Source: Actinomycetota bacterium
GTDB taxonomy: Bacteria > Actinomycetota > Actinomycetes > Actinomycetales > Microbacteriaceae
Direction: 5' to 3'
Assembly (NCBI GenBank): GCA_005778835.1
Contig: SXMG01000046.1
Coordinates: 1 to 51,594, forward strand
Length of the DNA stretch: 51,594 nt
Shown: one piece after another, positions 1-51,594 of the stretch
Layout: every line of letters starts with the position of its first letter
How positions within the stretch are numbered: the stretch's first letter is position 1
Notes under the pieces: generated by a model
Database searches by the model: none
Seen by the model: only the letters and a program-made list of their open reading frames with translations
Told to the model about the DNA's origin: nothing
Position numbers and translations under genes: made by a program

Positions 1-1
1 C

Positions 2-166
2 AATCCCGTGCTGCAGGCCGAGAAGTTCGACCCCCGCGGGGTCTACGTGAACCGCTGGGTGCCCGAGGCAGGCACCCCCGCCTACCCCACGCCGATCGTC
101 GACCTCAAGACCTCGCGCGCCGAGGCGCTCGCCGCCTACGAGGCGGTGAAGGCGGCCAAGGCATGA
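2..166 (+). CDS. Deoxyribodipyrimidine photolyase, C-terminal fragment (5' end outside window)
   Basis: The frame is open from the window edge and ends at TGA 164-166, giving the last 54 residues. It contains [22 protein letters not shown] followed by [12 protein letters not shown] and an EALAAYEAV tail, the typical C-terminal signature of the FAD-binding domain of cryptochrome/photolyase proteins, which repair UV-induced pyrimidine dimers with blue light. The N-terminal antenna domain and most of the FAD site lie outside the window, so DNA photolyase and cryptochrome cannot be separated here. Confidence 0.85.
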
Positions 167-173
167 GCCGAAG

Positions 174-189
174 ATGAGAGTGCTCTCAT
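174..189. promoter_or_regulatory. LacI-type operator (CebR/CelR-like), one mismatch from the operon operators
   Basis: ATGAGAGTGCTCTCAT is an almost perfect palindrome. It differs by one central base from the TGAGAGCGCTCTCA boxes in front of the sugar ABC operon at 18 kb. It lies 8 bases after the photolyase stop and about 100 bases before the small secreted protein at 291, so it probably controls that gene, if it is functional. Confidence 0.6.
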
Positions 190-290
190 GCACTCCTCCT
201 GGTCGTCTCATGCGCGCGCGACAGAGTTCAGGTATCGACGGAGCACGCGGCGCATCGCCCGGCTCCCCCACAGCTCGAAAGGAACCACTC

Positions 291-686
291 ATGGAAGCCA
301 AGAACTGGATCGCCATCGGCGCAGCCTCGGCACTCGGTCTCGGCGTCATGGCCGCGGGCGCGGTCACCACGGCGAACGCCCTGCCCCTCGTCGCCGGCGC
401 GACGAACCTGTCGGTTCCGGGCATCACCGTCGGCGAGAGCGACGACACCAAGGGCAACGCCCTTCTCTTCTCGGTCTCGAGCGACAGCATCATCTCGCCC
501 GACCCGACCAGCACTCCGAGCGCAGCGTCGAGCCCGAGCCCGAGCCCGGCCTCGCCCGTCTCGCCCGTGAGCGTCTCGGCACCGTCGCCCGCCTCCCCGC
601 CCAGCCCGCCGTCGCCCGCGAGCCCCGCCTCGCCGGCGTCGCCCGCCTCGGTCGACAGCCCCGCGAGCGTCGGTTCGTCCGACTGA
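291..686 (+). CDS. Small secreted Ala/Ser/Pro-rich protein
   Basis: A 131-residue protein. The start is chosen at ATG 291 because AAAGGA lies about 8 bases upstream and a signal peptide begins there: MEAKN, a hydrophobic stretch to about residue 28, and a probable cleavage after TTANA (residue 30). A short middle part (residues 31-75) is followed by a low-complexity tail (about 76-131) of PSP, PAS and SPAS repeats with no Lys or Arg, resembling a wall-spanning or extended spacer. No LPXTG motif or C-terminal membrane segment is seen. I do not recognise a family. A LacI-type operator at 174-189 suggests co-control with sugar uptake. Confidence 0.7.
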   Translation: MEAKNWIAIGAASALGLGVMAAGAVTTANALPLVAGATNLSVPGITVGESDDTKGNALLFSVSSDSIISPDPTSTPSAASSPSPSPASPVSPVSVSAPSPASPPSPPSPASPASPASPASVDSPASVGSSD

Positions 687-734
687 TCGTCGCAGGGTCA
701 CCGTAGGGCGTCACCGGGGGGTGGCGCCCTACGG

Positions 735-740
735 CATACT
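735..740 (+). promoter_or_regulatory. -10-like box for leaderless EamA gene
   Basis: CATACT lies 7 bases before the GTG at 748, matching the -10-to-start spacing seen for many other genes in this window. Confidence 0.4.
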
Positions 741-747
741 CGCTGAG

Positions 748-1641
748 GTGCGCAGCCCCCTCGTCGTCCACCCCGTGGTGCTCGCGGTGCTCGCCATCGT
801 CTCGGTGCAGTTCGGCAACGCCCTCGCGGGGTCGTTCTTCAGCGAAGTGGGTCCGCTCGGGGCCGCCGCCCTGCGCCTCGGCCTCGCGGCGGTCATCCTG
901 CTGGTCGCCGTGCGCCCACGGGTGCGCGGGTGGGATGCGCGCACCTGGGTCGGGGTCGGGATGCTCGGTCTGGGTCTGGCCGGCATGAACCTGCTGATCT
1001 ATCAGGCCATCGCGAGCATCCCCCTCGGTGTCGCCGTCACGATCGAGCTGCTCGGCCCGCTCGGTGTGGCGGTCGCCGGCACTCGACGCTGGCGCGACCT
1101 CGGCTGGGTCGCGCTCGCGGCGCTCGGCATCGTCGGGCTGTGGCTGAGCGGCGGCGAGGGCGAGGGCTCTCTCGCGCTCGCCGGAGTGCTGGCCGCTCTC
1201 GGCGCCGCCGTCTTCTGGGCGCTCTACATCGTCGCCTCGGCCCGTCTCGGCCCGCGCGCCCGCGGAGTCGACGGGCTCGCCATGGCCATGCTCGTGGCCG
1301 CGATCATCGTCGTGCCGTTCGGAGCCGCCCCGGCGAGCGCGGCCGTCGCCGTCGAGCCTCTGCTGCTGCTCGTCTTCGCCGGCATCGCCGTCATGACCTC
1401 TGCCGTGCCCTACGCGCTCGAGTTCATCGCGCTCAAGCGCATGCCCACGCGCGTGTTCGGCGTGCTCTCGAGTCTCGGCCCCGCGGTCGCCGCGCTGGCC
1501 GGCCTGCTCGTGCTCGGGCAGACCCTCGACGTGCTGCAGCTGGCCGCGATCGCGGCGGTCGTCGTGGCGTGCGCGGGAGCCGTGGCGACGGCGCCCCGCC
1601 CTCCGCTCATCGCCGCGGAGGCCGCGCCCCCGGTCGAGTGA
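748..1641 (+). CDS. EamA/RhtA-family inner-membrane exporter
   Basis: 297 residues from GTG 748; a longer start at 721 is possible, but 748 has a -10-like CATACT 7 bases upstream and begins directly at the first hydrophobic helix. About ten transmembrane helices form two EamA repeats, with the hallmark positively charged loops and the NLLIYQAI and VPYALEFIALKRMPTRVFGVLSS segments seen in RhtA-like threonine/homoserine exporters. The family exports amino acids or other small metabolites; the substrate cannot be read from sequence. Its last 35 bases overlap tail to tail with the psuK gene on the other strand. Confidence 0.85.
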   Translation: MRSPLVVHPVVLAVLAIVSVQFGNALAGSFFSEVGPLGAAALRLGLAAVILLVAVRPRVRGWDARTWVGVGMLGLGLAGMNLLIYQAIASIPLGVAVTIELLGPLGVAVAGTRRWRDLGWVALAALGIVGLWLSGGEGEGSLALAGVLAALGAAVFWALYIVASARLGPRARGVDGLAMAMLVAAIIVVPFGAAPASAAVAVEPLLLLVFAGIAVMTSAVPYALEFIALKRMPTRVFGVLSSLGPAVAALAGLLVLGQTLDVLQLAAIAAVVVACAGAVATAPRPPLIAAEAAPPVE

Positions 1642-2512
1642 CCGCGAGGCGCGCGACGCGCACACCCCCGCGGGCAGCCTCGACGAGATCGGCCCCGCCG
1701 AGCACTGCCGTCAGCAATCCTGCCGTGAAGGCGTCGCCCGCACCGGTCGGGTCGACGGCCTCGATCGCTTCGACCTCGATGCTCGCGGTCGACTCGCCTC
1801 GACGCGCGACGACCACGGCGCCCGCGCCGTGCGTGAGCACGACAGCCGGAGCGAGGTCGAGCAGGGCCTCGGCCAGCGCCGAGTCAGCCTGCGCGTTCTC
1901 GTCGGTGAGCCCGGCCAGCAGGCGCCCTTCGGCGAGGTTGGGCAGCAGCACGTCGATGCCGCGCAGCGCGGCTCTGAAGGCGGCGACGCCGTAGTCGGCG
2001 ATGAAGCCGGCCGACCCGGGGTCGAGCGAGACGAGCACCCCGTGCGCGTGCGCCCGCTCGATGAGCGCGGCGAGGTCGTCGGCGCTGAACGCGTCGACGA
2101 GGCTGTAGCCCGTGAGGTGCAGCACGCCCGCGCTGGCGAGCAGCTCATCGGTGACGGCGTCGACCCGCAGGCCCGCGTTCGCACCGCGGTCGGTCAACAT
2201 CGTGCGCTGCTCGCCCTCGACGACGATCACGATCGTGCCGGTCGTCAGCGACGGATGCTCGCTCAGGTGCGGCCGCACGCCCAGGTCGCGCAGCACGGCG
2301 TCGTGCCGGCTCCGGTCGCCCGGCCCGACGCAGCCCACGAAGTCGACCGGGGCACCCCGGCTGGCCATCCACGCCGCCGTGTTCGCCGCTGAGCCGCCCT
2401 CGTGGCGCGAGATGCGAGCGGTCGTGTCGGTGTCGGGCCGCACGGGGCCGGCGGGCACGACGATGATGTCGTCGATGACGTCGCCGACGAGGAGAGCGCG
2501 CGAACCGGTCAC
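1607..2512 (-). CDS. psuK: PfkB-family sugar kinase, probable pseudouridine kinase
   Basis: 301 residues from GTG 2512, ten bases after the psuG stop; a longer start at 2572 would overlap psuG. PfkB features are visible: an N-terminal ALLVGDVIDDIIV strand, the substrate-binding GGSAANTAAW motif and the ATP/anion-hole motif DPTGAGDAF near the C-terminus. Directly downstream of psuG on the same strand, it most likely phosphorylates pseudouridine to pseudouridine 5'-phosphate, the substrate of PsuG. From the protein alone, ribokinase or another nucleoside kinase would be possible; the psuG neighbour is the main reason for the call. The 3' end overlaps the EamA gene by 35 bases, convergent. Confidence 0.8.
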   Translation of the reverse strand: MTGSRALLVGDVIDDIIVVPAGPVRPDTDTTARISRHEGGSAANTAAWMASRGAPVDFVGCVGPGDRSRHDAVLRDLGVRPHLSEHPSLTTGTIVIVVEGEQRTMLTDRGANAGLRVDAVTDELLASAGVLHLTGYSLVDAFSADDLAALIERAHAHGVLVSLDPGSAGFIADYGVAAFRAALRGIDVLLPNLAEGRLLAGLTDENAQADSALAEALLDLAPAVVLTHGAGAVVVARRGESTASIEVEAIEAVDPTGAGDAFTAGLLTAVLGGADLVEAARGGVRVARLAVTRPGARPPRR

Positions 2513-2522
2513 CGTGGCCGAC

Positions 2523-3431
2523 TCACGCCCGGGCAGCCCAGGCCGCGGCGATGCGGCCCGCGACGCGCACATTGTTGCGCGCGAGGTCGAGGTTGACCTC
2601 GAGGCTGCGGCCCTCGCTCAGCTCGACGATGCGCCCGAGCAGGAAAGGAGTGACGGCCTTGCCGCGGATGCCCTGAGCGTCGGCCTCAGCGAACGCCGTG
2701 GCGAGCACGCGGTCGTGCTCCTCGCGATCCCACGCCTGATCGGCCGGAATCGGGTTCGCCACGACGATGCCCTGGCGATGCCCGAGCGCATCGTGCGCCG
2801 CCATGACGTCGGCCACCTGCTCGGGGCTGTCGACCGCCCAGTCGAGCGTGTAGGCGCTCTCGCGCAGCCAGAAGCTCGGAAAGACCGTCGTGCCGAGCCC
2901 GATGACGGGCACCGAATAGGTCTCGAGACGTTCGAGCGTCGCGGCGATGTCGAGCACGCTCTTCACACCGGCCGAGACGACCGTGATGGGCGTGACCGCG
3001 AGGGTCGAGAGGTCGGCCGACTCGTCGAAGGTCTCGCTTGCGCCGCGGTGCACGCCGCCGAGGCCGCCCGTCGCGAACACTCGGATGCCCGCCATCGCGG
3101 CGAGGTGCGCCGTCGCCGCGACGGTCGTCGCGCCGCTCGCGCCTCGAGCGGCGAGGATGGGCAGATCGCGCACGCTCGCCTTCGCGAGGTCGTCGTCGGC
3201 GATGCGCCGCACTCCTTCGGTGTCGAGGCCGATGCGCGGCGCCCCGTCGAGCACGGCGACGGTCGCGGGCGTCACACCGGTCTCGCGCAGCATGCTCTCG
3301 AACTCGAGCGCCGCCTCGTGATTGCGGGGGCGCGGAAGCCCGTGGCTGATGATGGTCGACTCGAGGGCGACGACGGGGCGGTGCTCGGCGAGCGCCGCGG
3401 CCACCTCGTCAGAAAGCAGAAGGCTGGTCAC
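2523..3431 (-). CDS. psuG: Pseudouridine-5'-phosphate glycosidase
   Basis: 302 residues, the usual PsuG/IndA length. It cleaves pseudouridine 5'-phosphate to uracil and ribose 5-phosphate. Signatures are VALESTIISHGLPRP with the catalytic Glu, the FATGGLGGVHRG loop, VSAGVKSVLDI carrying the Schiff-base Lys, and NPIPADQA. The start is GTG 3429-3431, leaderless: TAGCCT ends 6 bases before it. It forms an operon with psuK for salvage of modified RNA nucleosides. An Arg-like tRNA lies 47 bases upstream on the same strand, in fitting company for an RNA-nucleoside degradation gene, though no functional link is shown. Confidence 0.95.
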   Translation of the reverse strand: MTSLLLSDEVAAALAEHRPVVALESTIISHGLPRPRNHEAALEFESMLRETGVTPATVAVLDGAPRIGLDTEGVRRIADDDLAKASVRDLPILAARGASGATTVAATAHLAAMAGIRVFATGGLGGVHRGASETFDESADLSTLAVTPITVVSAGVKSVLDIAATLERLETYSVPVIGLGTTVFPSFWLRESAYTLDWAVDSPEQVADVMAAHDALGHRQGIVVANPIPADQAWDREEHDRVLATAFAEADAQGIRGKAVTPFLLGRIVELSEGRSLEVNLDLARNNVRVAGRIAAAWAARA

Positions 3432-3437
3432 CGAGCA

Positions 3438-3443
3438 AGGCTA
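3438..3443 (-). promoter_or_regulatory. -10 box of leaderless psuG promoter
   Basis: TAGCCT on the minus strand, 6 bases before the psuG GTG. Confidence 0.6.
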
Positions 3444-3478
3444 GCGGTGCGGCCCGATGGCGACGGTCGAAACTGTTG

Positions 3479-3551
3479 CGCGCCCGGAGAGACTCTAACT
3501 CCCAACCTTCTGATCCTTATTCAGATGCTCTATCCATTGAGCTACGGGCGC
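3479..3551 (-). tRNA. Atypical tRNA: Arg(ACG)-like body with AAG anticodon and altered T-loop
   Basis: A full 73-base cloverleaf: acceptor GCGCCCG/CGGGCGC, D arm GCTC-AATGGATA-GAGC, anticodon stem TCTGA/TCAGA and T stem GGGAG/CTCTC with one G-T pair. The seven-base anticodon loop is ATAAGGA, so positions 34-36 read AAG. The body resembles actinobacterial tRNA-Arg(ACG), not class II tRNA-Leu, because it has no long variable arm. The T-loop is TTAGAGT instead of TTCGAAT, so the near-invariant C56 is A. The CCA end is not encoded, as is common in actinobacteria. It could be a decayed tRNA-Arg or a tRNA with a special role. Confidence 0.7.
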
Positions 3552-3623
3552 ATGCCGACCGGAGTCGGCGGTGGTTGCCGGAGCAACCTTGCCAGCCTAC
3601 CAGCGTGAAGCCGGGGCGTGGAG

Positions 3624-3713
3624 CGGAGACGGAGGGATTTGAACCCTCGGACCCCTTAACGGGGTCTCCACCTTAGCAGGGTGGTGCACTCGACCGGACT
3701 ATGCGACGTCTCC
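3624..3713 (-). tRNA. tRNA-Ser(GCT)
   Basis: A 90-base class II tRNA. Acceptor GGAGACG pairs with CGTCTCC; anticodon stem CCACC/GGTGG encloses CTGCTAA, anticodon GCT for AGC/AGU codons; there is a long variable arm, the T arm GAGGG-TTCAAAT-CCCTC, and discriminator G73 as expected for serine. It is one of two serine tRNAs flanking the LCP gene near serS. Confidence 0.95.
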
Positions 3714-3762
3714 TGGTGAAGCCGTACCTACTATAGCCGTCTGCCGTGAAGCGGCGACGCAC

Positions 3763-5061
3763 TCAGTTGGCGACCGAGCAGGTGTAGTCGGCGGCCGTCT
3801 GGCCTTCGACATCTTCGAGCACGCCTGGCGGTGCCGCATCAACGGGCGGGAGGGTCGGCTCGACCTCGGGCTCAACCTTGCCGTTCTTCGGCGGGGTTGT
3901 CTCGGTGGGCTCAGGGGTCGGAGTGGGCTCGCCGGTCGGAGCGTTGGGGTCGATCGTCGACCCGACACCCGTGTTGCCCTCTTCGAGCGTGAAGCGCTCG
4001 TCGTTGAGGATGCGCTCAAACAGCGCCGACGCATCAGCCGTGCGTGGTAGCACCTTGCCGGCGTTCGCACCCGAGCCGTAGAAGGTCGGGTACTGCACGA
4101 ACACGATGTTCTCGGTCGGGATCGCGCGCAGGGCCTGGGCCATCGACACCATGGTGTCGAGGCTCGCGAGGCTGCGCGTGAGCTGCATCGACGAGGTCAC
4201 GACCTGGGCGAGTCCGTACAGTTTGGTGAAGTCGGTGAGCACGCCCTCGTTCTGCACCTTGCGGATCATCGACGACAGGTAGACCTGCTGCGAACTGATG
4301 CGGCCAAGGTCGCTGCCGTCTCCGACGCCGTAGCGCGTGCGCAAGAAAGCCAGAGCCGTTCGCCCCTCGACGGTATAGGTGCCGGCGTCAGGAAACGACA
4401 ACCCGGTGTAACGGTCGTTGACAGGGCCGTCGACGCACACCTCTACGCCGCCGATCGCGGACGACATATTCGCGACGCCCTGGAAGGAAATCGTGCCTGC
4501 GTACGGGATATCGAGGCCTGTGAGCGCTTCAACGGTCAAGACCACGCAGTTGAGCTCGCCGACCGAGTACGCCACGTTGAGGGGCTGGGCCGACATGGCG
4601 AACGACGAGCCCTCGCCGTCGGGGTCGGGGCATGACGGAATTGGAATCACCAGGTCGCGTGGAAAGCTGACCGCGACGGCCGACTGCTGGTCTTCGGCGA
4701 CGTGCACGAGAATGTTGACGTCGTTGAGCACGGCGCCGTCACGGCGGCTCGCGTCGCTCTGGCGCCCGTCGTTGTCGATGCCGACGAGCAGAACGTTGAA
4801 GCCGCCCTCCCACTCACCGATCGTCGGGATCACGCGGGGCTCTTCGCCCTCCGCCGAGACCAGGTCGACGACGTCGATGTTCGAGTTGAACTGCGCGACC
4901 GAGATGGCGGCGACGGAGGCTCCGCTGACGAGCACGACCGCGAGAGCTCCTGCGATGACGGCCGCGATCGTGCTCCACGCGTGCGAGCGGCGCAAGCGCC
5001 CGTGGCGCACCGGCGCGGTCGGCAAGGAGCGGATTGTCCTGTCTCGGATCGGTTCGCTCAT
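3763..5061 (-). CDS. LytR-CpsA-Psr (LCP) family cell-wall glycopolymer ligase
   Basis: 432 residues. The start is ATG 5061, preceded by GGGAGA; the frame extends upstream into tRNA-Ser(TGA), which cannot be coding. A short basic cytoplasmic part is followed by one transmembrane segment (about residues 30-55) and the extracellular LCP domain (about 90-320): LLVGIDNDGR, VSFPRDLVIPI and FLRTRYGVGDGSDLGRISSQQ contain the Asp/Arg residues that bind polyprenyl-phosphate and metal. LCP enzymes move teichoic acid, arabinogalactan or capsule polymers from lipid carrier to peptidoglycan. A Pro/Thr/Glu-rich tail (about 360-415) ends in a short Cys-containing segment. No LytR_C domain is apparent. Confidence 0.9.
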   Translation of the reverse strand: MSEPIRDRTIRSLPTAPVRHGRLRRSHAWSTIAAVIAGALAVVLVSGASVAAISVAQFNSNIDVVDLVSAEGEEPRVIPTIGEWEGGFNVLLVGIDNDGRQSDASRRDGAVLNDVNILVHVAEDQQSAVAVSFPRDLVIPIPSCPDPDGEGSSFAMSAQPLNVAYSVGELNCVVLTVEALTGLDIPYAGTISFQGVANMSSAIGGVEVCVDGPVNDRYTGLSFPDAGTYTVEGRTALAFLRTRYGVGDGSDLGRISSQQVYLSSMIRKVQNEGVLTDFTKLYGLAQVVTSSMQLTRSLASLDTMVSMAQALRAIPTENIVFVQYPTFYGSGANAGKVLPRTADASALFERILNDERFTLEEGNTGVGSTIDPNAPTGEPTPTPEPTETTPPKNGKVEPEVEPTLPPVDAAPPGVLEDVEGQTAADYTCSVAN

Positions 5062-5098
5062 CGTGTCTCCCTGCGGCATGCCTGAGGGCCGCCTCGAG

Positions 5099-5183
5099 CG
5101 GAGGGCGTGGGATTCGAACCCACGAGACATTTCTGCCCACCAGTTTTCAAGACTGGCTCCATCGGCCGCTCGGACAGCCCTCC
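5099..5183 (-). tRNA. tRNA-Ser(TGA)
   Basis: An 85-base class II tRNA with acceptor GGAGGGC/GCCCTCC, anticodon stem CCAGT/ACTGG around CTTGAAA (anticodon TGA, UCN codons), a long variable arm, T arm CGTGGG-TTCGAAT-CCCACG and discriminator G. It lies about 0.9 kb downstream of serS on the same strand. Confidence 0.95.
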
Positions 5184-5276
5184 TCGGATATCAGTCTTCC
5201 ATCGTAACCGACGCAGACTCGAAACCCCTGGCCCGTGGTGCTATGCATCTGCTCAGAACGCCGGCGAGCATCCGTC

Positions 5277-6083
5277 TCAGATCGTGGCGAGCGCTTGAGC
5301 GAGCCCGTTCTCCGTGTCGCGACCCGTGACCTCTGAGGCGACCGCGACGACATCCTCGGGCGCCTGCCCCATCGCGATGCCGCGCCCGCCGTGCTGCACG
5401 GCCCACGAGAGCATCTCGATGTCGTTGCGCCCGTCGCCGATGCAGACGACGTTCTCACCGGCGATGTCGAGCGCCTGGCGCACTCGCTCGAGGGCGGTCG
5501 ACTTGTTGACGCCGTCGGGGGCGATGTCGAGCCAGGCGGTCCAGCCCACGTTGTAGCTGACCTGGTGCAGGCCCATGAGCTCGACGACGGCGATGAACTC
5601 GTCCATCGCGTGGCCGGGCGAGATCACCACGACACGCGTGGCGGGTTCGGAGCACAGCTGCTCGAACGGCACCTCTTCGCTCACCGCACCGAGGGCTCCG
5701 TCGGGAAACCATCCGGTGTAGCGGTAGAGCCCGGTCTCGTCTTCGACGGCGTAGTTCGCGTGGCGCAGATGCGGGCGGATGCGCGTGAGCACTTCCGTGG
5801 GGTCGAAGGTCTCGACGTGGTGACGTCGGTAGCCCATGGGCGCATCGGGGTCGCGCTTGAGCAGGATGGCGCCGTTCGACGCGACGACGTAGGCCGGCGT
5901 GATGTCGAGCCGGTCGAGCACCGGCAGCGTCATCGCGACCGAACGGCCCGTCGAGAGCATGACCTCGTGCCCCGCGTCGCGAACGCGGTGAACCTCGGCG
6001 ACGACCTCGTCGGGCAGCGTGCCGTCTTCGTGCAGCACCGTGCCGTCGATGTCGAGGGCGATGAGCATGCGCGAACCGGTCAC
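5277..6083 (-). CDS. HAD-superfamily (Cof-type) phosphatase
   Basis: 268 residues from GTG 6083, whose GTGA overlaps the serS stop, so translation is probably coupled. HAD motif I DIDGTVL is at about residues 9-15, motif II at LSTGRS, and motif [12 protein letters not shown] near the C-terminus; a C2-type cap lies between. Such enzymes dephosphorylate sugar phosphates, flavin or pyridoxal phosphate, or lipid-linked intermediates; the substrate cannot be predicted. Coupling to serS is a gene-order fact, and no shared function is implied. Confidence 0.9.
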
Positions 6084-7345
6084 GACGGCACCTCGATGGT
6101 CTCGAGACCGCGCAGGTAGGGCCGCAGCACCTCGGGCACGACGACCGAGCCGTCGGCCTGCTGGTGCGTCTCGAGCAGGGCGACCAGCCACCGCGTCGTC
6201 GCGAGGGTGCCGTTGAGCGTCGCGACCGGGCTCGTCTTGCCGCTCTCGCCGCGGTGCCGCGTCTCGAGTCGGCGAGCCTGGTAGGTCGTGCAGTTGCTCG
6301 TGCTCGTCAGCTCGCGGTAGGCGCCCTGCGTGGGCACCCAGGCCTCGACGTCGAACTTGCGCGCTGCGCTCGAGCCGAGGTCGCCTGCCGCCGTATCGAT
6401 GACGCGGTAGGCGAGCCCGAGGCTCTGCAGCATGCCCTCCTGCATCGCGAGCAGCCGCTCGTGCTCGGCCTCGGCGTCAGCCGGGTCGATGTAGCTGAAC
6501 ATCTCGAGCTTCTGGAACTGGTGCACGCGGATGATGCCGCGGGTGTCTCGGCCGTAGCTGCCGGCTTCGCGCCGGTAGCAGGTCGACCACCCGGCGTAGC
6601 GCAGGGGCCCGGCCGAGACGTCGATGATCTCGTCGGCGTGGTAGCCCGCGAGGGCCACCTCGCTCGTACCGGTCAGGTAGAGCTCGTCGTCGGCAAGGTA
6701 GTAGATCTCGTCGGCGTGAGCACCGAGGAACCCGGTGCCGCGCATGATCTCCGGCTTGACGAGCGTGGGAGTGATGAGCGGCGTGAACCCCGCATCGAGC
6801 GCCGTGTCGAGCGCGTAGTTCATGAGGGCGAGCTCGAGGCGCGCCCCGACGCCCGTCAAGAAGTAGAAGCGCGAGCCCGAGACCTTCACGCCCCGCTCGA
6901 TGTCGATGGCGCGCAGCAGCTCGCCCAGCTCGACGTGGTCGCGCGGCGCGAAGTCGAAGACGGGCTTCTCACCCACTTCGCGCAATGTGACGAAGTCGTC
7001 TTCGCCGCCTGCCGGAACCCCGTCGATGATGACGTTCTGGATGCTCCCGACGACCTGCTCGAAGCGGACCTCGGCTTCAGCGGCCTCAGCCTGAGCGGCC
7101 TTGACGTCGGCGGCGAGCTGCTGGGCCTGAGCGACGAGCGCGGCCTTCTCGTCTTTCGGAGCCGCCGCGACGGTCTTGCCGAAGGCGTTCTGCTCGGCGC
7201 GCAGCGCCTCGAACGCGGTGATCGCCGCGCGCCGGTCGGCATCGGCGGCGATGGCGTCGTCGACGAGCTCGACACTCGCCTGCCGTGCCTGCTGCGAGCG
7301 TCGAACGAGGTCGGGGTCATCACGCAGCAGCTGGGGGTCGATCAC
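6080..7345 (-). CDS. serS: Seryl-tRNA synthetase
   Basis: 421 residues, the normal bacterial SerRS length. The N-terminal coiled-coil arm (about residues 25-110) binds the long variable arm of tRNA-Ser. The class II core follows with motif 2 [22 protein letters not shown], the TSE serine-binding loop ([10 protein letters not shown]) and motif 3 [15 protein letters not shown]. The start is GTG 7345; a weak -10-like CAGACT lies 6 bases upstream, so the mRNA may be leaderless. Downstream come the coupled HAD gene and, within 3.7 kb, two tRNA-Ser genes. Confidence 0.97.
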
Positions 7346-7404
7346 GGCTCTAGTCTGGCACGCACTGGTTAACGCAAGCCCCCTGCGCTCTGGGCGCGAT
7401 GCTC

Positions 7405-7410
7405 TACTCT
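7405..7410 (+). promoter_or_regulatory. -10 box of leaderless diacylglycerol kinase-like gene
   Basis: TACTCT lies 6 bases before ATG 7417. Confidence 0.6.
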
Positions 7411-7416
7411 CACCTC

Positions 7417-8424
7417 ATGAGCACCCCCGCTGCGGCTGCCGAGAGCGACCAGGTCGCGGCAGGGCGCGACCGCGTCGCCATCATCGTCAACCCGACGAAG
7501 GTCGACATGCGCGCCCTCGCCTCAGCGATCGCCGACGCCGAGGCGACGGCAGGCTGGCGCCCCTCGCTGTGGCTCGAGACGAGTGTCGACGACCCGGGTC
7601 AGGGCCGCGCCCGAGAGGCGATCGAGGCGGGCGTCAGCGCCGTGCTGGCCGCCGGCGGCGACGGCACCGTGCGGGCTGTCGCCGAAGGCATGCTCGAGTC
7701 GGGCATCCCCATGGTGCTGCTGCCCTCGGGCACCGGCAACCTGCTGGCCCGCAATCTCGACGTGCCGATCGGGCGGCTCACCGAGGCCGTGAAGCTGGCT
7801 GTCGAGGGCATCGACCAAGCAGCCGATGTCGGCATCGCCACCATCACGCGCGAGAACGGCGAGACCGAGACCCACGCCTTCGTCGTCATGATCGGCATCG
7901 GCCTCGACGCGAAGATGATCAGTGCCACCAACCCCGAGCTCAAGAAGCGCGTCGGCTGGCTCGCCTACGTCGAAGCGATCGCCCGCATCGCGCGCGACGT
8001 CGACGCCGTGCGACTGCGCTACACCCTCGACGGCAGCCCCGAGCGCTCGACGACAGTGCACACGCTGCTCATCGGCAACTGCGGCACCCTTCCCGGCGGC
8101 GTGCTGATTCTGCCCGACGCACAGATCGACGACGGGCTGCTCGACGTCGTCGCGATGCGGCCCCGCAATCTCTGGGGGTGGATGCGCGTGAGCTACGCCG
8201 TGGCCTGGGAGAACGGCGTGCTGCAGAAGACCAAGGTCGGCCGGCGCATCATGGCGGCCGACAAGCGCGTGCGCGCGCTGCGCTACTTCCAGGGCCGCCA
8301 TATGACCCTGGGATTCGACCGCCCCGAAGAGTTCGAGATCGATGGCGAAGAGATGGGCCAGGTCACGGCGATCGACGTGCGCGTCGCGCCGGCATCGCTC
8401 CTCGTGCGCGTGCCGCGCGACTGA
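7417..8424 (+). CDS. Diacylglycerol/sphingosine kinase-like lipid kinase (DAGK catalytic domain)
   Basis: 335 residues from ATG 7417, chosen because TACTCT lies exactly 6 bases upstream (leaderless); an in-frame ATG at 7399 lies upstream of that box. The DAGK catalytic domain (about residues 20-150) has an N-terminal IIVNPTK strand and the nucleotide-binding AAGGDGTVRAVAEGML signature, followed by LLPSGTGNLLARNL. The C-terminal YegS-like beta-sandwich runs to the end. It probably phosphorylates a membrane lipid such as diacylglycerol or undecaprenol. It is convergent with the xylanase gene, with a terminator hairpin between. Confidence 0.88.
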   Translation: MSTPAAAAESDQVAAGRDRVAIIVNPTKVDMRALASAIADAEATAGWRPSLWLETSVDDPGQGRAREAIEAGVSAVLAAGGDGTVRAVAEGMLESGIPMVLLPSGTGNLLARNLDVPIGRLTEAVKLAVEGIDQAADVGIATITRENGETETHAFVVMIGIGLDAKMISATNPELKKRVGWLAYVEAIARIARDVDAVRLRYTLDGSPERSTTVHTLLIGNCGTLPGGVLILPDAQIDDGLLDVVAMRPRNLWGWMRVSYAVAWENGVLQKTKVGRRIMAADKRVRALRYFQGRHMTLGFDRPEEFEIDGEEMGQVTAIDVRVAPASLLVRVPRD

Positions 8425-8459
8425 CCCAGCGCGCGGCACCGGGGCTGACGGCACCACCC

Positions 8460-8493
8460 GTCGGGGTCGCGGGCGATGCCGCGCGACCCCGAC
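8460..8493. terminator. Probable bidirectional terminator hairpin
   Basis: Perfect 12-base arms GTCGGGGTCGCG (8460-8471) and CGCGACCCCGAC (8482-8493) around a 10-base loop, between the convergent lipid kinase and xylanase genes. There is no U-tract, as is common in high-GC actinobacteria. Confidence 0.7.
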
Positions 8494-8506
8494 AGAATCG
8501 ATGCGC

Positions 8507-11500
8507 TCAGGCGGCGGATTTGCGCCGCACCGCCCGGCCGCCGCGCCCCACCACGAGCCCTCCGATGAGCAGCAGCAGCGCTGCGAGCGCCACCGAGAGC
8601 AGGTGGGTCGTGGCTCCTGTCGCCGCGAGTGACCCGTCATCGGTCTCCGGCGCGGCTGCCGCGCCTACGGAGAGCGACACGGAGGCAACCTGCTCGTCGC
8701 CGACGAGCGCGAGGATGAGGTAGTCGCCTGCGGGAACCGCCGCTGGGATCGTCACGACGGCGCTCACCCGGCCGTTCTCGTCTGCCGTGAAGGTGCCGAG
8801 CGAGAGCGGGAACTCGAGAGCCGCCACCGCTCCTGCAGCCGTCGCCATGACCCTGACGCCGCGCACTGAGGCAGACCCGCCGTCATCCGGCACGAGCACG
8901 AGCTCGACCTGCTGCCCCGGCTCGAGACCCTCGAGTGAGAACGAGATCTCGTCGCCCGCCTGCGGGGTACCGTCGCCGATGACGAGCTCAGGCGCAGCAT
9001 CCGGAGCCGCGACCAGCTGCCCGACGCCCCAGCGGGACGTTGACAGATAGCCCTGGCCCGAGGGGTCGGCCCAGTTGCGGATCGACACCCGGTCTCCCTC
9101 GAATCCATCGTTCACTTGGAAGTCGAGACCATGCACCGTTTCCGGGCCCGCTCCGCCCAAGAGGTCGATCGACACCTCGACGAGGTAGCCCGTGCTGGTG
9201 CGAGCCGTCGCCGTCTGGAGGCGAGGCAGCTGGAAGTTCTCGTCGACCGCACCGATGGTGACCCCGTTGTCGGCGTTCACCCGCAGCTGCAGGTCGTCGT
9301 AGCGGTACGAGCCGTTCTTGAAGTTGCCAGAGTCGACGTAGATCTCGACGGAGTCCTTCGTCCAGGGGTCTGTACCCTCCAGGTCGATGACCGGGTCGGT
9401 GACCTCCATGAGCACGTACAGCAGGTTGCCGCGCCACAGGGTGCGCACCTCGGCCGTCGCACCCGCGGTGCCGAAGACCTGCTTGCCGGTCTCGATCACC
9501 GTCGCCTGATCCCAGGCGTCGTCGATCACACCATCGACCACGACCGCGTCGGGGGTCTCGACGATCTCGACGAAGCTGAGCGGTTCGAGCAGCGTGAGGG
9601 TGCCGAGCACGTCCGGCGAGTTCCATGCGGAGCGCACAGACCCGTTGTCGATGATGCGCACGTCGAACAGCACCAGGCTGCCCTCGGTCGCCGCAGTCAG
9701 CGGCACCGCCGCTACGGTCGACCATCCCATTGCGGTGTTGATCTGAGCGTCGTCGCGATCGATGTCGAGGATGGTGTCGCCGACCTGAAGCTGGACGCTG
9801 TCGGAGGCCTGCGGCGTAGCATCCTCGACCTCGACGAGCACGAAGAGCTCATCATCGGCCCAGCGCACCTGGAAGGTCGCCTCGCTCTCGATACGGATGT
9901 CGGGCATCCGCAGCCACTGCGGGTCGTCAGCCTCCGTCACCGTGGCACCGAAGACGTTCGCCGCACGCTGCGGTGCATCGAGTTCGTCGTCGACGACACC
10001 GAAGTACGCGGGCTTCGCCTGCAGTTCAGCGTCGAAGAGCAGCGGTCCGCCGTTCGCCGCGCGCCAGCTGCGGTTGTCAGAGAGACCCCAGACCGTCACG
10101 GAGAACAGTTGGTCGGTCTCCGCATGGAACTCGCGGAAGTCACGGAACGCATCGCGGTAGAAGTAGCCCTGGTCGATGAACAGCGGCGTCGTGTCCGCGC
10201 CAGTCGTCACGTCGAGCTCGGTCACGGCCTGCTTGATGCCGAGGGGCGCGAAGCGCTCGAGCGTTGCGCCGAGGTCATCGACGGGGAACGACAAGCTGAC
10301 GTGCATCTGGTGGCCGATGCCGTCGACCGGCACGTCGCGGTCGAGCAGGCGCTCGAGCAGAGCGAGCATCCGCGTGCCCTTCGGGGTCAACTCGGTGTTG
10401 TAGTCGTTGATGAAGAGCGCGACCGGGCGATCGGCACCCGGTGCCGCGTATTCCTCGTTGAAGGCTTCATCGGCGTACTGGAACGCGAGGTCGATGAAGC
10501 TCTCGCCCAGAATCCTGAACCAGGCGCTGTCGCGCAGCCCACCGGGAGTGTTGTTGCCGTCGCTCACGACTTCGTTGACGACGTCGAACGCGACGATCGG
10601 GTTGCCCGCGCCGTACAGGCCGTACTCGTCGGCGTAGAGCTCGGCGACGTTGAAGATGTGCTCGCGCATGCGGTCGCGCAGTATCTGCCGGTCAGTCTCC
10701 GAGCTGGTGAGCGCTTGACCGCCCGCCGTTTGGAAGAACCAGGCCGGCGTCTGCGCGTGCCACACGAGCGTGTGGCCCCAGACCCGCAGGTCGTTCTCGG
10801 CCGCGAAGTTCATGACAGCGGTCGCATCGGCCGGCGCGATGAACTCGCGAGCACCGTTGTAGAACGCCTCTGGCTTCATCGAGTTCTCGGCCGTGACCTG
10901 CTCGAAGTGCAGGTTCACGAGCTGGTCTTGCGCCCCCGCCGTCTCGCGGGCATCGATCGCGACGCCGACCGGGAAGTCGACGGTGCTCTTGATGGGCGTG
11001 AGGTCGTCTTGGATGACGAGCTCTTCGGCCTGCGCGATCTCGATGTCGTCGATGTAGAACGATGACGTGTTGCCCGCCGCGCCGCCCGCGAAGGCCGTCT
11101 CGAAGTACAGCAGCGCACTGTCGGAGGCGGGGATCGTGAAGCTGCCGGTGAGCTCACGCCACTCCGAGTTCGAGAGGCCGGTCGCCGTCACGAGATTGGT
11201 GTAGCTCGTCGACCCGCCCGTCGTGCTCGCAACGCTCAACACGACCGAGTCGGTCGGCTGGCCCGTCTCGAACCGGACCCAGGCGCTGACCTCGTAGGTG
11301 ACGAGCGGCAGCAGGGCGTCGCTGACGTCGAAGCCGATGCCCTGACCCTGCGAGATGCGGTTCGAGATCAAGGCAGACTGCACGCCATCGTAGGCCTGCA
11401 GCGTGCTGACCGCGACGGTCGCGGCGCCCGAGCCGTCGGCGCGGGGCACCCAGCCGTCGAGCCCGGTCTCGAAGCTCGTCGAGAGAACGACCTCGCCGGG

Positions 11501-12514
11501 TGTGCCGGGATCGCCCGGCTCGCCGTCTCCGCCGCCGTCGCCCGCGAGCTGGCTCAGCACGAGGTCGTCGATGAGGTACGTGTAGGCGCCGGAGAGGTTC
11601 GAGGTGCCGAGATAGAGCTTCGTTCCGGTCGCGTCGGCCGGCACGGCCCACTCGCCCGTGAGGGTGACCCAGTCGTCGTCGGTGACATCGACCGGCGTTC
11701 CTGCATTGGCGTAGCCCGGCACCGAGACCATGCGGAAGCTCGCCGTGCCATCGGTGCCCGCGGAGAGTCGCACACGCATCGAGACCGCGTAGGTCTCGCC
11801 CGGCTGGAGCACTGCGGGTGCAGTCTCGATGCCGTCGTAGTCGTTGACGCGATTCGCGATTTGCAGCACGCCGTTGCCGTCGACGGTCTCGACGGTGTTC
11901 GTCGAGTCGCCGCTGCGCTGCCACGTCGCGCTGAGTGGCCCGGAGAAGTCATCGTCGGACAGCACGGTGAACTCAGGTTCCGGCTCGGGTGCCGTGTCGA
12001 CGAGCGTGAGCACGAGGTCGTCGATGAGGTAGGTGTAGGCGCCCGTGAGGTTCGAGGTGCCGAGGTACAGCTTGGTCCCCGTCGCGTCGACGGGCACAGC
12101 CCATTCGCCCGTGAGGGTGACCCAGTCGTCGTCGGTGACGCTCACCGGGGTGCCCGCGTTCGCGTAGCCCGGTACGGAGACCATGCGGAAGCTCGCCGTG
12201 CCCTCGGTGCCGGCTGCGAGCCGCACGCGCATGGAGACGCGATAGGTCTCGCCCGGCGAGAGCACGCCCGCGGCGGTCTCGATGCCGTCGTAGTCGTTGA
12301 CGCGATTGGCGATTTGCAGCACGCCGTTGCCGTCGATGGTCTCGACGGTGTTCGTCGAGTCGCCGCTGCGCTGCCAGCTCGCACTGAGCGGCCCGGAGAA
12401 GTCATCGGTGGCGATGACCGTGTCGGCGGCGTGAGCGACGGTCAACGGCGTGGCGATGAGGGCCAGCGCGGTGATCGCGACGACGAAACTTTCGAACAGA
12501 CGGGGGCGAGACAT
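8507..12514 (-). CDS. Multidomain cell-wall-anchored GH10 endo-beta-1,4-xylanase
   Basis: 1335 residues. ATG 12514 has AAAGGAG 4 bases upstream. In order: signal peptide (1-29, AHA/AD); two nearly identical CBM22/CBM4_9-like modules (37-169 and 188-320); a Gly/Pro linker; a third, diverged carbohydrate-binding module (about 342-492); the GH10 barrel (about 505-840) with acid/base Glu648 in DVVNEV and nucleophile Glu766 in VTELDV; a CBM9-like stretch (about 850-960); a clear CBM9 module (about 983-1165); an Ig-like region; and a sorting signal LAATG at 1296-1300 followed by a hydrophobic helix and GRGGRAVRRK. LAxTG is the class E sortase motif, so the enzyme is probably displayed on the wall to cut xylan, feeding the sugar ABC operon at 18 kb. 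Confidence 0.95.
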   Translation of the reverse strand: MSRPRLFESFVVAITALALIATPLTVAHAADTVIATDDFSGPLSASWQRSGDSTNTVETIDGNGVLQIANRVNDYDGIETAAGVLSPGETYRVSMRVRLAAGTEGTASFRMVSVPGYANAGTPVSVTDDDWVTLTGEWAVPVDATGTKLYLGTSNLTGAYTYLIDDLVLTLVDTAPEPEPEFTVLSDDDFSGPLSATWQRSGDSTNTVETVDGNGVLQIANRVNDYDGIETAPAVLQPGETYAVSMRVRLSAGTDGTASFRMVSVPGYANAGTPVDVTDDDWVTLTGEWAVPADATGTKLYLGTSNLSGAYTYLIDDLVLSQLAGDGGGDGEPGDPGTPGEVVLSTSFETGLDGWVPRADGSGAATVAVSTLQAYDGVQSALISNRISQGQGIGFDVSDALLPLVTYEVSAWVRFETGQPTDSVVLSVASTTGGSTSYTNLVTATGLSNSEWRELTGSFTIPASDSALLYFETAFAGGAAGNTSSFYIDDIEIAQAEELVIQDDLTPIKSTVDFPVGVAIDARETAGAQDQLVNLHFEQVTAENSMKPEAFYNGAREFIAPADATAVMNFAAENDLRVWGHTLVWHAQTPAWFFQTAGGQALTSSETDRQILRDRMREHIFNVAELYADEYGLYGAGNPIVAFDVVNEVVSDGNNTPGGLRDSAWFRILGESFIDLAFQYADEAFNEEYAAPGADRPVALFINDYNTELTPKGTRMLALLERLLDRDVPVDGIGHQMHVSLSFPVDDLGATLERFAPLGIKQAVTELDVTTGADTTPLFIDQGYFYRDAFRDFREFHAETDQLFSVTVWGLSDNRSWRAANGGPLLFDAELQAKPAYFGVVDDELDAPQRAANVFGATVTEADDPQWLRMPDIRIESEATFQVRWADDELFVLVEVEDATPQASDSVQLQVGDTILDIDRDDAQINTAMGWSTVAAVPLTAATEGSLVLFDVRIIDNGSVRSAWNSPDVLGTLTLLEPLSFVEIVETPDAVVVDGVIDDAWDQATVIETGKQVFGTAGATAEVRTLWRGNLLYVLMEVTDPVIDLEGTDPWTKDSVEIYVDSGNFKNGSYRYDDLQLRVNADNGVTIGAVDENFQLPRLQTATARTSTGYLVEVSIDLLGGAGPETVHGLDFQVNDGFEGDRVSIRNWADPSGQGYLSTSRWGVGQLVAAPDAAPELVIGDGTPQAGDEISFSLEGLEPGQQVELVLVPDDGGSASVRGVRVMATAAGAVAALEFPLSLGTFTADENGRVSAVVTIPAAVPAGDYLILALVGDEQVASVSLSVGAAAAPETDDGSLAATGATTHLLSVALAALLLLIGGLVVGRGGRAVRRKSAA
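11555..11953 (-). repeat. Second copy of tandem CBM22-like module (internal xylanase repeat)
   Basis: Encodes residues 188-320. It aligns without gaps to the first copy; I count about ten or eleven differences over 133 residues. Both run from DDFSGPLSA to YLIDDLVL. Confidence 0.9.
12008..12406 (-). repeat. First copy of tandem CBM22-like module (internal xylanase repeat)
   Basis: Encodes residues 37-169. It is separated from the second copy by an 18-residue Pro/Glu linker. The high DNA identity indicates recent duplication or gene conversion. Confidence 0.9.
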
Positions 12515-12550
12515 GGCGCTCCTTTGCGCAGAACGGTCGGGTTCGCCGTG

Positions 12551-12580
12551 ACTGTAGGCAGATCAGAGTCGCCGGAACAA
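12551..12580 (-). promoter_or_regulatory. Probable xylanase promoter
   Basis: On the minus strand, TTGTTC (12575-12580) and TACAGT (12551-12556) are separated by 18 bases, about 37 bases before the xylanase ATG. This leaves a short leader that contains the AAAGGAG ribosome site. Confidence 0.5.
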
Positions 12581-12603
12581 GCGATTTGTTGTCATTCCCA
12601 ACT

Positions 12604-12669
12604 TAACGTTATCGATCTGTGATCGAAAGTTTTCCGAAACTATCGGAGTTTCGCGGGAGAGCGCTCCCA
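12604..12669. promoter_or_regulatory. Cluster of operator-like palindromes upstream of the xylanase gene
   Basis: Three elements lie between pheA and the xylanase promoter. TAACGTTA (12604-12611) is a perfect palindrome with the central CG typical of LacI sites. CGAAACTATCGGAGTTTCG (12635-12653) is a perfect inverted repeat, and another CGAAA occurs at 12624-12628. GGAGAGCGCTCCCA (12656-12669) differs in two bases from the TGAGAGCGCTCTCA operators of the 18-kb sugar operon. The remaining spacer holds nothing else I can recognise. Confidence 0.55.
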
Positions 12670-12746
12670 CGCTCGTTGCGGGTGCGGCGGAGCCCCGCGA
12701 GCGAGAGGCGCGGCCCGCGCAACCGCGAGACCCGCTGCGGCGAGCG

Positions 12747-13700
12747 CTACGCGTCGGGCTCGCCGCTGAGGATGGCGCGCAACCAGTCGCGAGCATCCGT
12801 GAAGACATCGTCGCCGTACTGCGAGACGACCTCGATCTGGCGGGCATCGGCGCGGGGGTACGAGCCGAGGAAGATGACGTTCGGGCTGAAACGCCGCAGG
12901 CCGAGCAGGGCATCGGCGACGCGCTCGTCGTGCACGTGGCCGTCGAGATCGATGACGAAGCGGTAGCGGCCGAGGGCATCGCCGATGGGGCGCGACTCGA
13001 TGAGGCTCATGTTGACGCCGCGCGTGGCGAACTGCTCGAGCATCTCGAGCAGGCGGCCCGGGGCGTCGTCGGGTAGCTCGGCGATGACGCTCGTCTTGTC
13101 GGCGCCCGTGCGCGCGGGCAGCTCGCGGCTGCGGCTCACGAGCACGAAGCGCGTGACTGCGTTCGGGTTGTCTCCGATGCCGTCCGCCAGTTCGACCAGG
13201 TCGATCAGCTCGGTGATGCCCGGCGGCGCGATCGCGGCCTGAGCGGGCGAGTCGGCCTCGAGCAATCCCTGCGGTGCCGCGACGTTCGAGGCGGAAGGAA
13301 TGTGGCCGTGCGTGGGCAGCGCGCTCTCGAGGTAGCGCCGGCACTGCGCGTAGGCGACCGGATGCGCGGCCACGACCCGTACATCGTCGAGGGTCACGCC
13401 CGGCCGGGCCACGAGCACGAAGTTCACGGGCACGAGGTACTCGCCGATGATGCGCAGACCCGGGATCGTCGCGAGGGCGTCCTGCGTGGCGCTGACCCCG
13501 CCCTCGACCGAGTTCTCGACGGCGATCATGGCGCCGACGCTGCGGCCCTCGATGACATCGTCGAGCGCCTCGCCGACGTTGCTCACGCTGCGCCACTCAG
13601 CGCCCTCGGCCTCGGGCACCTGGGCGAGCGCGTGCCAGGTGAACGTGCCGGCCGGGCCCAGGTAGCTGTACGCCGGGGTCGGGTCGGGCTGCGCGGTCAT
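12747..13700 (-). CDS. pheA: Prephenate dehydratase
   Basis: 317 residues, the length of a monofunctional prephenate dehydratase; it converts prephenate to phenylpyruvate in phenylalanine synthesis. The N-terminal PDT domain shows YLGPAGTFTWHA, VENSVEGGVSATQDAL and NPNAVTRFVLVSR. The C-terminal ACT regulatory domain contains GVNMSLIESRP, the conserved ESRP motif for phenylalanine feedback. The start is ATG 13700, because the longer frame runs into the divergent pgm promoter and a -10 TAGACT lies 7 bases upstream. The region directly before the start forms an 8-bp inverted repeat. Confidence 0.95.
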   Translation of the reverse strand: MTAQPDPTPAYSYLGPAGTFTWHALAQVPEAEGAEWRSVSNVGEALDDVIEGRSVGAMIAVENSVEGGVSATQDALATIPGLRIIGEYLVPVNFVLVARPGVTLDDVRVVAAHPVAYAQCRRYLESALPTHGHIPSASNVAAPQGLLEADSPAQAAIAPPGITELIDLVELADGIGDNPNAVTRFVLVSRSRELPARTGADKTSVIAELPDDAPGRLLEMLEQFATRGVNMSLIESRPIGDALGRYRFVIDLDGHVHDERVADALLGLRRFSPNVIFLGSYPRADARQIEVVSQYGDDVFTDARDWLRAILSGEPDA

Positions 13701-13722
13701 GCTCGGCAGTCTATTGCCGAGC
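13701..13722. promoter_or_regulatory. Inverted repeat covering the pheA -10 box
   Basis: GCTCGGCA and TGCCGAGC are perfect 8-base arms around GTCTAT, abutting the pheA ATG. The minus-strand -10 TAGACT (13708-13713) sits across the left arm and loop. It could be an operator or a 5' hairpin. Confidence 0.5.
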
Positions 13723-13765
13723 ATCCACCCACCCGACCCGCACTGCCCGGTGGTTGGATGGGCAC

Positions 13766-15376
13766 ATGAGCCGAGCCGGAACACCCGCCCAGCCTGCCGA
13801 CCTCGTCGACCTGACCGCGCTGCTCGCGGCGTACTCCGATCGCGTGCCCGACCTCGACGACCCGGCGCAGCGCGTCGTCTTCGGCACGAGCGGGCACCGG
13901 GGCTCGAGCCTCGACGGCGCGTTCACCGACACCCACATCGCCGCCATCACGCAGGCCATCGTCGAGTACCGGGCGTCGCAGGGCACGACCGGGCCCGTGT
14001 TCGTCGGCGCCGACACGCACGCGCTCAGCGCACCCGCGATGCAGACGGCGCTCGAGGTGCTCGCTGCGAACGACGTGACTGCGCTCATCGACACCCACGA
14101 CGACTACGTGCCGACGCCCGCGCTGAGCCACGCCGTCATTCGCCACAATCGCGACGCCACCGCGAAAGCAGACGGCATCGTCATCACCCCGAGCCACAAC
14201 CCGCCGCGCGATGGCGGCTTCAAGTCCACCCCTCCGCCCGGCGGGCCCGCCGACTCGGACGCGACGGGCTGGATCGCCGCGCGCGCGAACGAGCTCATCG
14301 CCGCCGGCAGCCGCGAGGTGCGTCGGCAGGCGCAGCTCACGGCCGAGCGGTACGACTACCGCGAGCACTACGTGGCCGATCTCGCGAGCATCCTCGACCT
14401 CGACGCCGTGCGCGCGAGCGGGCTTCGCATCGGGGCCGACCCGCTGGGCGGCGCGAGCGTGAACTACTGGGCGCTCATCGCCGAGAAGTACAGCCTCGAC
14501 CTCACGGTTGTGAACCCGAGCGTCGACGCGCAGTGGGGCTTCATGACGCTCGACTGGGACGAGAAGATCCGCATGGATCCGTCGAGCCCGAGCGCGATGG
14601 CGAGCGTGCTCGCGCGGCGGCACGACTTCGACCTTCTGACGGGTAACGACGCCGACGCCGACCGCCACGGAATCGTCACCCCTGACGCTGGCCTCATGAA
14701 CCCCAACCACTATCTCGCGGTGGCGATCGAGTACCTGTGCACGCATCGCCCCGACTGGCGCGCCGACGCCGCGATCGGAAAGACGCTGGTCTCGTCGACC
14801 ATGATCGACCACGTCGTGGAAGGGCTGGGGCGCAGGCTGTGGGAGGTGCCGGTCGGGTTCAAGTGGTTCGTGCCGGGCCTCATCGACGGCTCGGTCGCGT
14901 TCGGCGGCGAGGAGAGCGCGGGCGCGAGCTTCGTGCGCCGTGACGGCACCGTCTGGACGACCGACAAAGACGGCATTCTGCTGGCCCTGCTGGCCGCCGA
15001 GATCACGGCCGTCACGGGGTCGACACCCTCAGCCCTCTACGCCGGACTCACCGAGCGTTTCGGCTCGCCGGTCTACGAGCGGGTGGATGCTCCTGCCACG
15101 CCTGCGCAGAAGGCAGCGCTCGGCAAGCTCGACGGGGCTGCCATCACGGCCGACACCCTCGCGGGCGACCCCATCACGGCTCGACTGAGCGAGGCCCCCG
15201 GCAACGGTGCTGCGATCGGCGGAGTCAAGGTCGTGACCGAGCGCGCCTGGTTCGCCGCGCGCCCGAGCGGCACTGAAGACGTCTACAAGATCTACGCCGA
15301 GTCGTTCGCGGGCGACGATCATCTGCGTCTCGTGCAGCAGGAGGCCAAGGCGATCGTGGATGGTGCCCTTGGCTGA
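13766..15376 (+). CDS. pgm: Phosphoglucomutase (alpha-D-glucose phosphate-specific)
   Basis: 536 residues, close to the E. coli Pgm type. It interconverts glucose 1-phosphate and glucose 6-phosphate. The N-terminal FGTSGHRG motif is present; phosphoserine Ser143 lies in TPSHNPPRDGG; the Mg loop GNDADADRHG has Asp295, Asp297 and Asp299; sugar recognition FGGEESAGAS and phosphate-binding RPSGTEDVYKIY follow. ATG 13766 is preferred over TTG 13754 because TTGGAT then becomes a weak -10 box 6 bases upstream. The last 17 bases overlap the MalY-type gene. Confidence 0.95.
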   Translation: MSRAGTPAQPADLVDLTALLAAYSDRVPDLDDPAQRVVFGTSGHRGSSLDGAFTDTHIAAITQAIVEYRASQGTTGPVFVGADTHALSAPAMQTALEVLAANDVTALIDTHDDYVPTPALSHAVIRHNRDATAKADGIVITPSHNPPRDGGFKSTPPPGGPADSDATGWIAARANELIAAGSREVRRQAQLTAERYDYREHYVADLASILDLDAVRASGLRIGADPLGGASVNYWALIAEKYSLDLTVVNPSVDAQWGFMTLDWDEKIRMDPSSPSAMASVLARRHDFDLLTGNDADADRHGIVTPDAGLMNPNHYLAVAIEYLCTHRPDWRADAAIGKTLVSSTMIDHVVEGLGRRLWEVPVGFKWFVPGLIDGSVAFGGEESAGASFVRRDGTVWTTDKDGILLALLAAEITAVTGSTPSALYAGLTERFGSPVYERVDAPATPAQKAALGKLDGAAITADTLAGDPITARLSEAPGNGAAIGGVKVVTERAWFAARPSGTEDVYKIYAESFAGDDHLRLVQQEAKAIVDGALG

Positions 15377-16556
15377 GCAGGGGGGTCGTGCGGCGCTGTT
15401 CGCCGAGTGGGATGCGCTGACGGTCGAGCAGCTTCATGCCCGCGGCAGCATGAAGTGGAGCCTCTTCCCGAACACGATCGGCGCGTGGGTCGCCGAGAGC
15501 GACCTCGGCACAGCACCCGAGGTGACGCGGGCCCTGCACGCCGCCATCGATGCCGGAACCCTGGGCTACCTGCCGCGCGCGGTCGGGGCCGAACTGGGTC
15601 GCGCGACCTCGCAGTGGATGCTCGACCGCTTCGACTGGCAGGTGCCGCCGAGCCGTGTGCACGCCGTCGGCGACGTCATCGCAGGGCTCGACGCAGCGAT
15701 CGTGCACTACTCCCGACCGGGCTCGGCCGTCATCGTGCCGACACCGGCATACATGCCGTTCTTGACGGTTCCAGGCATGCACGGCCGCGCCGTCATCGAG
15801 GTGCCCCTCGCCGTCGACGGCGAGCGCGAGGTGCTCGACCTCGAGGCGATCGACCGCGAGCTGGCGGCCGGTGCCGGGCTCGTCGTGCTGTGCAACCCGC
15901 TCAACCCCGGCGGGCGCGTGTTCGACAAGGCCGAGCTCATCGCCTTCTCCGAGGTCGTCGAACGGCACGGCGCGCGGGTCTTCGCCGACGAGGTGCACGC
16001 GCCGATCGTGTTCGGCGGCGCGCGCCACGTGCCGTACGCGAGCGTGAGCACCGCGGCGGCGGCACACAGCATCACGACCACGAGTGCCTCGAAGGCGTGG
16101 AATCTGCCCGGCACGAAGGCTGCCCAGCTCATCACGACCAACGACGCCGACGAGCAGACCTGGCAGGCGCTCGGCCCCATGGCCGGTCACGGTGCGAGCA
16201 CACTCGGCGTCATCGCCAACACGGCCGCCTACCGCGACGGCTGCGACTGGCTCGACGCGACCGTCGCCTACTACGACGCGAACCGCCGCCTGCTGGGCGA
16301 GCTGCTGACCGAGCGACTGCCCGAGGTGGGCTATCGGATGCCCGAGGGCACCTACATCGCCTGGCTCGACGTGTCGCGGCTCGGCCTCGGCGACGACCCT
16401 GCCACGACGATCCGCGAACGGGCGGGGCTCGCAGTGACCGACGGGCGCGCGTGCGGCGCGGCGGGTGCTGGACATGTGCGCCTCATCCTCGCCACCCCGC
16501 GCCCGATCGTCGAGCAGATCGTCGACGCGCTCGTGCGCGCAGCGCAGCCGGGCTAG
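15360..16556 (+). CDS. MalY/PatB-type PLP-dependent cystathionine beta-lyase or aminotransferase
   Basis: 398 residues, fold-type I PLP enzyme of the MalY/PatB group. It has the N-terminal WVAESDLGTAPEV motif (family: ADMDF), the substrate loop YMPFL, CNPLNPGGRVF, FADEVHAPIVFGG, and the Schiff-base Lys245 in TSASKAWNLPG. Members cleave cystathionine or cysteine S-conjugates, and some act as transaminases or regulators. It overlaps the pgm 3' end by 17 bases, so the two are probably cotranscribed although their roles differ. Start ATG 15360; a GTG at 15363 is also possible. Confidence 0.88.
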   Translation: MVPLAEQGGRAALFAEWDALTVEQLHARGSMKWSLFPNTIGAWVAESDLGTAPEVTRALHAAIDAGTLGYLPRAVGAELGRATSQWMLDRFDWQVPPSRVHAVGDVIAGLDAAIVHYSRPGSAVIVPTPAYMPFLTVPGMHGRAVIEVPLAVDGEREVLDLEAIDRELAAGAGLVVLCNPLNPGGRVFDKAELIAFSEVVERHGARVFADEVHAPIVFGGARHVPYASVSTAAAAHSITTTSASKAWNLPGTKAAQLITTNDADEQTWQALGPMAGHGASTLGVIANTAAYRDGCDWLDATVAYYDANRRLLGELLTERLPEVGYRMPEGTYIAWLDVSRLGLGDDPATTIRERAGLAVTDGRACGAAGAGHVRLILATPRPIVEQIVDALVRAAQPG

Positions 16557-16562
16557 CGCGCG

Positions 16563-17009
16563 TCACGCGCTGGCGCGCGACTCCGCAAAGTCGCGGAAGG
16601 CCTCGAGCGACTTCTGGGTCTCGGCCGGAAAGCTTCGGGAGAAGAGCAGGCCGACCACGCGCATGAACCCGGTGAAGCGGAAGACGTTGCGCTGCTCGAC
16701 GAGCGTCGTGCGAGCATCCACTCGCTCGAAGCGGGTCTCGCACACGTTGTGCACGCCAGCGACCTCGTAGACGACGTTCCATCTCTCGGGCAGCTCGCTG
16801 AACTCGACCGACTCGGTCATGACCGTGGTGCCGTTCCTGCCGCGCCGGAAGATGAGCCGTGACCGTGCGCCCTGCGCGGGCGGCTCGCCGTCGAGAACCT
16901 CGATCGACAGCAGACTGGGTTGCCACTCGGGCCACGTCGAGTAGTCGACGAAGAGTGCTGCGACCGCGTCGCGCTCTGCTGCGACAGTGATGGTGCGCGT
17001 GTAGTCCAT
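16563..17009 (-). CDS. SRPBCC/START-like (polyketide cyclase-type) protein
   Basis: 148 residues with the helix-grip pattern of SRPBCC proteins: an N-terminal strand MDYTRTITVAAERDAVAALFVDYSTWPEWQPSLLSIEVLDG, a curved central sheet, and a long C-terminal helix (about residues 120-145). These small cytosolic proteins bind hydrophobic ligands. No ligand or pathway is suggested by the neighbours. The start is ATG 17009, with TAGCTT 6 bases upstream (leaderless). It is convergent with the MalY-type gene, leaving 6 bases between the stops. Confidence 0.8.
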   Translation of the reverse strand: MDYTRTITVAAERDAVAALFVDYSTWPEWQPSLLSIEVLDGEPPAQGARSRLIFRRGRNGTTVMTESVEFSELPERWNVVYEVAGVHNVCETRFERVDARTTLVEQRNVFRFTGFMRVVGLLFSRSFPAETQKSLEAFRDFAESRASA

Positions 17010-17015
17010 GCGCGA

Positions 17016-17021
17016 AAGCTA
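17016..17021 (-). promoter_or_regulatory. -10 box of leaderless SRPBCC gene
   Basis: TAGCTT on the minus strand, 6 bases before ATG 17009. Confidence 0.55.
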
Positions 17022-17052
17022 GCCCCGCGGGCCGAGTCGCCGCAAGGCTCGC

Positions 17053-17826
17053 TCAGCCCGCGTAGGTCGGCGCCGGCGGCAACCCGAAGAACTCTTCGAG
17101 CGTGCGCACACCGGTCTCGTGCAGCTCGGTCGCGAGCTCGACGCCGACGTACCGGAAGTGCCAGGGCTCGTAGCTGTAACCCGTGATCGGGGTCATATCG
17201 GGCTGGTAGCGCAAGTGGAACCCGAAGCGGTGCGCGTTGGCAGCCAACCACCGGCCGTGGTCGGTGTCGCCGAAGCACGGGTCAAGTGCGCAGACGGCGG
17301 GCAGCGAGCTGATGTCGATCGCGAGCCCGGTCTGGTGCTCGCTGTGGCCGGGCTGCGCGCTGCGCACATCGGCGTAGGCCTGCCCGCGCGAGGCGACGAT
17401 GCCGTTGTAGACCCGCACTTGAACGTTGTAGCTGCGGTAGGCGCTCTGCGCTTGCAGGCGCAGCCCCGCCTCGGCTTCGGCGGCCGCGAACAGCGCGACG
17501 ACGGCGTCGGCCGCTTCCTGCCGCAGAAAGGGCTCGTTCGCGTAGGGCACCGGCACGCGCACGATGTCGCTCGGAGCGTACGACTCGGGGTTGAGCGGCC
17601 GCAGCTTGTTGACGACCACCCACAGCGACGCGGGGTCGTCGATCGAGTAGCGCGTCGTGTCGAACGTCGGGGTCGGCGTGGGGGTGGGGGTCGGCGTCGC
17701 GGTGACCGTCGGCGTGGGGCTCGGCGTCGTCGGCACCGGGATCGGTTCGCGTTCGGATGCGCACCCGCCGAGCACGATGACCGTCGCGATCGCGGCCACG
17801 GCGCGCAGACGGATTCTTCGGGTCAC
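17053..17826 (-). CDS. VanY-type D-alanyl-D-alanine carboxypeptidase lipoprotein (M15B)
   Basis: 257 residues. A short signal ends in a lipobox (VLGGC), so it is probably a lipoprotein on the outer face of the membrane. A Pro/Thr repeat spacer (about residues 31-55) follows, then the M15B peptidase domain with the zinc motifs SEHQTGLAIDI (His and Asp ligands) and EPWHFRYVG (Glu base and His ligand). It trims D-Ala from peptidoglycan stem peptides. The start is GTG 17826, leaderless: TAGGCT lies 6 bases upstream. No van resistance genes are near, so a housekeeping wall function is likely. Confidence 0.9.
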   Translation of the reverse strand: MTRRIRLRAVAAIATVIVLGGCASEREPIPVPTTPSPTPTVTATPTPTPTPTPTFDTTRYSIDDPASLWVVVNKLRPLNPESYAPSDIVRVPVPYANEPFLRQEAADAVVALFAAAEAEAGLRLQAQSAYRSYNVQVRVYNGIVASRGQAYADVRSAQPGHSEHQTGLAIDISSLPAVCALDPCFGDTDHGRWLAANAHRFGFHLRYQPDMTPITGYSYEPWHFRYVGVELATELHETGVRTLEEFFGLPPAPTYAG

Positions 17827-17832
17827 CGCACG

Positions 17833-17838
17833 AGCCTA
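17833..17838 (-). promoter_or_regulatory. -10 box of leaderless VanY-type gene
   Basis: TAGGCT on the minus strand, 6 bases before GTG 17826. Confidence 0.6.
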
Positions 17839-17946
17839 GCCCGGAAAGCGGGCTCGCTCGGCGGCGTCACACGCCTGATCGGCCCAGAAGCGACCTTCCC
17901 GAAATGCGCTCCTGACCAGCCATTTCACATCACTATGGAAATTTCT

Positions 17947-17976
17947 TTGACATTCCAGACCAGTCATGCGTAGTGT
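17947..17976 (+). promoter_or_regulatory. Promoter of the sugar ABC/beta-glucosidase operon
   Basis: TTGACA (17947-17952) and TAGTGT (17971-17976) are 18 bases apart. Transcription would start near 17983, just before the first operator, which fits LacI repression by blocking. Confidence 0.7.
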
Positions 17977-17984
17977 TCCCTCAA

Positions 17985-18002
17985 CGTGAGAGCGCTCTCA
18001 CG
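17985..18002. promoter_or_regulatory. Operator 1 of sugar operon (LacI/CebR-like)
   Basis: CGTGAGAGCGCTCTCACG is a perfect 18-base palindrome next to the expected transcription start. It resembles the known CebR/CelR box TGGGAGCGCTCCCA. Confidence 0.85.
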
Positions 18003-18011
18003 ACCACTGCA

Positions 18012-18025
18012 TGAGAGCGCTCTCA
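18012..18025. promoter_or_regulatory. Operator 2 of sugar operon (LacI/CebR-like)
   Basis: TGAGAGCGCTCTCA is a perfect 14-base palindrome centred 25 bases downstream of operator 1. Confidence 0.85.
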
Positions 18026-18057
18026 CCTCCACCCACCACGCACACAAAGGAGTGACC

Positions 18058-19332
18058 GTGAATCTTTCACGACGCAGCACAGCGGCCGCCGCACTCGCCG
18101 GCGCCGCCGCCTTCGCCCTCATCGCCTCGGGCTGCAGCAGCTCGACGGAGACCCCTGAAGCCGGGGGTGACATCACCCTCACGGTCGCCACGTTCAACGA
18201 CTTCGGCTACACCGACGAGATGTTCGCGCAGTACGAAGCCGAGAACCCCGGGGTCACGATCGTGCACAACCGCGCGGCGACCTCGAACGACGCTCGCGAC
18301 AACTTCTTCACCAAGCTGGGCGCCGGCAGCGGCCTCGCCGACGTCGAAGCCGTCGAGGTTGACTGGTTCGCCGAGATGATGCAGTACAGCGATCGTCTCG
18401 CCGACCTCTCTGACCCCGAGCTCGCCGACCGCTGGGTGCAGTGGAAGACCGACGCCGCGACGGATGCCGACGGCCGCCTCGTTGCGTACGGCACCGACAT
18501 CGGCCCCGAGGCCGTCTGCTACCGCTCCGACCTGTTCGCCGCCGCCGGTCTGCCGACCGACCGCGACGAGGTCGCCGCCCTGCTCGAGGGCGACTGGGAC
18601 CGCTACTTCGAGGTCGGCGAGGAGTACGTCGCCGCATCGGGCGCTGCCTGGTTCGACTCGGCCGGTGCCACCTACCAGGGCATGATCAACCAGGTCGAGT
18701 TCGCCTACGAAGAGGCTGACGGCACCGTCATCGCCACCGAGAACCCCGAGGTCGAGGCGATCTACACGGATGTTCTCAACGCCAGCTCGACCCTCTCGGC
18801 CCACCTCGGCCAGTGGAGCGACGACTGGTTCGCCGGTCTCGCCAACGGCGCCTTCGCCACGATGCTCTGCCCCGGCTGGATGCTCGGCGTCATCTCGGGC
18901 AACGCACCTGACGTCACCGGCTGGGACGTCGCCAACGTCTTCCCCGGCGGCGGCGGCAACTGGGGCGGTTCGTACCTGACCGTTCCCGCCCAGGGCGCGA
19001 ACATCGAGGCAGCGACGAAGCTCGCCGCCTGGTTGACCGCTCCTGAGCAGCAGATGACAGCCTTCGCTGCGGCCGGAACGTTCCCGAGCCAGGTCGAGGC
19101 GTACGAGTCGGCCGAGCTGCAGGCGGCGACGAACGAGTACTTCAACAACGCGCCGGTCGGCCAGATCCTGATCGACCGCTCGAACGCGATCGGCGTCGCG
19201 CCCTTCAAGAGCGTGAAGTACTTCCCGATCAACGACGCGCTGCAGCGCGCGCTGACCCGCGTCGACGTCGATGCCTCGATGAGCATCGAAGAGTCGTGGG
19301 AGCAGTTCGTCGCTGACGTGAACGCGCTCTAG
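18058..19332 (+). CDS. Sugar ABC transporter solute-binding lipoprotein (CebE-like)
   Basis: 424 residues from GTG 18058, with AAAGGAG 5 bases upstream; a longer start at 17986 would begin inside the operator. A signal peptide ends in the lipobox IASGC, so the protein is lipid-anchored. The mature part is a family 1 extracellular binding protein (LTVATFNDFGYTDEMFAQYEAENPG, then periplasmic-binding-protein lobes). Followed by two permeases, a GH1 beta-glucosidase and a LacI repressor, the order matches streptomycete cebEFG-bglC, so cellobiose or xylo-/cello-oligosaccharides are likely ligands. No ATPase gene lies here; a shared MsiK-type ATPase elsewhere is expected. Confidence 0.92.
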   Translation: MNLSRRSTAAAALAGAAAFALIASGCSSSTETPEAGGDITLTVATFNDFGYTDEMFAQYEAENPGVTIVHNRAATSNDARDNFFTKLGAGSGLADVEAVEVDWFAEMMQYSDRLADLSDPELADRWVQWKTDAATDADGRLVAYGTDIGPEAVCYRSDLFAAAGLPTDRDEVAALLEGDWDRYFEVGEEYVAASGAAWFDSAGATYQGMINQVEFAYEEADGTVIATENPEVEAIYTDVLNASSTLSAHLGQWSDDWFAGLANGAFATMLCPGWMLGVISGNAPDVTGWDVANVFPGGGGNWGGSYLTVPAQGANIEAATKLAAWLTAPEQQMTAFAAAGTFPSQVEAYESAELQAATNEYFNNAPVGQILIDRSNAIGVAPFKSVKYFPINDALQRALTRVDVDASMSIEESWEQFVADVNAL

Positions 19333-19348
19333 CCACCACCTGACAGGA

Positions 19349-19384
19349 ACGGGGGCCGCGCGCTCGATCGCGCACGGCCCCCGT
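19349..19384 (+). terminator. Intercistronic hairpin after the binding-protein gene
   Basis: ACGGGGGCCG and CGGCCCCCGT are perfect 10-base arms with an inner partly paired loop. Lying between the binding-protein and permease genes, it probably causes partial termination or protects the upstream mRNA, giving more binding protein than permease. Confidence 0.7.
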
Positions 19385-19432
19385 CTCCGTCTCACCCACT
19401 TCGTCCAGCTCTATTCACCGCCGGGAGCGCTC

Positions 19433-20464
19433 ATGACCACGACCGACACCGGGCGATCAGCCCCCCGACCCGAGACCGGGCACCCTGCGCCCGCGACTGG
19501 CTCGGCACCTGACACGGGCCTCTCCGCCCCCCTCAAGAAGAAGGAGCGATCGGTTCGCCGCATCGCCGTCTCCCAGACGCTCTCGCGCTGGGACGTCAAG
19601 GTCTCCCCCTACCTCTACATCTCGCCGTTCTTCATCCTCTTCGCCATCACCGGCCTCTTCCCGCTGCTCTACACGGCGTGGGTCTCGGTGCACGAATGGA
19701 ACCTCATCGGCGGCCAGGGCGACTTCGTCGGCTTCGACAACTTCGCCTTCGTGCTCTCGAACCCGCCGTTCTGGATCGCCCTGCGCAACACCTTTTCGAT
19801 CTTCCTCATCTCTGCCGTGCCGCAGATCGCTCTCGCCCTCTTCATCGCCGCCGTGCTCGACCGCAACATCCGTGCCAAGACTTTCTGGCGCATGGGCGTG
19901 CTGCTGCCCTACGTCGTCGCGCCCGTCGCGGTGACCCTCATCTTCAGCAACATGTTCGGCGATCAGTACGGCCTCATCAACAATCTGCTCGGTCAGATCG
20001 GCATCGCGCCGGTCGGCTGGCACTCGGATGTTCTCGCGAGCCACTTCGCCATCGCGACCATGGTCAACTTCCGCTGGACGGGCTACACCGCCCTCATCCT
20101 GCTCGCGGCGATGCAGGCGATTCCGCGCGACTACTACGAGGCCGCGATGATCGACGGTGCCGGCATGGTGCGGCAGTTCTTCTCTATCACCATCCCGCAG
20201 CTGCGCCCGACGCTGATCTTCGTCATCGTCACCTCGACGATCGGCGGCCTGCAGATCTTCGACGAGCCCCGCCTGTACGACCAGACCGGCCAGGGTGGCG
20301 CGAGCAGCCAGTGGATGACGATCACCATCTACCTCTACAACCTCGGATGGGGTCAGCTGAACTTCGGTCGCGCTGCCGCTGTCGCCTGGCTGCTGTTCCT
20401 CATCATCATCATCGTGGGGCTGCTCAACGTGGCCATCACCCGATCGATTGCGAAGGCATCATGA
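19433..20464 (+). CDS. Sugar ABC transporter permease (MalF/CebF-like)
   Basis: 343 residues; ATG 19433 has GGGAG 5-6 bases upstream. An unusual polar Thr/Pro-rich N-terminal extension (about 40 residues) precedes about six transmembrane helices starting at VSPYLYISPFFILFAITGLFP. The EAA loop that contacts the ATPase reads YYEAAMIDGAGMVRQFFSITIP. It partners with the next permease. Its stop overlaps the next start (ATGA). Confidence 0.93.
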   Translation: MTTTDTGRSAPRPETGHPAPATGSAPDTGLSAPLKKKERSVRRIAVSQTLSRWDVKVSPYLYISPFFILFAITGLFPLLYTAWVSVHEWNLIGGQGDFVGFDNFAFVLSNPPFWIALRNTFSIFLISAVPQIALALFIAAVLDRNIRAKTFWRMGVLLPYVVAPVAVTLIFSNMFGDQYGLINNLLGQIGIAPVGWHSDVLASHFAIATMVNFRWTGYTALILLAAMQAIPRDYYEAAMIDGAGMVRQFFSITIPQLRPTLIFVIVTSTIGGLQIFDEPRLYDQTGQGGASSQWMTITIYLYNLGWGQLNFGRAAAVAWLLFLIIIIVGLLNVAITRSIAKAS

Positions 20465-21372
20465 CCGGCCCCGGACTGCTGGAGCGCCGCCCGGCGCGGC
20501 GCCCAGATGAAAGCCGCCCCGCCGGTCGACGCCGTCGCGGACTCGTCAACGGGCAGCGCCCCGGCTGGAAGGCCTACGGCTTCCTCACCGCCGTCATGCT
20601 CGGCTCGATGTTCCCGATCTACTGGTCGTTCCTCATCGGCTCGGGCGACGCGTCGACCATCACGCGGCAAGACATCGTGTGGTGGCCGGGCGGCAACTTC
20701 ATCGACAACGCGATCGCCGTGCTCGCCGACGACAGCGTCAACTTCTGGCGTGCGATCGGCAACTCGATCATCGTCTCGACCGTGGTCTCAGCATCCGTCG
20801 TGCTGTTCTCGACCCTCGCCGGGTTCGCGTTCGCGAAGCTGCGCTTCCGCGGTCGCAACGGGCTGCTCATCTTCGTCATCGCGACCATGGCGGTGCCGAC
20901 GCAGCTCGGCGTCGTGCCGCTCTTCATCGCGATGAGCCAGCTGCAGCTCGCCGGCACGCTCTGGGCCGTCATCCTGCCTGCGGTGGTGAGTGCGTTCGGC
21001 GTGTTCTGGATGACGCAGTACCTCGCGCAGGCTCTGCCCTACGAGCTCATCGAGGCCGCGCGCGTCGATGGCGCGAGCATGATCCGCACGTTCTGGTCGG
21101 TCGCACTGCCCGCGGCGCGCCCGGCCGCCGCGATGCTGGCCCTGTTCATCTTCATCGCCACCTGGACCAACTTCTTCTGGCCCTTCATCGTGCTCGACCG
21201 ACAGAACCCGACGCTGCCCGTGGCGCTCTCGCTGCTGCAGAGCAACTACTTCGTCGATTACTCGGTGGTGATGGCCGGGGTTATCCTGTCGACGATTCCA
21301 CTGTTGATCTTGTTCGTCGTCGCCGGCCGTCACCTCGTGAGCGGCATCATGCAGGGAGCTATCAAGGGATGA
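20461..21372 (+). CDS. Sugar ABC transporter permease (MalG/CebG-like)
   Basis: 303 residues from ATG 20461, coupled to the upstream permease by ATGA. An Arg/Pro-rich N-terminal tail (about 35 residues) is followed by six predicted helices. The EAA motif is YELIEAARVDGASMIRTFWSVALP, and the C-terminus HLVSGIMQGAIKG is typical of MalG-type permeases. It forms the membrane channel together with the preceding gene. Confidence 0.93.
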   Translation: MTGPGLLERRPARRPDESRPAGRRRRGLVNGQRPGWKAYGFLTAVMLGSMFPIYWSFLIGSGDASTITRQDIVWWPGGNFIDNAIAVLADDSVNFWRAIGNSIIVSTVVSASVVLFSTLAGFAFAKLRFRGRNGLLIFVIATMAVPTQLGVVPLFIAMSQLQLAGTLWAVILPAVVSAFGVFWMTQYLAQALPYELIEAARVDGASMIRTFWSVALPAARPAAAMLALFIFIATWTNFFWPFIVLDRQNPTLPVALSLLQSNYFVDYSVVMAGVILSTIPLLILFVVAGRHLVSGIMQGAIKG

Positions 21373-22826
21373 CCGCCCACACCACCACGTCGCCTGCGAC
21401 GGTCGCCCTGCCGCGCCCGGTTCCGGCCGACTTCCTGTTCGGCGTCGCGACCGCGGCGTACCAGATCGAAGGCGCGACGAACCGTGACGGCCGAGCCGAC
21501 TCGATCTGGGATGAGTTCAGCCGCGTACCCGGCGCCGTCGTCGGCGGCGAGAGCGGCGAGCGAGCGTGCGAGCACTACGACCGCTATCGCGACGATGTCG
21601 CCCTCATGCGCGATCTTGGCGTGCAGGTCTACCGCTTCAGCACTTCGTGGGCGCGCGTGCAGCCCGACGGCCGCACCGCGAACGCGGCAGGTCTCGACTT
21701 CCACAGCCGCCTCGTCGACGAGCTGCTCTCCGCGGGCATCACGCCGTGGCTCACTCTCTATCACTGGGATCTTCCGCAGGCGCTCGAAGAGCAGGGCGGC
21801 TGGCCCGCGCGCGACACGGCCCTGCGGTTCGCCGACTACGCGGCCGACGCGCACAGTGCGCTCGGCGACCGAGTCGTGCACTGGACCTCGCTCAACGAGC
21901 CCTGGTGCTCAGCCTTCTTGGGCTACTTGAGCGGCGAGCACGCGCCGGGCCGGCAAGACCCGCAGGCCTCGCTCGACGCCGCCCACCACCTGCTGCTCGG
22001 GCACGGGCTGGCGACACAGCGCCTGCGCGAGCTCGACCCCTCGTTGAGCCTCGGCATCACGCTCAACATGACGGTGCCCGACCCGGTCGACCCGAACGAT
22101 GCCGCCGACGTCGACGCGGCGCGGCGCATCGACGCGCAGCACAACCGGCTGTTTCTCGACCCCATCTTCCGCGGCGCGTACCCGGCCGACCTGCTCGCCG
22201 ACCTCGACACGAGGGGCCTCAGCCTGCCGGTGCACGACGGCGACCTCGCAGCGATCTCGACCCCGATCGACGCGCTGGGCATCAACTACTACCACGGCAG
22301 CGCCGTGAGCGCCCGGCCCCCGGCCGCAGTGCCGCTCTCGACCGCCGCGCCCTCCGAGCGGCAGAAGCTCTCGCCGTTCCCGGTCGGTGACGGCATCTTC
22401 ACGCACCCTCGCGGCCTGCCCACGACCGCCATGGGCTGGGAGGTGCAGCCCGAGGGCCTCACCCGCCTGCTCGTGCGCATCGACGACGAGTACGCGAAGC
22501 CCGCCGGCGTCACGCTCTACGTCACCGAGAACGGCGCCGCCTACACCGATGTGGTCGCCGACGACGGCTCGGTCGACGACGTCGAGCGCGCCGACTTCTT
22601 GGCGGCACACCTCGATGCGGTCGCCGACGCGATCGACGCCGGGGTGAACGTCAAGGGCTACTTCTACTGGTCGCTCATGGACAACTTCGAATGGGCCTGG
22701 GGCTACGACAAGAGATTCGGTCTCGTGCGGGTCGACTACGAGACGCAGCAGCGCACGGTGAAGACGAGCGGTGCGACGTACCGCGCCATTATCGCGGCGC
22801 GCGACCTCTCGGCGACCGCTGACTAG
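21369..22826 (+). CDS. GH1 beta-glucosidase (BglC-like), intracellular
   Basis: 485 residues from ATG 21369, overlapping the permease stop by ATGA. GH1 signatures: FLFGVATAAYQIEGA at the N-terminus, TLYHWDLPQALEEQGGW, acid/base Glu177 in SLNEPW and nucleophile Glu387 in YVTENG; the C-terminal WSLMDNFEWAWGY loop supports substrate binding. There is no signal peptide, so it hydrolyses imported cellobiose or short beta-glycosides in the cytoplasm. The stop codon TAG (22824) is also the start of a -10 box for the following regulator. Confidence 0.95.
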   Translation: MTAHTTTSPATVALPRPVPADFLFGVATAAYQIEGATNRDGRADSIWDEFSRVPGAVVGGESGERACEHYDRYRDDVALMRDLGVQVYRFSTSWARVQPDGRTANAAGLDFHSRLVDELLSAGITPWLTLYHWDLPQALEEQGGWPARDTALRFADYAADAHSALGDRVVHWTSLNEPWCSAFLGYLSGEHAPGRQDPQASLDAAHHLLLGHGLATQRLRELDPSLSLGITLNMTVPDPVDPNDAADVDAARRIDAQHNRLFLDPIFRGAYPADLLADLDTRGLSLPVHDGDLAAISTPIDALGINYYHGSAVSARPPAAVPLSTAAPSERQKLSPFPVGDGIFTHPRGLPTTAMGWEVQPEGLTRLLVRIDDEYAKPAGVTLYVTENGAAYTDVVADDGSVDDVERADFLAAHLDAVADAIDAGVNVKGYFYWSLMDNFEWAWGYDKRFGLVRVDYETQQRTVKTSGATYRAIIAARDLSATAD

Positions 22827-22829
22827 GAT
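22824..22829 (+). promoter_or_regulatory. -10 box overlapping the beta-glucosidase stop codon
   Basis: TAGGAT begins with the TAG stop codon of the GH1 gene and ends 7 bases before the ATG at 22837. It could allow independent transcription of the repressor gene. Confidence 0.5.
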
Positions 22830-22836
22830 TCACACC

Positions 22837-22860
22837 ATGGCAACCGGCGGTGCAGCGTGA
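22837..22860 (+). CDS. Seven-codon leader ORF coupled to the LacI gene
   Basis: ATG GCA ACC GGC GGT GCA GCG TGA. The ATG lies 7 bases after the TAGGAT box (leaderless position), and its stop overlaps the regulator start in GTGA. It probably serves to bring ribosomes to the GTG. There is no protein evidence. Confidence 0.4.
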   Translation: MATGGAA

Positions 22861-23867
22861 CCGCTCGCAGTGCTCCCACCCTCGAGATGGTCGCCGAGCG
22901 GGCTGGCGTCTCGCGCGCCACGGTCTCGCGCGTCGTCAACGGCTCGCCGCGCGTCACCGAAGAGACGCTCGCCGCCGTCAATGCCGCGATCGCCGAGCTC
23001 AACTACACCCCGAACCGCGCGGCTCGCTCGCTCGCGAACCGGCGGTCGATGGCGATCGCGCTGGTGATTCCCGAAGACACGACGCGCTTCTTCGGCGACC
23101 CGTACTTCGCCGCGATCGTGCACGGTATCTCGAGGGTGCTCGATGACACCGACTACGTGCTCAATCTGCACCTGGCGAGCTCGGGCGCCCAGTTCGACAA
23201 GACGGTGGGCTACCTGCTCGGCGGCAACGTCGACGGCGCGCTCGTCGTCTCGCACCACACCGACGACCATCTGCTCGCCGAGCTGGGCTCGAGCATCCCG
23301 GTCGTCTTCGGCGGCCGCCCTCTCGACACCCAGGCGACCGACAGCTACTACGTCGACGTCGACAACGCGATCGCGGCGGCCGACGGCACGCGTTATCTGA
23401 TCGAGCACGGGCGGCGGCGCATCGGAACGGTCGCCGGCCCGGCCGACATGCCCGCCGGCATCGATCGGCTGGCGGGGTGGAGAGCGGCGCTGACGGATGC
23501 TGGGCTCGAGTCGACCGCCGTCGTGCGCGGCGACTTCACCCTGGCCGGTGGAGTTCGGGCGACGCGCGAGCTGCTCGACGCGCACCCCGACCTCGACGCG
23601 ATCTTCGTCGCGAGCGACCTCATGGCCATGGGCACCGTGACGGTGCTGCGCGAGCGGGGCCTCGCCGTGCCCGACCAGGTCGCCGTCATGGGCTTCGACG
23701 ATTCGCCCGCGGCGCTCGCGAGCGAGATTCCGCTCACGACGGTGCGGCAGCCCTCGGTCGAGCAGGGCGAGCGCATGGCGCGCATTCTGCTGGGCCTGCT
23801 CGATGGCGAGACGATGCCGCAGCGGCACATCATGCCGACCGAGGTGGTCGTGCGCGAGAGCGCCTAG
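22857..23867 (+). CDS. LacI-family transcriptional repressor (CebR-like)
   Basis: 336 residues. The N-terminal helix-turn-helix and hinge run TLEMVAERAGVSRATVSRVVNG ... NYTPNRAARSLANRRS; the hinge helix inserts into the central CG of the operator. The periplasmic-binding-protein-like effector domain (about 60-330) follows, with the C-terminal VMGFDDSPAALASEIPLTTVRQP signature. Last gene of the sugar operon, it most likely binds the TGAGAGCGCTCTCA boxes at 17985 and 18012 and is released by cellobiose or a related disaccharide. The start GTG 22857 lies in GTGA at the end of a 7-codon ORF. Its TAG stop overlaps the convergent NmrA stop in CTAG. Confidence 0.93.
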   Translation: MTARSAPTLEMVAERAGVSRATVSRVVNGSPRVTEETLAAVNAAIAELNYTPNRAARSLANRRSMAIALVIPEDTTRFFGDPYFAAIVHGISRVLDDTDYVLNLHLASSGAQFDKTVGYLLGGNVDGALVVSHHTDDHLLAELGSSIPVVFGGRPLDTQATDSYYVDVDNAIAAADGTRYLIEHGRRRIGTVAGPADMPAGIDRLAGWRAALTDAGLESTAVVRGDFTLAGGVRATRELLDAHPDLDAIFVASDLMAMGTVTVLRERGLAVPDQVAVMGFDDSPAALASEIPLTTVRQPSVEQGERMARILLGLLDGETMPQRHIMPTEVVVRESA

Positions 23868-24754
23868 CTCGACCGCTCGTCCTCGGCCTCGGGCACCCAC
23901 ACGGCGCGCTCGCGGTGCGCGAACTCGGCGAAGGTCGTCGCGGGCGACCCCGTCAGGCGGCGCACCGTGCGGTTCGGCAGCGCCGAAACGTTCAGCCGCA
24001 CGACCTTGTAGATCATCGCCTGAACATCGATGTAGTCCTGCGGCATGCCCCGTTGGCGCAGCATCTCGGCGTACTTCTCGGGGCTCGGGCGCGTGTAGGT
24101 GATCTCTCGGCCGAGCTCGGTGCTCAGCAGGCGCGCGACGTCGTTGTAGTCGAGCGACTGCTCGCCCGAGAGTGTGTAGGCCTTGCCGAGGTGACCGGGC
24201 TCGGTGAGCACGTGCGCCGCAACGCGACCGACGTCGTCGGTGTCGATGAAGGCCGTTCGCGCGCGACCCGCCGGCACGGCGATCTCGCTGCGATCGCGGA
24301 TCTCGGCCGCATAGGTCGTCGACAGGTTCTGCATGAAGAAGTTGGGGCGCAGGAACGTGAACGGAGCCTTCACAGCCCGCAGCTGCTTCTCGACCGCGTG
24401 GTGCGGGGTCGCGGTGTTGAACTGCACGCCCTGCAACGACAGAAAGACGATGTGCCGCACGCCGTTCTGCAGTGCGGCGTCGATGACGGGGAACAGATGC
24501 TCCTGCACGTCGGCGATCGCGGGAGGGCGCAGCAGGAAGAGACGATCGACGCCAGCCAGAGCATCCGTCCACCCGGAGGAGTTCTCGAAATCGAACGCTC
24601 GTGCCTCGCTGCCGTTGACGACGGCCGGGTCGGAAGCGTCGCGCACGGCGCTGATCACCGACTCGCCCCGGGCGAGAAGGTGCCGCACGACTGCAGCGCC
24701 GACGTTGCCGGTGGCGCCGGTGACGAGCACGGCGCCACGCGCACCGGCGCTCAT
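23864..24754 (-). CDS. NmrA/SDR-like NAD(P)-binding protein
   Basis: 296 residues, atypical short-chain dehydrogenase fold of the NmrA/HSCARG or azoreductase-like group. The Rossmann motif is VTGATGNVGAAVVRHLLARG; no YxxxK catalytic pair is evident, as usual in the family. Such proteins act as NAD(P)H redox sensors or quinone/azo reductases. It is the third gene of a minus-strand operon with a second NAD(P)-binding protein and a MarR regulator; each start overlaps the previous stop (ATGA). The convergent stop shares CTAG with the LacI gene. Confidence 0.88.
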   Translation of the reverse strand: MSAGARGAVLVTGATGNVGAAVVRHLLARGESVISAVRDASDPAVVNGSEARAFDFENSSGWTDALAGVDRLFLLRPPAIADVQEHLFPVIDAALQNGVRHIVFLSLQGVQFNTATPHHAVEKQLRAVKAPFTFLRPNFFMQNLSTTYAAEIRDRSEIAVPAGRARTAFIDTDDVGRVAAHVLTEPGHLGKAYTLSGEQSLDYNDVARLLSTELGREITYTRPSPEKYAEMLRQRGMPQDYIDVQAMIYKVVRLNVSALPNRTVRRLTGSPATTFAEFAHRERAVWVPEAEDERSS

Positions 24755-25215
24755 GCGCGACTCGTGGTCGCGAGCGGAGCGGGTTGCTCGACGGGTGCGC
24801 GCACGGCGGCGAGGATGCGGTCGAGCTCGAGCACGTCGACGGTGCTCAGCGCGTCGAACGCGGGTGCGACGGCCTCGATGTACTGCCGCTCGAAGCCCTC
24901 GATCTCGCGTCGCGCCTCATCGCTGAGTCGGATGATGCGACCGCGTCGATCGTCGGCATCGACCTCGCTCGTCACCAGGCCAGCGGCCTTGAGGACATCG
25001 ACCGACTGGGTCACGGCACCGCTCGTGATGCCGAGGCGATCGGCGAGCTCGGCGACTCGCACTCCGTCGGTGCGCGCGAGCACGAAGAGCAGGTTCATCG
25101 CCGCGCGCCCGAGTCCGAGCGCCTTGAAGGGGTAGCCGCCGCGCGCGGTGACGTCGCGCGTGACGACGGCGATGCGCTCGATGACGCGCGCGAGCGACTC
25201 GGCCCGGGCATCCAT
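24751..25215 (-). CDS. MarR-family transcriptional regulator
   Basis: 154 residues from ATG 25215, overlapping the upstream gene by ATGA. A winged helix-turn-helix is seen in RVAELADRLGITSGAVTQSVDVLKAAGLVTSEVDADDRRGRIIRLSDEA, the typical MarR recognition helix and wing, flanked by N- and C-terminal dimerisation helices. Encoded within the operon of two NAD(P)-binding proteins, it is probably an autorepressor acting at the palindrome 25870-25885, responding to an electrophile, quinone or phenolic ligand. Confidence 0.9.
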   Translation of the reverse strand: MDARAESLARVIERIAVVTRDVTARGGYPFKALGLGRAAMNLLFVLARTDGVRVAELADRLGITSGAVTQSVDVLKAAGLVTSEVDADDRRGRIIRLSDEARREIEGFERQYIEAVAPAFDALSTVDVLELDRILAAVRAPVEQPAPLATTSRA

Positions 25216-25865
25216 CAGCGGCTCACGAACGGCAGCTCGCCGATGAACTGCGGGTCGTCGACCTGGGTGAGGATGAACCGTGCGAGGTCGCCGCGGGCGA
25301 TCTGCGTGCTCGCGTTGACGCCTACCCAGCCGACCCGGTACTGACCCGTGGGCTCGGCGTCGGTGAGGCGCGGCCCCCGCACGACCGTGAAGTCGAGGCC
25401 GCTCGCGCGCAGCACCGCGAGGTGTCCTTCGGCATCGGCGAGCACCTGCGGTGAGATGCGCTGCAGCAGCCACTTGATGATCTTGTCGGGGGTCTTCGGC
25501 TGGTCGTGACCCTCGGCCGGCAGTCCGCCGCCCGACAGAGAGATGATGCGACGGATCCCCTGTGCCCCCATCGCGTCGACGATGTTCTGCGTGCCGTCGG
25601 TCTGCAGCGTGGGCGGCGAGCCCTTCACCTGCCCGAACACGCTCACCACGACGTCGGCGCCGCGCACGGTCTCGCGTACGGCTGCCGCGTCGAGTACGTC
25701 GCCCGCGATGACGGTGAGCCGGTCGTGGGTGGTGTCGATCGACTCGGGGCGGCGGGCCAGCGCGCGGACGGTGTGGCCAGCCTCCAGAGCCTGGGCGAGC
25801 ACGTGGCGCCCGGTCTTGCCGGTGGCGCCGAAGAGGGCGATGGTGCGAAGTGCGGGGGTCGTCAT
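25215..25865 (-). CDS. NAD(P)H-binding SDR-like protein (YwnB/NmrA type)
   Basis: 216 residues. Rossmann motif ALFGATGKTGRHVLAQALEAGHTVRALARRPE, then GADVVVSVFG and LDFTVVRGPRLTD, as in the NAD(P)-binding domain of flavin/quinone reductase-like proteins. It starts the redox/MarR operon. ATG 25865 is leaderless: TAAACT lies 6 bases upstream inside the MarR palindrome. The function is probably an NAD(P)H-dependent reductase or redox sensor; the substrate is unknown. Confidence 0.88.
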   Translation of the reverse strand: MTTPALRTIALFGATGKTGRHVLAQALEAGHTVRALARRPESIDTTHDRLTVIAGDVLDAAAVRETVRGADVVVSVFGQVKGSPPTLQTDGTQNIVDAMGAQGIRRIISLSGGGLPAEGHDQPKTPDKIIKWLLQRISPQVLADAEGHLAVLRASGLDFTVVRGPRLTDAEPTGQYRVGWVGVNASTQIARGDLARFILTQVDDPQFIGELPFVSR

Positions 25866-25869
25866 GCCA

Positions 25870-25885
25870 TTAGTTTAGCAACTAA
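25870..25885. promoter_or_regulatory. MarR operator overlapping the -10 box
   Basis: TTAGTTTAGCAACTAA is an inverted repeat (TTAGTT / AACTAA). The minus-strand -10 TAAACT (25872-25877) lies inside it, 6 bases before ATG 25865, so the bound regulator would block its own operon. Confidence 0.75.
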
Positions 25886-25913
25886 AGCAAATCGGAGGAT
25901 TCGCAAGGCGCGG

Positions 25914-25919
25914 TACCGT
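25914..25919 (+). promoter_or_regulatory. -10 box of leaderless DUF1232 gene
   Basis: TACCGT lies 6 bases before ATG 25926. Confidence 0.55.
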
Positions 25920-25925
25920 GGTGAC

Positions 25926-26180
25926 ATGAGCCGAGGCCGCGCGATTCTCTCTGCCGTGCTGGTCGCCCTCGGGGCGATCGCCTACGGGGCGTCTCCGATC
26001 GACATCCTTCCTGAACTGATCCTCGGCCCGCTCGGTCTCGTCGACGACGCCGCCGTCATCGTCGGTGCCGGCCTCGCCATCTGGAAGCTGTTGTCGGGCC
26101 GCAAGACCGCGCCGCCCACCACTCCCCCGGCACCGCCCGCCGCCGAGCAGCCCCGGTGGGAGCAGAAGTCGACGGAGTAG
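25926..26180 (+). CDS. Small DUF1232/YkvA-like membrane protein
   Basis: 84 residues from ATG 25926 (leaderless, TACCGT 6 bases upstream). A hydrophobic helix at residues 5-22, the DUF1232 core YGASPIDILPELILGPLGLVDDAAVIV and a second hydrophobic segment are followed by a Pro-rich cytoplasmic tail (about 60-84). The family is widespread with no assigned function. Its stop TAG also begins the -10 box of the following acetyltransferase gene. Confidence 0.85.
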   Translation: MSRGRAILSAVLVALGAIAYGASPIDILPELILGPLGLVDDAAVIVGAGLAIWKLLSGRKTAPPTTPPAPPAAEQPRWEQKSTE

Positions 26181-26183
26181 GGT
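26178..26183 (+). promoter_or_regulatory. -10 box overlapping the DUF1232 stop codon
   Basis: TAGGGT begins with the upstream TAG stop and ends 7 bases before ATG 26191. Confidence 0.5.
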
Positions 26184-26190
26184 GCCGGGC

Positions 26191-26475
26191 ATGAGCCTCA
26201 CCGTGACGCACGAACCCGACGCCGACCGCTACGCCGTGTACGACGGCGATGAGCTGCAGGGCTTCATCATCTACGAGCACGCAGGCACGACGCTGCGGCT
26301 GCTGCACGCCGAGGTGCCGCCGATGATGCGCGGCAAGGGCGTGGGCGGCGAGGTCGTGCGCGTCATTCTCGACCACTTGCGCGAATCGACGACCGATCGC
26401 GTGCAGCCCGTCTGCGGTTTCGTCGTGGCGTGGATGCGCCGCAACCCCGACTACGCCGAGCTCACCACGCGCTGA
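26191..26475 (+). CDS. Small GNAT-fold N-acetyltransferase (COG2388-like)
   Basis: 94 residues, the short GCN5-related group. The acetyl-CoA-binding segment HAEVPPMMRGKGVGGEVVRVILDHLRE is clear, followed by CGFVVAWMRRNPDYAEL, matching the YidJ/COG2388 family with its terminal RNPDY signature. ATG 26191 lies 10 bases after the upstream stop, with a -10-like TAGGGT 7 bases before. The substrate is unknown. Confidence 0.88.
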   Translation: MSLTVTHEPDADRYAVYDGDELQGFIIYEHAGTTLRLLHAEVPPMMRGKGVGGEVVRVILDHLRESTTDRVQPVCGFVVAWMRRNPDYAELTTR

Positions 26476-26512
26476 CCTCGCGCGACGCTCGCCGCGATCG
26501 CAGACCGCAGCG

Positions 26513-26818
26513 CTACAGGCGGATCGTTCCCTCGTAGCCGTCGCCGGCATCCGGATCGCCGTCGGTCTGGATCACCCCGAGGTCGCCGTCGCCCGGAATC
26601 GGCGCGGGCGCGGGCAGTGTCGTCTGCCGGTCGAGCTCGATCGAGGCCTCGTGCCGTGTGGGGTTGAAGACCTCGTCGCCGATGCCGACGAGCCCGCCGC
26701 CCGAGCCTCCGCGCCGCGAAGCGTCGCCGCGCAGGTCGATCCAGCCGCGACGCTGGGCGAGAACGCCGAGGGCGACGACCCCGAGCACGATGAGCACCCA
26801 CCCCCACCACTCGATCAT
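26513..26818 (-). CDS. Hypothetical single-span membrane protein
   Basis: 101 residues. MIEWWGWVLIVLGVVALGVLA forms an N-terminal membrane segment, followed by a basic RRGWIDLRGDASRRGG region and an acidic, Gly/Pro-rich tail. I do not recognise a family. ATG 26818 is leaderless, with TAGGCT 6 bases upstream. It lies between the GNAT gene and the iron/heme-type ABC genes without overlap. Confidence 0.7.
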   Translation of the reverse strand: MIEWWGWVLIVLGVVALGVLAQRRGWIDLRGDASRRGGSGGGLVGIGDEVFNPTRHEASIELDRQTTLPAPAPIPGDGDLGVIQTDGDPDAGDGYEGTIRL

Positions 26819-26824
26819 CCGTCG

Positions 26825-26830
26825 AGCCTA
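26825..26830 (-). promoter_or_regulatory. -10 box of leaderless membrane-protein gene
   Basis: TAGGCT on the minus strand, 6 bases before ATG 26818. Confidence 0.55.
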
Positions 26831-26848
26831 CCGAGCGCGCTCGTCGGC

Positions 26849-27637
26849 TCAGTCGCGCAGCGGCAGAACAATCGGGCGGTCGGATGCTCCCAGGCGGTGG
26901 ATCTGCACGTCGAGCCCGTAGACGCGCCCGACCCGATCGGCCGTCATGACCTCGGTCGGCGTGCCGACGGCATCGAGCCGCCCGCCGTCGAGCAGAGCGA
27001 TGCGATCGGCGTAGGCGCCCGCGAGCGAGAGGTCGTGCACGACGACGACGACGGCGCGGCCCTGAGCAGCGAGCTCGCGCGCGAGGCGCATGACGTCTTC
27101 TTGGTGCCGCAGGTCGAGGGCGGCGGTCGGCTCGTCGAGAAAGACCACCGGGGTGCGTTGCGCGAGCACACGCGCGAGCGAGACGCGCGCCTGCTCGCCA
27201 CCGCTGAGGGTCGTGAAGCGGCGGCCGAGCAGGTGCTCGATGTCGGTCGCCCGAATCGCTTCGAGCACGGCCTGCTGGTCGTCGGCGAGCTCTGCCGTGC
27301 GAATCCAGGGGCTGCGGCCCATCTGCACGATCTCGATGACGCGGAACGGAAAACTGACGACGTTCGCCTGCGACAGCACGGCACGTCGACGCGCGAGCTC
27401 GAGCGGTCGGAACGAGCCGATCGCTCGGCCGTCGAGCTCGACCGTGCCGGCCGCCGGCTGCAGGTCGCCGCTCAGCACCGAGAGCAGCGTCGACTTGCCG
27501 GCGCCGTTCGGTCCGACGAGCGCGAGCACTTCGCCCGTGCGCACGTCGAGGTCGATCTCAGCGAGAATCTCGCGCTCGTCGCGCCGCACCCGCAGACCGC
27601 GGGCGACGACGACGGCCGTGCCGGTTTCGGCGCTCAT
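26849..27637 (-). CDS. ABC transporter ATPase, FepC/HmuV type (heme or siderophore uptake)
   Basis: 262 residues from ATG 27637, overlapping the permease stop by ATGA; GGGGTGG upstream can act as ribosome site. Walker A GPNGAGKST, signature LSGGEQARVSLARVLAQ, Walker B VVFLDEPTAALD and the H-loop VVHDLSLA are all present. The FepC/HmuV subfamily drives uptake of heme, iron-siderophore complexes or cobalamin together with FecCD permeases. No binding-protein gene is adjacent, so the ligand cannot be fixed. Confidence 0.92.
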   Translation of the reverse strand: MSAETGTAVVVARGLRVRRDEREILAEIDLDVRTGEVLALVGPNGAGKSTLLSVLSGDLQPAAGTVELDGRAIGSFRPLELARRRAVLSQANVVSFPFRVIEIVQMGRSPWIRTAELADDQQAVLEAIRATDIEHLLGRRFTTLSGGEQARVSLARVLAQRTPVVFLDEPTAALDLRHQEDVMRLARELAAQGRAVVVVVHDLSLAGAYADRIALLDGGRLDAVGTPTEVMTADRVGRVYGLDVQIHRLGASDRPIVLPLRD

Positions 27638-28674
27638 GCCCACCCCCCGCTGCGGCGGCGCTGGCGGTAGAGCAGCCAGAAGAAGAACGGCCCGCCGACG
27701 AGCGACGTCAGCATGCCGATGGGCAGCTCGGCCCCCGACACGAGGGTGCGGGTCATGAGGTCGGCGAGCACGAGCAGCGCACCGCCGCCGACGGCGCTCG
27801 CGAGAATGAGCCCGCGGTGCGCCGGCCCGATGATCATGCGGATGATGTGCGGCACGACGAGCCCGACGAAGGCGATGATGCCCGTGAACGCCACGGCCAC
27901 GCCCGTGAGCAGGGCGACGAGCACGATCGAGACGAGGCGCAGCTGCTCGACGTTGACGCCCAGGTGCCGCGCGTTGCGCTCACCGAGCGAGAGCAGGTCG
28001 TAGCGCCGGGCGAGTGCGAACGACAGCAGCACGCCGATGACCGTGACGCTCGCAACGATCACGACCTGCGACCACAGCGAGCCGCCGAGCGAGCCGAGCT
28101 GCCAGAACACGATCTGCTCGCGGCTGGCCGTGTCGGCGACGAAGAGCACGAAGGCGATGCCCGCCTGCGCGATCGCGTTGACCGCGATGCCCGTGAGCAG
28201 CAGCGTGACGACCTCGGTGCGGCCGCCGGCGCGCGACACCGCGTAGACCAGCAGCGTCGCGACGAGCCCGCCGAGGAAGGCGAAGAGCGCGACACCGGCT
28301 CCACCGAGAACGGATGCGCCGAGCACGATCGCCGTCGCCGCCCCGAGAGCGGCCCCCGACGAGACGCCCACGACGCCCGGCTCGGCGAGCGGGTTGCCGA
28401 AGATCGCCTGCATCACGGCACCGGCCACGGCGAGCGCAGCACCGACGACGAGCGCCATGACGATGCGCGGAAACCGCACGACCCAGAGCGTGCTCTCGAT
28501 GATGGGATCGGTCGGCGCCCACGCGGTATCGATGCCGATCGCGCGCAGCAGCGAGCCCGCGACCTCGGTCGGCGTGATGGCCAGCTGACCCGTGATCGCC
28601 GACAGCACGATGCCGCCGACGAGCACGCCGGCGAGCAGCAGGATGAGCGCGAGCGCCCGCGAACGAACGCTCAC
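27634..28674 (-). CDS. FecCD-family ABC permease (heme, siderophore or B12 uptake)
   Basis: 346 residues from GTG 28674, whose GTGA overlaps the lplA stop. About nine or ten transmembrane helices with the family motifs VRFPRIVMALVVGAALAVAGAVMQAIFGNPLAEPGVVGVSSGA near the N-terminus, GVNVEQLRL, and VGLVVPHIIRMIIGPAHR, the loop that contacts the ATPase. It pairs with the following ATPase and is coupled to lplA upstream. No solute-binding protein is encoded nearby. Confidence 0.92.
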   Translation of the reverse strand: MSVRSRALALILLLAGVLVGGIVLSAITGQLAITPTEVAGSLLRAIGIDTAWAPTDPIIESTLWVVRFPRIVMALVVGAALAVAGAVMQAIFGNPLAEPGVVGVSSGAALGAATAIVLGASVLGGAGVALFAFLGGLVATLLVYAVSRAGGRTEVVTLLLTGIAVNAIAQAGIAFVLFVADTASREQIVFWQLGSLGGSLWSQVVIVASVTVIGVLLSFALARRYDLLSLGERNARHLGVNVEQLRLVSIVLVALLTGVAVAFTGIIAFVGLVVPHIIRMIIGPAHRGLILASAVGGGALLVLADLMTRTLVSGAELPIGMLTSLVGGPFFFWLLYRQRRRSGGWA

Positions 28675-29720
28675 GGCACCCGGTTGAGCCACTCGGGCGT
28701 CGAGAACTTGCTCTCGACGAGCGCCTGCGCCCGAGCGAGCTCGTCGTCGGTCAGCGCCGAATCGGTGAGACCGTACAGACCGCGGAAGGTGGCGATGAGG
28801 CGCTCGATGACCTCGTCGCGCGGCAGGCCGGTCTGCGACTTGAGCGGGTCGACGCGCTTCGCGGCGCTCGCGATGCCCTTGTCGCTGAGCTTCTCGCGGC
28901 CGATGCGCAGCACCTCGGCCATGCGCGCGCCATCCATGTCGTAGGCCATGGTCACGTGGTGCAGCACGGCACCCGCGCCGAGGCGCTTCTGCGCGGCGCC
29001 GCCGATCTTGCCGAGCGGGCTCGTGATGTCATTGAGCGGCTGGTAACTCGCGTCGATGCCGAGGCCCTGCAGGCCCTGAATGACCCACTCGTCGAGAAAG
29101 GCGTACGAGTCGGCGAAGCTCATGCCCTGCACGAGTTCGATCGGCGCGTAGAGCGAGTAGGTGATGGCCGAGGCGGGCTCGATGAACATCGCCCCGCCAC
29201 CGGAGATGCGCCGCACGACCTCGAAGCCGTACTTCTGCGCGTTGTCGTGATCGACCTCGTTCTTGACGCTCTGGAACGAGCCGATGACGACCGCCGGGCT
29301 GCTCCACTCCCAGATGCGCAGCGTTGCACCACGGCGGCCCTCGCCGACTTCTTCTGAGAGCACCTGGTCGACGGCCATCTGCTGCAGCGGCGCGAGCGCC
29401 GGCCCGCGCAGCAGCTGCCAGTCGTAGTCGGCGAAGCTCGTCGCGCTCGCGAGAGCGCGGCGCACGGTCGTCGCGACCGCTTCGGGGCTGAAACCGAGCA
29501 GCACGGCGCCGTCGGGCAGGGCATCCCGCACCGCACGCGCGATCGTCGCGGCGTCGGTGTCGACGGCGAGACCGTTGACCGCCGACTCGATGGCCGGGAT
29601 GGTCTCGTCGGGCTCGACGAAGAAGTCGCCCGCGAGCCGGAAGCCGCTGATGCGCCCCTCGGCCGTCTCGAGGTCGACGACGACGAGCTTGCCGCCCGGC
29701 ACCTTGAATTCCGCGTGCAT
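28671..29720 (-). CDS. lplA: Lipoate-protein ligase A
   Basis: 349 residues. An N-terminal accessory domain of about 95 residues (MHAEFKVPGGKLVVVDLETAEGRISGFRLAGDFFVEPDE) resembles the small domain that usually sits at the C-terminus, or in a separate gene, of LplA. The catalytic lipoyl-ligase domain follows with RRISGGGAMF (the RRxSGGG lipoyl-AMP loop) and DITSPLGKIGGAAQKR with the conserved Lys. It activates lipoate and attaches it to E2 or GcvH proteins. ATG 29720 is leaderless; its -10 TAGGCT starts with the stop codon of the upstream sulfurtransferase. Confidence 0.9.
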   Translation of the reverse strand: MHAEFKVPGGKLVVVDLETAEGRISGFRLAGDFFVEPDETIPAIESAVNGLAVDTDAATIARAVRDALPDGAVLLGFSPEAVATTVRRALASATSFADYDWQLLRGPALAPLQQMAVDQVLSEEVGEGRRGATLRIWEWSSPAVVIGSFQSVKNEVDHDNAQKYGFEVVRRISGGGAMFIEPASAITYSLYAPIELVQGMSFADSYAFLDEWVIQGLQGLGIDASYQPLNDITSPLGKIGGAAQKRLGAGAVLHHVTMAYDMDGARMAEVLRIGREKLSDKGIASAAKRVDPLKSQTGLPRDEVIERLIATFRGLYGLTDSALTDDELARAQALVESKFSTPEWLNRVP

Positions 29721-29726
29721 GCAGTC

Positions 29727-29732
29727 AGCCTA
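29727..29732 (-). promoter_or_regulatory. -10 box of lplA overlapping the sulfurtransferase stop codon
   Basis: TAGGCT on the minus strand begins with TAG (29732-29730), the upstream stop, and ends 6 bases before ATG 29720. Confidence 0.55.
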
Positions 29733-30581
29733 TTCGCCGGTGGCTGCGGGCCGAGCCGGGTCGGCGGCGTACTGCGACCACGACCCCGGGTAGAGCCGGC
29801 CGGGCGCGAGGCCGACGTGCTCGACGACGAGCAGGGTGTGGCACGCCGTGACTCCCGAACCGCAGTAGCTGATCACCGGGCGCTCATCAGCGCCGAGCGC
29901 CGCCAGGCGGTCGCGCAGGGTGTCGACGTCGAGCAGCGTGCCGTCGGCGGCCACGTTGTCGCGTCACGAGAGGCTCGCCGCGCCCGGAATGTGCCCGGGG
30001 CGAGCATCCACCGGCTCGGTCTCACCGCGATAGCGATCGAGGGTGCGCGCATCGAGCACGAGCGCAGTGCCGTCGGCGGCGGCCGCCTGCGTCTCGTCGA
30101 TCGTCGCGAGCAGGTGGGCGGGCCAGGGGCGCTCGGTGAAGGATGCTGGCGCCGGGTCGACCGCGCCCGACTGCAGTGCCTCCTCCGGGTGCGCCCGCTG
30201 CCAGGCGTCGAGCCCTCCGTCGAGCACGGCGGCCTCGAGCCCGAGGGCACGGAGCATCCAGACGAGTCGCGCCGCGATGACTCCCCCGGCGTCGTCGTAC
30301 ACCACGACGCTCGAGTCGTCGCCGATGCCGGCCTCGCTCATGGCGCGCGCGAAGACGGCGGGCTCGGGCAGGGGGTGCCGACCGGCCGCGGCCGACGGCG
30401 CACCCGCGAGCGAACGGTCGAGGTCGATGAAGACGGCGCCCGGCACGTGCCCGGCGGCGTGGGCATCAGCGCCCGAGCGGCCGTCGAGGTACCAGCGGCT
30501 GTCGACGATCACCATCGCGCGTGCGGCCAGCAGCCGGTCGAGTTCGGCGACATCGATGAACGGGGCGAGGGCGGGGCTCAT
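29730..30581 (-). pseudogene. sseA: SseA-type sulfurtransferase (two rhodanese domains) interrupted by an in-frame TGA
   Basis: The reading frame is continuous over 284 codons except for TGA at 29966-29964 (codon 206), where related proteins have Trp in a PGAxxLPWRDN-like motif; one base change TGG to TGA explains it. The N-terminal rhodanese domain (residues 1-140) is intact, and the second carries the catalytic Cys240 in ISYCGSGVTACH, after the stop. The enzyme would transfer sulfur from 3-mercaptopyruvate or thiosulfate. As written, the first product (205 residues) lacks the active site. A GTG at 29954 could restart the rest. It may be a true mutation, a leaky stop (TGAC context) or a sequencing error. 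Confidence 0.85.
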
Positions 30582-30588
30582 GGCGACC

Positions 30589-30598
30589 AGCGTAGGGT
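30589..30598. promoter_or_regulatory. Overlapping divergent -10 boxes (sulfurtransferase and cupin genes)
   Basis: AGCGTAGGGT contains TAGGGT (30593-30598, plus, 6 bases before ATG 30605) and, on the minus strand, TACGCT (30594-30589, 7 bases before ATG 30581). They share the TA at 30593-30594. Only 23 bases separate the two start codons. Confidence 0.55.
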
Positions 30599-30604
30599 GC
30601 GGGT

Positions 30605-30949
30605 ATGGACCCGATCGCGATGGACCTCGCCGTGCTCGCCGACTACCTGCTCACGAAGGCCGCCGAGAGCCCGCAGGGGCGCGCGGCCCAGAAGATCGAC
30701 CTCGATCACGAGCAGTTGCGCATGACGGCGATCGGTTTCGCCGAGGGCGGCGAGCTGCCCGAGCACAAGAATCCGGGTGAGGCCGTGCTGCAGGTCGTGC
30801 GCGGGCGCATCCGCCTCACCGACGCGACCCGCTCGATCGAGGTCGCCGAAGGCACGCTCGCGCGCATCCCGAACGGCGTGCACAGCGTCACGGCGCTCGA
30901 GCCGAGCGTGATCGTGCTGACGGCGATCGCGCTGCCCGCCGCCGGTTAA
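30605..30949 (+). CDS. Small cupin-domain protein
   Basis: 114 residues, a single beta-barrel of the cupin superfamily. GGELPEHKNPGEAVLQVVRGRIRL corresponds to motif 1 and the barrel turn (His and Glu present), and GTLARIPNGVHSVTALEPSVI to motif 2 (His), so a metal site is plausible. The N-terminal 40 residues are helical. These stand-alone cupins act as sensors or small enzymes; the ligand is unknown. It is leaderless and divergent from the sulfurtransferase gene. Its TAA stop overlaps the convergent hydrolase stop in TTAA. Confidence 0.85.
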   Translation: MDPIAMDLAVLADYLLTKAAESPQGRAAQKIDLDHEQLRMTAIGFAEGGELPEHKNPGEAVLQVVRGRIRLTDATRSIEVAEGTLARIPNGVHSVTALEPSVIVLTAIALPAAG

Positions 30950-31818
30950 GCCGTCGGGAAGAGGCGGCTGTCGAGCCAGGCGATGAGGTCGTCGCGCACC
31001 TCTTGCTGGTTGGTCTCGTTGAAGACCTCGTGGCGGGCGCCGGGGTAGACGATGAGCTCGACGTCAGTCAGCTCGCCTTTTCGCAGGTAGGCGTCGGCGA
31101 GCTTCTTCGCGCTCTTCTCGCCGCCCAGCGGGTCGTCGTCGCCCACCATGATGAGCAGCGGCACGGGCGGCTGCACGCGCTTGGGGGTGCCGAACAGGCG
31201 CAGCCCGTCGAGCACGTCGAAGAGCTGCAGCACCTTCGCGTCGGTCGTGAGCGGGTCGGCGACGAAGGCTTCGGCGACGGCCGGGTCGCGGCTGAGCCAC
31301 TCGGCCCCCGTCGTGCCGAGGTGCTTGTGGCGCGCGTTGAGGTCGCCGCCGTTCATGTCGCGCGGCGTGCGGAGCGCCGTGCCGGTGAGCACGACTGCGT
31401 CGTACGAGTGCTCGCCCTGGTTGAGCAGGTTCTGCACCATGAGCGAGCCCCACGAGTGGCCGAGCATCGTGAAGGGAATGTTCGGATGCTCGGCCTTCGC
31501 CAGCGCGGTGAGCTCGAGCAGGTTCTGCTGCGTGGCGCGCAGGCCGCCGACGCCGAGCTTGCCGATCTTGCTGAGGTCGCCCTTCCAGTACTCGACACCC
31601 GTGGCGCCGTGGCCGCGGTGGTCGTCGGCGTAGACGGCATAGCCGGCATTGACGAGATCTTGCGCGAGCAGCTCGTAGCGCAGCGCGTGCTCGCCGACGC
31701 CGTGCGCGAGCTGCACGATGCCCTTCGGCTTGCCCGGCGCCCACACGTAGTAGTGCACGACGACTCCGTGCTCGTCGGTGAAGGTGCGGTGCTGACGCTC
31801 GGCGATGATCTTCGGCAT
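30946..31818 (-). CDS. Alpha/beta hydrolase, monoacylglycerol lipase-like
   Basis: 290 residues from ATG 31818, preceded by AGGAGG about 10 bases upstream. Alpha/beta-hydrolase elements: AHGVGEHALRYELLAQDLVNAG (oxyanion loop), DDHRGHGATG, nucleophile Ser in GHSWGSLM, acid Asp in MVGDDDPLGG and His in PGARHEVFNE. This pattern is typical of the serine aminopeptidase S33/monoglyceride lipase group. It is probably cytoplasmic (no signal). It overlaps the cupin gene by four bases, tail to tail. Confidence 0.9.
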   Translation of the reverse strand: MPKIIAERQHRTFTDEHGVVVHYYVWAPGKPKGIVQLAHGVGEHALRYELLAQDLVNAGYAVYADDHRGHGATGVEYWKGDLSKIGKLGVGGLRATQQNLLELTALAKAEHPNIPFTMLGHSWGSLMVQNLLNQGEHSYDAVVLTGTALRTPRDMNGGDLNARHKHLGTTGAEWLSRDPAVAEAFVADPLTTDAKVLQLFDVLDGLRLFGTPKRVQPPVPLLIMVGDDDPLGGEKSAKKLADAYLRKGELTDVELIVYPGARHEVFNETNQQEVRDDLIAWLDSRLFPTA

Positions 31819-31893
31819 TGGTGTGTGGCCTCCTGCGCTCGATCCTAGGCGTGGGCGCTCGTCGCGCCCAGGTTGTTCGCCAGGCTCATGAGC

Positions 31894-31899
31894 TAGGCT
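31894..31899 (+). promoter_or_regulatory. -10 box of leaderless MarR/MFS operon
   Basis: TAGGCT lies 7 bases before GTG 31907. Confidence 0.55.
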
Positions 31900-31906
31900 A
31901 ACGACA

Positions 31907-32338
31907 GTGAACGAACTGAACGATGAGACCGACGCCGACGAGCAGCTGCGCATGGTCATCCAGCGTCTCGCCCGCCGTATTCGCGCCGAGCGCGCCGGCG
32001 AGAGCATCAGCGACACGCAACTGGGCGTGCTGTGGCGCCTGCGCACCGACGGGCCCACGACGCCGGGCGAACTCGCCGCCGCCGAGCGCGTCAGCGCTCC
32101 CTCGATGAACCGCACCCTGAACGCCCTCGAGGCGAGCGGATTCGTGCGTCGAGACCCCAGTGACGACGACGCACGCAAGGTTCGCGTGAGCCTCACCGCC
32201 GGGGGCGAGCATGTCATCGCGGAAACGCGCCGACTGCGGCGGCAGTGGTTCCACGCGCGCCTCGAAGAGTTGACCGCGGCCGAGCGCGCCGCGCTCGAGG
32301 CCGCCCGACCGGTGCTCGATCGCCTGGCCGACGCGTGA
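31907..32338 (+). CDS. MarR-family regulator of an MFS exporter
   Basis: 143 residues from GTG 31907. The winged helix-turn-helix is in TTPGELAAAERVSAPSMNRTLNALEASGFVRRDPSDDDARKVRVSLTAGG, with the DDxR wing. It forms a two-gene operon with the MFS exporter; the GTGA at 32335 couples the two. It is expected to repress the operon and respond to an exported compound. Confidence 0.92.
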   Translation: MNELNDETDADEQLRMVIQRLARRIRAERAGESISDTQLGVLWRLRTDGPTTPGELAAAERVSAPSMNRTLNALEASGFVRRDPSDDDARKVRVSLTAGGEHVIAETRRLRRQWFHARLEELTAAERAALEAARPVLDRLADA

Positions 32339-33696
32339 ACGCGATGTTCCGCTCGCTGGCGGGCGTGAACTACCGCATCTGGTTCGCCGGGGCGCTGATC
32401 TCGAACATCGGCACGTGGATGCAGCGCACGGCCCAAGACTGGTTCGTGCTCACCGAGCTCACCGACAACGACGCGGCGGCCGTGGGCGTCACGATGGCGC
32501 TGCAGTTCGGGCCCGCCCTCGTCATCGGCCCGTTCGCGGGCGTCATCGCCGACCGTATTCCGGGCAGGCGCCTGCTCGCCATGACGCAGATCGCGCAGGC
32601 GCTGCTGGCCCTCGCGCTCGGGCTCATCATCGTGCTCGGCGTTGCCGAACTCTGGATGGTCTACCTGCTCGCCCTCGGCCTCGGCATCGCCACCGCGATC
32701 GACGCACCGGCCCGCCAGACCTTCGTCGGCGAGCTCGTCGGCACGGCCGAACTGCCCAACGCCGTCGCCCTCAACTCGGCGTCGTTCAACACCGCACGCC
32801 TGATCGGTCCTGCTGTCGCCGGCCTGCTCACGGTGCTCGTCGGTGCGGGCTGGGTGATCCTGATCAACGTGGTCACCTACGGGGCGATGCTCGTGGCGCT
32901 CGGGCTGCTGCGCGCGGGCGAACTGCACCCGATGCGCAAACAGGGTCGAGGGCGCGGGCAGCTGCGGGCGGGCATCCGCTATGTGACGCAGCGAGCCGAC
33001 CTCGTCGTGGTGTTCGCGATGGTCTTCCTCGTCGGAACCTTCGGCTTCAACTTCGCGATCTTCACCGCGACGATGGTGCGCGTCGAGTTCGATCGCGGTG
33101 CCGCCGACTTCGGTCTGCTGTCATCGATCATCGCCGTCGGCTCGGTCGTCGGGGCTCTCATGTCTGCTCGTCGCGAGCGCCCGCGGCTGCGCGTGATCAC
33201 CCTCGCCGCCCTGGGCTTCTCGGCCTTCATGGTCATCGCGGCCCTCATGCCGACCTTCGAGCTGTTCGCGCTCGCGCTGATTCCGATCGGCTTCTTCGCG
33301 CTCACGATGATCACGAGCGCCAACGCCTATGTGCAGACGACGACGAGAGCGAGCATCCGTGGTCGAGTCATGGCGCTCTACCTGACCATCTTCATGGGCG
33401 GCACCCCCATCGGTGCACCGGTGCTCGGACTCGTGGCCAACGAGCTCGGTGCTCGCTGGGCCATGGGCGTCGGCGCGCTGGCCGGGCTGACCGCGGCGCT
33501 GGTCGCCATCGTGTGGATGCGCAGCACGCGCAATCTGCGCATCCGACGCGCCCCGGCCGACGACCCGTGGTGGCGCCTGCGCGTGCGCTACGACGGCGAC
33601 GACCTCGAGCGCGAAGACTACGACGCTCGCATGCGCGACCTCGACACCGCGACGCAGGAGATCGCGATTGTCGAGGCGGAGATGCGCAAGACCTAG
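32335..33696 (+). CDS. MFS exporter (MFS_3/EntS-like)
   Basis: 453 residues from GTG 32335, overlapping the MarR stop. Twelve predicted helices; the N-terminus FRSLAGVNYRIWFAGALISNIGTWMQRTAQDWFVLTELT and the ADRIPGRRLLAMTQ loop are typical of the enterobactin-exporter-like MFS_3 group, with a C-terminal charged cytoplasmic tail (about residues 415-453, DDPWWRLRVRYDGDDLEREDYDARM). It is probably a drug or siderophore efflux pump controlled by the adjacent MarR. Its TAG stop overlaps the ohrR-like stop in CTAG. Confidence 0.92.
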   Translation: MNAMFRSLAGVNYRIWFAGALISNIGTWMQRTAQDWFVLTELTDNDAAAVGVTMALQFGPALVIGPFAGVIADRIPGRRLLAMTQIAQALLALALGLIIVLGVAELWMVYLLALGLGIATAIDAPARQTFVGELVGTAELPNAVALNSASFNTARLIGPAVAGLLTVLVGAGWVILINVVTYGAMLVALGLLRAGELHPMRKQGRGRGQLRAGIRYVTQRADLVVVFAMVFLVGTFGFNFAIFTATMVRVEFDRGAADFGLLSSIIAVGSVVGALMSARRERPRLRVITLAALGFSAFMVIAALMPTFELFALALIPIGFFALTMITSANAYVQTTTRASIRGRVMALYLTIFMGGTPIGAPVLGLVANELGARWAMGVGALAGLTAALVAIVWMRSTRNLRIRRAPADDPWWRLRVRYDGDDLEREDYDARMRDLDTATQEIAIVEAEMRKT

Positions 33697-34145
33697 GGAG
33701 ACGTCGTTGACGGAGGCGTGGCGCGGCTGGCGAAGAGGAGCGCCGTCGCTGAATCGCGGATGCCCTCGAGCTCACTGATCGACAGACCGAGTCGTTCGAT
33801 CACCTGGCCGGGCACCTGCTCGGCCCGCTGCCGCAGTGCCGTTCCGGCCGGCGTCAGGGCGAGGGCGAGCGACCGCTCGTCGCTCGAGTCGCGAGCGCGT
33901 GTGAGAAGGCCCTGCTTCTCGAGCCGCTTCAGGAGAGGACTCAGCGTGGCGGGGTCGAGCAAGAGACGCTCGCCGAGGTCCTTCACGCGAAGCGGACTGC
34001 TCTCCCACAGGGCGAGCATGACCAGGTATTGCGGGTGAGTGAGGCCGAGCGGCTCAAGAATGGGCTTGTAGACCGCTACGAGACTGCGACTGGCGGCCAC
34101 GACGGCGAAACACACCTGTCGGTCGAGCGCGAGCGGATCTGTCAT
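33693..34145 (-). CDS. ohrR: OhrR-like MarR-family organic hydroperoxide sensor
   Basis: 150 residues from ATG 34145, chosen because TACTCT lies 6 bases upstream. The N-terminus LDRQVCFAVVAASRSLVAVYKPILEPLGLTHPQYLVMLALWE matches OhrR, including the reactive Cys (Cys12 here) whose oxidation by organic peroxides releases DNA. The winged helix (LLLDPATLSPLLKRLEKQGLLTRARDSSDERSLALALTPAG) follows. Usually OhrR lies beside the peroxidase gene ohr; here a small unknown protein is divergent instead, so that gene may be its target. Confidence 0.88.
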   Translation of the reverse strand: MTDPLALDRQVCFAVVAASRSLVAVYKPILEPLGLTHPQYLVMLALWESSPLRVKDLGERLLLDPATLSPLLKRLEKQGLLTRARDSSDERSLALALTPAGTALRQRAEQVPGQVIERLGLSISELEGIRDSATALLFASRATPPSTTSP

Positions 34146-34176
34146 GACCACAGAGTACAAGGGGTACCATTAGTTT
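34146..34176. promoter_or_regulatory. Divergent leaderless promoters between ohrR-like gene and small ORF
   Basis: Minus-strand TACTCT (34152-34157) is 6 bases before ATG 34145; plus-strand TACCAT (34165-34170) is 6 bases before GTG 34177. ACAA (34158-34161) and TTGT (34175-34178) form the ends of a weak inverted repeat that may be the operator. Confidence 0.5.
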
Positions 34177-34419
34177 GTGCGCAAAGTAAATCCGCTCAAC
34201 CCGTTCAACGAGTCGCCCGGGTTCCCGGGCGCATTCAGGCGGGTGCTGTGGACCTTCATCGGTCCGGCGGCGATCGGCATCGGCCGCCCGGAAGAACCGT
34301 ACGTGCCGCCGACCCATCCGCGCTGCCCGCTGTGCACCGCACTGATGGCTGATCACGTCATCGAGCGCAACACCGGCTCCACACCGACTCGGCTGCACTG
34401 CCCGACCACCGCGGCGTGA
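34177..34419 (+). CDS. Small hypothetical protein with Cys/His motif
   Basis: 80 residues from GTG 34177 (leaderless). It has a hydrophobic middle (FRRVLWTFIGPAAIGIG) and a C-terminal RCPLCTALMADH ... LHCP segment, so CxxC plus His and a third Cys could bind zinc or act in thiol chemistry. I do not recognise the family. Divergence from an OhrR-like regulator suggests a role in peroxide or thiol stress. It ends 20 bases before the truncated transglutaminase copy that marks the island edge. Confidence 0.7.
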   Translation: MRKVNPLNPFNESPGFPGAFRRVLWTFIGPAAIGIGRPEEPYVPPTHPRCPLCTALMADHVIERNTGSTPTRLHCPTTAA

Positions 34420-34438
34420 CGTTGCCCCTGGGGTGAGG

Positions 34439-34544
34439 TCAGCCCTCGCGCGTGATCTCGACCGTGACGAAGAGCTTCGAGCTCGACGGCCCGGCGTAGA
34501 CGCCGCGCAGCGGCGGCACGTCGCGGTAGTCGCGGCCGCGGCCG
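34439..34544 (-). pseudogene. Truncated 3' end of a transglutaminase gene (island scar)
   Basis: Encodes only the last 34 residues (GRGRDYRDVPPLRGVYAGPSSSKLF... to EG) of the transglutaminase found complete at 48922-49767, then TGA. There is no start. Within 104 bases only two differ from the complete gene, and both are synonymous (Gly and Pro codons); the stop differs too (TGA here, TAG there). Its upstream part has been replaced by island DNA. Confidence 0.9.
34441..34544. repeat. Left direct repeat of the catabolic island (104 bp)
   Basis: Matches 48924-49027 in the same orientation with two mismatches. It ends exactly where the kinase stop codon (34545-34547) begins. Confidence 0.92.
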
Positions 34545-35504
34545 CTAGCGCTCGACGATGAAACCCTGACTCAATTGGGCGAGATCATCTCGCGTGGGGG
34601 CGCCTTCCCAGTCGCCGGCGAACATGCACGCGTGAGCCCCCGCCGCCGCCGCCGTGCGCAACGACTCCGATACATCAGCGTGGCTCTGCCACTCGGCCAG
34701 GAACCCTCCGACGAACGCATCGCCTGCACCGACCGTGTCGATGACGGGAACTGCGACAGCGTCGACGTAGTGGTCGCCGTCAGGCGTGCGTGCAGCCGCC
34801 CCGCGGGCACCGTCGGTGGCCACGATGATCGCCCGGTCGTAGCGACCGAGGGCGATAAGGGCGGTTGAGAGATCGACGGCAGCTTCGGAGACGATCGAGG
34901 CTTCGTCGACACCGGAGAAGAGCAGATCGGCGGCGGGCGCCAAACGATCGTAGGTGCGACGCGCATCCTCCCGGGTCCACAGCGCTGACCGGAAGTTGAG
35001 GTCGAGAGCGACGAGCGCTCCTGCATCGTGTGCACGGGAGAACAGGCTCTCGAGCTCGTCGGGCAGGTGCGGTGTCAGAGCGGCGGTCACTCCGCTCACC
35101 AGAACCACACCTGTCTGAGCGAGCAGCTCGTCGTCGAGGTCGGTGTGCCGAAACGTCGATGCGGCACTGCCGCTGCGGTAGTACGACACTCGCTGGCGTA
35201 GAGGGCTGCGTCGCTCTTTGACCATGAGTCCGGTCGGGCGATCCGGCACGGTCTGCGCGACCACGGTGATGCCTTCGGCGGCCAGGGCGCGTCGTATTGC
35301 GTGTCCTACGCTGTCGTCGCCGAGTCGGCTCGCCCAGGCCACTCGAGAGCCGAGACGTGAGGCCGTGATGGCGGCGTTGCATTCAGCGCCGCCGAAGCTG
35401 AAGTGCAGAGGAGCCCCGTGGTCGAGTCGACCGACGGTGGTCGTCGAGACCAGACCCATGACCTCTCCGACTGCGAGGATATCGAGACTGCGGTGACCGT
35501 TCAC
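34545..35504 (-). CDS. PfkB-family kinase, probable 2-keto-3-deoxygluconate (KDG) kinase
   Basis: 319 residues from GTG 35504, whose GTGA overlaps the aldolase stop. PfkB features: LAVGEVMG at the N-terminus, FGGAECNAAITASRLG substrate loop, ALDLNFRSALWTREDAR (the DxNxRxxLW stretch typical of KDG kinases) and anion hole DTVGAGDAFVGG. Coupled to a KDPG-type aldolase, it most likely phosphorylates 2-keto-3-deoxygluconate or the galactonate epimer. Its stop codon lies directly at the edge of the island repeat, so the last bases may derive from the recombination event. Confidence 0.88.
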   Translation of the reverse strand: MNGHRSLDILAVGEVMGLVSTTTVGRLDHGAPLHFSFGGAECNAAITASRLGSRVAWASRLGDDSVGHAIRRALAAEGITVVAQTVPDRPTGLMVKERRSPLRQRVSYYRSGSAASTFRHTDLDDELLAQTGVVLVSGVTAALTPHLPDELESLFSRAHDAGALVALDLNFRSALWTREDARRTYDRLAPAADLLFSGVDEASIVSEAAVDLSTALIALGRYDRAIIVATDGARGAAARTPDGDHYVDAVAVPVIDTVGAGDAFVGGFLAEWQSHADVSESLRTAAAAGAHACMFAGDWEGAPTRDDLAQLSQGFIVER

Positions 35505-36160
35505 TGCGCACTCTCGTTCCACGAACGAAGTGCGGTTCTAGCCCGCTCTTCGAGTTCTCGAAGGTCACCGCCCTCCAACGCATCACCCAGGAGCGCGCCT
35601 CCCAGGCTGACCACTCTGGCTCCAGCGGAGCGCCAGTCGGGAATGGACCCCAGCGTCACCCCTCCTGAAGGCATGAGCGACAAGTGCGGCATCGGAGCGA
35701 GCACCTCCCTGACGTAGCCGGCGCCCACCACGGATGCTGGGAAGAGCTTGATCAGCGGAGCGCCAGCGCGATGGCATTCGTGCAACTCGGTGGGAGTCAA
35801 TGCTGCAGGGACGACCGCGACGCCGAGCCGTCGACCACGTTCGAGCACTGCGTCGACCCGCACGGGGCTCACGATGAATTGGGCCCCTGCCGCGACTGCG
35901 CGCGCGGCATCGTCCGCTGACAGGATCGACCCCATTCCGACGAGCAGGCCAGTCGCATGACGAGACCTGATCGTCTCCAACGCGGGAAGTGCACCGGGTG
36001 TGGTCATGGTGAGTTCGACGGCGCTCACTCCCGAGGTCGCGAGGGCCGAGACGGCCTCGACGAGATGGCTTGCCGAGCGTGCTCGCACCACGGGCAGCAC
36101 GCCGCACGCTGTGAGCAGAGCAGTGCTCTCGTCACTCTCGGTTGACGCATTTCCCAGCAC
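35501..36160 (-). CDS. KDPG/KDPGal-type aldolase (Eda/DgoA family)
   Basis: 219 residues from GTG 36160 with GAAGGAG 6 bases upstream. A class I aldolase barrel with GVLPVVRA at the N-terminus, AVELTMTTPGALPALETI, GMGSI, FIVSPV, and Schiff-base Lys138 in LIKLFPASVVG; MPSGGVT binds phosphate. It cleaves 2-keto-3-deoxy-6-phosphogluconate (or galactonate) to pyruvate and glyceraldehyde 3-phosphate. It is the first gene of the aldolase-kinase unit, behind operator site A. Confidence 0.92.
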   Translation of the reverse strand: MLGNASTESDESTALLTACGVLPVVRARSASHLVEAVSALATSGVSAVELTMTTPGALPALETIRSRHATGLLVGMGSILSADDAARAVAAGAQFIVSPVRVDAVLERGRRLGVAVVPAALTPTELHECHRAGAPLIKLFPASVVGAGYVREVLAPMPHLSLMPSGGVTLGSIPDWRSAGARVVSLGGALLGDALEGGDLRELEERARTALRSWNESAQ

Positions 36161-36182
36161 GAGTCACTCCTTCAGAGAGGTC

Positions 36183-36199
36183 TACTTATCTTACAAGTA
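36183..36199. promoter_or_regulatory. GntR/FadR operator site A (aldolase-kinase unit)
   Basis: TACTTATCTTACAAGTA, arms TACTT/AAGTA. On the minus strand a -10-like TAAGAT (36193-36188) lies inside it, so binding would block transcription of the aldolase gene. Confidence 0.7.
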
Positions 36200-36221
36200 A
36201 ACCCTCATCGCGGCGACCGCC

Positions 36222-36953
36222 TCAGGGCGTCGGTACCGGATCAGTCGCAGTGCCGAGCGACTCGTCATCGTACTGAAGGCCCTGGGCGGCTTGCGTCAGA
36301 TGGTCCTGCATCGCACTCGCCGCCCGATCGGGATCGTGCGCAGAGATGGCATCGAAAACGACCTCGTGGGCGTCGACGATCTCCTTGAGCCGCCCCCCCG
36401 CCCTGGTCCACCCCGCCCAGGCGTGCTTGCGCAGTTGGAACAGCAATGGGGTGATTCCATCGAGGGTCAGGAGCACCATGTCGTTGCCTGCGATTCGCGC
36501 AACTTCACGATGGAACGCCTGGTCACGAAGGTGCAGCTCTTCTTCGCCGACGGCGGCCTGAAGATCGTGCAGTCGTTCACGCAGCACCTCGAGGTCCGCA
36601 TCGGTCGCACGGACAGCCGCCAGCCTGGCGGCGCCGATCTCGATGACCTCGCGGTACTCCTGGAGGCTGGCGAAATCTGCCCCCTGCACCGCGAACCGCA
36701 AGCGCAACAGCCGCTCGAGCTGCTCGGCGTCGGGGAGGGTGATGACCGTTTCGCGACCTTGTCGACGCTGCAGCAGACCCTGCCCTGCGAGTTCGGCAAT
36801 GGCCTCTCGCACGACGGTTCTGCTGACATCGAGCACTTCGGCGAGCTCGGCCGTGGGGGGGAGGGAGTCGTTCGCGCGGAGTCGACGGTCTTGGATGAGC
36901 TTGAGGAGTTCGTCGACGGCCATATCTGCAAGGGAGACACGTTGGATGCCCAC
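36222..36953 (-). CDS. GntR-family (FadR subfamily) transcriptional regulator
   Basis: 243 residues from GTG 36953, with AAGGAGG 5 bases upstream. The winged helix (LPPTAELAEVLDVSRTVVREAIAELAGQGLLQRRQGRETVI) is followed by the all-helical FCD ligand domain with Asp/His residues for metal and acid binding (DQAFHREVARIAGN, DAHEVVFDAI, DHLTQAAQG). FadR-type regulators often sense sugar acids or their keto derivatives and bind TNGTNNNACNA-like sites, which fits the island palindromes. It is the only regulator in the island and the likely master repressor. Confidence 0.92.
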   Translation of the reverse strand: MGIQRVSLADMAVDELLKLIQDRRLRANDSLPPTAELAEVLDVSRTVVREAIAELAGQGLLQRRQGRETVITLPDAEQLERLLRLRFAVQGADFASLQEYREVIEIGAARLAAVRATDADLEVLRERLHDLQAAVGEEELHLRDQAFHREVARIAGNDMVLLTLDGITPLLFQLRKHAWAGWTRAGGRLKEIVDAHEVVFDAISAHDPDRAASAMQDHLTQAAQGLQYDDESLGTATDPVPTP

Positions 36954-36987
36954 GAGTCCTCCTTCCCGATCATCGCGAGTCGACGAT

Positions 36988-37004
36988 CACTTATGTACCT
37001 AGCA
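36988..37004. promoter_or_regulatory. Weak GntR/FadR-like site F before the regulator gene
   Basis: CACTTATGTACCTAGCA shares 11 of 17 positions with site A and lies about 35 bases before the regulator start. It is a possible autoregulation site, but weak. Confidence 0.3.
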
Positions 37005-37039
37005 TATGGGCCGAGGAGACGTGACTCGGTGCGTGGCGC

Positions 37040-37732
37040 CTACAAGACTCCGAACGTCTCGTACGCCTCGGTGCTCGACATTCCTCGCGAGATCGCCGTG
37101 CGCGTGACGTCTTCCGCGCGCACCTTGTCGAAGGCCAAGTTGAGCACGTCATTCTCGATCTCACGAGGCACGACCACGACGCCGTCGACATCGCCGACGA
37201 TCAGGTCGCCCGGGTTGATCATGACCCCGTCGATCTCGATCGGCACACGGTAGTCGACCACCGAGGCTCGAACGCCCGCATCTTGGCCGTAGCTGCCTCT
37301 GCTGAACACGGGCCAGTCCTGTGCCAGAACTTTCGCGGTGTCTCGATGGAACCCGTCGATGACCGCCCCCACCGCACCGCGACCACGCGCCGTCGCCGTC
37401 AGAATCTCGCCCCACGCGGCGCAGTGCAGTCTCCCGCTGCGTGCAAGGTAGACCTCCCCCTGCTCGAGCGCATCCAGGGCTTCGGTCAAGCGCCCGAACG
37501 GGCGGGGCTGAGGGCCGAAGACGTCTGCGATCAGCACGGGCATCGCTCGTCCGACGACGGTCATTCCGGGGTCGAGGGGTCGAATCGCTTGAGGAAGGAA
37601 CTGGTGCAGTCGCCCCGCGCTGTCGAGAACATCGCCGATGACAGGGGTGTAGAGACCGGATCGTATGCGCTCGAAAAGTGCGCTGTCGGTCGTTGCGTGT
37701 TCGTTCATGAAGGGCTTTCTGTCGGTGCTCAT
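37040..37732 (-). CDS. RraA-like / HMG-aldolase family protein
   Basis: 230 residues from ATG 37732, chosen because AAGGGGTG lies just upstream; an internal ATG at 37708 is possible. The RraA/HMG-aldolase fold is shown by [37 protein letters not shown] with the Arg-Asp pair used by pyruvate aldolases of this family, and [30 protein letters not shown]. Members range from 4-hydroxy-4-methyl-2-oxoglutarate aldolase to RNase E regulators. Its place after sugar permeases favours an aldolase or decarboxylase role on a keto acid. Confidence 0.85.
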
Positions 37733-37734
37733 CG

Positions 37735-38574
37735 TCACCCCTTGAGGGCGCCGGCGGAGAGGCCGTCGGAGAGACGGCGCTGGAAGACGAGGAAGAAGAT
37801 GATGATGGGAAGGGCCGTCATCACGCTCGCCGCCATGACTCCCGGCCAGTCGGTGAAGAGTGCGCTGATGTACGTCGTCAGCACACCGCTCGCCGGATAG
37901 AGCTTCGGATCGGCGAGGAAATTGATCGCGTAGACGAACTCTCCCCACGACACCATGAACGTGAGGATGCACACCGTGACGACGCCGTTTCGTGCGAGAG
38001 GAACGACGATCGACCAGAACTGACGGAAGGGCCCAGCGCCATCGACCGCTGCGGCCTCGCTGATCTCGCGGGGTATTGCCGCGAAGTACGGACCCATGAG
38101 AAGCAATGCCCACGGCAGCAAGGTCGCGGCCAGTGCCAGGATGACGGCCGGCAGCGTACCGACGAGTCCCCAAGCAGCCAGCACGCGGTAGAGCGGGATG
38201 ACCGATGAAGCGGCCGGGATCATCTGCAGGAAGACGATGACGAGCAGTGTCACGCCTGCGAAGCGCGGAGCGATGCGAGAGATCCAGTACGCGGCGGGTA
38301 CCCCGACGATCGCGACGACCAGCGTCGTGCCGATTGCGATGATCGCCGAGTTCAGAAGTGATTGCGCGCCACCGCGCTCGAAGAAGGCGACGTAGTTCTC
38401 GACCGTCAGCGCACCGAACGCCTCGAACGTCACTCGAGGCACACTCGAGGCGGGTTGGAATGAGCCGAAGAGCAGGACGAACAGCGGAGTGCCATAGAGC
38501 ACGAACAGGACGCCCATCACGCTCACCGGAAGGATGCGGGCGATGCGCTCGTGCCTCAGCATCGAGTTGCTCAC
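37735..38574 (-). CDS. CUT1 sugar ABC transporter permease (MalG-like)
   Basis: 279 residues from GTG 38574, overlapping the previous permease stop (GTGA). Six predicted helices and the EAA loop [30 protein letters not shown]. The C-terminus [14 protein letters not shown] is typical of MalG-type subunits. It partners with the permease at 38571-39509 and the lipoprotein at 39515-40744. No ATPase is in the island, so it should use a shared host ATPase. Confidence 0.92.
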
Positions 38575-39509
38575 AGTGCCCTCCTTCTGATGCTGCGGGC
38601 GTACGGGAGGGCGAAGAGCAGCACGGCGAGGATGGTGATGACGGCCACCGCTGCACCCGCTGAGTAGTCGAAAGCCGTGAACGCCGTGAGGTATCCGAAG
38701 ACGGGGAGCGTCGTGCTCGCGTTGCCCGGTCCGCCGCCCGTCATGACGAAGGTGAAGTCGAAGCTTCGCACCGCATAGGAGAGCAGCAGGATCGACACGA
38801 CGTAGACCGTCGGGGCGATCGACGGAAGGGTGATGTAGCGGAACTGCGCGGAGCGACCAGCGCCATCGACCGTCGCGGCTTCGTACAGCTCGTGGGGCAC
38901 ATCGAGCAACGCTGCTCGGAAGACGATCGCGGCGAAGGGCAGAGCGACCCAGCCTGCGACGAACGCCACGCTCAAGAGTGGTAGCGAACCATCGATGAGA
39001 AACAGAATGGGCTCGTCGATCACGGCGATGGATGTGAGGAACTGGTTGATGATGCCGTCTGCGAAGAGCATGAACCGCCAGGTGACGCCCGAGACGATCG
39101 GGGGCAGTGCCCACATGAGCACGATGAGGGCGTAGGTGACCGATCCGATGCGCGACCGTGCGTGAAGCGCCAGCGCGGCGGCGAGTCCCCCGATGACTCC
39201 GATGACGAGCACGACGATGCCGAACACCACGGTTCGGAGAACAGTCGCGGTGAACCGGGTGTCGTTGAAGAGGTCGACGAAGTTCGCGATGCCGACGAAA
39301 GGCCATTCTCTGAGGAGCGTCGCAGGCGTCACGTCGCTCACGCTCATGCGAACGAGCTCGAACATCGGGTAGCCCACGAACATGATCAGGAACACGCCCG
39401 CAGGTACCGCGAAGTAAAGGGGCGGTCGAGCGCTCCAGGGGGCTCGACGCCGCGCAGGGCGCGGTGCGCGCGACTGTGTCGTCGCGCGCACCGCGGTGTT
39501 CGATACCAC
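38571..39509 (-). CDS. CUT1 sugar ABC transporter permease (MalF-like)
   Basis: 312 residues, starting 5 bases after the binding-protein stop. A basic N-terminus ([17 protein letters not shown]) is followed by six predicted helices; the EAA loop is [29 protein letters not shown]. It is the first permease of the transporter, in an operon with the lipoprotein, second permease and RraA-like gene. Confidence 0.92.
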
Positions 39510-39514
39510 TGCTG

Positions 39515-40744
39515 CTACTCAGCCCCTGCTGCGATCTGGGCTGCTTGAGCAGCTCCGTCCGCTGGGCTGGTTTGTCCGGCGAGAACGCCGCTCCAGAGAT
39601 CGCCGACCGCAAGGGTCGACGCGGTGTCCGACGAGAGCGGAGTGCCATTCGCCGCAGCGTCGGCGTAGGCCTGGACGTTGGGGTCGACATCTCCCTCGAG
39701 AACGTCGGCACGGGTCGGAATGCTACCGAGACCCAGCCGCATCGTTCCATGTTCCTTGGTCAGCCACGTCTGCTTCAAGAACTCCCACGCCAGCGCCTTG
39801 TTGGTCGGGAAGGCTCCGAGAGCTTCCGCTTGTCCACCCAGGTACACGACCGCCGGCCCTTCAGGCCCGGCCGGCATGGGGGCGACACCCCAGTCGAAGC
39901 CGCCCTCGGCCGGCAGCGTGAGCTGCCAGTTGCCGCCGACATAGAAGGCGACATCGCCAGCGACGAACTCGTTGACCGCCTCGGCCTGCGGCAGCGTGAC
40001 AGTGGCCCGGGGCACCAGGCCCTCGTCAACCCACCCGGCGACCCGGGTGAACATCTCCTCGACGGCAGGATCGCCGTAGTCAGAGAAGTTCTGAACGCCG
40101 TAGCCGGTGAAGAACGCCTTGGAGACCCACTCACCCGCGACTCCGGGTGCACCCGGAAGCATCATGCCCCGGTACCCCGCTGCAGTCGCCGCTCGCATGG
40201 CGTCTTCGAGTTCGTCGAGCGTGGTCGGCACCGCGACGCCGAGCTCATCGAGGATCGTCTGGTTGTAGTACAGCGCGTTCAAGTTCACGTAGGCCTGCAC
40301 ACCGTAGATGCGATCGCCCGAAGTCTGAAGCACGGACTCGGGGAAGAGATCGGCGTCTTCGAACGAGGCCCACTCCTCAGTGATGTCGCCGATGACTCCT
40401 GCGTCGGCGAAGGTCTTCGTGAAGGCGCCGTTGTACCACATGATGTCCGGACCGCTTTGGCTGGTCGCCGCCGAGATGATCCGGTTGGGGAACTGCTCTT
40501 CGGGGATGAACGTCACTTCGAACTCGACGTTCGGGTAGAGCTCCTGGAACTGCGCGATCTGCGGGTCGATGTCCTGCAGGCCGGCCGTCTCGTTGTAGTG
40601 CCAGATGGTGAGCGTCGCCTCGATGTCGGGGGTGAGCGGCTCGTCGCTCGGGGCCTCAGTGCTCTGGGAGCAGGCGACCAGGGCGACGGCGAGCGGCAAT
40701 GCGAGTGCCGCTGCCAGCGCCTTCCTTCGTGACCTCGTTGTCAT
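39515..40744 (-). CDS. CUT1 sugar ABC transporter solute-binding lipoprotein
   Basis: 409 residues; ATG 40744 has GAAGGAG 6 bases upstream. The signal peptide ends in lipobox VACS (Cys at about residue 25). A family 1 binding-protein fold follows (ATLTIWHYNETAGLQDIDPQIAQFQELYPNVEFEV, GPDIMWYNGAF, YGVQAYVNLNALYYN, FVAGDVAFYVGGNWQL). The CUT1 class imports di- and oligosaccharides, glycosides or modified sugars. It is the first gene of the transporter operon, directly behind operator site B. Confidence 0.93.
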   Translation of the reverse strand: MTTRSRRKALAAALALPLAVALVACSQSTEAPSDEPLTPDIEATLTIWHYNETAGLQDIDPQIAQFQELYPNVEFEVTFIPEEQFPNRIISAATSQSGPDIMWYNGAFTKTFADAGVIGDITEEWASFEDADLFPESVLQTSGDRIYGVQAYVNLNALYYNQTILDELGVAVPTTLDELEDAMRAATAAGYRGMMLPGAPGVAGEWVSKAFFTGYGVQNFSDYGDPAVEEMFTRVAGWVDEGLVPRATVTLPQAEAVNEFVAGDVAFYVGGNWQLTLPAEGGFDWGVAPMPAGPEGPAVVYLGGQAEALGAFPTNKALAWEFLKQTWLTKEHGTMRLGLGSIPTRADVLEGDVDPNVQAYADAAANGTPLSSDTASTLAVGDLWSGVLAGQTSPADGAAQAAQIAAGAE

Positions 40745-40787
40745 GATGAACTCCTTCGGGGTTCGGAATGTGATGGGGATACATCCT

Positions 40788-40810
40788 GCCTACTTGTGTG
40801 ACAAGTAGGC
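40788..40810. promoter_or_regulatory. GntR/FadR operator site B (transporter operon), perfect palindrome
   Basis: Arms GCCTACTTG and CAAGTAGGC are perfect, with TGTGA between. The core TTGTGTGACAA fits the FadR-subfamily pattern TNGTNNNACNA. On the minus strand TTGTCA could be the -35 box, with TATCCC 17 bases downstream as -10. Confidence 0.8.
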
Positions 40811-40840
40811 AATCAGGCTACATCTGTCACGCCTTGCTGT

Positions 40841-42220
40841 CTAGGGTTGCGCAGGAGAGAGCCGGAGCGCCCTGTATCCGCCTCCTCGAGTGCCATCGGC
40901 GCCGATGGATACCGCGAAGGTGTCGTCCGTGATGTCCTCCGACAAGCCGCTCACGAGATCGGTCATGCGCAGGTGCACGTCGGGATCGAAGCCAAGCCGC
41001 GCTCTCGGCAGGCGCACCATCGTCGACACCTCCGCAGCAGCGGGGTTGGTGACGACCACGATCGCCTCGACGCCCTCGTCGACGAGGGCATAGGGCACGA
41101 AGGGCGTCGCGCCGTCGAAGGGAATCGGCACGATCTGCATGGTCGAGGAGTCACCGTTGATGAGATGCCGATACTCGTGTCGGATGCGAAGCATTGTTCG
41201 AACGTCTTCCAGCATGTCCGCGCAGTGAGCCAGCTCTAGTTGGCTCCAGTCGAGTCGATTGCCGTACAGCCATCCGCCCGGTCCACCCGTGCCGTAGAGG
41301 CCCTGCGTCAGGTCAGGAAGCGGGGTAGGTGTGGCATTGAACTCCTCGCCTGCGAAGAAGAGGGGGATGCGGGGTGCGAGCAGCGAGATGTGAGCCATGC
41401 GCGCTCGACTGCCCTGGGCGAAGTAGTGATTGCCCGGAAGGTTCTCCCAGCCGTAGTCATGGCAGCTGATCTGCGCCGAGGCCAATCCGCGAGGCACCCC
41501 GACGATGTCGTCGATGTGGATCTCGCGATAGACATCGCGGGGCGTGCCCTGGTTGTCTTGCTGAGAGAAGTGGTAGCGCTCGATCTCAGGGAAGACCACG
41601 ATCTCTTTGCCCCCCGCGCGACACGCCTCGACAATCTCGTCCCACAACTCGACATCGCCCATCAGCACGTCGATACGGAACCCATCGACACCGTAATCAA
41701 GGGCGTACTTGGTCCACAGCGCCACCCACCACGAGCGGAACTCCGGGTTCTGGTAGTCGTAGTCGGCCATCTGCCAGCTGGACGTCGGAAACCACTCCGG
41801 GTGCTCCGCGACGAGCGGGCTGTCGTGCAGCACGCCGTGCGCGATGACATCGAGGAAGATGCGGATGCCGTGCTCGCGTGCCACGCGGATGAGACGGCGA
41901 AAGTCATCCTCCGTGCCGAGCACAGGATCGATCACATCAGGACGACGCACGGCGTAGACGGACCAAACGCCGTAGAAGTGCTTGGTCGCCTCGTGGTGCC
42001 CGGCTAACCACAGGGCATTCACACCGAGATCTCTCAGGTACGGAAGCTTCTCTTCGAGAGACGCGAAAGTGCCGCTGCCGCTGCCATCGCCCACCCCATG
42101 CGGCGAAGTGAAGCCTCGGGGGTTGAGCTCGTAGATCACGAGGTGCTTGGCCCACTCCGGCGCGGTCTTCGCTCGCATTGCCCAAGGGTCCGTCGCACTG
42201 ACTTCGTCACTCGTGTGCAT
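40841..42220 (-). CDS. GH13 (alpha-amylase family) intracellular glycosidase or transglycosidase
   Basis: 459 residues; ATG 42220 has AAAGGAG 8 bases upstream. No signal peptide. An (alpha/beta)8 barrel starts with HLVIYELNPRGFTSP; DVIAHGVLHDSPL is region I; nucleophile Asp184 lies in DGFRIDV (region II), acid/base Glu212 in VFPEIERY (region III), and region IV is a CHD motif. A C-terminal beta domain follows (about 380-459). The protein is short and the sequence around region IV is unusual for maltases. It should hydrolyse or phosphorolyse an alpha-glycoside imported by the island transporter; exact specificity is unknown. Confidence 0.85.
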   Translation of the reverse strand: MHTSDEVSATDPWAMRAKTAPEWAKHLVIYELNPRGFTSPHGVGDGSGSGTFASLEEKLPYLRDLGVNALWLAGHHEATKHFYGVWSVYAVRRPDVIDPVLGTEDDFRRLIRVAREHGIRIFLDVIAHGVLHDSPLVAEHPEWFPTSSWQMADYDYQNPEFRSWWVALWTKYALDYGVDGFRIDVLMGDVELWDEIVEACRAGGKEIVVFPEIERYHFSQQDNQGTPRDVYREIHIDDIVGVPRGLASAQISCHDYGWENLPGNHYFAQGSRARMAHISLLAPRIPLFFAGEEFNATPTPLPDLTQGLYGTGGPGGWLYGNRLDWSQLELAHCADMLEDVRTMLRIRHEYRHLINGDSSTMQIVPIPFDGATPFVPYALVDEGVEAIVVVTNPAAAEVSTMVRLPRARLGFDPDVHLRMTDLVSGLSEDITDDTFAVSIGADGTRGGGYRALRLSPAQP

Positions 42221-42284
42221 TCTCTAGGCTCCTTTGCCACTGGGGTTTATCACCGGCACGGTTGCAGCCGCACGGAGAGTCATC

Positions 42285-42301
42285 TACTTGTAGTATATGT
42301 C
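42285..42301. promoter_or_regulatory. GntR/FadR-like operator site C (SDR/enolase/P450-electron-transfer operon)
   Basis: TACTTGTAGTATATGTC has one intact arm (TACTTGT) and a diverged second arm. It lies between the divergent GH13 and SDR genes and could serve either. Confidence 0.55.
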
Positions 42302-42351
42302 GGACACGGGCGTTCGCGATGGCGAGACCGCCCCTCGACGAAAGGGCATCC

Positions 42352-43158
42352 ATGCCGAGCGATCGGAAGACTTCCGGGTACCTCTCGGCCCAGTTCGGTG
42401 TCGAAGGCATGACGGCGCTCGTCACCGGTTCGACGCGCGGAATCGGGTTCGGGATTGCGCGAGCGCTCGCTGAGGCCGGAGCGCAGGTCATCGTTCATGG
42501 CCGGGATGCCGAGCGTGCACATGACGCAGGGAGGTCGATCGGCGCCGCCGACGTCGTGGTCGCCGATCTGGGCTCGCCAGAAGAGGTGCTGCAGATGTGC
42601 GACGGTCTCGTGCAGCGCGAAACGCCGATCGACCTGGTCGTCAACAACGCCGGAGTCGAGATCGGCTCTCGGCTCGAGACCATGAATGACGACGACCTCT
42701 GGTCGACATTGCACGTCAATCTGATGGCCCCCATGGCACTGCTGCGGGAGCTTCTCCCGTCGCTGAGGCGATCACATCGAGCAAGCGTCATCAACGTCTC
42801 TTCGATCCACGAGGTGGTTCCATCCTGGGGCAATTCGGCCTACGCCGCCTCGAAGGCCGCCCTCGCGATGGTCACCAAGACGCTCGCCATCGAGTGGGGT
42901 CCGGAGGGGATCCGAGTCAACGCCATCGCGCCCGGCGCGATTGCGACGGACATCAATGCTGACGTCATCGAAGAGATCGGCGAAGAGAGTTTTCGAGAGT
43001 GGATTCCGCTCGGTCGCGTGGGCACTCCTGATGACATCGGCCCGGCCGCCGTGTTCCTGGCGAGCAGAGCAGCGCAGTACATGACCGGCGCCACACTCGT
43101 CATCGACGGGGGCTACAGTCACCACCTCGTGCGCTATCGGCACTCCGACCACGCGTGA
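42352..43158 (+). CDS. Short-chain dehydrogenase/reductase (SDR)
   Basis: 268 residues from ATG 42352, with AAAGGG about 6 bases upstream; the frame is open further upstream but lacks a ribosome site. Classical SDR: cofactor loop VTGSTRGIGFGIA, NNAGVE, and catalytic Ser in VSSIHE with Tyr164 and Lys168 (YAASK), ending in MTGATLVIDGGYS. It probably oxidises the sugar at C1 (sugar dehydrogenase giving a lactone) or another hydroxyl. It starts the plus-strand operon SDR-enolase-SDR-ferredoxin-reductase. Confidence 0.9.
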   Translation: MPSDRKTSGYLSAQFGVEGMTALVTGSTRGIGFGIARALAEAGAQVIVHGRDAERAHDAGRSIGAADVVVADLGSPEEVLQMCDGLVQRETPIDLVVNNAGVEIGSRLETMNDDDLWSTLHVNLMAPMALLRELLPSLRRSHRASVINVSSIHEVVPSWGNSAYAASKAALAMVTKTLAIEWGPEGIRVNAIAPGAIATDINADVIEEIGEESFREWIPLGRVGTPDDIGPAAVFLASRAAQYMTGATLVIDGGYSHHLVRYRHSDHA

Positions 43159-43198
43159 CCCGCACCGCGGCACCCACCTGAACGACGAAAGGCGCAAC

Positions 43199-44446
43199 AT
43201 GAGAATTCGATCGGTCACGACCGCTGTCGTGGAGGCGAACTTCGACTGGACGATCATCCGTATCGAGACCGAGGACGGCCTGGTGGGGTGGGGCGAGTCG
43301 TTCTTCGCCCCGGGGCTGACGTCGATCATCAAGAGCATGGGCGAGTTGATCACGGGAAGCGACGCGCGCGACAGTCAGGCGATCGTGGCGCGACTTCTGA
43401 CCGCGACCTCCGGAGCGGGCTCGGTGGGTGGCATCATTCACAATGCGATCTCGGGCATCGACGGCGCCCTGTGGGATCTCAATGCGCGGGCGCTCGGCGT
43501 GCCCCTCTGGCGTCTGCTGGGGGGCCGCTTCACAGAAGCTGTGCGGGTGTATGCCGACTGTCACGGTGGCTCGGGCCTCATGAGCCTGGGTCCGATGCTG
43601 GACATTCGGAGACCCCGATGGGATCACGGCGAGGAGATCGCCGACGGTCAGGTGGGCCGCATGCTCTTCGACCCCGGGGCCGAGACTGAGCCCATCGACT
43701 TCGACTTGCTGGAAGAGCGAGCGCGCGACGCGGCAGCCGCTGGTTTCGATGCTCTGAAGTTCGACCTCGATGTGCCGGGGCTCGTTCCGCTGCACCAGGG
43801 ATCGAAGACGATGCCCCCGGGTGGTGAAGAACTGGCGGCCGCCATGGTGGCCGCGGTGCGCCGAGGTGCTGGACCGACGACAGAGCTCGCGTTCGATCTC
43901 CACTGGCGATACGACCTCGCCTCGGCCACGCGCATCGCCCAGGCCCTCGATGGCGTGCCTCTGCTGTGGTTGGAGGATCCGCTTCCCCCCGACAATGTCG
44001 CCGGTCTCCTCGCCCTGAGCCGCTCGGTCACTGTTCCCCTGGGCGGCGGCGAGAACCTCATCGGGTACCGTGCGTTCGAACCGGTCATCGACGCGCACGC
44101 ACTCGCTGTCGTCACCCCCGACCTCGGCAAAGTGGGAGGGGTGGCGCAAGCTCGCCGAATCGCCGAGGCCGCATCAGATCGCGGCATGTCGATCGCACCG
44201 CACAACATCGCCGGCCCGGTGGGCACGGCTTTCGCCGCACAGGTTTCGAGTACGTGGCCGAACTTCTTGGCGCTCGAGTTTCATGCTCAGGATGTTCCGT
44301 TCTTCGACGACATCGTGGGATCCCCGGTCATCGATGAAGGTTCCATCGCGATGACTGAGCGTCCCGGCATCGGGTTCGAGGTCGATGTCGACGCCGTTCG
44401 ACAGTGGAGCAAGGCCGACGAGCTCGTGTTCGGCGAGTCACGATGA
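43199..44446 (+). CDS. Enolase-superfamily acid-sugar dehydratase (mandelate racemase/galactonate dehydratase group)
   Basis: 415 residues. The N-terminal capping domain (VVEANFDWTIIRIETEDGLVGWGESFFAPGL) is followed by the barrel. Metal ligands Asp233 (AFDLHW), Glu259 (WLEDP) and Glu285 (GGGENL) are spaced by 26 residues each, as usual; His335 in IAPHN is the likely general base/acid. Such enzymes remove water from aldonic acids to give 2-keto-3-deoxy acids. With an SDR upstream and a KDG-type kinase and aldolase in the island, a gluconate/galactonate-type dehydratase is the best guess. Confidence 0.9.
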   Translation: MRIRSVTTAVVEANFDWTIIRIETEDGLVGWGESFFAPGLTSIIKSMGELITGSDARDSQAIVARLLTATSGAGSVGGIIHNAISGIDGALWDLNARALGVPLWRLLGGRFTEAVRVYADCHGGSGLMSLGPMLDIRRPRWDHGEEIADGQVGRMLFDPGAETEPIDFDLLEERARDAAAAGFDALKFDLDVPGLVPLHQGSKTMPPGGEELAAAMVAAVRRGAGPTTELAFDLHWRYDLASATRIAQALDGVPLLWLEDPLPPDNVAGLLALSRSVTVPLGGGENLIGYRAFEPVIDAHALAVVTPDLGKVGGVAQARRIAEAASDRGMSIAPHNIAGPVGTAFAAQVSSTWPNFLALEFHAQDVPFFDDIVGSPVIDEGSIAMTERPGIGFEVDVDAVRQWSKADELVFGESR

Positions 44447-45216
44447 TCAGCATCGACTTGTCGGCGGAGACCTATCTCGTCACGGGCGCGGCGGGATCGA
44501 TCGGCCGAGCGGTCTCGCGCACGCTCGCCACCGCAGGGGCGGCGATCATCGTTGCCGACCTGTCGCACGGCGCAGCGGACGATGTCGCCGCCGAGATCGT
44601 GGCAGAGGGCGGGCGCGCGCACGCCACGGCGGTCGACATCACGGAGCGCGGATCGGTCGAGCGCGCGGCGGACGAGGGCGAGCGCGCACTCGGCCGCATC
44701 ACCGGGCTCGTCAACGCGGCTGGAGTTCTTCGCGCCGGCGCTGTCGACGAACTCAGCGACGACGACTGGGCCACCAGCCATGCGGTGAACGCGACAGGCA
44801 CGTTCAACACCACCCGCGTAGTTGCGCCTCGGATGCGCACTGCCGGCTCTGGGTCGATCGTCAATCTCGCGTCAGTGGCAGCGTTCTCGGGATCCGATGT
44901 CGGATCCGCCTACCACGCCACGAAGGGCGCCGTACTGAGCTTCACCTACGCCACGGCTGGCGAACTGGCCGCGGACGGCATCCGTGTGAACGCGGTATGC
45001 CCTGGCTGGGTCGATGGCGGCTTCACCCACCACGCGCTCGCCACAGCCGCCGACCCGGCGGCTCTCATCGCGACCGCCAACTCGATGCACTACCTCGGGC
45101 GCATGGCGACTCCCGACGATGTCGCGGGTGCTGTGGTCTGGCTGATGTCGCCGCTCGCAGCCTTCGTGACGGGAACCGCTGTCTTCGTCGATGGCGGCTA
45201 CATGATCAAGCACTGA
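44443..45216 (+). CDS. Short-chain dehydrogenase/reductase (SDR), second island copy
   Basis: 257 residues from ATG 44443, overlapping the dehydratase stop by ATGA. Cofactor loop VTGAAGSIGRAVSRTLA with an acidic residue after the second strand (ADLS), suggesting NAD. NAAGVL, NLASVAAFSG, catalytic Tyr157 and Lys161 (YHATK) and a TGTAVFVDGGY end. It is only moderately similar to the first SDR, so it probably oxidises a different hydroxyl or aldehyde of the same pathway. Confidence 0.9.
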   Translation: MISIDLSAETYLVTGAAGSIGRAVSRTLATAGAAIIVADLSHGAADDVAAEIVAEGGRAHATAVDITERGSVERAADEGERALGRITGLVNAAGVLRAGAVDELSDDDWATSHAVNATGTFNTTRVVAPRMRTAGSGSIVNLASVAAFSGSDVGSAYHATKGAVLSFTYATAGELAADGIRVNAVCPGWVDGGFTHHALATAADPAALIATANSMHYLGRMATPDDVAGAVVWLMSPLAAFVTGTAVFVDGGYMIKH

Positions 45217-45239
45217 GTGCATCACCACTCACTCTGGTA

Positions 45240-45256
45240 TACTTGTACTACATGTA
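45240..45256. promoter_or_regulatory. GntR/FadR operator site D (ferredoxin-reductase genes)
   Basis: TACTTGTACTACATGTA has arms TACTTGTA and TACATGTA with one mismatch. A -10-like TATACT (45238-45243) overlaps it, 39 bases before the ferredoxin start, so the ferredoxin and reductase can be transcribed separately under the same control. Confidence 0.7.
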
Positions 45257-45282
45257 GTTCAGTCTGAGAAGGGTGCCCGACG

Positions 45283-45474
45283 GTGATCAGGATCCAGGTC
45301 GACATGGGTAAGTGTCAGCATTACGGGCAATGCGTGTTCGAGGCGCCCGAGACATTTCGCCTGAATGACGATGATCGACTCGAGTACGAGCGCGAAGCGA
45401 ACGAGGCTGACCGAGAGAAGCTCGAGGCTGCCGCAGACGTGTGCCCGATGCAGGCGATCACCCTTCTCGATTGA
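45283..45474 (+). CDS. [3Fe-4S] ferredoxin of a P450 system
   Basis: 63 residues from GTG 45283 with AGAAGGG upstream. MGKCQHYGQCVFEAPETF and DVCPMQAI give three cluster Cys residues (11, 17 and 53 or so) with a His at the usual fourth Cys position, the pattern of single-cluster [3Fe-4S] ferredoxins that feed bacterial P450s. Very acidic. It carries electrons from the reductase encoded directly downstream to the P450 at 46690-47841. Confidence 0.92.
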   Translation: MIRIQVDMGKCQHYGQCVFEAPETFRLNDDDRLEYEREANEADREKLEAAADVCPMQAITLLD

Positions 45475-46679
45475 CCAGGCCGACCAGCGCCGACCTTGTC
45501 ATCGTCGGGGCCGGGCTCGGGGCACTCCGCACCGCTGAGGCTGCGCGCAGAGCTGGATTCTCCGGCTCGATCCTCGTCATCGGCCGCGAGTCGCATCCGC
45601 CCTACAATCGACCTCCGTTGTCGAAGACGGCGCTCATCAGCGAGCTCACATCGGCGGATCTCGCCTTTCCTCTGCGCAGCGCCGTAGACGACGTCGAGTG
45701 GATGCTCTCCACCGCCATCGATCGCGCCGACCTCGCACAGGCTCGTGTCACGACTTCCGGCGATCAGAGCATCCACTACGACCACCTGGTGATCGCGACG
45801 GGCCGCACGCCACGCCGCCTTCCCTCGTCGGTCGCGCCCGACCGTCGACACGTCGTCTACACCATCGAAGATGCCCAGCGCCTCCGGCGGAGCACGTCGG
45901 CGGGCGAGAGGGTGGCCATCATCGGCGGCGGCTTCATCGGGTGCGAAGTCGCCGCATCATTGAGAGCTCGAGGGTGCGCTGTCACGCTCGTCTGCTCGGG
46001 CGACGTGCCGCTCGAGCGGACCCTGGGCCGGCGGCTCGCCGAGGCCCTCGTCGACCGGCATCGCCTCGAGGGCGTCGTCATCGAGTCCCGCAGCCGCGTG
46101 CTTGAGCTGGTCGACCGTGTCGACGGTGTCGCGATGTCGCTCGAAGACGGGCGCACGCTCGTTGTCGACGCCGTGGTCGAAGCCCTGGGCTCCGTCCCGG
46201 CGGCCGACTGGCTGGCAGACGGTGACGTGGTCGTCGAGGCAGGGGTCGCGACCGACCCCTGGCTGCGCGCGCGCAAGGCTTCAGGCGGAGTGTGGTCGAA
46301 CGTTCACGTCGTCGGAGATGTCGCGCAGGTGCCGCACCCCCTTTCCGACCAAGCCTCGATCGTGCTGCCGCATTGGTCGACACCGGTCGACACCGCCAGA
46401 GTCGTCGGGGCAGCGGTCGCGGCTTCCGCCCGCGGCGAGCGGGTATCCGCCCTGCCCGCGTTCTCAGCATTGCCGACCTTCTGGACGGATCAGTACGACC
46501 TGCACATGCTGTCGTACGGAATGCCCGCGACCGCCGATAACCACGAACTGATCGCAGGCTCGTACGGGAGCGAGTGCGTCGTCGGATACAGCCGCCAGGG
46601 TCGGCTCATCGGAGTGGTCGGCGTGGGCATGCGCTCGAGTGTCATGGCACTGCGCGACCGGATTGGCCAGGCGATCTGA
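45471..46679 (+). CDS. FAD-dependent NAD(P)H ferredoxin reductase
   Basis: 402 residues from TTG 45471, whose TTGA overlaps the ferredoxin stop. FAD-binding DLVIVGAGLGALRTAEAARRAGFSG, YNRPPLSK, ATGRTPRRLP, the NAD(P)H motif VAIIGGGFIGCEVAASL and the second FAD motif NVHVVGDVAQV define the putidaredoxin/rhodocoxin-reductase group. The C-terminal domain contains FWTDQYDLHM. It passes electrons from NAD(P)H to the adjacent ferredoxin. It is convergent with the P450 gene, 10 bases between stops. Confidence 0.93.
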   Translation: MTRPTSADLVIVGAGLGALRTAEAARRAGFSGSILVIGRESHPPYNRPPLSKTALISELTSADLAFPLRSAVDDVEWMLSTAIDRADLAQARVTTSGDQSIHYDHLVIATGRTPRRLPSSVAPDRRHVVYTIEDAQRLRRSTSAGERVAIIGGGFIGCEVAASLRARGCAVTLVCSGDVPLERTLGRRLAEALVDRHRLEGVVIESRSRVLELVDRVDGVAMSLEDGRTLVVDAVVEALGSVPAADWLADGDVVVEAGVATDPWLRARKASGGVWSNVHVVGDVAQVPHPLSDQASIVLPHWSTPVDTARVVGAAVAASARGERVSALPAFSALPTFWTDQYDLHMLSYGMPATADNHELIAGSYGSECVVGYSRQGRLIGVVGVGMRSSVMALRDRIGQAI

Positions 46680-46689
46680 GCACTGCGGC

Positions 46690-47841
46690 TCAGCCTCGCA
46701 CGACGCGGATGGGCATCGAGAGAAACGACTCCACAGCGATCGTCGCGTCTGGCCCTTCTCCGTTCTGCTCCCAGTCGATCGCGGGCTCGCCGTCGAGCTG
46801 CCAGCCGGGCCACTGCGTCACGAGCGCTGAGATCATCGCCTTCGCCTCGAACTCGGTGATGTTCATGCCCATGCATGAGTGGCGCCCGATGCCGAAGGCC
46901 ACGTGGGGCTTGCGGTCGCGGTGAATGTCGATGGTGTCGGCGTCGGGCCAGATCGAACGGTCGTGATTGGCCGACAACCAGTTGATGAGCACGTAGCGGC
47001 GAGGATCGTCTTGCTCGAGTGCGCGCCTGGTCGGGTCGGAACTCAGTCGCTCCATCTGCTTGATAGGCGAGAGATAGCGAGCGAGTTCGGCGATGGCCTT
47101 GTTGTAGGCCTCTGGATGCTCACGCAGGTACTCGCGGTCGTCCGGTACCCGGATCAGATGCCAAGCAATGCCCACGATCAGCTTGATGACCGTGTCCCGA
47201 CCACCGGCAAGCAGCAGCATGGCGATGCCGAACGTCTCCTCGCGGGTCGGCGCTTCTCCGTTGACGCGGATGCCGGCGATCCAGTCCCACACATCCGTTG
47301 TCGCGGGATCGGCACCTACCGCTGGCGTCGCCTCGGCGAATACGCGCTCGAGGTAGCGGTAGAGCATGTCACCCGACCGCAGACTCGCTTCGCCGAACTG
47401 TCGATTGCGAGCCGCCCTGCGTGACTCGACGACACTCATGCCTTTCGAGTAGGCCTCGGCAGTCCAGACGTCTGGGCCCCAGCTGAGCCACTCGTCGAGG
47501 TCTTGCGGTCGGTTGTAGATGATCGAGAGGCAGCCCATGACGTAACGTAGTCCGAGATCGGGCACGAGGTCTCCGCCTCCTCGCGCAGTGATGTCGTCGA
47601 TGAGCTGCCGGGCAAGGGCCTCGAACTGCGGCGCCTTGCCTTCCAGGTGGGAGCTGTGGAAGATCGGCTGCACGGCCTCCCGGAAGAGCGTGTGGCGTGG
47701 CGGATCGATCTCGAGCGGTATCGCCTTGTAGTCGCGCACGTCGCGGTCACCGAGAAGGTCGCTGGAGTAGGTCTCGTAGTCGCGCGCCGCTGCACGGACG
47801 TTGTGGTAACCGCGGATCTCTTCACGCTCCGACATCTGCAT
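46690..47841 (-). CDS. Cytochrome P450 (class I bacterial)
   Basis: 383 residues. Heme-binding FGIGRHSCMG with Cys323, I-helix LLLAGGRDTVIK (the A/G-G-x-D-T oxygen-activation motif), K-helix ELAR (ExxR) and the PERF-region equivalent NHDRSIWPD are present; soluble, no membrane anchor. ATG 47841 has AGGAG 4 bases upstream; ATG 47835 is an alternative. Electrons should come from the ferredoxin and reductase encoded next door. With sugar transport and acid-sugar genes around it and operator half-site E in front, oxidation of a sugar derivative, for example O-demethylation, is a working hypothesis; an aglycone hydroxylase is the alternative. Confidence 0.95.
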   Translation of the reverse strand: MQMSEREEIRGYHNVRAAARDYETYSSDLLGDRDVRDYKAIPLEIDPPRHTLFREAVQPIFHSSHLEGKAPQFEALARQLIDDITARGGGDLVPDLGLRYVMGCLSIIYNRPQDLDEWLSWGPDVWTAEAYSKGMSVVESRRAARNRQFGEASLRSGDMLYRYLERVFAEATPAVGADPATTDVWDWIAGIRVNGEAPTREETFGIAMLLLAGGRDTVIKLIVGIAWHLIRVPDDREYLREHPEAYNKAIAELARYLSPIKQMERLSSDPTRRALEQDDPRRYVLINWLSANHDRSIWPDADTIDIHRDRKPHVAFGIGRHSCMGMNITEFEAKAMISALVTQWPGWQLDGEPAIDWEQNGEGPDATIAVESFLSMPIRVVRG

Positions 47842-47868
47842 GAGGCTCCTGTGCTCGCTAAGAGATAT

Positions 47869-47876
47869 GATAAGTA
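47869..47876. promoter_or_regulatory. GntR/FadR half-site E (P450 gene)
   Basis: GATAAGTA equals one arm of site A (TACTTATC reversed). It lies 28 bases before the P450 start; the second arm is not well conserved. Confidence 0.4.
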
Positions 47877-47895
47877 GATACGTAGAATAGCACGC

Positions 47896-48870
47896 TCACG
47901 ACGCTTGCAACGGAGTCGAGCTGGTCAAGAATCGGCCCCCGATAACCCATTCCGTCAGGTAGATCGCCCCGTCGAGGTCGATTGCCACCCCGTGCGGGCT
48001 GTTGAGCTGTCCCTCCCGCAGAAGCGGGCGTCGCAACGTCTCATCGATGAGCACGTTGGGCCAGCCCTTCCGCGCAGGCCAGCCCTCATCGTTCTCGACA
48101 CGATCTGCCCGGTCGACCACGACGGCGATAGACCCGTCATGTCCGATCTCGAGCAGCGCCCCATCGAGCTCAGTCAGCACGATGCGGTGCGCATTCGCGG
48201 CGAGGCAACTCGGGCTGCGCATACGGGGGTCGGTGATCACGTCGATGACATCCCCTTCGGGCGTCAATCGAACAATCCTGCGATTCTTCCGGTCCGCGAC
48301 GAGGAGCATCCACTCACCCTCCATGGTGGCGAAGAGGAGACCGTGAGGACACGAGAACGGCGCGCCCGACGCGTTGCCGTCGATTGACCGGACGAGGTCG
48401 CCCTGAGGCGAGAAGAGGTGGAGCAGATTCTGACCGTAGCCGTCTGCCACCCAGATGAATCCCTCACGGTCACCCCTGATGTCCACCGCGATCGACGTCG
48501 GCCGCCACGGTTCCGACGCGAGACCGCGGTGAAACGGATCCTCGAGCTCCATGAGAACTCTGCCCTCGAGATCGATTGCGACAGCACGTCCCTCGCCGGG
48601 AATCCACTCGTAATCGCGCGCCGGTTCAGGCCTCACGCCCGGGTCGGCAACCCACACCCGGGCCCCGTGCACCGTCAGCCCGTGCAGTTCGGTCAACCCC
48701 GTGGGCACAGAACGGCCGGCGGGACTCTGATCGTCCATCACGATGAGCTCCCCGCTTCGCGGCGAGCCGAAGACGATGCCTCCAGAGTCGAGAATTGCGA
48801 CACCGGTATGGCACCACTCGTCGACGCCATCACCAGCCGACCAGAACTCGCTCCACGGTGATCGGTGCAC
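47896..48870 (-). CDS. Six-bladed beta-propeller (NHL/SMP-30-like) protein, candidate lactonase
   Basis: 324 residues from GTG 48870, chosen because AAGGAGG lies 5 bases upstream; the longer GTG 48885 contains that site. Repeats such as GFIWVADGYGQNLLHLFSPQGDLVRSI, WMLLVADRKNRRIVRLTPEGDVIDVI, HGVAIDLDGAIYLTEWVIGGR are NHL/SMP-30 blades. No signal peptide. In an oxidative sugar pathway the aldonolactone made by an SDR needs a lactonase, and this is the only candidate in the island. It lies 51 bases after the transglutaminase stop on the same strand and may be read through from there. Confidence 0.8.
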   Translation of the reverse strand: MHRSPWSEFWSAGDGVDEWCHTGVAILDSGGIVFGSPRSGELIVMDDQSPAGRSVPTGLTELHGLTVHGARVWVADPGVRPEPARDYEWIPGEGRAVAIDLEGRVLMELEDPFHRGLASEPWRPTSIAVDIRGDREGFIWVADGYGQNLLHLFSPQGDLVRSIDGNASGAPFSCPHGLLFATMEGEWMLLVADRKNRRIVRLTPEGDVIDVITDPRMRSPSCLAANAHRIVLTELDGALLEIGHDGSIAVVVDRADRVENDEGWPARKGWPNVLIDETLRRPLLREGQLNSPHGVAIDLDGAIYLTEWVIGGRFLTSSTPLQAS

Positions 48871-48921
48871 GATCGCCTCCTTCACTGCACGGCGCTCTGC
48901 CGACGCAGATACGCCACGAGG

Positions 48922-49767
48922 CTAGCCCTCGCGCGTGATCTCGACCGTGACGAAGAGCTTCGAGCTCGAGGGTCCGGCGTAGACGCCGCGCAGCGGCGGC
49001 ACGTCGCGGTAGTCGCGGCCGCGGCCGACGATGACGTGGCGGTCGTGGATCTCGAGGGCGTTGGTGGGGTCGTAGCCCTGCCAGGCGCCGTCGAACCACT
49101 CGACCCAGGCGTGCGACTCGCCCGCGACGGTCTGGCCGATCTCGGCGTCGGGCACCGGGTGCAGGTAGCCGCTGACGTAGCGCGCGGGAATGCCCGCGGT
49201 GCGCAGGGCTCCGAGCGCGAGGTGCGTGATGTCTTGACAGACACCGCGCTTGTGCTGCCAGGCCTCCGCGGCCGTGGTGTGCACGCCCGTCACGCCGGGC
49301 ATGTACTCGACCTCGCTGTTGATCCAGTCGCAGATGGCGCGGGCCGCCGCCTCGGGGTCGGGGGCCGCGCCCGCGAGCTCGCGCGCGCGCTCGGCCACCT
49401 CGTCGGGCGGGGTCGTGAGCCGGGTCTGCACCGTGCTCTCGACGTTCTGCACCGTGCGCTCGACGAGGTCTGCGAGAACATCCCAGCTCACCGTCCCCTC
49501 GGTGGACGGGCGCGTGCGCAGCTCGACGAGGCAGTCAGAGGTGAGCGACAGCTCGCGGTGGTGGGCCAGCTGCTCGAACGCCGTCACCCGGGTGCCGTAG
49601 TAGTCGATGTAGTGGTGCTGCGACGAGGTCGGGCTGATGTCGAGGTGCGAGAACAGCACGAGCTGACCGTCGCCGCTCGCGGGCAGCATGCGTGCTTCGT
49701 TGTACGACGCCGTCACCTCGCCCTCGTAGTGGAAGCCGGTGATGTGCCGCACGCGCAGACGGTTCAT
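48922..49767 (-). CDS. Transglutaminase-like protein of the ATP-grasp/alpha-E operon
   Basis: 281 residues from ATG 49767, overlapping the alpha-E stop by ATGA. The N-terminal beta domain (LRVRHITGFHYEGEVTASYNEARMLP) is followed by the transglutaminase core with catalytic Cys in RGVCQDITHLALG, His in GESHAWVEW and Asp in GYDPTN. It probably acts as a peptidase or amide-bond enzyme rather than a crosslinker. The last 104 bases are the right copy of the island repeat; the stop is TAG. The island lies immediately downstream of it. Confidence 0.93.
   Translation of the reverse strand: MNRLRVRHITGFHYEGEVTASYNEARMLPASGDGQLVLFSHLDISPTSSQHHYIDYYGTRVTAFEQLAHHRELSLTSDCLVELRTRPSTEGTVSWDVLADLVERTVQNVESTVQTRLTTPPDEVAERARELAGAAPDPEAAARAICDWINSEVEYMPGVTGVHTTAAEAWQHKRGVCQDITHLALGALRTAGIPARYVSGYLHPVPDAEIGQTVAGESHAWVEWFDGAWQGYDPTNALEIHDRHVIVGRGRDYRDVPPLRGVYAGPSSSKLFVTVEITREG
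48924..49027. repeat. Right direct repeat of the catabolic island (104 bp)
   Basis: Matches 34441-34544 in the same orientation with two synonymous mismatches. It is the 3' end of the complete transglutaminase gene. Confidence 0.92.
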
Positions 49768-50693
49768 AGCTTCTCGGCCACCCAGCTCGGTGCCGCGTTG
49801 GTCGGGAAGTAGCGCTGGCGCACGGCCTCGCTCGTCGCGCTCGTCGCCGACTGCACCGCATCCATGTGGCGCTGCAGGTCGTCGAGAATGTCGGCGATGG
49901 GGCGGTACTCGAGCTCGCTGCGGATCTGGCCCAGCTGGCGCAGCGCCTGGTCGCCGATGCCGGCGCGGTCGGAGCGCGGTTCGATGTCGCGCAGGCTCTT
50001 CTCGGCGCGCGTCACGGCGAACAGGATCGAGCGCGGGAAGAGCCGGTCGAGCAGCAGGAACTCGGCGGCGTTCTTGGCGCTCGGCACACCGCGGTAGGTG
50101 CGCAAGTACGCCTCGTAGGCCCCGACGCTGCGCAGAATGGTCGTCCACGACGGGCCGCTGGCCTCGGTGAGCGAGCGGGTCGCGAGCAGGCGGGCGGTCA
50201 TGTCGGCGCGCTCGAGCGAGCGCCCGAGTGTGAAGAACGAGTAGGCCTCGTCGCGGCTCGTCGACGACTCGACGATGCCGACGGCGAGCGCCGACCGCTC
50301 GCGCACCCAGCCGAAGAACTCGTGAACCTTCTCGGGGGCGACCTTGCGGGGCATGCGGGCTCGGGTGGTGTTGAGCACCTCCCACAGCTCGGTGCTCACG
50401 ACCTCGCGGGCACGGCGAGCGTTCTCGCGGGCGGCGCCGAGCGAGTAGGCGATCGATGCGGGATGCGAGCGGTCGATCGCGAGAATGGTGAGCACGTCGG
50501 CCCGCGATAGCGCGTGGTCGGGCTTCGCGTCACTGCCCATCACGCTCAGCAGCGAGCGGCAGGCGGTGTCTTCGTCGATCCACGGGTCTTCGAGCAGCAG
50601 CTGCAGGTGCACGTCGAGGATGCGCGCGGTGCCGTCGCTGCGCTCGACGTAGCGACCGATCCAGAACAGGCTCTCGGCAATCCGACTCAGCAT
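49764..50693 (-). CDS. Alpha-E (DUF403) family protein
   Basis: 309 residues from ATG 50693. All-helical: MLSRIAESLFWIGRYVERSDGTARILDVHLQ is the hallmark N-terminus, with further conserved ARENARRAREVVSTELWEVLN and SFFTLGRSLERADMTARLL (ERAD motif). It is always found beside a circularly permuted ATP-grasp and a transglutaminase, as here, and the set is thought to make or process a short peptide. Start and upstream stop overlap in TGATG. Confidence 0.93.
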   Translation of the reverse strand: MLSRIAESLFWIGRYVERSDGTARILDVHLQLLLEDPWIDEDTACRSLLSVMGSDAKPDHALSRADVLTILAIDRSHPASIAYSLGAARENARRAREVVSTELWEVLNTTRARMPRKVAPEKVHEFFGWVRERSALAVGIVESSTSRDEAYSFFTLGRSLERADMTARLLATRSLTEASGPSWTTILRSVGAYEAYLRTYRGVPSAKNAAEFLLLDRLFPRSILFAVTRAEKSLRDIEPRSDRAGIGDQALRQLGQIRSELEYRPIADILDDLQRHMDAVQSATSATSEAVRQRYFPTNAAPSWVAEKL

Positions 50694-51594
50694 CACTCGG
50701 CCCCCCTCGAAACTGCGGGAGCGCCTTTGCTCTTCCTTTGCTGCTGCTGCTGCTCTTGCGCGCGACGCGGGTCGTCGGCGGGGTTGTGATCGGGCACGTG
50801 CGCCGACGCGTCGTAGATGATCGGAATCGACTGGGTCACCGTGGCCTGCTCGGCGACGATGCCCTGCACGTCGTGGCTGTCGGCGACCATGGGCAGCTGG
50901 CCCACGACCCAGGTGTCTTTCGAGCCGCCACCCTGGCTGGAGTTGACGACGAGCTGCCCCTCGGGCAGGGCCACGCGCGTGAGGCCGCCCGGCAGCACCC
51001 ACACCTCGCGACCGTCGTTGACGGCGAACGGGCGCAGGTCGGCGTGACGGGGGCGCACGCCCTCGTCGACGAGCGTCGGAATGGTCGAGAGCTGCACGAC
51101 GGGCTGGGCGATCCACCCGCGCGGGTCGGCGAGCAGTCGTTCGCGCAGCGCGTCGAGCTCATCGCGGCTGGCCGCCGGCCCGACGACGAGCCCCTTGCCG
51201 CCGGAGCCGTCGACGGGCTTGACGACGAGCTCGTGCAGCCGGTCGAGCACCTCTTCGAGCGAGCCCGGGTCTTCGAGCCGCCAGGTGTCGACGTTCGGAA
51301 TGATCGGGTCTTCGTCGAGGAAGTACCGCACGAGGTCGGGCAGGTAGGTGTAGACGAGCTTGTCGTCGGCGACACCGTTGCCGACCGCGTTGGTGATCGT
51401 CACGTTGCCGAGGCGGGCGGCGAGCATGAGGCCGGGTGTGCCGAGCATCGAGTCGGCGCGGAAGGTCAGCGGGTCGAGAAACTCGTCGTCGACCCGGCGG
51501 TAGATGCCGTCGACGCGCTGCGGCCCCGCGGGGGTGCGCATGAACACCTTGCCGCCCGCGCAGTACAGGGCGCGGCCCTCGACGAGCGCGACGC
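50693..51594 (-). CDS. Circularly permuted ATP-grasp protein (DUF404/DUF407), 5' end outside window
   Basis: At least 300 residues; the frame stays open to the window edge (VALVEGRALYCAGGKVF before the first in-window Met), so the N-terminus is missing. ATP-grasp features: GNVTITNAVGNGVADDKLVYTYLPDLVRYFL, VVKPVDGSGGKGLVVGP (nucleotide-binding loop), WIAQPVVQLSTIP, and LRPFAVND. A Gln-rich tail closes the protein. It ligates an amino acid or peptide carboxylate to an amine using ATP. First visible gene of the operon with alpha-E and transglutaminase. Confidence 0.92.
   Translation of the reverse strand, partial: VALVEGRALYCAGGKVFMRTPAGPQRVDGIYRRVDDEFLDPLTFRADSMLGTPGLMLAARLGNVTITNAVGNGVADDKLVYTYLPDLVRYFLDEDPIIPNVDTWRLEDPGSLEEVLDRLHELVVKPVDGSGGKGLVVGPAASRDELDALRERLLADPRGWIAQPVVQLSTIPTLVDEGVRPRHADLRPFAVNDGREVWVLPGGLTRVALPEGQLVVNSSQGGGSKDTWVVGQLPMVADSHDVQGIVAEQATVTQSIPIIYDASAHVPDHNPADDPRRAQEQQQQQRKSKGAPAVSRGAE

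What the first reader, a model, noticed from the sequence alone, without database searches (positions are those of the whole stretch)
34545..48870. A P450 system embedded in an acid-sugar catabolic island: candidate oxidative demethylation or oxidation of a modified sugar
Seen: one block contains CUT1 sugar uptake, GH13, two SDRs, an enolase-superfamily dehydratase, an NHL propeller protein, a KDG-type kinase, a KDPG-type aldolase, an RraA-like protein and a complete P450/ferredoxin/reductase set. Known: P450s with ferredoxin and reductase remove the methyl group of 6-O-methyl-D-galactose in marine Bacteroidetes. Inference: here a P450 prepares an O-methylated or otherwise blocked sugar, then SDR (lactone), propeller lactonase, dehydratase, kinase and aldolase yield pyruvate and glyceraldehyde 3-phosphate. 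I know of no such actinobacterial system, and the substrate and the fate of any formaldehyde are open.
Basis: partly seen in the sequence, partly recalled or inferred. Interest (0 to 1): 0.86.

Follow-up and report, generated by a model that had tools for sequence, protein, structure and literature searches.

The report
Mobile sugar island carrying sugar-type P450
An actinobacterium carries a 14-kb inserted block of genes that look made for taking up and breaking down an unusual sugar, including an oxygen-using enzyme related to one that strips methyl groups from an algal sugar and an unassigned propeller protein whose relatives often lie beside such enzymes.

Summary
The gene list is right, and the block is one physical unit: 34545-48917 is bracketed by a 110-bp direct repeat (96%) of a transglutaminase gene's 3' end. 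In 12 of 18 relatives native flank follows that gene instead, and GC is lower than in the flank. The palindrome TACTTGTnnnACAAGTA occurs with one or no mismatch only three times in the 2.47-Mb assembly, all in the block: before the sugar-binding protein, the aldolase, and ferredoxin/reductase. That ties the P450's redox partners to the sugar genes.

In trees of 41 and 58 P450s the window P450 and its relatives form a clade with the 6-O-methylgalactose P450 (6g5o), support 100/99. Sugar O-demethylation is the best reading; substrate unproven.

The 'propeller lactonase' misses the lactonase cut-off. It belongs to an NHL-propeller family with four invariant His, found beside a P450 at 12 of 20 places. 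That pairing is the most novel part.

The parts
34435..34544 (.). left copy of 110-bp direct repeat (3' end of a transglutaminase gene), left boundary of the island
   Evidence: 96% identical to 48918-49027; followed by native downstream sequence in relatives
34545..35522 (-). PfkB-family kinase, 2-keto-3-deoxy-gluconate/galactonate type
   Evidence: NF041332 180 bits, below the 440-bit cut-off
35501..36160 (-). KDPG/KHG-type aldolase
   Evidence: TIGR01182 139 bits, cut-off 156
36183..36199 (.). palindromic operator candidate, 1 mismatch, 23 bp before the aldolase start
36222..36953 (-). GntR/FadR-type regulator, probable regulator of the island
   Evidence: relatives 41-56% in G294, G118, G048, G280
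37040..37732 (-). RraA-like protein
   Evidence: PF03737 117 bits
37735..38574 (-). CUT1 permease, MalG-like
38571..39509 (-). CUT1 permease, MalF-like
39515..40744 (-). sugar-binding protein of the transporter
   Evidence: PF13416, PF01547
40791..40807 (.). perfect palindromic operator TACTTGTGTGACAAGTA before the binding-protein gene
40841..42220 (-). GH13 protein; no signal peptide seen by eye
   Evidence: PF00128 68 bits; 62% relative in the G294 module
42285..42301 (.). weaker operator candidate (3 mismatches) in the GH13/SDR1 divergent region
42319..43158 (+). SDR1, gluconate 5-dehydrogenase/glucose dehydrogenase-like; start uncertain, open frame from 42262
43199..44446 (+). enolase-superfamily (MR/MLE) protein, probable sugar-acid dehydratase
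   Evidence: best PDB match 2qq6, unassigned, 240 bits
44443..45216 (+). SDR2; start uncertain, open frame from 44404
   Evidence: 50% relative in the G294 module
45240..45256 (.). operator candidate (1 mismatch), 27 bp before the ferredoxin start
45283..45474 (+). 63-aa single-cluster (3Fe-4S/4Fe-4S type) ferredoxin
   Evidence: PF13370 44 bits
45471..46679 (+). NAD(P)H:ferredoxin reductase; start uncertain, open frame from 45441
   Evidence: PF07992 162 bits, PF14759
46690..47841 (-). cytochrome P450, sister lineage of the 6-O-methylgalactose P450
47896..48885 (-). NHL-propeller protein (P450-associated family; proposed partner enzyme)
48918..49027 (.). right copy of the direct repeat, right boundary (end of the intact transglutaminase gene, 48922-49767)

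Best explanation
The block is a horizontally acquired catabolic island, inserted at the 3' end of a transglutaminase gene, for using a sugar that carries an O-alkyl (most likely O-methyl) group. A CUT1 transporter imports an oligosaccharide or glycoside and a cytoplasmic GH13 opens it. The P450, fed by its ferredoxin and reductase, hydroxylates the O-methyl carbon; the hemiacetal breaks down to a free hydroxyl and formaldehyde, with or without help from the NHL protein. SDR(s), dehydratase, kinase and aldolase take the sugar through an acid and a 2-keto-3-deoxy-acid to pyruvate and a triose phosphate. A GntR-type regulator reads the TACTTGTnnnACAAGTA operator. Shown: gene content, insertion, operator distribution, P450 phylogeny. 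Inferred: all reactions, their order, the regulator-operator link and the substrate. Speculative logic: a 6-O-methyl group would block the kinase's C6 phosphorylation, which would explain why demethylation belongs in this pathway.
For: P450 best PDB match is 6g5o/6g5q (136.9 bits; next 90.5), titled 'The structure of a carbohydrate active P450'. Clade of window family plus 6g5o-type: 100/99 in 41 rows and 58 rows. GGRDT in 19 of 19 clade rows and 0 of 33 other rows. Operator: 3 sites with one or no mismatch in the 2.47-Mb assembly, all in the island, one before ferredoxin/reductase; none at that level in 100 Markov copies of the island. Flanking repeat and empty sites. Sugar-linked neighbours at 9 of 16 other loci of the family, partly judged by eye: CUT1 transporters, GH78, GH125, GH13, GH127-like, rhamnonate-type hydrolase, ROK regulators.
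Against: No activity data. P450 identity to 6g5o is only about 25%. In the reverse search other P450s score as high as family members, and in the window's own genome and in G310 the best match is a different P450. Dehydratase, kinase and aldolase do not accompany this P450 at the 16 other loci; 7 of the 16 show no sugar genes in the stretch read. No operator with five or fewer mismatches lies in the gaps before the P450 and NHL genes. The operator pattern was chosen from the sites; at up to 3 mismatches the reversed control pattern has more matches (81 per strand) than the pattern (18). No mycothiol-dependent formaldehyde dehydrogenase above cut-off in the 81%-complete assembly.
Confidence: 0.5

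Rival explanations
1. The P450 acts on a sugar-borne group other than a methyl ether: it hydroxylates the carbon next to an ether or glycosidic oxygen (carboxymethyl or lactyl ether, aryl or alkyl glycoside), and the NHL propeller cleaves the resulting hemiacetal, as the PHM/PAL pair does for peptides.
For: The NHL family lies within about 4 kb of a P450 at 12 of 20 places found, with P450s of at least two well-separated clades (window family; G220/G318/G087/G082) and a third type (G377/G1006) whose separation from the second is weakly resolved, and beside a PhyH dioxygenase at one more. Four His plus Tyr150, Arg199, Arg203, Glu312 and Arg318 invariant in 19 of 19. Virginiamycin B lyase and PAL are among the nearest natural enzymes by fold (ranks 3 and 7).
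Against: The PAL match is weak and mostly general NHL similarity. Eight of 20 places show no P450. Methyl hemiacetals collapse without an enzyme.
Confidence: 0.2
2. Composite island: a sugar-acid module whose substrate needs no P450, with an independent P450/NHL module carried along.
For: Module A is syntenic in G294 (38-62% identity) and close dehydratases with regulator, aldolase and kinase matches lie in G118, G048 and G280; none of the four is among the 77 of 398 genomes with a match to the window P450 at E 1e-15. P450, ferredoxin, reductase and NHL genes occur in G237 and G335 without this sugar-acid module.
Against: Shared operator before ferredoxin/reductase, which follow SDR2 on the same strand after 66 bp; one insertion.
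Confidence: 0.18
3. The P450 is an ordinary terpene, steroid or fatty-acid hydroxylase carried by chance.
For: Many P450s share 22-34% identity with it. 7 of 16 family loci show no sugar genes.
Against: The trees put it with the carbohydrate P450 and apart from CYP142; sugar-linked neighbours in 9 of 16 other loci.
Confidence: 0.1

Closest known systems
6-O-methyl-D-galactose demethylating P450 system of Zobellia and Formosa (PMC10033563, abstract and passages seen; Reisky 2018 and Robb 2018 not held)
   Same: P450 in one clade (100/99), GGRDT I-helix, ferredoxin and FAD reductase genes nearby, sugar-catabolic setting
   Different: About 25% identity to 6g5o; 63-aa single-cluster ferredoxin here against 2Fe-2S beside the Catenovulum and Microscilla relatives; no zinc alcohol dehydrogenase among the island genes, which the marine loci have (PMC10033563; Microscilla); NHL propeller and sugar-acid pathway here; Actinomycetota
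Gluconate/galactonate degradation through 2-keto-3-deoxy acids (established pathway, recalled)
   Same: dehydrogenase, MR/MLE dehydratase, KDG-type kinase, KDPG-type aldolase
   Different: dehydratase, kinase and aldolase below NCBIfam cut-offs; P450, RraA and GH13 added; no gluconolactonase profile match above cut-off
PHM/PAL two-step oxidative dealkylation (peptide amidation; recalled)
   Same: a monooxygenase gene beside an NHL-type propeller with invariant His
   Different: P450 in place of a copper oxygenase; sequence link to PAL weak; no activity data
Non-phosphorylative L-rhamnose/L-fucose route (SDR plus 2,4-didehydro-3-deoxy-acid hydrolase; pathway recalled)
   Same: genes directly downstream of the family P450 in L001 (hydrolase 334 bits, cut-off 500) and, by eye, in L002 and L010
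   Different: not the pathway in the window; suggests other family members act on 6-deoxyhexoses

Membership tests
6g5o-type carbohydrate P450 | falls in one clade with 6g5o, apart from other P450s | tested here: met
   100/99; outgroups limited to 21 and 39 rows, one of the 39 a mis-picked frame (L117_out); CYP142A3 the only named reference outside the clade
6g5o-type carbohydrate P450 | same P450 family by identity (about 40%, convention recalled) | tested here: not met
   about 25% identity: sister lineage, not a member
6g5o-type carbohydrate P450 | GGRDT I-helix shared with 6g5o | tested here: met
   19 of 19 against 0 of 33 others, one of the 33 the mis-picked frame; motif chosen after seeing the alignment
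6g5o-type carbohydrate P450 | neighbouring ferredoxin and FAD reductase | tested here: met
   ferredoxin type differs
6g5o-type carbohydrate P450 | removes a sugar O-methyl group | not testable with these tools
   needs enzyme assay
SMP-30/gluconolactonase | Pfam SGL above gathering score | tested here: not met
   20.8 against 26.3 bits; the relative in L029 does pass, 31.6 bits, that in L012 has no SGL match
PAL-type lyase | NHL propeller with a His metal site and specific kinship to PAL | tested here: inconclusive
   four invariant His in 19 of 19; 3fvz E 9.6e-12 behind designed and TRIM/Thin/PknD NHL proteins; model pLDDT 69
Gluconate/galactonate dehydratase (MR/MLE) | equivalog score above cut-off | tested here: not met
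   167.6 against 311, 162.4 against 750 bits
KDG kinase and KDPG aldolase | NCBIfam cut-offs | tested here: not met
   180/440 and 139.1/156.05 bits; assigned as related, not as members
Integrated island at a gene 3' end | direct repeats plus empty site in relatives | tested here: met
   no integrase among the island genes identified

The most novel reading that the evidence does not exclude
An actinobacterial two-component oxidative dealkylation system for sugars: a P450 (of two or more lineages) hydroxylates an O-alkyl carbon of a sugar, and a dedicated NHL-propeller enzyme with a four-His site cleaves the hemiacetal. It would be a bacterial parallel of PHM/PAL, here built into a mobile, GntR-controlled sugar-acid island.
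Probability: 0.22. Interest if true: 0.85.

Novelty: new variant of a known kind. Interest (0 to 1): 0.6.

Why it matters
The sugar-demethylating P450 described in the paper whose passages I read (PMC10033563) is from marine bacteria. This would extend the activity to a sister lineage found in Microbacteriaceae and other Actinomycetota MAGs, several with lake or pond names in their titles, and next to rhamnosidase, mannosidase and sugar-ABC genes. The inference is that O-methylated sugars of algae and bacteria are food for such bacteria. It also gives a testable candidate function for an NHL-propeller family that often lies beside P450s.

Tried and rejected
A lactonase function is not excluded: the L029 relative passes that cut-off (31.6 against 26.3).

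Tried without result: structural ranking of the P450 model (pLDDT 67, 6g5q rank 8, 6g5o rank 15) is inconclusive. The window P450 against plasmids gave 25-31% identity in the 20 of 901 records listed. Formaldehyde dehydrogenase search: nothing over cut-off. The PAL alignment itself was never printed, since 3fvz ranked below the five shown. Paper searches with terms for actinobacterial or freshwater sugar-demethylating P450s listed no such system (listings; of the papers listed passages of PMC8371827 were read). Searches for PAL residues gave nothing usable.

Technical faults: in the 58-row tree L117_out is a mis-picked open frame (branch 3.5), and six outgroup rows used a fallback pick. One search stopped with a script error after its motif tally; 6 of 20 new outgroup loci were missing from that tally. 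The simple gene picker mis-called some high-GC frames and the low-GC loci; positions there rest on tblastn. Many neighbour names at related loci (ROK, AraC, SDR, hydrolase in L002 and L010, esterase in L004, L007 and L009) were given by eye.
Full report
What is there. On the minus strand: kinase, aldolase, GntR, RraA, MalG, MalF, binding protein, GH13. On the plus strand: SDR1, MR/MLE protein, SDR2, ferredoxin, reductase. Convergent to these on the minus strand: NHL propeller then P450. Profile matches for the dehydratase, kinase and aldolase are clear but below NCBIfam cut-offs, so I name types, not substrates.

The block is one insertion. A 110-bp direct repeat, 96% identical, lies at 34435-34544 and 48918-49027. 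It is the 3' end of a transglutaminase gene. Of the 25 other genomes of the genus searched, 18 have that gene above threshold. In 12 of these 18, sequence of the window's left flank lies within about 1.5 kb downstream of the gene, in several within 60 bp of the repeat (G401, G404, G400, G410; also G409, G405 and G411, which resume further into the flank). None of the 18 loci (about 3.8 kb each, one 2.1 kb) matches the propeller/P450 stretch. Five others show no left-flank match and one locus is truncated. Island GC is 0.650; 41 same-size windows of the left flank span 0.683-0.698. I identified no integrase among the island genes.

The block shares an operator. TACTTGTnnnACAAGTA occurs at 40791 (0 mismatches, before the binding protein), 36183 (1, before the aldolase), 45240 (1, before ferredoxin/reductase) and 42285 (3, GH13/SDR1 divergent region). 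Over the whole 2.47-Mb, 81%-complete assembly the pattern with up to 3 mismatches has 18 places; 4 are in the island, and the only three with 1 or fewer are all in the island. The tool's control, the pattern read backwards, has 81 matches per strand at up to 3 mismatches, so the loose matches mean nothing and only the near-perfect ones count. One hundred Markov copies of the island gave none with 1 or fewer. The pattern came from the sites, so this is a consistency test. The related module in G294 has a 2-mismatch site upstream of its binding-protein gene. No site with five or fewer mismatches lies in the gaps before the P450 or the NHL gene; the NHL gene starts 32 bp from the repeat and may be read from elsewhere.

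The P450. Its family (45% identity or more) is in 8 of 398 genomes of the bacterial family, the window's own included, and in 12 of 13 named loci, all MAGs titled Actinomycetota, Micrococcales, Actinomycetales, Microbacteriaceae or Microbacterium. In a sample of 396 genomes of the phylum only the window's own has it; six others match at 27-32%. The best PDB match is 6g5o, titled a carbohydrate active P450. PMC10033563 (abstract and passages) says that a P450 with ferredoxin and reductase turns 6-O-methyl-D-galactose into galactose and formaldehyde in Zobellia and Formosa, and that the Zobellia P450 structure was solved; that 6g5o is this structure follows from its title and my recall. Trees of 41 and 58 rows give one clade of the family with 6g5o and its Catenovulum and Microscilla relatives, 100/99. 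GGRDT is in 19 of 19 clade rows and 0 of 33 others. Identity to 6g5o is about 25%. I call it a sister lineage.

Neighbours at the 16 other loci of the family (several names by eye). Nine have sugar-linked genes: L001 (SDR, rhamnonate-type hydrolase, FMN dehydrogenase, CUT1, GH78), L002 and L010 (SDR, hydrolase), L006 (ferredoxin, reductase, ROK), L011 (ferredoxin, reductase, GH125), L012 (CUT1, ROK, ferredoxin, reductase, propeller, GH127-like), L027 and L028 (CUT1, GH13), L029 (ROK, ferredoxin, reductase, propeller). Seven show none in the stretch read (L003, L004, L005, L007, L008, L009, L026; L004 and L007 are short contigs). The window's dehydratase, kinase, aldolase, RraA and GntR have no match at any of the 16.

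The sugar-acid module alone. The dehydratase has matches at E 1e-50 in 5 of 398 family genomes, the window's own included, and in 1 of 26 genomes of the genus at E 1e-60, the window's own. G294 has the SDR2-GH13-binding protein-permeases-RraA-GntR set at 49-62% with a dehydratase at 38%; G118, G048 and G280 have 71-72% dehydratases with GntR, aldolase and kinase matches. None of these four is among the 77 genomes with a match to the window P450. The P450 therefore looks like an addition to a working module.

The propeller. It is NHL by Pfam and below the gluconolactonase cut-off; one relative (L029) is above it. Relatives: 12 of 398 family genomes, the window's own included (13 places), and 7 further genomes in a class sample of 325. 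A P450 lies within about 4 kb at 8 of the 13 and 4 of the 7: 12 of 20 in all. One of the other eight (G325 contig 23) is cut by a contig end. The P450s belong to the window family, to a second clade (G220, G318, G087, G082; G941, G996 and G924 match it at about 43%) and to a G377/G1006 type (55% to each other) whose separation from the second clade is weakly resolved. In G345 a PhyH-type dioxygenase gene precedes it directly. G285, G325 contig 2 and G041 showed no oxygenase in the stretch read. Three 1.3-1.5-Mb genomes (G918, G950, G972) have it with no P450 match in about 6 kb. For scale, the window's genome has 4 P450 genes in 2.47 Mb. His26, 68, 181 and 298, Tyr150, Arg199, Arg203, Glu312 and Arg318 are invariant in 19 of 19 full sequences. 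By fold the model (pLDDT 69) resembles NHL proteins, virginiamycin B lyase (rank 3) and PAL (rank 7). The kinship to PAL is weak.

Mechanism. I commit to oxidative O-demethylation (or a close O-dealkylation) of a sugar or sugar acid feeding the keto-deoxy-acid pathway (0.5). The lactone step, the order of reactions and the substrate are inference. The 6-O-methyl idea rests on the recalled fact that KDG-type kinases phosphorylate C6. The fate of formaldehyde is open: the 81%-complete assembly has no mycothiol-dependent formaldehyde dehydrogenase above cut-off (best 103.5 against 512.9 bits).

Novelty. Paper searches listed no actinobacterial sugar-demethylating P450 (an open-licence library), so absence from print is not shown.

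Noticed in passing
window 8507-22826: A separate plant-polysaccharide type cluster: GH10 with CBM9 and CBM4_9 (8507-12514), sugar-binding protein and permease (17986-20464), GH1 (20679-22826).
   Followed up: no
L001 9938-21116: Family P450 followed by an SDR and a 2,4-didehydro-3-deoxy-L-rhamnonate-hydrolase-like protein, with an FMN-dependent dehydrogenase, CUT1 transporter and GH78 rhamnosidase: a candidate O-methyl-rhamnose locus.
   Followed up: partly
L011 2172-4605: GH125 alpha-mannosidase gene divergent from and next to the family P450.
   Followed up: no
L004, L005, L006, L007, L009; L054 6746-7561: A PF00756-type esterase lies next to the P450 or close by in several loci of the family (Pfam-checked in L005 and L006, by eye in the others) and also near the Microscilla P450; role unknown.
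   Followed up: partly
L093 4932-6751: NHL-propeller gene directly after a PhyH-type dioxygenase gene instead of a P450.
   Followed up: partly
L131-L133: Propeller family members at about 32% identity in 1.3-1.5-Mb genomes without a P450 match nearby.
   Followed up: no
L130, L134, L135: In three 7-Mb genomes the propeller sits with a P450 of a second clade, a reductase (tblastn in L130 and L134), a small ferredoxin (by eye in L130 and L134) and a sugar-type ABC transporter.
   Followed up: partly
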